Part shown: positions 1-37,101 of the stretch, piece after piece | Numbering within the stretch: position 1 is the stretch's first letter | Layout: each line of letters opens with the position of its first letter | Assembly: GCA_904420025.1 (NCBI GenBank) | Contig: CAJFTW010000143.1 | Span: 1 to 37,101, forward strand | DNA length: 37,101 bases | Source: Candidatus Pseudolachnospira avium | GTDB lineage: Bacteria > Bacillota > Clostridia > Lachnospirales > Lachnospiraceae | Reading direction: 5' to 3' | Notes under the pieces: generated by a model | Database searches by the model: none | What the model saw: the letters and a program-made list of their open reading frames with translations, nothing else | Told to the model about the DNA's origin: nothing | Made by a program: the position numbers and the translations under genes

Positions 1-517
1 TTGCGCCCTCATAATAGCTGTCCGCCGTCAGAACATAATTTCCGCTGACCAGCACATCCTCATGGGAATCCGGCTCCGTGGGCTCCACCGGGCCCTGGTA
101 GGCCAGCGCCACCGTGGCCGTGCTGCCGCCGGCAAAGCTGGAAAGGGTGCCGGTAATTTCCAGGCCTCCCTCCTGCCGCACCGTTGCGCTCTGCAGATTG
201 CCGCCGGCAAAGGTCAGGCTGCCGCTCTCTTCCGTATAAGTTCCCTCATACGTTTCCGTATCGCTGTAGCCTCCCATTACCGAAACGATTACATCCACCG
301 CGTACTGGTAGCGTCCCTGGGACAGGGTCAGGGTGATATCATAATGAATATCCCCTCCCATAGCCTGTACAGTTTTGGTCACACTGCCGGTATAGATTCC
401 TTCCTGGAACGCGCCTTCGGCCCGTACCGTCTGGGCGCCGGCGCCGAATATGCCGGCAAAGGCCAGCAAAAGGGCCATCAAAATACTCCCGATTCTGGTT
501 ACCCGCTTTGTTTTCAT
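1..517 (-). CDS. Exported protein (partial, runs off left edge), N-terminal signal peptide then a ~95-aa beta-rich domain shared with the 696..1772 protein
   Basis: Not in the ORF track because it is open at the edge; read by hand from ATG at 517 (RBS AAGGAG just upstream): MKTKRVTRIGSILMALLLAFAGIFGAGAQTVRAEGAFQEGIYTGSVTKTVQAMGGDIHYDITLTLSQGRYQYAVDV... Confidence 0.75.
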   Translation of the reverse strand, partial: MKTKRVTRIGSILMALLLAFAGIFGAGAQTVRAEGAFQEGIYTGSVTKTVQAMGGDIHYDITLTLSQGRYQYAVDVIVSVMGGYSDTETYEGTYTEESGSLTFAGGNLQSATVRQEGGLEITGTLSSFAGGSTATVALAYQGPVEPTEPDSHEDVLVSGNYVLTADSYYEGA

Positions 518-569
518 AACTGCGTTCTCCTTTCTGTCTGCCGCTTCTCTTACGGCATCCAGTTCCCCC

Positions 570-680
570 TTATGGGTGCGATTTTGTATTGGGTCTTTCT
601 TCCTGTTTCCTTCTCTCTCTGCCTTCCGCTGCCGCCGCAATCCGGCAGGGAGCCCGGATGTTCCGTGCCGTGACCCCCAT
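570..680 (-). CDS. Putative small ORF (36 aa) directly downstream of the 696..1772 lipoprotein gene
   Basis: TAGGAGGTGATGAATAAGATGGGG: extended Shine-Dalgarno AGGAGGTGAT overlapping the upstream stop codon, 7 nt before an ATG; MGVTARNIRAPCRIAAAAEGRERRKQEERPNTKSHP. Confidence 0.25.
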   Translation of the reverse strand: MGVTARNIRAPCRIAAAAEGRERRKQEERPNTKSHP

Positions 681-695
681 CTTATTCATCACCTC

Positions 696-1772
696 CTATC
701 GATACAACGTAACCGACTCATTGCTTCCGGCAAAGCTGGACAGCATTCCGGTAACAGTCAGGGCTCCGTCCCTGGCCGATCCGCTGGAAAGCACACCGGT
801 CATGGACAGAGAATCTCCGTTTACCGTATAAGAACCGCTGTAGGACTCTGTGTCCGAATAGGTAAGATTTCCGGATACAGAGATGGAAACCTCATAGCTG
901 TAGGAGCCGCCGGAAAGGCGCAGGCGGATGTCATAATGAATGTCACTCTGCATGGCATCCACGAATTTATCATAGCTTCCGGTATAGGTCCCCTCCTGAA
1001 AAGCCGGCGCTTCCGTAGGCGCCTCCGTAGGCGCCTGGGTCTGAGGCTGTGTCTGCGCCTGGGTCTGGGGCTGCGTCTGCGCCTGGGTCTGCGGTTGGGT
1101 CTGGGGCTGTGTCTGTACCTGAGTCTGGGACGGCTGCCGGGAGCCTCCGCCGGATCCGCTGTCACCGGAATCGGTTTCCCGGGAAGCTTCCGTCTCCCGG
1201 GCGGTGCTTTCCTCTGCCGCGGAGGAGCTTTCGGCAGCTTCGGTGGAGGCCTCCTGGGAGGAAGCGGCCGTTGCCGCTTCTGTCTCCCCGGTTCCGTCAT
1301 ACGGCAGGAACAGCGGATAAGTTTCGGTTCCGTCTGCCGCCGTCAAGCGGGGCGTAGTGGAGCCAAACCACATCAGAGACAAAAACTGGATTCCTCCTTC
1401 CGGCGTCACCTCAAACCGGGAAACATGGGTGCCCTCCTCCACCTCCGCATCCCGGACAATCTGATACACAAAGGTATCGTTGCCTTCCGCGTCTTTCCGC
1501 AGATAACCGGCGCCTTTGGAGGTATCCGAAAAATCCGTGCTCCGGGACAGGACAAACCGCGCGTCTTCTTCGATCTGCAGATACAGCACCACATTCATAC
1601 CGGCTGCGGACAAATCCGAGGAATATACCCCCGCCAGGGACTGGTACTCATTGGCCGGGGACGCGCTCTCCGGCTGGGTTTCCCCGCCGCCTCCGCCGCA
1701 CCCGGCCAACACCACGGCCCAACACAGGAATCCGGCTGCCAGCCGTCTCCAGCCTGCTTTTTTCTTCTTCAT
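696..1772 (-). CDS. Lipoprotein with Q/T/P-repeat linker and C-terminal TGSY-type domain
   Basis: Lipobox (VVLAGCGGGGG), low-complexity QTQPQTQAQTQPQTQ linker, C-terminal FQEGTYTGSYDKFVDAMQSDIHYDIRLRLSGGSYSYEVSISV. Confidence 0.8.
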   Translation of the reverse strand: MKKKKAGWRRLAAGFLCWAVVLAGCGGGGGETQPESASPANEYQSLAGVYSSDLSAAGMNVVLYLQIEEDARFVLSRSTDFSDTSKGAGYLRKDAEGNDTFVYQIVRDAEVEEGTHVSRFEVTPEGGIQFLSLMWFGSTTPRLTAADGTETYPLFLPYDGTGETEAATAASSQEASTEAAESSSAAEESTARETEASRETDSGDSGSGGGSRQPSQTQVQTQPQTQPQTQAQTQPQTQAQTQPQTQAPTEAPTEAPAFQEGTYTGSYDKFVDAMQSDIHYDIRLRLSGGSYSYEVSISVSGNLTYSDTESYSGSYTVNGDSLSMTGVLSSGSARDGALTVTGMLSSFAGSNESVTLYR

Positions 1773-1791
1773 TTTCTTCCTCCCGTCTTTT

Positions 1792-2718
1792 TTATTTTTC
1801 GGATTTTTTTAAATCCCCTCCATCGGGCGGCCGCGCCACCCAATGATTTTCCTCTGCCTCCGTCAGTTCCCCCACCGGCTCCTTCCGGTACTCCTCCGGC
1901 TGCATCCGTTCCCGGGCTTCTTCCTTCCCCAGGGGCAGCTCGGCCGAAAGCAGCGCCTTGGTATAAGAATGAAGCGGATTGGCAAAAATCCGGTCCGCGT
2001 CCCCATACTCCACAATCCGGCCCCCGTACATAATCGCCAGCCGGGAGCAGATCCGCCGGACCACCGCCAGATTGTGGGAGATAAACAGATAGGTGACGCC
2101 GGTTTGCCGCTGCATTTCCATCAGCAGATTCAAAATCTGGGCGTGAACCGAAACGTCCAGTGCGCTGACCGGTTCGTCGCAGACAATATAATCCGGACGC
2201 AGCATCAGGGCTCTGGCAATGGCAATCCGCTGCTGCTGGCCCCCGGAAAATTCGGAGGTATACCGCTTCAGATCCTCCTCTCCCAGCCCCACCGCCCGGA
2301 TCATTTCCCGGGTTCTCTCCCGGATTTCCTCCCGGTCAAAGGTTCCCCGGATCCGCATGGGCTCACTGACGGCCTGGAACACCGTAAACCGGGGATTCAG
2401 GGAGGCCGCCGGATCCTGAAAGACCTTCTGCATCCGAAGCCTGGTTTCCCGCGCCTCCTTTTTTCCTGCTTTGCCCAGATCCAGGCCGTCAAAAATCACG
2501 GTTCCGCCGGACATTTTCTGAAGGCCCAGGGTAGTGTTGGCAAACGTGGACTTTCCGCAGCCGCTTTCCCCCACCAGCCCGAACGTTTCTCCCCTGTGAA
2601 TCTCCAGAGAAACGCCGGACACGGCGCGCAGATATTTTCTTTTCTCAAACATGGTTTCCTTTTTCAGCGGAAACACCACGCTCAAATCTTTTGTTTCCAG
2701 CAAAATATCAGGTTTCAT
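1792..2718 (-). CDS. Oligopeptide/dipeptide ABC transporter ATP-binding protein (OppF/DppF-like)
   Basis: Walker A GESGCGKSTF, signature FSGGQQQRIAIARAL, Walker B YIVCDEPVSALDVSVHAQ; operon context with OppBCD. Confidence 0.9.
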   Translation of the reverse strand: MKPDILLETKDLSVVFPLKKETMFEKRKYLRAVSGVSLEIHRGETFGLVGESGCGKSTFANTTLGLQKMSGGTVIFDGLDLGKAGKKEARETRLRMQKVFQDPAASLNPRFTVFQAVSEPMRIRGTFDREEIRERTREMIRAVGLGEEDLKRYTSEFSGGQQQRIAIARALMLRPDYIVCDEPVSALDVSVHAQILNLLMEMQRQTGVTYLFISHNLAVVRRICSRLAIMYGGRIVEYGDADRIFANPLHSYTKALLSAELPLGKEEARERMQPEEYRKEPVGELTEAEENHWVARPPDGGDLKKSEK

Positions 2719-3685
2719 GATCTGCCGCCTCCCAATTCCAGCATCGAACCCGACGGTCCGGCGTCACCAGGCTCCACTTGGGCGCCTGCTCCCGGCATTT
2801 TTCCCCGCAGACACGGCAGCGGGGGGCGAAATAACAGCCCCGGGGCTTATCCGCCGGATTGGGCAGATGTCCCGGAATCTGAGAGAAAGCCCCCCGGGTA
2901 TCCTGGATGGATGCCACCGAATCCATCAGCCCCCGGGTATAGGGATGCAGCGGTCTTCGGAACAGTTCCTCCGCCGGCGCTTCCTCCACAATCTTTCCGC
3001 TGTACATCACCGCGATCCGGTCCGCCATGCGCCGGACCACGCTGAGATCGTGGGTAATCAGCAGCAGGCCGGTGTTCTGCTCCCGCTGCAGGCGGGCCAG
3101 AAGCTCCAGCACCTGGGCCTGAATGGTCACATCCAGCGCGGTGGTAGGTTCATCCGCCAGAATCACATCCGGGTGACAGGCAAAGGCCATGGCAATCAGC
3201 ACCCGCTGGCGCATACCGCCGGAAAGCTCATGGGGATAATCCCGGCACCGGCGTTCCGGATTGGGGATGCCCACCGAAGCCAGCGCCTCCACGGACCGCT
3301 CCTTTGCCTCCCGCCGGGACAGCTCCGTATGATACCGAAAAACCTCTTCCAGCTGCTTTCCCACCGGCATCACCGGATTCAGGGCGGAAAGGGCATCCTG
3401 AAAGACAATGGAAATCCGCTTGCCCCGCAGCTTCTGCATCTGTTTTTCCGTATAGTGGGTTACGTCCATGCCGGCTATTTCCAGTTTTTCCATCCGGTAC
3501 GCGGCGTTTTCCGGCAGCAGCTTCATCAGGGCCCGGGAGGTAACGCTTTTACCGCAGCCGCTTTCCCCCACCAGGGCCAGGCATTCGCCCCGGGCAATCT
3601 GCAGGTCAACGCCTTCCACCGCCCGGATTACGCCCTGGGCGCCGGGGAACACCACCTTCAGATTTTTCACCTCCAAGACATTCAT
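2708..3685 (-). CDS. Oligopeptide/dipeptide ABC transporter ATP-binding protein (OppD/DppD-like)
   Basis: Walker A GESGCGKSVTSRALMKLLP, LSGGMRQRVLIAMAFACHPDVILADEPTTALDVTIQAQ, C-terminal Cys-containing Opp motif CYFAPRCRVCGEKC. Confidence 0.92.
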   Translation of the reverse strand: MNVLEVKNLKVVFPGAQGVIRAVEGVDLQIARGECLALVGESGCGKSVTSRALMKLLPENAAYRMEKLEIAGMDVTHYTEKQMQKLRGKRISIVFQDALSALNPVMPVGKQLEEVFRYHTELSRREAKERSVEALASVGIPNPERRCRDYPHELSGGMRQRVLIAMAFACHPDVILADEPTTALDVTIQAQVLELLARLQREQNTGLLLITHDLSVVRRMADRIAVMYSGKIVEEAPAEELFRRPLHPYTRGLMDSVASIQDTRGAFSQIPGHLPNPADKPRGCYFAPRCRVCGEKCREQAPKWSLVTPDRRVRCWNWEAADHET

Positions 3686-4656
3686 GGCTCATCCTCCATA
3701 GAAGCAAACACCTGATCCAGATACCGGCCGTTCATGTGTTTCCACAGCTTCCGGACCTGGCTTTGCCGCCGCACATTGGGGTTCAGGATTTCTTCCACCG
3801 CCAGTCCCACCCGCATAAAGGCAAACACCGCCAGAAAAATGCCGATTCCCGGAGCCAGGATCGTCCACCACTGTCCGAACAGAACCGATCCGCCGCTCTG
3901 GGCATCTGCCAGCATCTTCCCCCAGCTGATGGTAGTGGGATTTCCCAGACCCAGAAAACTGAGCCCTGCCTCGGCAATCATAATGCCGGCGCTGGTCAGG
4001 GCCGTACTCATGACAATCAGGTGGGAAACCCCCGGCAGAATGTGACGGAACATAATATAGCCTTTTCCCGCCCCGGACAGCTCCGCCGCCTTCACATAAT
4101 CATTATTTTTCATCTGCAGCACCTGGGAACGGACGGTTCGGGCCAGGCTGGGCCAGCCTACCAGCACAAAAACCATCACAATCACCACATAGCTTTTTCC
4201 AAACACATTGGTAATCAGGATTGTCAGCGGCAGTGTGGGAATTACCAGCATCACGTCCACCACCCGCATAATCAGCGTATCCGCCACCGCTCCCGCATAC
4301 CCGACCACCACTCCCAGCAGAGAACCCAGGGCCCCAATGGCCAGGCCGGTAATCAGCCCGATGCACAGGGATACCCGGGTACCGTACAGCAGCATGCTGA
4401 ATACATCCTGCCCGGTGGTGATGGAGGTTCCCAGCAGATGGGACAGACTGGGCGCCAGCCCCTTGTCGTCCCGCATGGCCACATCGTAGGGATCATAAGG
4501 GGCCAGCACCGGAGCGAACAGCGCCACCAGTCCCAGGAACCCGATGAGAATCAGACCGGTGCGGCCCTGGGGATTGTCCCAGATTTTTTTTAAAAACTCG
4601 CCGGAGGCCCGAAGAAAGCCGCCGTTCTCCTCTGCCATACGTTTCGGTTTTTTCAT
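3682..4656 (-). CDS. Oligopeptide ABC transporter permease (OppC/DppC-like)
   Basis: OppC-type sequence ...AEAGLSFLGLGNPTTISWGKMLADA...WWTILAPGIGIFLAVFAF; overlaps 4653..5654 by ATGA. Confidence 0.9.
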   Translation of the reverse strand: MKKPKRMAEENGGFLRASGEFLKKIWDNPQGRTGLILIGFLGLVALFAPVLAPYDPYDVAMRDDKGLAPSLSHLLGTSITTGQDVFSMLLYGTRVSLCIGLITGLAIGALGSLLGVVVGYAGAVADTLIMRVVDVMLVIPTLPLTILITNVFGKSYVVIVMVFVLVGWPSLARTVRSQVLQMKNNDYVKAAELSGAGKGYIMFRHILPGVSHLIVMSTALTSAGIMIAEAGLSFLGLGNPTTISWGKMLADAQSGGSVLFGQWWTILAPGIGIFLAVFAFMRVGLAVEEILNPNVRRQSQVRKLWKHMNGRYLDQVFASMEDEP

Positions 4657-5654
4657 CCTCTTTCCCTTCCCAATGTTACCCGGCGGTCAAAGAGCACATA
4701 GCAGAAATCCGCAATCAGGTTTCCCGCCAGGGCCACCGCCGTCATAAAAATCATAATTCCCATCATCAGAGGATAGTCGTTGTTATTGTTGGCCTCCAGA
4801 TACAGCGTACCGATTCCCTGCCAGTTGAAAATCTGCTCAATGACCACGGAACCGCTGATCAGCCCTGCCAGCCCCATTCCCAGGCTGGTAATAATCGGGA
4901 GCAGGGCGTTGCGCAGGATATGCCGGTAGACCACCCGGTTCCGGGGCACCCCTTTGGCCCGGGCCGTTACCACAAAGCTGGCGTTGGCCACCGCAATCAC
5001 ACTGTTCCGGGTGCTCTGGGCATAGGAAACAATTCCGCCTATCACCGTGGAGAGCACCGGCAGCGCCGCATTGTAGGCCACAGTTCCCAGGCTTTCCCAG
5101 TTCCAGCCAAAGCCGGAGACCATGTTCTGGTCGGTATAGGCGGGAAACACCTCCCACTGGAAGCCCAGGAGGAAGGAGAGCAGCAGGGCGATGAAAAAGG
5201 AGGGCACAGCAGTGGTAATGGTGGACGCATTGAGCAGCAGCCGGTCTCCCCGGCCTCCTCTCCGGGCGGCGCACCGGGCGCCAATGAGGATACCCAACAG
5301 CAGGCTGATCAGCGTGCTGGACACGGAAAGAACCAGCGTCCAGGGCAGCCGCTGGGCAATCAGCGCCGCCACCTTGGGAGAGCCTGCCTGGTAAGAATTC
5401 CCCAGATCTCCCCGGAGCAGCTGCCGGATATACCGGACATACTGGGACCAGCTGGAGCCGTCCAGGCCATACTGCTCCCGGGTCAGCTGCTTGATCACCT
5501 CATAGTCCTCATCGCTCATATTTCCCTGGGAAGGGTAATACCGTTCACAGGGGTCTTCCACCCCGATCCGGGGAATAAAAAAGCAGAGGGTTACTACAAT
5601 GGCAAAGACAAACAGGGTATGTAAAATTCGCTGTAGCACATAGGATAGTTTCAT
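4653..5654 (-). CDS. Oligopeptide ABC transporter permease (OppB/DppB-like)
   Basis: Multispanning permease, EAA-like loop VVTARAKGVPRNRVVYRHILRNALLPIITSLGMGLAGLISGSVVIEQIFNWQGIG. Confidence 0.9.
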   Translation of the reverse strand: MKLSYVLQRILHTLFVFAIVVTLCFFIPRIGVEDPCERYYPSQGNMSDEDYEVIKQLTREQYGLDGSSWSQYVRYIRQLLRGDLGNSYQAGSPKVAALIAQRLPWTLVLSVSSTLISLLLGILIGARCAARRGGRGDRLLLNASTITTAVPSFFIALLLSFLLGFQWEVFPAYTDQNMVSGFGWNWESLGTVAYNAALPVLSTVIGGIVSYAQSTRNSVIAVANASFVVTARAKGVPRNRVVYRHILRNALLPIITSLGMGLAGLISGSVVIEQIFNWQGIGTLYLEANNNNDYPLMMGIMIFMTAVALAGNLIADFCYVLFDRRVTLGRERG

Positions 5655-5655
5655 G

Positions 5656-7542
5656 TCACTCCTGCCCCCCGGAAACCCTGGTCAGGTTTTTCAGGGTTTC
5701 ATTGTTGAAAAAGGTGGAGCCTGCCACCTCCACATAGCCGGTGAACCGGTCTGTCCGGGCTGCCGAGAGAACCTGCCCGGTGTAAAGCGGAATCTTATAA
5801 TACGTCTCCGCCGTCATCACCTGCAGCTGGCGGATCCGTTCCACCTTGGTGTTTTCATTGAGGGTATTCCGCATCTCCTCCACCGCCGCCGCCAGTTCCG
5901 GCGATTCCAGCTTCCCATAGTTGGAGGACCGCTCCGTGGTAACAAAATGGGATCTGTACATGACCCCCGCATTGAACATGGACAGAATCACCGACTGAAC
6001 CGTCATATCAAAATTGCCGGGATACAGGTAGGTGGCTTCCGGCGTAGAGCCGGAGGCCTGAAACTGTACCTCCACGCCGATTTTGTAAAACTGGCGCTGC
6101 AGGTAGGAAACCAGGTCCTGATTTCCGGTGGATGTGAGAATCGTAAAAGAGATTCTTTCTCCGTCTGCCAGGCGGTATCCCGCACTGTCCTTTTCCGGAT
6201 ACATTCCATCCAGAATGGCGTTGGCCTCTTCCAGGCGCTCCTCCAGCGGCGCGGACAGGATATCCGACGCCGGTTCGTACAGAAGCTCATTGCTCCGCAG
6301 GATCAGGCCGGCGGAAGCCGTATCCCCATGGCCGTCCAGCACCTTGTCAATCAGCTCCTCCTGGTCAATGGCCAGGGCCAGCGCCCTTCGGAATTCGGTA
6401 TTTTCCAGCAGCGCCCGGGTTCCCTCCCGGTAGGCATCCGGCGGATTCAGGTTCAGGACCAGGCAGGTAACCGAGGTTCCCTCTGCCTCCGACACACAAA
6501 TGCTGTCCTCCTGGGCCAGCAGACTCAGGAAATTGCTGCTGATGGCCGTATCCAGAATATCAATGTATCCCTTCCGCAGCGCAAAAATGGCTGTATTGGA
6601 ATCCAGATACAGCAGCAGCTTGATGGTCTCCACCTGATACAGGGGGGAGCCGTCCTCCCGGGGCAGATGATAATGAGGATTCCGTTCCAGCACAATCATC
6701 TGCGTATTGGTTTCCTCCCGGTTTAAAATCCAGGGACCGCTTCCCACCGGATTCTGGTACTGCTCCAGGAATTCTCCCTGGGGATCCTTGTTGTTCAGCT
6801 GCTGGGTCTCTGTGACCATCGGCTTCCAGATATGCTCCGGCAGAATCAGAATGGTGTTGAACAGGGTGGTCACCGCGTCATAGGTTTTGTTGACCACCAG
6901 GTACATCACCGTATCCTCCTGCCCCGCCTCAATGGCATACGTGCCGCTCAGATCCGGATGCTCCGCCGTAAACATTCCCTGGGTTACCAGCTGGCCTCCG
7001 TCCGACTCATGCCGCAGATCCGCCGTCCACACCAGCGCGCCCGCATGGTTGGACAAAGCGTAATCCGTAGCCACGTCAAAGGAATAATAGACGTCTTCCA
7101 CCGTCAGCGGCTCTCCGTCTGACCAGTAAATATTGTCAAAGAGCTCTACCCGTACCACCGCATAATCTTCCGGGCTTTCCGTATAGTAGGCCTCAATGGC
7201 GTCATAGTCATTTTCCGTTTCCACCGTGCCGTCCTCTGTCAGCGGCTGCCCCTCCAGATCCACATAGCACCAGCGTCTGGCAATCAGCGGGTCATAGGCG
7301 CCGGTATCGGAATCGTAGGTGAACAGCGTATTATAGATCATGGAGGCCACCGTGGGGGCAATGCCGTCCCGGGAAAGCCACGGCATAAACGAGGTGGGGA
7401 AAGAAGTCCCCACGCTTCCCACATAGAGGGTGGAGGAGTCATCGCTTCTCCGCTCCGCTATGGACTGGGAGCCGCAGCCGCCCAGACACAGGGCTGCCAG
7501 ACACAGGGCCATTCCGGCACAGACGGCGCGCCGCGGCTTCAT
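5656..7542 (-). CDS. Extracellular solute-binding lipoprotein, family 5 (peptide/opine/nickel type)
   Basis: Lipobox LAALCLGGCGSQ; SBP_bac_5-like layout (YNTLFTYDSDTGAYDPLIARRW..., NIYWSDGEPLTVEDVYYSFD). Confidence 0.9.
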   Translation of the reverse strand: MKPRRAVCAGMALCLAALCLGGCGSQSIAERRSDDSSTLYVGSVGTSFPTSFMPWLSRDGIAPTVASMIYNTLFTYDSDTGAYDPLIARRWCYVDLEGQPLTEDGTVETENDYDAIEAYYTESPEDYAVVRVELFDNIYWSDGEPLTVEDVYYSFDVATDYALSNHAGALVWTADLRHESDGGQLVTQGMFTAEHPDLSGTYAIEAGQEDTVMYLVVNKTYDAVTTLFNTILILPEHIWKPMVTETQQLNNKDPQGEFLEQYQNPVGSGPWILNREETNTQMIVLERNPHYHLPREDGSPLYQVETIKLLLYLDSNTAIFALRKGYIDILDTAISSNFLSLLAQEDSICVSEAEGTSVTCLVLNLNPPDAYREGTRALLENTEFRRALALAIDQEELIDKVLDGHGDTASAGLILRSNELLYEPASDILSAPLEERLEEANAILDGMYPEKDSAGYRLADGERISFTILTSTGNQDLVSYLQRQFYKIGVEVQFQASGSTPEATYLYPGNFDMTVQSVILSMFNAGVMYRSHFVTTERSSNYGKLESPELAAAVEEMRNTLNENTKVERIRQLQVMTAETYYKIPLYTGQVLSAARTDRFTGYVEVAGSTFFNNETLKNLTRVSGGQE

Positions 7543-8210
7543 GCCTCCTCCGGATCCAAGGGATACGCCAGCTGCCGTCCAAACCCCGCCCTGGTGGCGC
7601 TGTTGTCATACACCTCTTCAATCCGGAACAGATATGCCGGCTGCTCCTTCCAGTTTTCCATGCCAACCGGATTGTGGTACATATCGTGCTGGGCATTGAT
7701 AAACTGCTGATACAGTTCCCGCTTCCCGGAACGTTTTTCATCATAGATTTCAATGGTTCCCTTGAGCTTGTAGGAGATCATCGGCGGCTGATGGAAGATC
7801 AGGCATGCCTGCGGATTCACCTGATAATTTTGCCAGCTCTGACGTTTGGCCATTTCCAGGCTGCCCAGCCGGGTAAAATCCACCCGTTTTTTGGCTTCCG
7901 GCCCGTACATCTGATCAATGAGAATTTTCAGTCCCCGCTGTCCATAGGTCTTGTCTCCCGGCTGATAGGTGGCAATATGCCGCAGATAGATCTCCAGCGT
8001 CTCCTCCAGATATTCATCCCGGGGAAGGAAGCCCACTCCCTTCACCGAAGCATTGAGCCCGGCGGGGCCGAAGGACACAAAGGCCGGCTCATGGGAGCAA
8101 AAGCTCAGGAACATTTTTTCCGGGGAACCCATCTCCCCTTTGCTCAGCCGGATTACATTTTCCGCTCTGGTATCAAACGCCCAGTCAAAAAACTTTTTTG
8201 CCGATTCCAT
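7539..8210 (-). CDS. Conserved cytoplasmic protein; possible split-barrel (pyridoxamine-5'-phosphate-oxidase-like) fold
   Basis: No signal peptide; TGA/ATG overlap with the SBP gene; central LGSLEMAKRQSWQNYQVNPQACLIFHQPPMISYKLKGTIEIYDE resembles PPOX-type pattern by eye only. Confidence 0.6.
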   Translation of the reverse strand: MESAKKFFDWAFDTRAENVIRLSKGEMGSPEKMFLSFCSHEPAFVSFGPAGLNASVKGVGFLPRDEYLEETLEIYLRHIATYQPGDKTYGQRGLKILIDQMYGPEAKKRVDFTRLGSLEMAKRQSWQNYQVNPQACLIFHQPPMISYKLKGTIEIYDEKRSGKRELYQQFINAQHDMYHNPVGMENWKEQPAYLFRIEEVYDNSATRAGFGRQLAYPLDPEEA

Positions 8211-8305
8211 TTTTCCATCCTTTCCTGTCTGCTGTATTTGTCCTCTGGATTCTTACACCGGCCGGCAGGCCCTTCCCGCCGGCGCGGGTCTTTTACCGGA
8301 AGGTT

Positions 8306-9400
8306 CTATTCCTGGGAGACCGCAGCCTTGTCCCGGGAAAGGCTCTCCGAGGCGCGCACCCGGAAATCCGTCAGTGTCAGCCTTCCGTCCTCCCAGGAAA
8401 AAGCGCCCGATGGCACCGTGGCAATCTGGTTCAGCCCCCGAACGCCGGTCTCCGGATGATCCGGATAGATTTTGAAGGTTCCGGAGGCACTGTCCGGCAC
8501 CCAAACGCCGCCTTCCTCAAAGCCTCCGGCGCTGCTGCGGTAGCTGTTGTCACTGTAAAGGGTTACCGTAACCGCCGTCCCGCCGGTCTGGCCGGTGAGC
8601 ACTGCCGTTTCTTCCGCCGTCCCCTGGAGGCGGAACGTAAGGGAGGTTCTCTCCTCCGTCCCTTCTGCCGCCACCGGAATCAGCAGCTCCGTTCCGCTGA
8701 TCACTTCCCCGGAAAGCCGGGAAAGGCCCGCAGGGGTCAAAGCCAGCTGAGTAGTGCTGACACCATAGCTGCCGGTCTCCGGCGTATACGCCGGGCCGTT
8801 TTCTCCCTGGGCCACCGCCATCAGCAGATAGGAGCTGTCCTCATAAAACGAGAGCGTGTAGGATATGCCTTCTCCCTGGGCCGTGTAGGTCCCCGGCACA
8901 AAGTCAGACTCTGTCTCCAGCTCCTGATAGCCCTCCGGCAGGGGCACCGCGGTCAGCACAACGGAGGGATCCTCCTCCGAGCGGGAGACCGCGGTGGCGG
9001 ACCCATAATAAATCCGCTCGCAGCCGCTGAAATCCAGACTGCCGTCCTCCTTTACCGTAAAGCTGCTGGTAAGGCCATCGGAAACAGATTTTTCTTCTCC
9101 GTTCACCGAGCTGTAAACCATAATGTATTCCTCTGTCCCCTGCTGCACCGTTCCGGAACTTTTGTTAACCGCAAAATCCGTGGTGTTGGAAAACTGGAAC
9201 GCCCCTTCCGGGGACAGACGCAGATAGATGGTCAGCTTCATACCCAGCTGGGATAAATCCAGATAATAATCACCTGCCACGGCGCTGAAATCCCCGCCGC
9301 CGGAACCGCCCTGTCCTTCCTCCCCGGAGCCGCAGCCGGCCAAAATCATACTCAGCGCCATAAGAGCCGCCAGAAAGAAGCCTGCTGTTTTCTTTTTCAT
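8306..9400 (-). CDS. Lipoprotein of unknown function
   Basis: MKKKTAGFFLAALMALSMILAGCGSGEEGQGGSGGG lipobox; beta-rich repeats. Confidence 0.8.
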   Translation of the reverse strand: MKKKTAGFFLAALMALSMILAGCGSGEEGQGGSGGGDFSAVAGDYYLDLSQLGMKLTIYLRLSPEGAFQFSNTTDFAVNKSSGTVQQGTEEYIMVYSSVNGEEKSVSDGLTSSFTVKEDGSLDFSGCERIYYGSATAVSRSEEDPSVVLTAVPLPEGYQELETESDFVPGTYTAQGEGISYTLSFYEDSSYLLMAVAQGENGPAYTPETGSYGVSTTQLALTPAGLSRLSGEVISGTELLIPVAAEGTEERTSLTFRLQGTAEETAVLTGQTGGTAVTVTLYSDNSYRSSAGGFEEGGVWVPDSASGTFKIYPDHPETGVRGLNQIATVPSGAFSWEDGRLTLTDFRVRASESLSRDKAAVSQE

Positions 9401-9421
9401 CCTGCTGCCTCCTCTTTCTAT

Positions 9422-10396
9422 CTAATTCTGCCTGGTCAGCGTAACGGGAATCACCTCATAGTCGCTGTCACTGGTAACGGGGATTTCCGTTCCTTCTATT
9501 GCCTGCCGCTCCGGGTCATAGGCGGCATGGAAGGGCACACCCGCCTCCTCCGCCAGAAATTCCATCCCGTCTGCGGCAAAAGAGTAGCTGCCGGCGGAAA
9601 TCGTGGTCTCCGCGCCTTCCGGATCCACCAGTGCCAGCGTATAAAGTCCGGATTCCACCGTCAGCTGGTAGGCAATCTCCTCTCCACTTTCCCTTTCTCC
9701 CGTTCCCAGATAAACGCCGTCTTCCCCCTGGCTCTCTGTGGAATTTCGTTCAAACTCCATGGCAGTGGAGGCGCCGCCGGTGGGCGTGTCCCCGGACAGC
9801 CTTCCGTTTCCGTCCTGTGTAAAGGCCAGGGAAAAGGCGCCGGTAAAATCCCCGGTAAAGCGCAAAGCATTTCCGCTGCTCACGTAGGTGCCCTGATCCT
9901 CCATGCCCTCCATGCGGCCTCCGCCTTCCAGGTTCACCGTCATGGGATAACGGTAGTAGGAAAAGGTTCCGTCTTTTGCCAGGGACAGGGTAATCCGCAC
10001 ACTGCATCCCATGGCATCCACATATTTTTCTGCCGTATAGGTGCCGGTATAGTCGCAGACCAGAATATCTGCCGCAGCGCAGATCTCCTCATCCGCCGCA
10101 GCGGCTACCGTTACTTTGGCAGTCCCCTCCCCGGTAATGGTAAGGACGCCCTCTCCGGAGATTTCCGCCACGGAGGGATCGGAAGTGGAGAATACCAGTT
10201 CCGCGTCCTCGCCGCCTTCCAAAATCACATCCTCCGCCAGATTGTAGGTTTCCCCCGCCTCCCGGAACAGATACCCGGCATTGGCCAGGCCCACCGAATC
10301 CGGCGCCTGGGCTCCGCCGCATCCTCCCAGCGCCGCCAGGGCCAGCATGGCCCCGGCCAGCGCCAAAAACCGTTTGATTCCCCTGTTTTGTTTCAT
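9422..10396 (-). CDS. Lipoprotein with Big_2-like segment and a TGTY-type domain
   Basis: ORF trimmed to internal ATG at 10396 (GGGAGC RBS): MKQNRGIKRFLALAGAMLALAALGGCGG; SDPSVAEISGEGVLTITGEGTAKVTV (Ig-like Big_2 pattern); YTGTYTAEKYVDAMGCSVRITLSL. Confidence 0.75.
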   Translation of the reverse strand: MKQNRGIKRFLALAGAMLALAALGGCGGAQAPDSVGLANAGYLFREAGETYNLAEDVILEGGEDAELVFSTSDPSVAEISGEGVLTITGEGTAKVTVAAAADEEICAAADILVCDYTGTYTAEKYVDAMGCSVRITLSLAKDGTFSYYRYPMTVNLEGGGRMEGMEDQGTYVSSGNALRFTGDFTGAFSLAFTQDGNGRLSGDTPTGGASTAMEFERNSTESQGEDGVYLGTGERESGEEIAYQLTVESGLYTLALVDPEGAETTISAGSYSFAADGMEFLAEEAGVPFHAAYDPERQAIEGTEIPVTSDSDYEVIPVTLTRQN

Positions 10397-10445
10397 ATTT
10401 TGCTCCCTTTCCGGACCAGGGTAGCGCACCCCGGTCCTTTGCCTT

Positions 10446-13190
10446 CTAGGCGGCAAACCCGTAAATTCCGTTGCTGCTGTTCGTCCATTCACCGGTATCC
10501 GCATCCCGCAGAATCCCCTGGGGAATCACCACGGTGCAGCTGGTTCCTGCCTCCATTCCCTCCGGCAGTGTAATCACCAGGCAGCTGCCCTGAACGGAAG
10601 CCGTCACGCCTTCCACCGGCTGTTGATCCTGATACACCTGAATCTCTTCCAGAGAGCTGTCCGCCGCCAGTTCTCTGCTGTAGGTGAACTGAAGCCGCGT
10701 GGTTCCCTCCGGAACTGTGTTTTCCTCTCCTTCCCGGTAAGGCACCGCCCGGGGGGCCGGTGTGACAGCGGTCAGTTCCAGACTCTCCTCCGGTTCCTGA
10801 TAGGACAGGGCAACCACCGCCGTACCATCCTCCCGTATTTCCCGAATCTCAATCCGGAGGCCGGTGGGTACCGTGGCATTGCCCAGGGCGTCGTACCCGT
10901 TGGTATTGGGATACGTATCCGGCCCTATGACATCGCCGGCCGTAAAGTAATCCTCCGGGCTGTAGGAGGGCTTGGTTCCGTCTCCGGAGGGGACATAATT
11001 CAGGAACTGGTCTTCCCCGTCTGCCTCCAGGACGCTGATAAATTTGGTGCTGGTATAGGAATTGTCACAGGCGAACCCATAGCCCCTCCAGTTTCCTTCC
11101 ATCCCGTCCTGTGCCACGGAGGCGTCCACATGGAGAATCCGCGCCACCGGCTCCTGCAGCCGCGTATATTCGGCCGCGTTTCCCACCGGGGCCACCGCCT
11201 CCACCACCAGCAGTTCCGTATACAGGCTTTCTGCGTCCTGCAGCTGAATAAAGATGCCGTCCCCCGCCAGCGAGGAAGGACGCAGCTCATAGGTTTCTCC
11301 GTCCAGAGACGTAATATCCTCGTAGGAAATCACCGTGGGTTCCGCCCAGCCCAGCAGCCATTTGCTGAAAATATTGTGATCCCCTATGTTGGCATCCATC
11401 ATATCCATGCCTCCCAGCCCGCCTTCCAGGGCACCGCCGGTATAGGCCGCTCCGTCCCCGCCGCTCCGGGCCGAGGTGTCATAGCTGTAGTAATCGTTCA
11501 GGCCCAGCAGATGGCCGGTCTCATGGATCAGCGAATTGGTATTACACACCAGCGGCGGCACCGATGACCAGACCGTAGTTCCCGGCACAAAAATGTATCC
11601 GGTTATCCGGCAGGGCCATTCCTCCGGGGAATCGCCCCAGGTGGAGCGGTATGCCGCATTCCAGCTCCCCCCTTCCGAGGACAGCGTCCCTGCCCACAGA
11701 ACGTACAGGGAGTCCACCTCCCCATCGCCGTCTCCATCGTATTCCCGCAGATCCAGCCCCTGCTCTATGTAATGGTTCAGGGCCTCCTCCATAATTTCCC
11801 GGTCCGACTGGTACGCGTCCCGGTTCTTTTCCATCCGGTACCAGTCCAGCACGGTACCGTCCAGAATCAGATTTCCGTAGGAGGAACGGTAGTAATAGGC
11901 TGCCAGAGAATTGGAATCCTCCAGGGAGAACAGCGCCTCCTCCACCGCTTCCGCCGTCACATGCCGGGGGCGGTGATAATCCGGGAAATCAATCAGCAGC
12001 ACCAGCGGTTTGGCGGTTCCCAGAGAGGGCATAACCGGGTCCAGTCCCCGGACCTCTGCCGGCAGATTGCCGCCGGAAACCGCTCCCTCCACTGTCTGGG
12101 ACACAAAGGCAATCCCTGCGGAAAGATCAACGTTTTCCTCCGCCTGACGGATAAACTCCAGTTTTGTCCCGGCATTCCAGTAAGAGCCCAATCCGGTTTC
12201 CTCATCCAAATTGCCGGAACGGGGAAGAAGCGGTGTTGTCTCCGGGAAATACAGGGTATCGTTCTCCCTGGTAAACGGAACCTGGAAGCTTTCCCCGGTT
12301 TCCACCTCTCCGGTAATCTTCCGGGGGAAATAGGAAGCGGTTCCCGTTCCGTGATCTTCCTCCAGAATTCCCAGGCATTTGACAAAGCCGTCTACGCCTT
12401 TGATCACAAAAACATTTTCCGGATAAAGGGAAAGGGTGTATGTGCCCATGGCGTGTTCCGCATCATAGGATTCCGCTGGCCGCGCCAGACGGAATTCCCC
12501 GGAAGCCTGGCCGTCCTCTGTATGCATTTCCAGAGAAACGGAAACCTGTTCCAGGTCAAAATCCCCTTCCGGGCAGGAAACCGTTCCGGAAAAGCCCTCT
12601 CCCTCATAGGGCGTAAAAGCAATGGTATGATCCGCATAGATCTCATAGGTTCCCCGGTACAGTGTCTGATTCCAATACAGATAGTACTCAAACCATCTCT
12701 CCAGAATCAGCACCGCGTCTGTATTTTCCATCCGCCCCTGGTAGGTTCCCAGATAAGCCAGATAGACATATTCGGATGTGTCCGTGGCCGGAACCATCTG
12801 CAGCGTCTGCTCCCCGTACTCCACCGTTACCGATGTCTCAGTAAAGGCGCCGCCGCTGTAGGAGCCGCGCAGCTCTCCCTGATTCCCCAGAAAAGTCAGG
12901 GTTCCGTCCGCAGCGGCTTCCAGGCCTCCCCAGGACACTACGCCTGTACCGGCATCCTGATAAAGGAAGTACTGATCCTGTGTAAAGCGGAGAGTATAAA
13001 GAGAAGTTCCCTCTCCGGTTTCCAGCTGATCATAGACAAACGACTGGCCCGCCAGTTCCTGGGGAACCGGCTCCCCGGTTCCGGCGGTCTCCCCCTGCTG
13101 CTGTCCCGCACAGCCGGAGACCGTGACTGCCGCCAGGCACAACGCCAGCGCCAGGCGCCCCCTTTGTATCCATTTTGAAGCTTTTTTCAT
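10446..13190 (-). CDS. M6-family-like metalloprotease lipoprotein
   Basis: Lipobox TVSGCAG; zinc motif HETGHLLGLNDYY (HExxHxxGxxD); VLLIDFPDYHRPRHV... EYDGDGDGEVDSLYVLWAGTLSSEGG; start trimmed to ATG at 13190. Confidence 0.85.
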   Translation of the reverse strand: MKKASKWIQRGRLALALCLAAVTVSGCAGQQQGETAGTGEPVPQELAGQSFVYDQLETGEGTSLYTLRFTQDQYFLYQDAGTGVVSWGGLEAAADGTLTFLGNQGELRGSYSGGAFTETSVTVEYGEQTLQMVPATDTSEYVYLAYLGTYQGRMENTDAVLILERWFEYYLYWNQTLYRGTYEIYADHTIAFTPYEGEGFSGTVSCPEGDFDLEQVSVSLEMHTEDGQASGEFRLARPAESYDAEHAMGTYTLSLYPENVFVIKGVDGFVKCLGILEEDHGTGTASYFPRKITGEVETGESFQVPFTRENDTLYFPETTPLLPRSGNLDEETGLGSYWNAGTKLEFIRQAEENVDLSAGIAFVSQTVEGAVSGGNLPAEVRGLDPVMPSLGTAKPLVLLIDFPDYHRPRHVTAEAVEEALFSLEDSNSLAAYYYRSSYGNLILDGTVLDWYRMEKNRDAYQSDREIMEEALNHYIEQGLDLREYDGDGDGEVDSLYVLWAGTLSSEGGSWNAAYRSTWGDSPEEWPCRITGYIFVPGTTVWSSVPPLVCNTNSLIHETGHLLGLNDYYSYDTSARSGGDGAAYTGGALEGGLGGMDMMDANIGDHNIFSKWLLGWAEPTVISYEDITSLDGETYELRPSSLAGDGIFIQLQDAESLYTELLVVEAVAPVGNAAEYTRLQEPVARILHVDASVAQDGMEGNWRGYGFACDNSYTSTKFISVLEADGEDQFLNYVPSGDGTKPSYSPEDYFTAGDVIGPDTYPNTNGYDALGNATVPTGLRIEIREIREDGTAVVALSYQEPEESLELTAVTPAPRAVPYREGEENTVPEGTTRLQFTYSRELAADSSLEEIQVYQDQQPVEGVTASVQGSCLVITLPEGMEAGTSCTVVIPQGILRDADTGEWTNSSNGIYGFAA

Positions 13191-13247
13191 TTTTTCCCCT
13201 GTCATTTGCTGTCGCCCGCTTCCTGTTATTGGATTTCTGTTGTTTGA

Positions 13248-13261
13248 TTAGTTTTAACTAA
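13248..13261. promoter_or_regulatory. Palindromic operator candidate TTAGTTttAACTAA upstream of the metalloprotease gene
   Basis: 6-2-6 inverted repeat; related TTAG-N6-CTAA site upstream of the 15301 gene. Confidence 0.35.
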
Positions 13262-13314
13262 CTTATGGCCTTTTTGTAGGCCCGAGCGAAACCGCAGCCT
13301 TTTTATTGGTTTTT

Positions 13315-13450
13315 GGAACCTGCCGCATTTTGTTCGTTTCTGGAACCTGCTGCCTTTTTGTTAGTTCCCGGAACCTGCCGCATTTTGTTCGTTCCTGGAA
13401 CCTGCCGCATTTTGTTCGTTCCTGGAACCTGCCGCCGTTTTATTCGCTCA
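13315..13450. repeat. ~27-bp direct tandem repeat, about 5 units
   Basis: GGAACCTGCCGCATTTTGTTCGTTCCT repeated at 13315, 13342, 13370, 13397, 13424 (one 28-bp unit); unit junctions form GTTCC-N-GGAAC palindromes. Confidence 0.9.
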
Positions 13451-13477
13451 GGCCAACCTATGGTCTTTCTCTTGTTA

Positions 13478-15301
13478 TCATCCGAAATTATGGTTCTTTT
13501 GGTGTGACTTTTTAAGAACAGCCGCCACGCAGGCGCCCAGGGCTCCCAGCAATCCTGCCGTCCAAAGCCCCGCTTCTCCACCGTCTCCGGTTTTCGGCGG
13601 TTCTTCAGAAAATACATCCCCCGTGACTCCCGTCTCTTCGCCGTTTTCTCCGGACGCAGACGGCTCCGGCTCCCCGCCGTTTTCTCCGGGCGCAGGGGAT
13701 ACCGGCTCCCCTCCGTTTTCTCCAGGGGCAGGGGATTCCGGCTCCCCTCCGTTTTCTCCAGAGGCAGGCGGCTCCGGCTCCCCGCCGCTTTCTCCGGGCG
13801 TCTCCCCAGCCGGCTCCGAAGGTGTTGTCCCCTCCTGGATGCTAAAGGAAATTCTTACCTCTCCCTGATAGTTTCCCATGCCGGAAACCACCAGAACGCA
13901 GGTTCCCGGGCTCTGGCAATCCCCTTCGTAGGCCAGCATGTAATCCGTTCCCGCCTCCAGTTTTTGGGTTCCCGCCGTTACAGCAGGCTCCGGATGCACC
14001 GGTTCCCCTTCATGCCGGTAAACGGTCTGCTCCAGATGAACCATTTCTGCTGTCAGCTCTGCCGGTTCAATCTGGTAAAAAACATTCCGCGTGCCCTGGT
14101 ATTCCTGGTGGAGCAGCTGTATCTGAGCCTGGTAGCGTCCCGCCTCCGCCGGCGCCTCCTCTCCCAGCAGTTCCCAGCCGCCTTCCTCCGTCTCCCGGTA
14201 ATAGGCAACCGAAAACGCGCCCTCCAGTTCCTCCGTTCCATGAAAGGCTGTAATCGTTCCCGCAATTCCATGGCCCGACCCGTCAAATACCGCGTCCTCT
14301 GCCTCGCCGCCTTGAATCAGCGCCAGACCCTTGGCGCTGATTTCCGGCGTAACCGAAGTTTCATAGGCTGTATGGTCCTGGCCATAGGTGGAAGTTCCTC
14401 CCATGGTCCTGGTCTCCGTTCCTACCAGAAAATAATCCCGGCGAATTCCGCCAAAGCTGCCGCCCACCGGATCATCCCAGGTGCAGTCCACTGCATACCA
14501 GCTGCCATCCACCTGTACCGCATTCCATTGGTGATTCATTCCCACCAGCAGCACGCAGGGGATTCCCAGCTTTCCGCAGAGAATCTGGAATGCCTCGGAA
14601 TACCCCTCGCACACCGGCCCTTGCGCCGGATCGTTTCCGCTCAAAAAGGCGGACATGGCGCTCCAGGCTCGGACATCCGCCAGATCATCTTGTCCTGCCG
14701 CCACATAAGAATTGTACTCGTTGTGGGTAACCAGCCAGTCATGAATAGAAAGGAGCTGTTCATATTCCGTGGGCAGTGCCCTTGCTTCCGCCAGGATTTC
14801 CGCCACACAGGCATCCATCCGGCTCATTTCCTCTTCAAAGTACGCCAAATCCTGGTATGGGCCGATCCGCGCATTGGTCATATTCTCCCGCAGGCGAATC
14901 GCCTGGAGCGTCCCGGTGGCTTCCTCTACCACCGGTTCCAGGACGCCGGGAGAAATCCATTCCAGTTCCGGATGGTCATCCTGCAGGGAACCCAATGGGA
15001 TATAGATCGTATCGCCTGCGGAAGGCTGAAAAGGAATCTGCTGCCCCTCAAAAGTAAAGATCACGGCTCCCGCCGGATAATCCTGCCGCAGAAGATCCAC
15101 CTGGGCGTACACGGTATCATAAATGGCCTGATATTCCTTTTTCAGGCCGGCCCGTTTGGTATAAGCTTCCGGCACCGCGGTTTCCACCCTCTCGTTTTCT
15201 GCCGCCTGCACCGGTAGGGAGCTTCCGCCCCAGAGCAGAGAGAATCCCAATACCAGGGCCAAAAATAACCCCGCCGCCTTTCTCACGGTTTTTCCCACCA
15301 T
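13478..15301 (-). CDS. Sortase-anchored surface protein with transglutaminase-like (cysteine protease fold) domain
   Basis: Signal peptide; SIHDWLVTHNEYN...GPVCEGYSEAFQILCGKLGIPCVLLVGMNHQWNAVQVDGSWYAVDCTWDDP (Cys-His-Asp triad pattern); Pro/Gly/Glu repeats; C-terminal PPKTGD + TM + KK tail. Confidence 0.88.
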   Translation of the reverse strand: MVGKTVRKAAGLFLALVLGFSLLWGGSSLPVQAAENERVETAVPEAYTKRAGLKKEYQAIYDTVYAQVDLLRQDYPAGAVIFTFEGQQIPFQPSAGDTIYIPLGSLQDDHPELEWISPGVLEPVVEEATGTLQAIRLRENMTNARIGPYQDLAYFEEEMSRMDACVAEILAEARALPTEYEQLLSIHDWLVTHNEYNSYVAAGQDDLADVRAWSAMSAFLSGNDPAQGPVCEGYSEAFQILCGKLGIPCVLLVGMNHQWNAVQVDGSWYAVDCTWDDPVGGSFGGIRRDYFLVGTETRTMGGTSTYGQDHTAYETSVTPEISAKGLALIQGGEAEDAVFDGSGHGIAGTITAFHGTEELEGAFSVAYYRETEEGGWELLGEEAPAEAGRYQAQIQLLHQEYQGTRNVFYQIEPAELTAEMVHLEQTVYRHEGEPVHPEPAVTAGTQKLEAGTDYMLAYEGDCQSPGTCVLVVSGMGNYQGEVRISFSIQEGTTPSEPAGETPGESGGEPEPPASGENGGEPESPAPGENGGEPVSPAPGENGGEPEPSASGENGEETGVTGDVFSEEPPKTGDGGEAGLWTAGLLGALGACVAAVLKKSHQKNHNFG

Positions 15302-15371
15302 ATCGCCTCCTTCATCGCACAGCCTTTTCGCACGGCATTTTCCATTTCATTTTCAAATTTCATCCTTTTGA

Positions 15372-15385
15372 TTAGTCTCAGCTAA
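15372..15385. promoter_or_regulatory. Operator candidate TTAGTCTCAGCTAA at/near the start site of the 15301 minus-strand gene
   Basis: TTAG-N6-CTAA dyad lying just downstream of the promoter at 15397..15425. Confidence 0.35.
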
Positions 15386-15396
15386 CTAGCGTACCT

Positions 15397-15425
15397 ATTC
15401 TAGCGGCTGCCGTTGTTTTTGTCAA
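15397..15425 (-). promoter_or_regulatory. Sigma-A-type promoter, minus strand
   Basis: TTGACA (15420..15425) - 17 nt - TAGAAT (15397..15402). Confidence 0.7.
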
Positions 15426-15614
15426 TTGCCTATCTTTAAAATGAGAAAATATGTTTATTTTCTGGAAAATTATGCTATATTATTTCTCAACAGTCCCTGA
15501 CGCCCTTGATTTTCAGCACTTTTTTCTCATTTTCCCTCCTGCTCTCCCCGCTTCTCCGCCTCCCTCACGTTTCCGCCTTTTTCATTTACTCACGTTTCCG
15601 CTTTTTTCATTTCC

Positions 15615-15643
15615 TTGACTGCGTTTTCTGGTTATGATAGAAT
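15615..15643 (+). promoter_or_regulatory. Sigma-A-type promoter for 15692 lipoprotein gene
   Basis: TTGACT (15615..15620) - 17 nt - TAGAAT (15638..15643). Confidence 0.65.
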
Positions 15644-15691
15644 TGCAAATATTTATTGTTTATTGCGCTGAATTGCAAAGGAGATTTTTCT

Positions 15692-16456
15692 ATGTTCCGA
15701 AAATTTTATTCTCTGAGCATCCCGAAGTTTTATTCTCTCATTATCCTGCTGGTCCTGTGCCTGTCCCTGTCTGCCTGCGGCGGGTCCGGCGACACCTCTT
15801 CTACAGAGAATCGGGAGACCACTGCTCCGGCAGAATCCGGCGAAACCGCCCTGTCTTCCGACCCGGCGGAAGCTGGTGCTTCCACAGAATCCGATGAAAC
15901 CGCTCCCACCTCTGACACAACAGAATCCGGCGCTCCGGCGGAAACCAGTGCCACCGCCCTGTCTTCCGACCCGGCGGATGAAACCGCTTCTGCGGAAGAA
16001 GCTTCTTCCGTACCGGTGCTCATGCGCACCGGCTCCTTCACCGGCACCACTCCCCTGGAAACCAACAATGCCTATCACGGCGGCTATTATTACTCGGAAC
16101 AGACCCAGGATGGCCAGACCATCATTGTGAACTGCTGCTTTACCTCTTCCTGGGAGGGGGAGGATGTGGAGGATTATATGGCCTCCTGTGCGGAACAGAT
16201 CAGTGAGGAGGAGATCCGGGAGCTTACCATAACCGAGAACTCCGATCACACCCAACGAATCGGTTACCCGGTTCACCTGCTCTCCTGGCAGACCGGCCAG
16301 GGAGAGGAAACCCGCCAGTGGGATGCGTTTTTCTTTATGACGGACACCCATACCTACCTTTATGCCTTTGACACCGCCGCCAGCGCCGCCCCGGAGATGC
16401 AGGAGATCTGGCTGGAAGTGTTTGGCCAGCTCTCTCTGGTGGATCTGACAGCATAG
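15692..16456 (+). CDS. Lipoprotein with Ser/Thr/Glu/Ala-rich repeat linker
   Basis: ATG at 15692 preceded by AAAGGAG: MFRKFYSLSIPKFYSLIILLVLCLSLSACGGSG; repeated ESxETA(L/P)(S/T)SD segments then globular C-terminal domain. Confidence 0.8.
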   Translation: MFRKFYSLSIPKFYSLIILLVLCLSLSACGGSGDTSSTENRETTAPAESGETALSSDPAEAGASTESDETAPTSDTTESGAPAETSATALSSDPADETASAEEASSVPVLMRTGSFTGTTPLETNNAYHGGYYYSEQTQDGQTIIVNCCFTSSWEGEDVEDYMASCAEQISEEEIRELTITENSDHTQRIGYPVHLLSWQTGQGEETRQWDAFFFMTDTHTYLYAFDTAASAAPEMQEIWLEVFGQLSLVDLTA

Positions 16457-16527
16457 GCCGGCATACAGAAAGAGTCTATCAAACGCGGCAAGAAGGATTC
16501 CTGCTTATTGTCCCTTTTCCCATTTCT

Positions 16528-16911
16528 GGCAGTAATCCTTTGCTTCTGCTTACGGCCTGTTTCCATTTTTCCTTTTTTCGGCAGTAGCCAAGCGCCCATC
16601 ACTACTGCCTGTTTCCGCCTTTTCCCTTTTCCGGCAGTAGCCAAGCGCCCATCACTACTGCCTGTTCCTGCATTTTCTCTCTTCCGCCAGTAGTCAAGCG
16701 CCCATCACTACTGCCTGTTCCTCCCTTTTCTCTTTTCCGGCAGTAGTCAAGCGCCCATCACTACTGCCTGTTCCCGCCTTTTCTCTTTTCCGGCAGTAGT
16801 CAAACGCCCATCACTACTGCCTGTTCCTGCCTTTTCTCTTTTTCGGCAGTAGTCAAGCGCCCATCTCTACTGCCTGTTCCTCCCTTTTCTCTTTTCCGGC
16901 AGTAGCCGCGC
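16528..16911. repeat. 53-bp tandem repeat array, each unit carrying a GGCAGTAG...CTACTGCC hairpin
   Basis: Unit starts at 16580, 16633, 16686, 16739, 16792, 16845 and truncated 16898 (exact 53-bp spacing), plus a degenerate copy from 16528. Confidence 0.95.
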
Positions 16912-17071
16912 CTTCGGAAGGATTTCCAGGGTAAGCGCCGCATCGGTTTCAAAGGAAAATGCAGCCGATGAAAGGATCTTGCTTGCTTTTACGGCTGGTT
17001 TGCGAGAAGTTGCGGTAATTTTTCTTTTGTCCCTTTTATCCTTCTTGCGGAAATACGGAAATTTTTTGTCC

Positions 17072-17100
17072 TTGACAAATCCTCCCCGCCTCTCTATAAT
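17072..17100 (+). promoter_or_regulatory. Full-consensus sigma-A promoter for the ArsR/ABC operon
   Basis: TTGACA (17072..17077) - 17 nt - TATAAT (17095..17100); hairpin/dyad AGAGGAAAACCTCT at 17112..17125. Confidence 0.8.
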
Positions 17101-17228
17101 ACCCACACCTCAGAGGAAAACCTCTAAGATTCACCAAACAGAAAATCCTGCGGCGGCTCGGCTTCCGTCCCGGGTGTCTTCCCCCTGGAATCCGAACCTG
17201 CCAGGCCTGTCCTGCAAGGAGTACCTAC

Positions 17229-18185
17229 ATGATTTTGGATATTGTAAAAAGCGATGGTGTGGAAGTGGTGGTTTCCTATGCTCCTGTCTGGGAGCTGTGC
17301 TTTTCCCTCCACGTCCTGTCCCAGCCGGAACACCATCTGTACCGGGAAAAATGGGCCCATAAGACAGAGGCCGCATACCCGGAGCTGACCCGGCGCGTCC
17401 GGGAGCTAAGCGAAAGGACCCTCCAGTGGACCATTTTCATAGATTCCCCGTCCTGGAGCAGCCTCCGGCAGATGGAGCCGGCGGAGTTTTTTTCTTTCCT
17501 GCAAAAGCAAAACATCTATCAGTGGAACCAGCTGCTGTCCTGTTTTGGGACGACCATGGACATCCCGGAACGGGACGCGGTGCTCCAAACCCTCCGGGAC
17601 TACTACGACCAGGTGTTCCGCTGGGAAGAGCGCTTCCTCCGGGGGTATCTGACCCGCATTCTGGAGGAGGAAACAGAAAAATGCCGGAAGTTTGGGATCT
17701 GGGAGTGGTGCAAAACCATCCACGAACGGCTGAAGGTGGAGGAGGATTCCCTCCGATACCTGAAAAACCGGGACTTTATCTATCCCAAGGCGGAGATCCA
17801 GACCATCTTCCTCACCGCCAGCACCTTTGTGGAGCCCCACCTGTGGCTGTACCACAACGGCGCGGAGCTGGAGATTGTCAAAAGCGTCCGCACGGAGCAG
17901 CCGGAGGCCTACCACCTGCCGGCCCAGCCGGTACAGATCTGTCGGGCCCTGGGGGACGAATCCCGGATGAACATGCTGCGGCTGATCTTCCGGGGCGTCC
18001 ATACCACCCAGGAGCTGGCCCGGGAGCTGGGCCTAAGCCCGGCGGCGGTCTCCAAGCACCTGAAGCTGCTCCGGGAGGCCGGCCTGGTCCGCAAGGCCTC
18101 CTCCGGGCACTTTGTCTGCTACACCTTAAACACGGAGGTTATCGACTATCTCCCCTACACCCTGTACGAAATTTTTACCCGGTAA
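17229..18185 (+). CDS. ArsR-family transcriptional regulator with large N-terminal domain (DUF5937-like)
   Basis: C-terminal winged-helix CRALGDESRMNMLRLIFRGVHTTQELARELGLSPAAVSKHLKLLREAGLVRKASSGHFVCYTL; RBS AAGGAG. Confidence 0.85.
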   Translation: MILDIVKSDGVEVVVSYAPVWELCFSLHVLSQPEHHLYREKWAHKTEAAYPELTRRVRELSERTLQWTIFIDSPSWSSLRQMEPAEFFSFLQKQNIYQWNQLLSCFGTTMDIPERDAVLQTLRDYYDQVFRWEERFLRGYLTRILEEETEKCRKFGIWEWCKTIHERLKVEEDSLRYLKNRDFIYPKAEIQTIFLTASTFVEPHLWLYHNGAELEIVKSVRTEQPEAYHLPAQPVQICRALGDESRMNMLRLIFRGVHTTQELARELGLSPAAVSKHLKLLREAGLVRKASSGHFVCYTLNTEVIDYLPYTLYEIFTR

Positions 18186-18233
18186 ACCCTGCGGCACCGG
18201 CCTGCCGCACCCTATTCACAAGGAGGAATCAAC

Positions 18234-19040
18234 ATGCTCATCGCCTGGTCCACCTATCAACGCATCCGCATCGGCATTCTGCGGGCCGTGCCCTGGTCCT
18301 TTGTGGTCTCCCGGGTGCTAACCGGCGTCACCCAGATTGTATTTCCCTATTTCATCTACCGGTATTTCATGGCTGGGAGCTTGTCCGTGGAGTTTGCCCA
18401 GTACACCGGCAGCGCCGATTACATGACCTACATTGTATTGGGCTCGGCCCTGAATGTGCTGGCGGTCTCCACCCTGATGAACATTGGCCGGGCGCTGATC
18501 ACGGAGCTGCGGGAAGGCACCCTGGAAATGCTGCTGCTGGCCCCCGCCTCCCGCACCGCCTACTTTGCAGGCTGCCTGTGGGAGCAGACCCTCCGGGCCC
18601 TGCTGGAGTTTGGCGCCACGCTGCTGGTGGGAGCCCTGCTGGGGGCCAACCTGTGGCCCATCTTCTCCCTCCGGGCCCTCCTGGCCATTACCCTGGCCAT
18701 CTTCAGCTTTTTCTGCATGGGGATCCTGCTCTCCGGCGTCATGCTCCGGACCCGGGACACCTACGTGACCCAGAACACCCTGTTCTTCCTGATGAACGTG
18801 GTCTGCGGCATCACCTTCCCTCTCCAGTACCTGCCCGGGTGGGTCCAGCATCTGGCCCAGCTGTTTCCCCTGACCCCGGCGGTGGCCCTGTTCCGCAGCG
18901 CCGTCATCCAGCAGGAACCCCTGGCCGGCCAGCTGGACCTCATTGGCCAGATCCTCCTGCTCTCGGCCCTCTACCTGCTGGCCGGTGCCCTCTGGAACAA
19001 AAAACTGGAGCGGAACCTGATGGAAAGCATTTTCGGATAA
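18234..19040 (+). CDS. ABC-2 type transporter permease
   Basis: Six-TM pattern, GTLEMLLLAPASR, MNVVCGITFPLQYLPGWVQHLAQLFPLTPAVALFR. Confidence 0.85.
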   Translation: MLIAWSTYQRIRIGILRAVPWSFVVSRVLTGVTQIVFPYFIYRYFMAGSLSVEFAQYTGSADYMTYIVLGSALNVLAVSTLMNIGRALITELREGTLEMLLLAPASRTAYFAGCLWEQTLRALLEFGATLLVGALLGANLWPIFSLRALLAITLAIFSFFCMGILLSGVMLRTRDTYVTQNTLFFLMNVVCGITFPLQYLPGWVQHLAQLFPLTPAVALFRSAVIQQEPLAGQLDLIGQILLLSALYLLAGALWNKKLERNLMESIFG

Positions 19041-19069
19041 CGCAATTCTGACATATACAGAAAGGAAGG

Positions 19070-20058
<989 letters not shown>

Positions 20059-20062
<4 letters not shown>

Positions 20063-20868
20063 GAAAGATACTACTGGTCCTGAAGGCAGAGGTAGTCAAA
20101 CAGAAGCAGCACGACTATCACTCCTATTTTGTATATTTTTCCCTGTTGCTGTGGCCCATTCTGGGATTTCTGGAGGTGTATTTCACCTACCAGCCCTTTA
20201 CCTTCACCGGCTACCTGGGGATCACGGACAGCCGGGACCTGCTGGCCTTTCTGGGCACCGGCTACATGGCCTACACCTGCTTCTGGTCCATGGTCCAAAA
20301 CGCCTGGTCCATGTCCTGGCAGGAACGGGAAGGCGGCACCCTGGAGGTGGCCTTCCTGACCCCGGCCAACCGGCTGGCCATGATGTACGGCAAAGCCCTG
20401 GGGGCCCTGATCCAGGAGGTCTGGATGTTCTGCTGCTTCTGCCTCTTTGTGCTGTTCTACACAGACACCCTCCGGTGGGACAACCTGTTTCTTCTGCCGG
20501 TGTTCCTGGTGCTGCTCCTGGTTGCCTCCACCTTATGGGGCGGCATGCTCAGCGCCCTCTGTTTATACTCCCGGGATTCCTCCATGATCATGGACATCTT
20601 TGAGACGCCCATGAACCTGTTTACCGGCACCCGCATTCCCGTGTCCTGCTTCCCCACCTGGGCCAAGCTCCTCTCCCTGGTGTTCCCTCTGACCTACTGC
20701 CTGCAGATCATCCGGCTGGTACTGGGAATCGCGGAGCCGGGCCAGCGCCTGCTGCCCAGCCTCCTGGGCCTGCTCCTCTGCATGGGGATTATGGTTGCCG
20801 TCACCGCATGGGTTACGATCCGGGTGGAAAAACATAACCGGGAGACCGGGGAACTGAATTTTTACTGA
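20059..20868 (+). CDS. ABC-2 type transporter permease (second)
   Basis: ORF 19717..20868 trimmed to ATG at 20059 overlapping upstream TGA (ATGA): MRKILLVLKAEVVKQKQHDYHSYFVYFSLLLWPILGF...; REGGTLEVAFLTPANRLAMMYGKALG. Confidence 0.85.
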
Positions 20869-21641
20869 AAGAAGCCGGCGGCCGATTCACCGGTCCGCAA
20901 AAAACGCAGGCTTGCCCGTGCCTGATCCGGACGGCTGTTCTCAATGGTTACCGAAGCGCCGGGGCAATACCGCCGGAGCGCCGGCAATACGCTGTCCCAG
21001 GGGATGCTTCCGTCCCCCAGAGCACTGTGGCTGTCCTGTTTTCCGGTATTGTCATGAAGATGCAGATGGCCAATCCGGCCGCCCAGACCGGCAATCCATT
21101 CCTCCGGCTTCTGGCCGGAAAATACCCACAGATGGCCCAGGTCCAGGCAGGCCGTAAAATAGGGACAGTCCACCCGGTCCAGTATTCCCCGGATCACCTC
21201 CCAGTGCAGATCCATCACATTTTCCAGATGAACCGCCAGAGAGCCGTCCGTCCCGTCCAGAAATTGCTTCCAGAACTCCACCGCCTTTTCCGGCCATCCC
21301 TCCTCGTAACAGGTGGCGGGCTGAAAGCCGGTATGGAAAACAATCCGGTCCGCCCCCAGTTCCGCCGCGGCCCGGTAGGCCTGCCGGAACCGGCACAGGG
21401 TAGCCTCCCGGATCAGCGTGTCAAAGCTGCCGGGGTTCAAATCCAGAAAGGGGCCGTGGACGGAAAAAGGACGCTTCTCCAGCCAGGCTCCCATCCGACG
21501 CCGGTAGGCTTCCACCGCGTCCTGACCCCGGTCCAAGGTATCGCCAATCCCAAAAGCAATGGCCTCAATCCCCCAGTCTGGTTCCTCCTCCAAAAGGGAG
21601 GTCAGTTCTGTATCATCCAGAAGTTGTGAAAAATATCGCAT
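20862..21641 (-). CDS. Sugar phosphate isomerase/epimerase-like TIM-barrel protein (AP endonuclease 2 family fold)
   Basis: FSVHGPFLDLNPGSFD, IVFHTGF, VHLENVMD, FTACLDLGHLWVF, GHLHLHDNTGKQDSHSALGDGSIPWDSVLPAL. Confidence 0.85.
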   Translation of the reverse strand: MRYFSQLLDDTELTSLLEEEPDWGIEAIAFGIGDTLDRGQDAVEAYRRRMGAWLEKRPFSVHGPFLDLNPGSFDTLIREATLCRFRQAYRAAAELGADRIVFHTGFQPATCYEEGWPEKAVEFWKQFLDGTDGSLAVHLENVMDLHWEVIRGILDRVDCPYFTACLDLGHLWVFSGQKPEEWIAGLGGRIGHLHLHDNTGKQDSHSALGDGSIPWDSVLPALRRYCPGASVTIENSRPDQARASLRFLRTGESAAGFFQ

Positions 21642-21676
21642 GGCCGCAGCCGCTCCTTTCCCGGATCCCTGCCGTC

Positions 21677-22519
21677 TTACCTGGGATCCGTGTATTCCAC
21701 CGTCATGCCATAATGGTTTGCATACGCCTCCATCTGGCTTCCTCTGGGGCAGCGAATCACACAGCCTTTATTGGTAATCCATTCCCCTATTTCCTCCAGG
21801 TCATGGCGGATCTCCAGGACAGCAAGACGGGTACAGCCGTGGAAAGCCCACTTTCCCACCTTTTTCAGAGTATCCGGCAGATAGACATACTCCAGTTTCC
21901 TGCATTTCCGGTAAGCCCCTTCCCCAATCTCCAGAAGACCTTCCGGCAGATCCAGTTCTTCCAGTCCGCACCCGTAGAACGCCTCCGGGCCAATGTATTT
22001 CAAACGCAGCGGCAGCTCTGCGTCTGTCAGACTCCCGCACTTGTAAAACGCCTGGCGTTCCATGGACTGCAGCGTTTTGGGGAACCGCACCGTTTCCAGG
22101 GCCTCGCATCCGCAAAACGCCAGCTTCGGCAATATCCGCAGGCCGCAGTCCCGGTGGAACCGGACCGCTTCCAGGCGTTTATTATCCAGGAAGGCCCCGG
22201 CTTCTATTTGCTCCAGGCTGGCCGGAAAATCCAGCTCCCTCAGTCGAAAGCAATGGGAAAAGCTATAGCGGCCAATCCGCTTGACCGACCCAAATTGTAC
22301 CGTTCGCAGGTTTCCGCAGTTGGCAAACGCTTCCGGGCCGATTTCCTTTACCCGCTCCAGATCCGCGCCGCGGATCGCGATCTTGTTTTTATACTTTCTG
22401 ATCCGGATCCGAGGCTCCCGCACCATAAGAAAATATTTGTCCGCCTTTTCCGGCACATCTCCCTGCTGCCGCGGCAGCTGCTCCCTGCAGGGCGTCTGCC
22501 CGGATTCAAATCCATTCAT
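21677..22519 (-). CDS. BspA-type leucine-rich repeat (LRR_5) protein, no evident signal peptide
   Basis: Repeats IGPEAFANCGNLRTVQFG / IGRYSFSHCFRLRELDFPASLEQIEAGAFLDNKRLEAVRF / IGPEAFYGCGLEELDLPEGL. Confidence 0.85.
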   Translation of the reverse strand: MNGFESGQTPCREQLPRQQGDVPEKADKYFLMVREPRIRIRKYKNKIAIRGADLERVKEIGPEAFANCGNLRTVQFGSVKRIGRYSFSHCFRLRELDFPASLEQIEAGAFLDNKRLEAVRFHRDCGLRILPKLAFCGCEALETVRFPKTLQSMERQAFYKCGSLTDAELPLRLKYIGPEAFYGCGLEELDLPEGLLEIGEGAYRKCRKLEYVYLPDTLKKVGKWAFHGCTRLAVLEIRHDLEEIGEWITNKGCVIRCPRGSQMEAYANHYGMTVEYTDPR

Positions 22520-22592
22520 GTTATGATTCCATCCTTATCTGTTTCTTTATAGATAACAGGCTGTTTTCTTCCGTCCTGCCATTCCCCGTATT

Positions 22593-25331
22593 CTAAGCGG
22601 TAAGGCCATACTTGACTTTGATCCGGTCCAGTTTCTCCAGAATCGGTTCCGCGGCAACATAGAGAAAAATCACCGTAGCCGCGGCGTGAACCAGATCAAA
22701 GGGAATCCCCTGCAGATAGTAAGTCCACAGGATACCCCAGGTAGGGGAAGGCTGAGCCGTCAGCAGCGCAGCCGGATTCATAATTCCCCCATAGATCAGG
22801 AAGGTGGCCAGTCCTCCATACGTACAGAGGGCGGTCCGGCTCCGCAGCAGAAGGCCTTTGCGGAACAAAATGCCCGCCAGAAATCCAATGATGCCAAAGG
22901 CAAACATCTGCCACGGCGTCAGCGGCCCCTGGCCAAAAAACATATTGCTGACAAAACCGGTAACTGCTCCCACCAGAAATCCCGCCTCACCGCCGAAGGC
23001 AACGCCTGTGATAATCACCACGGCCACCACCGGCTTAAACTGCGGCAGCATGAAAAATGCCACCCGCCCCGCTACTCCAATGGCGCACATCACCGCCAGG
23101 ATCACCAGTTCCCTGGCCTGGGGCTTCCTGCCCTCAAAAATCAGCGCAAAGGGCAGCATGGATTCCAGGATAATCAGCAGGGAGATAAAATAATATTTTC
23201 GGTCTCCCAGGAAATAGATTCCCACATAAATGGTCAGGGGAATCGCCAGCAGGATCATCCCTGCCGCTGCTACGGAACGCTTGCTCAGCTTTCGGCGGTC
23301 AGGTTCTATCTGCACCCTCCATTCCGGTTTCCCCCGACCCCAGGACAGTGTAACCGCCGCCAGCAGGATTTCCCCGGCAAAGGCCAGCATAAGCCCCACA
23401 TATTTCCATACGGCGGATGGACTGGCGGCGGCAGCAATGGCCTCGGAACCACCGGAGAGGAAAGCAGAAAATCCCTCCCAGTTCCGCACTGACAGAAACA
23501 ATGTTGCGGTAAAAGCGGCGCCTGTCATCATCAATAGGGCCACCCGCAGCGGCGTAAGTTTTTTTACCGCAGGTTTCGGCCGAACCTCCTCCGGCTTTCC
23601 GTTATCCAGCCGGTATTCTCCGCTGTTTTCCGGCAGTTCCGGTATTGTTTCCGGCGTTCCTCCCAGAGCCGTAATCACATCGTTGACTGTCGCCGCTTCC
23701 GGAATCCGGCAGCGGGCCATGCGGTTGGCCGCCGTGGTGTAGAAACTGTTTCCGCTGAAGAAAGCCCGGGGTCTGTTTTCCGCCACAATGTCCCCGTCAA
23801 AAAACAGGGCGCAGCGGTCCGCGTAATCGGCGCAAAACTCCAGATCGTGGGATACCATCACCACTGCCACCCCCGCGGCGGTCAGTTTCTTCAGGATGGC
23901 GGCAAAAGTTCTTTTAAATTCCGCGTCCAGGCCTTTGGTAGGTTCGTCCAGCAAGAGGATCCGAGGCTGGAGCAGCAGTACCTTGGCCAGAGCTGCCCGC
24001 TGCTGTTCCCCGCCGGAAAGATCATACGGGTGGGATTCCAGCAGCGCTCCCAGCTGGCATAGGGAAACCATATCCTGAAGCCTCTTTTGTTTTTCCTGCC
24101 GGCTGATTTTGGATTCTGTGAGAATCTCCAGAAGGTCTTCCCGCACCGTCCGGCCCACAAACAGATTCTGCGGATTTTGCGGTAACACACCCAACAGCCG
24201 GTTAAACAGCTTGCCGGAGGGGATTTTAGAAAGCTCTGTACCTTCTATTTTCACCTTCCCCCGGTAGGGAAGATACAAACCCGCCATCAGGGAAAGGGTA
24301 GTGGTCTTTCCCGTGCCGTTGCCGCCCAGGATGGCCGTGAGCTCCCCGGGATACGCCCGGAAGGACAGGCCTTTTACCACATCCGGAGCGTCCTTTTCAT
24401 ATTTAAACCAGACCTCTTTCAATTCCACCGCCGGCTCCTTTGCCGTTGCCTCCGACGGTTCCTCCGGAAGGGAGGCTTTTATTTCCATCTGGGAAAGCCA
24501 TTCCCTCCCGTCCCGCACCGTAACCGGACAGGGAAGCCGGTTCTCCACCCCCGCCCAGATCCGCATGGGAACCGGCATGGCGGAAAACATCCCATGTCCC
24601 CGGGCGCGCAAACTCTCCCCTACTGCCTCCGGGGCGCCATCACACAGAACCGCTCCCCGCTCCATTACAACCACACGGCTGGCCAAAGGGAAAGCCTCCT
24701 CCAAACGGTGCTCCGTGAGAAGAACGGTCACCCCCAATTCCCGGTTGATTTTCCCTACCGTTGCCAGAAAATCCGCCGCCGCAATGGGGTCCAGCTGGCT
24801 GGTAGGCTCATCCAGAATCAGCAGGGACGGCTGGAGCGCCATCACAGAGGCCAGGGCCAGCAGCTGCTTCTGGCCGCCGGAAAGTTCGGTCACATTTTTA
24901 TGAAACCATGCCTGTATGCCAAAAAAACTGGCCATCTCCGCCACGCGCAGGCGGATGGACGGCGTGTCAAAGCCCAGGCTTTCCAGCCCAAAGGCCAGCT
25001 CATGCCATACTTTATCCGTGACAATCTGATTTTCCGGGTTTTGCATGACAAACCCGATTTTGGACGCCGCGTCCCGCCGGCTCAGTTCCCCCAACGGGGT
25101 CCCCTCAAAAAGGATCCGGCCGGACAGTCTTCCATGGGGAGATAAAGCGGGCTTCAGCTGCCGCAGCAGCGTTGTTTTTCCGCATCCAGAAAGACCGCAC
25201 AGGACAAGAAATTCTCCGGCTTTTACGGTAAGCGAAAGTTCCCGCAGCGCCGGCTGTTCCCGTTCCGGATAGGTAAAGGTCAGGTCTTGTACCGCAAGGA
25301 CTGCGTCTGTCTCTTTTGCAGTTTTTTCCAT
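22593..25331 (-). CDS. ECF transporter, fused EcfA-EcfA-S component; S domain predicted cobalamin/corrinoid-specific from context
   Basis: Two ABC cassettes (GLSGCGKTTLL / TELSGGQKQLLALASVM; GGNGTGKTTTL / YDLSGGEQQRAALAKVL) followed by a hydrophobic S-like domain (MFFGQGPLTPWQMFAFGIIGFLAG); next to EcfT. Confidence 0.88.
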   Translation of the reverse strand: MEKTAKETDAVLAVQDLTFTYPEREQPALRELSLTVKAGEFLVLCGLSGCGKTTLLRQLKPALSPHGRLSGRILFEGTPLGELSRRDAASKIGFVMQNPENQIVTDKVWHELAFGLESLGFDTPSIRLRVAEMASFFGIQAWFHKNVTELSGGQKQLLALASVMALQPSLLILDEPTSQLDPIAAADFLATVGKINRELGVTVLLTEHRLEEAFPLASRVVVMERGAVLCDGAPEAVGESLRARGHGMFSAMPVPMRIWAGVENRLPCPVTVRDGREWLSQMEIKASLPEEPSEATAKEPAVELKEVWFKYEKDAPDVVKGLSFRAYPGELTAILGGNGTGKTTTLSLMAGLYLPYRGKVKIEGTELSKIPSGKLFNRLLGVLPQNPQNLFVGRTVREDLLEILTESKISRQEKQKRLQDMVSLCQLGALLESHPYDLSGGEQQRAALAKVLLLQPRILLLDEPTKGLDAEFKRTFAAILKKLTAAGVAVVMVSHDLEFCADYADRCALFFDGDIVAENRPRAFFSGNSFYTTAANRMARCRIPEAATVNDVITALGGTPETIPELPENSGEYRLDNGKPEEVRPKPAVKKLTPLRVALLMMTGAAFTATLFLSVRNWEGFSAFLSGGSEAIAAAASPSAVWKYVGLMLAFAGEILLAAVTLSWGRGKPEWRVQIEPDRRKLSKRSVAAAGMILLAIPLTIYVGIYFLGDRKYYFISLLIILESMLPFALIFEGRKPQARELVILAVMCAIGVAGRVAFFMLPQFKPVVAVVIITGVAFGGEAGFLVGAVTGFVSNMFFGQGPLTPWQMFAFGIIGFLAGILFRKGLLLRSRTALCTYGGLATFLIYGGIMNPAALLTAQPSPTWGILWTYYLQGIPFDLVHAAATVIFLYVAAEPILEKLDRIKVKYGLTA

Positions 25332-26197
25332 TGCAGAGCCTCCTTTCTGTTAAACACCACCGGCAGGGCACACAGCGCCAGGAACAGCCCAAAGGCCCCC
25401 ATCTGCCAAAGGCCAAAAGGCGCCCCGTATAAGATAGGCATGTACACAAACCTCAGTTGGCCGGTTAAGGCGGCGGCCAGAACCCCGCCGCCGCAGAAAA
25501 GCAGGAATAGCAATACAGCTCGGTCTCTCCGATCAAAGCGGTAAAGGGAAAAAGCAGTCCGCCCCGGCAGGCCAAATCCCCGGTCTTTCATGCTGTCCGC
25601 CGTCTCAATGGCATTTTCCAGCGCCCAAGTCACCAGAATGGACAGGATCTTTATGCCATGCCTGGCCCGCCGGATCAGCCCGCCGCTCCGGACATCCCGG
25701 CCGATACATCTCTGCGCGTTGGAAATCACCCGAACCTGGGCGGCAAAGCGGGGCACAAACCGCAGAGACATGGAAAGAACCAGAGAAAGCGCGGGAATGA
25801 TCCTCCCAAACAGATAGACAAATTTATCGCTGGTCATAACCGCGTTAAAGCAGGAAAACCAAGCGATCACGGTGATCAGCAGCACCGCCGCGTAAATGCC
25901 GTAGAGGATGGATTCCAGCGTAAGCGGGTTTCCGCTGGGCAGGTAGGCCAGAATCGTCACCCCCTGGTGAGAAAAGGCTGGATTGACCAGCGCGGTGATC
26001 AGCAGCAGCGGAAGCATGTACAAAATGTTAAACCGCGCCGCCTTCTTCCCCTTCAGGGAAAGGACATAGGCCAGCGCGCAGGCCAGGGAAATTCCCAGGC
26101 AGACCGGGTGGTTGAAGAACATGGTAAAACCAATCACCAGAACAAAATACAGCATGGTAACGGCCGGATGGCAGCTGGAAAAAGGATCTCTTTTCAT
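25280..26197 (-). CDS. ECF transporter transmembrane component EcfT
   Basis: Multi-TM protein with coupling-helix-like region (MSLRFVPRFAAQVRVISNAQRCIG...RARHGIKILSILVTWALENAIETADSMKDRGFG); overlaps downstream ABC gene by 52 nt. Confidence 0.85.
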   Translation of the reverse strand: MKRDPFSSCHPAVTMLYFVLVIGFTMFFNHPVCLGISLACALAYVLSLKGKKAARFNILYMLPLLLITALVNPAFSHQGVTILAYLPSGNPLTLESILYGIYAAVLLITVIAWFSCFNAVMTSDKFVYLFGRIIPALSLVLSMSLRFVPRFAAQVRVISNAQRCIGRDVRSGGLIRRARHGIKILSILVTWALENAIETADSMKDRGFGLPGRTAFSLYRFDRRDRAVLLFLLFCGGGVLAAALTGQLRFVYMPILYGAPFGLWQMGAFGLFLALCALPVVFNRKEALQWKKLQKRQTQSLRYKT

Positions 26198-26206
26198 CTC
26201 GCGGCC

Positions 26207-27172
26207 TTACCCTCCTGCCGCGTAGCCGCCGCCCACATCATAGCCCAGGTCGCAGGTATAAACCCATTCGATCACGTCTCCCGGCTGAAGCTGATACCGG
26301 CTGCACCCATAGTTGGGAAACCATCCGTTTACTTTATACATCCAGCCGGACAGATCCCCGCAGTCAAATTCATACAGGTTATGGATTCCTTCGATATAGG
26401 CGGAATTATACATAGGGGTAAATTCAAATTCCATGTGGATCCGCCTTTCCCGTGTCACTCGCTGGAGAACGTCAAAAACACTTTCTCCCTCATGAAAGGT
26501 AACGGTGGTAGCCGCCAGGATCACGCCGTCGGCCGGCACCATAGGTTTCTTTTCCTCTGCCAGCATATCCATATTATTTAAAATGGTATCACACCGTATG
26601 GAAAGAGTGCAGGTATACTGGGTCTCCTCATCCACAAAGGTCTCCTCCGGCTCCACCGGCTGGGGTTTTCCTTCCGGCACCGGATCGGTCAGATACGGAT
26701 CCTTCCCAGCTTCCGCAGTGGTTTCCGGCTCCGTCTCTATTTCCGGACTGGTCTCCGGCACACTTGCCGAACCGCCCACCGTGCCAGGTGCGGAAGAAGT
26801 CGGCTGCGGTCCGGGGGCCGGTTTAGAAGCAGGCTGGGAAGTTCCCCCTGCCGTTGCGGCCTCCGCCTGGCGTGTCTCCGCCGGATCGGTCTCCTTTCCC
26901 TGGCTCTCCGCCAGAGCAGCACTGCTTGTATCTGTTTCCGCCTGTACGGTGTTTTTCTCTTCCTGGCTTTCTTTTTCCCGGGTTGCTTCTGCCTGGCTTT
27001 CTTTCTCCAGCAGCACCTGTTCTGAGGAAGCCGCGGCTGTTCCCGCCACTGCGCTTCGGTTGGGGGTTGGCTGAAGCAGGAACGCCGCCGCCAACACCGC
27101 TATAACACACACCGCCGCCACCCCGATTTTTCCGTATTTGCTTTTGAAAAATTTTTGAATGACTTCTTTCAT
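26207..27172 (-). CDS. Membrane-anchored DUF4430 (transcobalamin-like beta-domain) protein
   Basis: N-terminal TM anchor, long S/T/E/P linker, C-terminal VFDVLQRVTRERRIHMEFEFTPMYNSAYIEGIHNLYEFDCGDLSGWMYKVNGWFPNYGCSRYQLQPGDVIEWVYTCDLGYDVGG. Confidence 0.85.
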   Translation of the reverse strand: MKEVIQKFFKSKYGKIGVAAVCVIAVLAAAFLLQPTPNRSAVAGTAAASSEQVLLEKESQAEATREKESQEEKNTVQAETDTSSAALAESQGKETDPAETRQAEAATAGGTSQPASKPAPGPQPTSSAPGTVGGSASVPETSPEIETEPETTAEAGKDPYLTDPVPEGKPQPVEPEETFVDEETQYTCTLSIRCDTILNNMDMLAEEKKPMVPADGVILAATTVTFHEGESVFDVLQRVTRERRIHMEFEFTPMYNSAYIEGIHNLYEFDCGDLSGWMYKVNGWFPNYGCSRYQLQPGDVIEWVYTCDLGYDVGGGYAAGG

Positions 27173-27209
27173 CTCCTGCCACCTCAAAATTTCTGAGACA
27201 CCTGAAAGC

Positions 27210-27234
27210 CCAGCGGCGTATTCCGCGCCGCTGG
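27210..27234. other. Intergenic 9-bp-stem GC-rich hairpin CCAGCGGCG-TATTCCG-CGCCGCTGG
   Basis: Perfect inverted repeat 27210..27218 / 27226..27234 between two minus-strand genes; no strong T-tract. Confidence 0.6.
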
Positions 27235-27280
27235 ACTCAGACTCAAGCTACTCGTTTTCAGGGAATGTTCCTTCTTTTCT

Positions 27281-30200
27281 TTACCGCCGGTTCTTTTTTC
27301 TGCTCACGGCGGACAGCAGGGATACCGCTGCCAGGGCACCCAGGAACACCACTACATACATCCCGGTCAGGCTGTTGTCGCCGGTCTTGACCGTTCCGGC
27401 GCCGTCTGCCCCAGCATTCTGGGTCCCAGGCGCCGCTGTATCGTTGAGATTTCCGGTGCCAACGCCGGCATTGTTCCCGGTGTTAGCCCCCGGCTGGTTC
27501 CCGGTGTTATCTTCCGTGTTGTTTCCGGGCTGGTTTCCGGTGTTGTCTTCCGTGTTGTCCCCCGGCTGGTTTCCGGTGTCATCGCCCGGATTGGCCTGGC
27601 CATCGTCCGGGTTGGCCTCCGCCGGCTGGAACACCGCGAACGCGCCGATCTGGCTGGTCTCAAACACCAGTTTCCCATCTGCCAACGTGGCCGGGATTTC
27701 AGCCATGCTGCCGTCCTCGTTCATGAGGTACACTCGGCTTCTTGTTCCTTCGTATCCCTCCGGAAGCGGAATGGACACCGTAATCGGGCCATCCGGCTGT
27801 ACTTCCAGATTATTTTCCAGCAGATACATGTCGTACAGGGCAAATTTCCCCTCCGGCAAGGCAGCAGCCGCCTGGTCGTATCGATTCCCGGAGGAAAGAA
27901 TGGTAACCTCCAGGACCAGGCCGTCCAGAACGCCTTCTTTGCCGGTGACGGTAACGCTGCCTCCGTTGACATCCGGCAGCGTTACATTGCCTTCCTCCGG
28001 CTCCTCCGGTTCCGGCGTATCCGGTTCTGTCCGGATGGTCACATCGCTCATATCATACAGGGTGTTCTTCTGCTCCAGCAGTCGTTCATACGCCACCAAT
28101 GCATAGGTTCCCTGCTCCGTGGCCATCTGGTTGTATCCGCCGTCCGCCGTATGCTGGAAGCCTCCCTCCTCTGCCGTAAAGGAAAGCAGCGCGGTAACCG
28201 GATTTCCTCCCTCCTTGACAAAACGGGGATCCTCCGCCGGGTTGATGCCCAGGGAAGACAGCGCCACAATCACCTGCGCCGTGCTTTCCGCGTTCACCGT
28301 TCCCCAGCTGGCAAAACCGCCGTCTGTCCGCTGCAGCTTAGACAGGCACTCCACCGCCTTGTCCGCCGCGGCTTTGACTTCACTGTCGGTTCCACAGTAA
28401 GGGGCCAGCGCCTGCAGTGCCATAGCCGTCATATCCGGATCCGCTGTTGTTCCGCTCAGCGCCCAGCCGCCGTCTTCCAGCTGCCGGCCCAGTATGTTCG
28501 CAATCAGCTTCTCCCGGGTCACCGGGACCGCGGCGTCACTGTCCGGTATCGCGTAATCATGGGAATCCAGTGCAATCAGCGCCCAGATCGGCCCATTGAT
28601 CCCCTGGCGGGTCACATACCCCATATCCGTCAGGTTCGCGAGCAGATTGTATCCGGCCACATCCGTCACATCATAGCCCAGCGCTGTCAGCGCCAGGATC
28701 ACGCGGGAGTATTCCGTGGATTTGTTTCTGCTGTCCGGCAAAACCCCTTCATTGCTTTCCAGCGCCTCCACGACCTTCTCATAATAATGGGCGTAATAGT
28801 CCTCCGGCACTTCATAGCCCGCCCGGGCCAGCGCCAGCACCGCCCATTCGCCGCCAATGCTGGTTACCTCCGGTTCCGGCACTTTGTCCAGCAGTACGGA
28901 CAGGTAGCGGTCGGTATCCGGCGCGGGGGCCGGCTCTTCCGGTTCTGTAAGCTGCAGATAGCAGATATACGGTTCCTTTTCTCCTTCCTGCACGATCACA
29001 CGGATCAGGCCTTTCTCCGGAATAGAGGAATAAATCCTCTCTTCTCCATTTTCACTGTTGATGTAGATATTGGCATCCTCCGGAGCGTTCACCCGGACCG
29101 TCAGCGCTTCCCCTTCTTCCTGGCCCTCTGCCAGCGAAACCCGGACAACCCCGCCGTTTTCCGGCAAGGCCACTTCCTGGCCGTTGACTACAAGGGATTC
29201 CGGCGCCTGGGTCTGGCCCACCGGCGCTTCCGCCGGGTTCGTTACCCGGTTCACCGCCGTAATCTCGGTAGACTTCTCCCCAATCGCCCCGGCGTAAATA
29301 CTGGAAGCGGTGGCAATCCGGATATAAGAGACGCTGTCCAGCTCCACCGGCATGCCGTTTTCATCCACCGCCCAGCTCAGGTCAAAGGCATCTCCGCCCG
29401 TCGCCACGGTGTCCGGATGATTGTAGGGGTTGGTGGCAACGCTGTTGATGGTTCCGTTGGTATTGACATCCGCATAGCCAAAGTCCGTAAAGACAGCCGC
29501 CGCGCTTCCATAATTATCCTCGGCATTGCTGTTCAGCCGGGGGCCTGTTACGGTCATAGACTGCTCCCGCTCCTCCGTCCAGTCAAAGTACGGGTAGGAG
29601 GCTGCCTGGGGATAGTTATAATTTTCTCCGCTCTCCCCATCCGAGTTGGTCCAGGCCGACTTGCCGTCCCGGTTGGTGTACGTCATGGAATAATCCCAAT
29701 CGTTGTAATCCTCATAGTGGTCAGACCCCGCCAGGGTATACCAGGTTTCTCCGTCCTGGGAGACCTGCACATAGCCCGGCTCATGGGCGCCGGTGCCAAA
29801 GGCGTTCCCGTACACAATAAAATCCGCTCCATAGGGGTTCTTCGGATCATTTTCAATGGGCTTCTCATACTGATAAATGATATAGCCTCCAAAATTTCCC
29901 ACAGAAAGCACCCCGCCGCCGTCCTTCAGCGTGCGCTCCGGCATGGTCCCGTAGTTGGACGCATTGGTATACTGAGAACCGATGCACAGATACTCCACCA
30001 CACGGTCCGGATAAACATCCTTTTCTCCCCGCGGATAAACGGTAAAAGCATACTGGCTGGTGCCGGTGTTGCCCTCCCCGTCCTCCACCTGGAGAATGAT
30101 GTTGGTGGTGGAACGCGCATTGCTTCCTGTACCGGTTATGGGAAGGATGGGCGTGGTGTAAAGAGGATTCCCCTCTTCATCCGCACCGGAAGGCTCCAGC

Positions 30201-33200
30201 AAGTTGGCGTCGGTGACAGATGTCTTATACACCTGGATCCCCTCCGGAACCGTAAAGGTCAGATCCGCCTCCGTCTCCCCGCTGGGGATCAGCGCCGATA
30301 AGGTGTAACGGTCGCTCTGAAAGCCCGGCGCGTAAAACGTTCCGCCTTCCACTTCTGCCGAAAGAATTTTGGCGTCTATGCCCAGCGGCTCCACGCTTTC
30401 CACATAAATCCGGAACTCCTTTTCCGGATTGGCAAAAGGATCCTCCGCGCCTGCCGCCACCTGTTCCGCATGATATTTCTCCGAGTTGACCCGAAGAGTG
30501 ATCACGGCTCCCTTTTCGCCAACCTTAATGGGAGAGCTCTTCCAGTTGGTCACCGCCTCTTCCAGCGGTTCCCCATCCACATAAATCATCGCCCGCTGGC
30601 TTGCCGAACCAAAACGAGGGGAAAGGGAGAGGGTGGTGGTCCGGCTTCCATAAATATACGTTTTATAGGCGGTTACCGAGTTCGACCACCCGGTGAGGGG
30701 CTTTCCGGTTGACCCGGTGGCCAGCTCCTCGGTCTCCTCGTCATAGCGGAACAGCGTTCCCTCCTTGTATCCCAGGTAGGTGGGATAGGCCAGCGCCGTC
30801 TCCCCATTGGGGTAAAGGGTCATGCCGGAAACGGTGCAGGTGGGATTATAAGGGCGGAAAATCCGGAAAGTATAGGTGGTAACATTGTCCTCCTGCCCGG
30901 TGGGATACACCTCAATAGTCACCACATTCTCGCCGGAAGCCAGTACGTTGGCAATATTGACTGCCGCACCGTCCGTCAGCTCCACCTCCTGCTCCGCCCC
31001 TTCACTGGTGCGGTAGCGCAAAACCGCCGTCAGGGATTCCCCGTCAAAATACGGCGTGAACGCCAGTGTCGCATAGGTATAACGGTTTTCCTCTATCTCC
31101 CAGTCATACTCCAGCTGGGCGGCGTTGAAGCCAGCCTTGGCGCTGGCATGGCCAAAATAGCTGTACTGGGTCAGGGCCAGGTCATCCAAATAGGCCTTTC
31201 CTTCCTCTTTTACCTGCAAATACAGAGAGGCCCGAACCGGTTTCTCCGCCGTAGACCGGGAAGAGACTGCCGTCAGATAGGTCTGCCCCGGTTTGCGGAC
31301 CGTCACAAGGCCCTGGGCGTCCACCGTGGCCACCGTCTCATCTGCGCTGGACCAGGTGAAGGTTTCCCCTTCCTCTGCCCCCAGCACCTGCAGCTGTACC
31401 TGCTTTCCTTCCTCAAAAATTACGCTGTCTTCCCCAGGCTGCCCCGCAATCTGAAGGCTTCTCCCGGTAACGGTAACCGGAAACGTGCACTGGATGGAAG
31501 GATCGTACTTGAAGGTAGCGGTAACCTTGGTCGTCCCCAGGGCCAGCGGCGTAATGCTCAGGCCATAGGTTCCCTTGGTGGCAATGCTGCAGATAGACGG
31601 ATCCTCAATCTCATAGGTAAATTCCGTTGCGTACCAGCCCGTAAAAGCATTGGTGATCTCCGCTGGCTTCTGAAGATCCGCATGCTCCGCCAGTTCTGCG
31701 GTCACATCCGCCACTTCCGGCATGGCGGGCAGGATATTAATGGAGACCGAACCCAAGTATACGGTACTGTCCGAGTAGGCAGTGCTGGTCACATAGACCG
31801 TAACATTCTGCCGGGAATCCACATCTCCTGCCGTAAAGGTGCCGTCCCCATTGGCCGTGAGGGCGGAGGGATTGCGGGACTCCCATCCGGTCTCCACCTC
31901 CGCGTCCACATCCAGGGCGAAATCCAGAGAGAAGGTATCATCCTCTGCCGTCCCCTTTATGTAATACAGGGTATTGCCGGACGCAATCAGCGGTTCTCCC
32001 TCCCCAGGCGTAACCGTGGCGCTGGTTCCAATGCACCGGGCCGTGAACACCTCCGACTGGGCATTTCCATCGCTTGCGGTAATTTTATATTCACAGACCG
32101 CCGGCTTTGTGGAAAACAGAATATAATATCGTCCGCTGAAACTGTTGTAGCTAAGATCCACCGGCTCTCCGTCCAGGGTTGCGGAATAGGTCAGTTCATC
32201 TCCGTCCGGATCCTCAAAAATTTCATCCATATAGATATAAACGTAGGTGCCGCCGTACAGATAGGTTTTTCCTTTTTCCTCTGCATACTCTGTTTGGATC
32301 TGCGGGGCTCTGTTGCCGGAAGCCTCGCTCACACGCAGAGAGACGGTGTGGCTGGCCTCCGCCGTACCATCGCTGGCGGTGATTACCACCGTATAGGTGC
32401 CCGCCTGGGGAATCGTGCCGGCATATACGCTGCCATCCAGCGTCTGTTCCAGATCCAGTTCCGCAATTTTCACCGTGTAAGCCAGCGGGTCTCCGTCCGC
32501 GTCGGAAAAGAATTGGCTCAGGTCTACCGAAAATTCTTCCCCTGCCGCCGCCTCCAGCGTATCCGGCGCGTTATCCGCCACCACCGGCCCCTGGTTCTTC
32601 ACCTCCGGCTGCAGCTGGATAGTGACAGAATCCGTATAGACCGTCACCTGGTTGTTGTTCTGGGGATCCATATATTCCAGCTTGGTGGAGATGACAATCT
32701 GGCTGGTGGAGGTGACCGGTATTTCCTGATTAGGGCGATACCTCTCCTCCTTCCCATCCACCCGGACCGTTACCTGGGAGGAATAATTTTCCAGCTCCAC
32801 CTCAAAGGCAATGGAAGAAAGCTCCTCCGGCACCACGCAGGTGTAGCTTCCCTCCTCTTCTCCGGGGACCAGCGCAAGGCTTTCATCCGTCAGCTTCACT
32901 GCTTTGATTTCCGCGCTTTTGCTGTTAAAATCTCCGCCAATGTCCGCTCCCAGCTGGCAGGTATAGACCCAGCGGATGGTATCTCCGTCTTCCACCTGAA
33001 AAGCGGAACAGCCCTGGTTCATATACCAGTCATTCAGACGCACCATCCAGCCAGACTGGGGGCCTGCATCGAATTCTCCAAAATATTCATAGTGCGTTCC
33101 ATTCAGCTCAAAATCTTCCAGCCCAGCCAAATAGAATCCGTCCTCTATCGTGCCTGTGTAATCGCACCCAATGTTCAGAGCATTCAGCAGGCGGACGGTG

Positions 33201-33481
33201 ACCTCCGCCATGTTCTCCCCTTCCTCAAAGGGCACTTGCGTGGCCGGGATGATTTCTCCCAGCGGATTTTGATATAGCTCCTCAATGTAGTCATCCTCCG
33301 GGCGCACGCCATAGTCCTCAAAGGAAATGGTCACATAACCGGCCGGTTTTGCCACATCAAACGTAAGACCATCTGTGTCTATACCCGTCCGTTCGGCGCC
33401 TTCCACCGTTTGGGCCGGCGGCGGCGCCATTCCCAGCACCATCAGGACAGCCAGGAACAGACTTAGAATCCTCTTTTTCAC
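27281..33481 (-). CDS. Giant (2066 aa) sortase-anchored surface protein: DUF4430 + Ig/cadherin-like modules + a putative B12-associated surface-protein module + alpha/alpha-barrel (prenyltransferase/transcobalamin-like) domain
   Basis: Signal peptide; SGWMVRLNDWYMNQGCSAFQVEDGDTIRWVYTCQLGADIGG; QLEDGGWALSGTTADPDMTAMALQALAPY / LQRTDGGFASWGTVNAESTAQVIVALSSLGINP repeats; C-terminal TVKTGDNS + TM + KKNRR. Confidence 0.92.
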   Translation of the reverse strand: MKKRILSLFLAVLMVLGMAPPPAQTVEGAERTGIDTDGLTFDVAKPAGYVTISFEDYGVRPEDDYIEELYQNPLGEIIPATQVPFEEGENMAEVTVRLLNALNIGCDYTGTIEDGFYLAGLEDFELNGTHYEYFGEFDAGPQSGWMVRLNDWYMNQGCSAFQVEDGDTIRWVYTCQLGADIGGDFNSKSAEIKAVKLTDESLALVPGEEEGSYTCVVPEELSSIAFEVELENYSSQVTVRVDGKEERYRPNQEIPVTSTSQIVISTKLEYMDPQNNNQVTVYTDSVTIQLQPEVKNQGPVVADNAPDTLEAAAGEEFSVDLSQFFSDADGDPLAYTVKIAELDLEQTLDGSVYAGTIPQAGTYTVVITASDGTAEASHTVSLRVSEASGNRAPQIQTEYAEEKGKTYLYGGTYVYIYMDEIFEDPDGDELTYSATLDGEPVDLSYNSFSGRYYILFSTKPAVCEYKITASDGNAQSEVFTARCIGTSATVTPGEGEPLIASGNTLYYIKGTAEDDTFSLDFALDVDAEVETGWESRNPSALTANGDGTFTAGDVDSRQNVTVYVTSTAYSDSTVYLGSVSINILPAMPEVADVTAELAEHADLQKPAEITNAFTGWYATEFTYEIEDPSICSIATKGTYGLSITPLALGTTKVTATFKYDPSIQCTFPVTVTGRSLQIAGQPGEDSVIFEEGKQVQLQVLGAEEGETFTWSSADETVATVDAQGLVTVRKPGQTYLTAVSSRSTAEKPVRASLYLQVKEEGKAYLDDLALTQYSYFGHASAKAGFNAAQLEYDWEIEENRYTYATLAFTPYFDGESLTAVLRYRTSEGAEQEVELTDGAAVNIANVLASGENVVTIEVYPTGQEDNVTTYTFRIFRPYNPTCTVSGMTLYPNGETALAYPTYLGYKEGTLFRYDEETEELATGSTGKPLTGWSNSVTAYKTYIYGSRTTTLSLSPRFGSASQRAMIYVDGEPLEEAVTNWKSSPIKVGEKGAVITLRVNSEKYHAEQVAAGAEDPFANPEKEFRIYVESVEPLGIDAKILSAEVEGGTFYAPGFQSDRYTLSALIPSGETEADLTFTVPEGIQVYKTSVTDANLLEPSGADEEGNPLYTTPILPITGTGSNARSTTNIILQVEDGEGNTGTSQYAFTVYPRGEKDVYPDRVVEYLCIGSQYTNASNYGTMPERTLKDGGGVLSVGNFGGYIIYQYEKPIENDPKNPYGADFIVYGNAFGTGAHEPGYVQVSQDGETWYTLAGSDHYEDYNDWDYSMTYTNRDGKSAWTNSDGESGENYNYPQAASYPYFDWTEEREQSMTVTGPRLNSNAEDNYGSAAAVFTDFGYADVNTNGTINSVATNPYNHPDTVATGGDAFDLSWAVDENGMPVELDSVSYIRIATASSIYAGAIGEKSTEITAVNRVTNPAEAPVGQTQAPESLVVNGQEVALPENGGVVRVSLAEGQEEGEALTVRVNAPEDANIYINSENGEERIYSSIPEKGLIRVIVQEGEKEPYICYLQLTEPEEPAPAPDTDRYLSVLLDKVPEPEVTSIGGEWAVLALARAGYEVPEDYYAHYYEKVVEALESNEGVLPDSRNKSTEYSRVILALTALGYDVTDVAGYNLLANLTDMGYVTRQGINGPIWALIALDSHDYAIPDSDAAVPVTREKLIANILGRQLEDGGWALSGTTADPDMTAMALQALAPYCGTDSEVKAAADKAVECLSKLQRTDGGFASWGTVNAESTAQVIVALSSLGINPAEDPRFVKEGGNPVTALLSFTAEEGGFQHTADGGYNQMATEQGTYALVAYERLLEQKNTLYDMSDVTIRTEPDTPEPEEPEEGNVTLPDVNGGSVTVTGKEGVLDGLVLEVTILSSGNRYDQAAAALPEGKFALYDMYLLENNLEVQPDGPITVSIPLPEGYEGTRSRVYLMNEDGSMAEIPATLADGKLVFETSQIGAFAVFQPAEANPDDGQANPGDDTGNQPGDNTEDNTGNQPGNNTEDNTGNQPGANTGNNAGVGTGNLNDTAAPGTQNAGADGAGTVKTGDNSLTGMYVVVFLGALAAVSLLSAVSRKKNRR

Positions 33482-33603
33482 TTTTCTGTCTCCTTTCTAT
33501 CTCGCCTGTTGTTTCCGCAAACAGCCGGCGTCTCTGCTTACGGGATCTATTGCCATGGCATTCCGCCATTGAGGCCCTTTTCTCTGGCCGCGGCTCCTGA
33601 AAA

Positions 33604-33635
33604 TCAAAAAGCCGGACCCCTGTCTGGAGTCCGGC
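33604..33635 (-). terminator. Intrinsic terminator, likely expression platform of the cobalamin riboswitch
   Basis: On minus strand GCCGGACTCC-AGACA-GGGGTCCGGC followed by TTTTTGA. Confidence 0.85.
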
Positions 33636-33679
33636 GCAAATACAGCCATACATCCATGATTCAGGAACGCTAAAGCATG

Positions 33680-33892
33680 ACAACCGAAATTGAGTATCCT
33701 GGCTGACGCCTGGAAAGCTCTCGCCTCCCCATCCGTTTCCTGCCTTCCCATGCTTTCACACAGTGGCTGACTTTCGTCCACGCGGTTTTCCGCGCTTTGG
33801 AACGGCATAACGCTTACAGTACCGTTTCTGTGCGGGGCTTCTCACCCCATTCCTCTTTTCCGCCCATTTTCCCCGGCGGTATTCCGGTTCCT
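33680..33892 (-). ncRNA. Cobalamin riboswitch (RF00174-like), boundaries approximate
   Basis: Minus strand: AAGAGGAATGGGGTGAGAAGCCCCGCACAGAAACGGTACTGTAAGCG ... GTCAGCCACTGTGTGAAAGCATGGGAAGGC ... GCGTCAGCCAGGATAC (B12-box-like). Confidence 0.9.
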
Positions 33893-33970
33893 CTATTCTG
33901 TTATCCAATCTTCCCTAACGGAAAAGCCTCCGCTGCCCGCGGCTTTCCCGCCATCCCCCATTCCTGGGAA

Positions 33971-34001
33971 CAAAAAAACTCTCTACGAATCCGTAGAGAG
34001 T
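33971..34001 (-). terminator. Strong intrinsic terminator ending the upstream structured RNA
   Basis: Minus strand ACTCTCTACGGATTCGTAGAGAGT followed by TTTTTT. Confidence 0.9.
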
Positions 34002-34290
34002 GGTCATTCCGCTGCTGTGCGCTTTTGCTCCCACGGATCTGACGAATTTCACGCCATATTCCATGAGACAGTAGGCATTTCGGGCTTTACCGAACGTCAG
34101 GACGCATCTCCTGCCTGGCTCCGGAGTTTCACCGGATCTCCTCTTAGCGCTGTACACAGTACGCGGCTGTTTCATGTTTCACTGATATTTCCAACTGGCT
34201 GCTATCCTTACAGACATTTTCGTTTTCCCCAGCATCACCTCTTTAAAAATGACCTATCGGAAAACGAAAATGTGTCTTTTCTGAAAATTC
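33971..34290 (-). ncRNA. Unidentified structured RNA (~320 nt) with own promoter and terminator; family uncertain
   Basis: Promoter plus terminator bracket a region dense in hairpins: UCCGGUGAAACUCCGGA, AGGAGAUGCGUCCU, UUCGGUAAAGCCCGAA nested in AGGC...GCCU, GUACUGUGUAC; 15-bp perfect inverted repeat 34214..34228/34259..34273; no convincing ORF. Confidence 0.6.
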
Positions 34291-34296
34291 AAATAT

Positions 34297-34325
34297 AGAA
34301 TAATACATTCCTTTTAAATTGTCAA
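34297..34325 (-). promoter_or_regulatory. Sigma-A promoter driving the structured RNA
   Basis: TTGACA (34320..34325) - 17 nt - TATTCT (34297..34302). Confidence 0.75.
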
Positions 34326-34345
34326 TCGTAAATTTAAATGAACGT

Positions 34346-34362
34346 TTCCCGTAATTTGGGAA
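34346..34362. promoter_or_regulatory. Dyad TTCCCGTAATTTGGGAA upstream of the alpha-galactosidase gene
   Basis: Inverted repeat TTCCC-N7-GGGAA followed by another TTTTCCC. Confidence 0.25.
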
Positions 34363-34467
34363 TTATTTTCCCGTTCCATTCCTTCCACTTGACGAATCCG
34401 CAAAAGCATAGTATGTTTCAACTGTGCCCTGATTTACCACGGGTATCCTCAGCAAAGGAGAGATGCT

Positions 34468-36795
34468 ATGCCTATTCAATTTCACCCCGCGTCCGGAGAC
34501 TTCCATCTGTACAACCGGGAAGTCAGCTATATCCTGGAGATTCTGGAAAACGGCCAGCTGGGCCATGTGTATTTTGGAAAACGCCTGACGGACCGGGAGG
34601 ATTTCCGTTATCTCACCGAGTACGCCTCCCGGGATATGGGCGCCTGCCCCTTTGAAGGCCGCCGGGACTTTTCCCTGGAGCACCTGAAGCAGGAATACCC
34701 CTCCTTCGGCGCCGGAGATCCCCGGTATCCGGCCTTTGAGCTGGAGCGGGAGGACGGCAGCCGGGTGGTGGACTTCCGTTACCGGGAGCACCGGATTTTT
34801 CCGGGGAAGAAGCCGCTGCCAGGCCTTCCGGCGGTTTATGTGGAGGAGGAAGGAGAGGCGGAAACCCTGGAGATTACGCTGGAGGACCCGGAAATCCATA
34901 TGCAGATCGTTCTGTCCTACACCATCTTCCGGGACTACCCGGTGATCGCCCGCAGCGCCCGGTTTGCCTGCGGCGGCCCGGAGGCTATCTCCCTGTTAAA
35001 CGCCATGAGCGGCTGCCTGGACCTGCCGGACGCGGATTATGAGCTGGTGGAGCTGGCCGGTGCCTGGGCACGGGAGCGCCACATCCACACCCGCCTGCTG
35101 GCCCCAGGCATCCAGGGAGTTTACAGCCTCCGGGGCTGCAGCAGTCACCAGTTCAACCCGTTCCTGGCCCTGAAGCGGCGGAAAACCACGGAATTCCAGG
35201 GGGAAGCCCTGGGCTTTTCCCTGGTGTACAGCGGCGATTTTCTGGCCCAGGCGGAGGTGGACAACTTCGGTGTGACCCGGGTCCTGCTGGGCATCCACCC
35301 CAACGAGTTCCGCTGGCAGCTGGCGCCGGGGGAAGGATTCCAGACCCCGGAGCTGGTGATGGTCTACTCGGACCACGGCCTAAACGGCATGAGCCAGGCC
35401 TTCCACAGCCTTTACCGTAGCCGCCTGGCCCGGGGATTTTGGCGGGACCGGGAGCGGCCCATTCTCATCAACAACTGGGAAGCCACCTATTTTGACTTTA
35501 ACGAGGAAAAGATCCTGGAGATTGCCCGGAAGGCCCGGGACCTGGGAATTGAGCTGTTCGTGCTGGATGACGGCTGGTTCGGAAAGCGTAACGAGGCCAA
35601 CGCCTCCCTGGGAGACTGGTATCCCAACCCGGAAAAGCTGCCGGAGGGCATCACCGGCCTGGCCCAAAAGATTGAGGGGCTGGGCATGAAGTTCGGCCTC
35701 TGGATTGAACCGGAGATGACCAACAAGGACAGCGACCTGTTCCGGGCCCACCCGGACTGGGTGCTGGCGGACATCCGCCGCCCCTACAGCCACGCCCGGA
35801 ATCAGTATGTGCTGGATTTCTCCCGGGAGGAAGTGGTGGACGCCATCTACCGCCAGATCCGGAAGATTTTAGCGGAAGCCCCCATTTCCTATGTGAAATG
35901 GGATATGAACCGGTCCTTCTCCGAAGTTTTCTCCAATGGGAACCACCGGGCCTGGCAGGGACAGGTCCGGCACCGGTACATACTGGGCGTCTACCGTCTG
36001 TATGAGCGCCTGACCCGGGAATTCCCCCAGATCCTGTTTGAGTCCTGCGCCAGCGGCGGCGCCCGCTTTGACCCGGGCATGCTGTACTACGCCCCCCAGG
36101 GATGGATCTCCGATGACACCGACGCGGTGGAGCGGATCAAAATCCAGTACGGCACCTCCCTGGTCTATCCGCTCAGCTCCATGGGAAGCCATGTGTCCGC
36201 GGTTCCCAACCATCAGGTATTCCGGAACACACCGCTGGATACCCGGGCCAACGTGGCCTACTTTGGCACTTTCGGCTATGAGCTGGATGTCACCCGGATG
36301 ACGGAGGAGGAGCAGGAAGCGGTGAAAAAGCAGGTAGCCTTTATGAAGGCCCACCGCCGGCTGATCCAGTTTGGAACCTTCTACCGGCTGAAGAACCCCT
36401 TTGAGGGCAACTCTTCCGCCTGGATGGTGGTATCCCCGGATGGAGGGCAGGCGCTGTTTGCCTACTTCCGGGTCCTGCAGCCGGCCCAGGGCAAGCTGGA
36501 GCGGATCTGCCTGGCCGGACTGGAGGAGGGCGCCCGGTACCAGATCACCGAGGTGACGGAGGACAGCGCCCAGGAGCTTTCGGCGGAAGCCCCGGACAGC
36601 CCTGCGGAAACCGGCGAAGCCCAGGATCCGGCGGAGGCCAATGGCTTGGAAAGCTTCCACTACGGGGACGAGCTGCTGTACGCCGGGTTCAGCGTATCCG
36701 ACTTTTCCTCCGGCATCGGCCGGGAGGCTTATGAGCGGCAGGGGGATTACTTCTCCCGGCTGTATTACCTGAAAAAGCTGCCCGCAAAGAAGTAG
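34468..36795 (+). CDS. Alpha-galactosidase, GH36 family
   Basis: Motifs ELFVLDDGWFGKRNEANASLGDWYPNPEKLP, GLKFGLWIEPEM-type (GMKFGLWIEPEMTNKDSDL), YVKWDMNRSFSE, FESCASGGARFDPGMLYYAPQGWISDDTDA. Confidence 0.95.
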   Translation: MPIQFHPASGDFHLYNREVSYILEILENGQLGHVYFGKRLTDREDFRYLTEYASRDMGACPFEGRRDFSLEHLKQEYPSFGAGDPRYPAFELEREDGSRVVDFRYREHRIFPGKKPLPGLPAVYVEEEGEAETLEITLEDPEIHMQIVLSYTIFRDYPVIARSARFACGGPEAISLLNAMSGCLDLPDADYELVELAGAWARERHIHTRLLAPGIQGVYSLRGCSSHQFNPFLALKRRKTTEFQGEALGFSLVYSGDFLAQAEVDNFGVTRVLLGIHPNEFRWQLAPGEGFQTPELVMVYSDHGLNGMSQAFHSLYRSRLARGFWRDRERPILINNWEATYFDFNEEKILEIARKARDLGIELFVLDDGWFGKRNEANASLGDWYPNPEKLPEGITGLAQKIEGLGMKFGLWIEPEMTNKDSDLFRAHPDWVLADIRRPYSHARNQYVLDFSREEVVDAIYRQIRKILAEAPISYVKWDMNRSFSEVFSNGNHRAWQGQVRHRYILGVYRLYERLTREFPQILFESCASGGARFDPGMLYYAPQGWISDDTDAVERIKIQYGTSLVYPLSSMGSHVSAVPNHQVFRNTPLDTRANVAYFGTFGYELDVTRMTEEEQEAVKKQVAFMKAHRRLIQFGTFYRLKNPFEGNSSAWMVVSPDGGQALFAYFRVLQPAQGKLERICLAGLEEGARYQITEVTEDSAQELSAEAPDSPAETGEAQDPAEANGLESFHYGDELLYAGFSVSDFSSGIGREAYERQGDYFSRLYYLKKLPAKK

Positions 36796-36830
36796 CCTGG
36801 AAAGCCCGGGTAGCCAGAAAAAGGAACAAA

Positions 36831-36888
36831 AGAGGAGGGACTACGGAGATTTTTACTACTTTCCTTTTTTCTCCGTAGTCCCTCCTCT
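36831..36888. terminator. Long 19-bp inverted repeat 3' of the alpha-galactosidase gene (terminator-like; also first unit of the repeat array)
   Basis: AGAGGAGGGACTACGGAGA (36831..36849) / TCTCCGTAGTCCCTCCTCT (36870..36888), perfect. Confidence 0.6.
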
Positions 36889-37101
36889 TCGTTTACGGTG
36901 ATTTTCGCTACTTTTCCTTTTTTCTCCGTAGACTCCCTCCAAAATTTACGGTGATTTTCATCACTTTCCTTTTTTTCTCCGTAGACTCCCTCCAAAATTT
37001 ACGGTGATTTTCATCACTTTTCCTTTTTTCTCCGTAGACTCCCTCCAAAATTTACGGTGATTTTCGCTACTTTTCCCTTTTTCTCCGTAGTCCCCCTCCA
37101 A
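36835..37101. repeat. 53-bp tandem hairpin repeat array, continues to window edge
   Basis: AAAATTTACGGTGATTTTCATCACTTTTCCTTTTTTCTCCGTAGACTCCCTCC with copies of AAAATTTACGG at 36941, 36994, 37047 (exact 53-bp period) and diverged earlier copies near 36835 and 36888. Confidence 0.93.

Follow-up and report, generated by a model that had tools for sequence, protein, structure and literature searches.

What does a giant surface protein encoded behind a cobalamin riboswitch contribute to its host? We addressed this question for a locus of Candidatus Pseudolachnospira avium (contig CAJFTW010000143.1, assembly GCA_904420025.1), of which a stretch of 37,101 nucleotides, here called the window, was analysed. 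A preliminary description of this DNA had proposed that the protein captures corrinoids at the cell surface, using the two folds of animal intrinsic factor (IF). The genomic context, which indicates corrinoid uptake throughout, supports that proposal, and from sequence and structural models we consider surface corrinoid capture by the giant protein of this gut-type bacterium very likely. Domain identities, folds, gene order, the riboswitch and the conserved operon were computed directly; feature positions are collected in Table 1.

Table 1. Features of the locus in the window, in order of transcription
Feature	Position	Strand	Basis or remark
Second leader element, own terminator 34001-33978	33970..34250	-	Present in one other genome
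Cobalamin riboswitch RF00174	33675..33897	-	44.2 bits vs 31.5, E 4.4e-8
Intrinsic terminator between aptamer and ORF	33611..33635	-	10 pairs, 8 G-C, TTTTTG tail
Giant surface protein	27281..33481	-	2066 aa ORF
Predicted signal peptide (MKKRILSLFLAVLMVLGMAPPPAQT...)	33392..33481	-	Sequence reading alone
DUF4430 / transcobalamin beta-type domain	32921..33301	-	Pfam 29.8 bits; own HMM
Ig-like domain of Big_2 type, residues 686-743 (best-scoring copy)	31253..31426	-	45 bits
BtuH-type corrinoid-binding domain (by homology), residues ~1170-1415	29240..29974	-	8blw_B E 8e-16
Alpha6/alpha6 toroid domain (intrinsic-factor alpha-type)	28022..28906	-	AlphaFold pLDDT 97.2; transcobalamin TMq <=0.64
Putative sorting signal: variant motif VKTGD, then a hydrophobic segment and a basic tail	27284..27391	-	Sequence; genome has sortases
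DUF4430 protein anchored in the membrane by an N-terminal TM segment; start codon not certain	26207..27187	-	Pfam 62.9 bits
EcfT-like transmembrane component	25280..26197	-	Weak CbiQ match, 19.9 bits
Fused EcfA-EcfA'-S protein, CbrT-like S part	22593..25331	-	6fnp_A E 1.3e-11
LRR_5 (BspA-type) protein, between transporter and CbiR-like genes	21677..22519	-	Gaps 73 and 35 bp
CbiR-like xylose-isomerase-fold protein	20862..21641	-	CbiR is best NCBIfam match

Leader and giant protein

The cobalamin riboswitch reported earlier ahead of the giant gene was recovered with the Rfam model. The aptamer scores above the gathering threshold and is accompanied by an expression platform, as expected of a riboswitch-controlled operon. 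The terminator sits before the GTG start of the giant gene, and is likely the OFF switch. For the second leader element, searches of 200 genomes as DNA and 397 as a pattern returned only one further genome.

The giant open reading frame has AAAGGAGA just ahead of its start codon. The encoded protein carries, in order, DUF4430, Ig-like/Big_2, BtuH and alpha/alpha toroid domains and a sorting signal. The C-terminus consists of GTVKTGD, a hydrophobic stretch and RKKNRR, and is compatible with a sorting signal. The evidence on the VKTGD signal claimed previously is mixed: the variant motif is followed by a correct tail, and the genome encodes two sortases, but the tail matches none of the Pfam or NCBIfam anchor models. 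A relative with identical domain order (L037) ends in a canonical LPKTGD.

The assignment of DUF4430 near the N-terminus is borne out by PF14478, which matches residues 136-174 with E 8e-7 and exceeds its cut-off of 23.8 bits in this protein as well as in the membrane-anchored one. When a profile built from bacterial DUF4430 sequences only was compared with the PDB, the top sequence match was human transcobalamin-2 (E 0.0044). The model of a relative, L102, rather than of the window copy, resembles the transcobalamin beta fold (5no0, TMt 0.72; 3u7z, TMt 0.74).

Downstream genes

The preliminary description did not include the BtuH domain, the second DUF4430 gene or the CbrT-type ECF transporter encoded downstream. 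In the fused transporter protein the ECF ATPase match reaches 353 bits, and the only convincing PDB match of the S part is CbrT (6FNP). ECF-CbrT is a demonstrated cobalamin and cobinamide transporter (PMC5997447). The match of the EcfT-like protein is weak and falls below the cut-off. CbiR (NF041277) is likewise a best match that remains below its cut-off (63.3 bits against 105), and judging from this similarity the CbiR-like protein may take part in cobamide remodelling. The genome also encodes CbiC, CbiD, CbiK and BtuF/FecCD-type genes, so corrinoid synthesis and another import route are both possible in the host.

Recurrence of the operon

The operon was found again across Clostridia and Paenibacillus. 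Riboswitches were counted with Rfam models; a trial regular expression had missed nearly all true cobalamin riboswitches. In 37 genomes of the family, 29 of 71 cobalamin riboswitches are located upstream of a DUF4430 match at a distance of no more than 12 kb, where 0.23 would be expected, and 25 of the 37 genomes contain at least one such arrangement. The riboswitch is also present at 12 of 14 phylogenetically diverse loci. Among 80 loci picked by DUF4430 alone, a toroid protein lies upstream in 66 and EcfT downstream in 69, with both present in 57.

These associations with riboswitch and ECF genes, far above chance, weigh against the idea of an adhesin with a thioester (TED)-like toroid and an incidental riboswitch neighbourhood. 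A large, Ig-like, wall-anchored architecture and weak TED_complement matches in 13 of 71 members would suit an adhesin, yet we regard this explanation as extremely improbable. A thioester-adhesin role in particular was rejected: the MATEQ motif has no Cys, and hence there is no thioester.

BtuH domain

The BtuH domain is the strongest evidence for a corrinoid role of the giant protein. Its profile (A6) matches 8blw_B with E 1.4e-41 and 7biz_A with E 3.7e-33, and these homologues (8BLW, 7BIZ) bind B12 experimentally (PMC8941943, PMC10404256). In the alignment, Asn399 of BtuH2, which contacts phosphate, corresponds to an Asn that is invariant in 13 of 13 bacterial homologues. Phe401 is mostly retained and Gln333 lies beyond the alignment, and the corrin contacts His476, Tyr510, Trp511 and Trp577 are not conserved. 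The recurrence of the DUF-BtuH-toroid arrangement extends to three genomes. Three btuH homologues in Firmicutes, one of them near an ECF transporter, had been pointed out before (Putnam 2022).

Toroid domain and its relation to intrinsic factor

The alpha/alpha-barrel repeats described near the C-terminus are modelled as a 12-helix alpha/alpha toroid with high confidence (pTM 0.94), and the AlphaFold check of this domain gave the expected fold and its similarity to transcobalamin. The alpha6/alpha6 toroid fold is common to IF and transcobalamin (TC), prenyltransferases and cyclases. With the model of the toroid alone, Foldseek cannot separate IF from prenyltransferases; farnesyltransferase beta and terpene cyclases match about as well as transcobalamin. 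The sequence profile of the toroid returns squalene cyclases and alpha-2-macroglobulin from the PDB rather than IF, so sequence alone cannot place it. The search for PF01122 (Cobalamin_bind) proposed earlier gave no match in the giant protein or its toroid, and among 71 homologues two matched it weakly, with E 0.012 at best. The prenyltransferase repeats also suggested there were found in part: prenyltransferase and squalene-cyclase toroid models do match, but all below cut-off.

That cyclase and prenyltransferase models are the top sequence matches would agree with the toroid being an enzyme of the prenyltransferase or squalene-cyclase type. However, only a single such domain is present, in an extracellular context and a corrinoid operon, and in the variants of the DXDD cyclase motif seen here the last Asp is replaced by a hydrophobic residue. 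We find an enzymatic toroid scarcely credible; a terpene-cyclase role was rejected on account of the incomplete motif.

The relation to intrinsic factor emerges from a modelled relative in which toroid and DUF4430 are fused. All of its PDB matches from rank 1 to 15 are TC, IF or haptocorrin (HC), with E values from 8e-13 to 1.6e-10, whereas the first other match follows at E 1e-5. The TC/IF/HC matches span both domains. Together with the match of the DUF4430 profile to transcobalamin-2, this upholds the earlier claim of IF/TC folds for both domains. Superposition of the fused model on TC gives an rmsd of about 23 A, which means that the placement of its domains either differs or is not fixed.

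In the window chain the order is beta...alpha with about 1350 residues between the halves, so pairing within the chain is only one possibility; 15 relatives have the toroid-then-beta order. We weighed, at roughly even odds, a variant of the favoured explanation that is compatible with corrinoid capture. In it, the membrane-anchored DUF4430 protein supplies the partner in trans for an intrinsic-factor-like sandwich with the toroid, whereas the giant protein's own N-terminal DUF4430 has another role. Besides the distance between the halves, it is favoured by the 73 of 116 toroid proteins that have no DUF4430 of their own; at most loci a toroid protein of this kind is adjoined by a separate DUF4430 protein. 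At four loci, moreover, a toroid-DUF4430 fusion takes the place of the DUF4430 protein immediately upstream of EcfT. In contrast, the occurrence of both domains in one chain in the remaining 43 of 116, and of the DUF-BtuH-toroid arrangement noted above, suggests use within the chain.

It is also conceivable that BtuH alone binds the corrinoid, with toroid and DUF4430 serving as scaffold or protein-contact modules. BtuH is the only domain with close relatives of known structure for which B12 binding is experimental, and conservation where the six inner helices of the toroid begin, a possible ligand mouth, was not significant (equalled by 48 of 294 circular shifts). However, most operons contain toroid and DUF4430 without BtuH and still retain the riboswitch and a CbrT-like transporter, and we judge binding by BtuH alone unlikely.

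Proposed function

We are fairly confident that the operon serves corrinoid uptake and that the giant protein does the capturing at the surface, with the following mechanism. At low intracellular cobalamin, the riboswitch would permit read-through of its terminator. The giant protein would be secreted and then anchored to the wall, and would bind corrinoids outside the cell, using its BtuH domain as well as its toroid, over which a DUF4430 domain would act as a lid in the fashion of intrinsic factor. The corrinoid would pass to the membrane-anchored DUF4430 protein and on to the CbrT-like S component, and the EcfT/EcfAA' ATPase would drive import. Imported corrinoid could perhaps be remodelled by the CbiR-like enzyme. 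We infer secretion, wall linkage, corrinoid binding, the order of hand-over and the lid role.

A broader proposition, which could equally well prove right or wrong, is that living intrinsic-factor relatives in Clostridia and Paenibacilli, here joined on one wall-anchored chain to BtuH as an unrelated further B12-binding fold, form an extracellular corrinoid relay to CbrT-type ECF transporters. If true, ECF transporters would have surface substrate-capture proteins, with wall-anchored binding proteins placed in front of the importer, and the B12 carriers of animals would trace back to a bacterial system of this kind. The Pfam family DUF4430 would gain a function, and the 2007 proposal of a bacterial origin of intrinsic factor would become directly testable.

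Comparison with known systems

The S component is homologous to that of ECF-CbrT. That transporter uses a shared ECF module, in contrast to the dedicated EcfT and fused A-A'-S protein of the window, whose operon also includes predicted extracellular binding proteins.

With Bacteroides BtuH2 and the H-domain of BtuG1, the giant protein shares a homologous BtuH domain beside Ig-like/PKD domains and an uptake locus under riboswitch control. It differs in its Gram-positive host, its predicted wall anchor and its union with IF-type domains, and Bacteroides uses BtuB/BtuFCD in place of an ECF transporter. The preliminary view of a BtuG analogue built from the animal-type fold pair was correct as to the folds but incomplete, as a BtuH/BtuG1-H-type domain is present too.

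Animal intrinsic factor, transcobalamin and haptocorrin likewise combine an alpha6/alpha6 toroid with a DUF4430 beta domain, and bacterial relatives with toroid-beta order match those structures across both. The animal carriers are short chains with the toroid first, whereas the window protein has the order beta...BtuH...alpha with a long spacer, a predicted wall anchor, a putative role in feeding an ECF transporter, and a toroid that PF01122 does not recognise.

The idea of surface corrinoid capture is not new. In the part of their 2007 account drawn on here, Burroughs et al. (PMC1796856) predicted B12 scavenging for bacterial toroid and transcobalamin-like proteins in CbiO/CbiQ operons. We found no experimental study of bacterial DUF4430 and toroid proteins in the literature searched, which covered few subscription journals. 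The SLBB and toroid proteins of that account are similarly secreted or wall-anchored and combine a DUF4430-type beta-grasp with a toroid in either order, and their operons include a CbiO-like ATPase, a CbiQ-like protein and a second SLBB paralogue. The same part of the account is without the BtuH domain, cobalamin riboswitch and CbrT-type S component, all of which occur in the window, and describes hosts that usually have no key B12 biosynthesis enzymes, unlike the CbiC, CbiD and CbiK of the genome studied here. New with respect to that work are two unrelated B12-binding folds on one polypeptide, the link to CbrT and the riboswitch statistics.

The giant protein and its probable operon

We identified a likely operon that extends from the gene for a giant surface protein to a CbiR-like gene, since the intergenic gaps are short (93 bp, 9 bp, an overlap, 73 bp and 35 bp). 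Downstream of the giant gene, on the same strand, are genes for a membrane-anchored DUF4430 protein (Pfam, 62.9 bits), for an EcfT-like protein and for a protein in which EcfA, EcfA' and S are fused, all of which were overlooked in the preliminary description. Behind these transporter genes are genes for an LRR protein and a CbiR-like protein, whose CbiR match is below cut-off. The S part of the fused protein has a single convincing PDB relative, 6FNP, which is CbrT, the component for cobalamin and cobinamide of an L. delbrueckii ECF transporter (PMC5997447). A role of the operon in corrinoid capture and uptake is well supported by context. Elsewhere in the window, a series of lipoprotein-like secreted proteins was recognized by reading.

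The preliminary description had reported that the giant protein combines a DUF4430 domain with a C-terminal alpha/alpha barrel and follows a cobalamin riboswitch, and these observations are confirmed. Pfam places DUF4430 at residues 136-174, above cut-off, and also finds Big_2 Ig-like domains and sub-threshold toroid matches (squalene cyclase/prenyltransferase) at residues ~1650-1780. The C-terminal domain is modelled by AlphaFold, using 71 homologues, as an alpha/alpha toroid (pLDDT 97.2, pTM 0.94). For the toroid and its homologues there is also a match to NCBIfam SCO2321_fam (47 bits, cut-off 300), so Streptomyces may have related toroids. The tail carries a putative sorting signal of a variant type; the canonical LPKTGD stands at the C-terminus of L037, a relative with the same three-domain order, and the genome encodes two sortases. 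Surface attachment differs among relatives, which carry SLH domains, sortase-type tails or a C-terminal transmembrane segment.

Coordinates of features in the window and in related loci
Feature	Position	Strand	Remarks
Giant protein ORF	27281-33481	-	2066 residues; GTG start, good ribosome-binding site upstream
Toroid of giant protein	28022-28906	-	
Second structured leader	33970-34250	-	own strong terminator; precedes cobalamin riboswitch
Lipoprotein-like series	8306-13205	-	
Putative M6-type peptidase	10446-13205	-	in this series; sub-threshold
Cobalamin riboswitch L153	G000:C57:25690-25865		this genome; 119.9 bits
Cobalamin riboswitch L154	G000:C42:7881-8079		this genome
Cobalamin riboswitch L155	G000:C135:921-1093		this genome
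Giant relative L056	10449-19007	+	2853 aa
Toroid-DUF4430 fusions	L052, L065, L066, L071		560-630 aa; directly upstream of EcfT

The BtuH domain

Residues 1188-1411 of the giant protein, also overlooked previously, match the H domain of BtuG1, which is part of chain B of the BtuB1G1 complex in PDB 8BLW (PMC10404256). A profile of 13 bacterial BtuH homologues finds this chain (E 1.4e-41) and BtuH2 (7BIZ, E 3.7e-33), whose B12 affinity is very high (PMC8941943). Among the contact residues of BtuH2, Asn399 (to the phosphate) occurs in every one of the 13 homologues, and Phe401 is mostly retained; the corrin-contacting aromatic and histidine residues are not conserved, so the ligand may be positioned differently or be somewhat different from that of BtuH2. 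BtuH and DUF4430 share a chain in 11 of the 13 proteins, and the order DUF-BtuH-toroid occurs in three genomes, so the three corrinoid-type modules are shuffled yet retained together. In one relative (L056), DUF4430, BtuH, PQQ-type beta-propeller repeats and a toroid occur in a single chain, and the propeller recalls BtuG.

Riboswitches and conservation of the operon

The riboswitch upstream of the giant protein is a genuine cobalamin riboswitch, and a strong terminator separates it from the ORF, as expected of an OFF switch. In the second leader, GGTGAAA...CC and AGCCAGG recall cobalamin aptamers, but it matches no Rfam family at E 1 or better. One other genome carries it (L159, G169:C134, ~733-870; 81% identity over 130 nt), where a cobalamin riboswitch and a giant protein with toroid and DUF4430 again come after it. 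Two more riboswitches of this genome precede CbiK and BtuF/FecCD-type genes (L154) and CbiD and a corrin methylase gene (L155); the strongest (L153) is near a contig end, with no gene under its control to be seen there.

The gene set of this operon is conserved as a system. Among 299 genomes from the same bacterial family, 152 contain DUF4430, and toroid protein, DUF4430 protein, EcfT, EcfAA' and S recur around 40 DUF4430 hits and at 80 further loci selected by DUF4430 alone. Among these 80, where several contigs are too short to show both neighbors, a toroid protein is upstream in 66, EcfT is downstream in 69, and both are present in 57. A same-strand DUF4430 hit follows within 12 kb downstream for 29 of the 71 cobalamin riboswitches of 37 genomes (0.23 expected); this measures association rather than prevalence, as the hit list is incomplete and the genomes were chosen for strong DUF4430 hits. 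A riboswitch is also present in 12 of 14 phylogenetically diverse loci (Paenibacillus, Pelotomaculum, Sedimentibacter, Flavonifractor and others).

Likeness to intrinsic factor and transcobalamin

Fifteen relatives carry a toroid followed by DUF4430 on a single chain; in several of them, ~20-35 residues link the two. For the model of one of them (L102; 438 residues, pLDDT 92.8, pTM 0.72), PDB ranks 1-15 are exclusively transcobalamin, intrinsic factor and haptocorrin (E 8e-13 to 1.6e-10, ~450 alignment columns), and the next match is squalene-hopene cyclase (E 1e-5). The global rmsd is ~23 A, so in the model the domains match individually but are placed differently relative to each other. The transcobalamin beta domain, taken in isolation, is matched by the DUF4430 part with TMt 0.72, and a bacteria-only DUF4430 profile finds TCN2 by sequence (E 0.0044). 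Immediately upstream of EcfT, DUF4430 stands alone in 67 loci and is replaced by a toroid-DUF4430 fusion in four, which links the two halves functionally. These fusions are natural minimal intrinsic-factor-like proteins and are attractive for crystallography.

We propose that scarcity of cobalamin would derepress the operon through the riboswitch, and that the wall-anchored giant protein would capture corrinoids through BtuH and through the toroid, with DUF4430 closing over it as a lid. Next, the membrane-anchored DUF4430 protein would hand them to the CbrT-like S component for import by the ECF module. Both the lid and the hand-over order are inferences. The DUF4430 that covers the toroid may be the copy in its own chain or, about equally probably, that of the neighboring protein.

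Relation to known systems

Surface corrinoid capture, the preliminary interpretation, is supported, but the idea has mainly been known since Burroughs et al. 2007 (PMC1796856). Those authors defined the SLBB superfamily, described secreted or wall-anchored bacterial proteins with transcobalamin-like domains fused to toroids, in operons that also have a second paralogue and genes resembling CbiO and CbiQ, and proposed that these proteins scavenge B12 and that animals acquired them by lateral transfer. Putnam et al. 2022 reported three BtuH homologues in Firmicutes, one close to an ECF gene (PMC8941943). In the literature searched, we found no three-module protein with BtuH, CbrT assignment, riboswitch statistics or experimental test of such proteins. 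The system of this operon, with its predicted corrinoid binding, is a variant of a kind already predicted. It departs from the 2007 description in its host: B12 synthesis was usually absent there, whereas this genome has CbiC, CbiD and CbiK, and also a pair of BtuF/FecCD type under a further cobalamin riboswitch.
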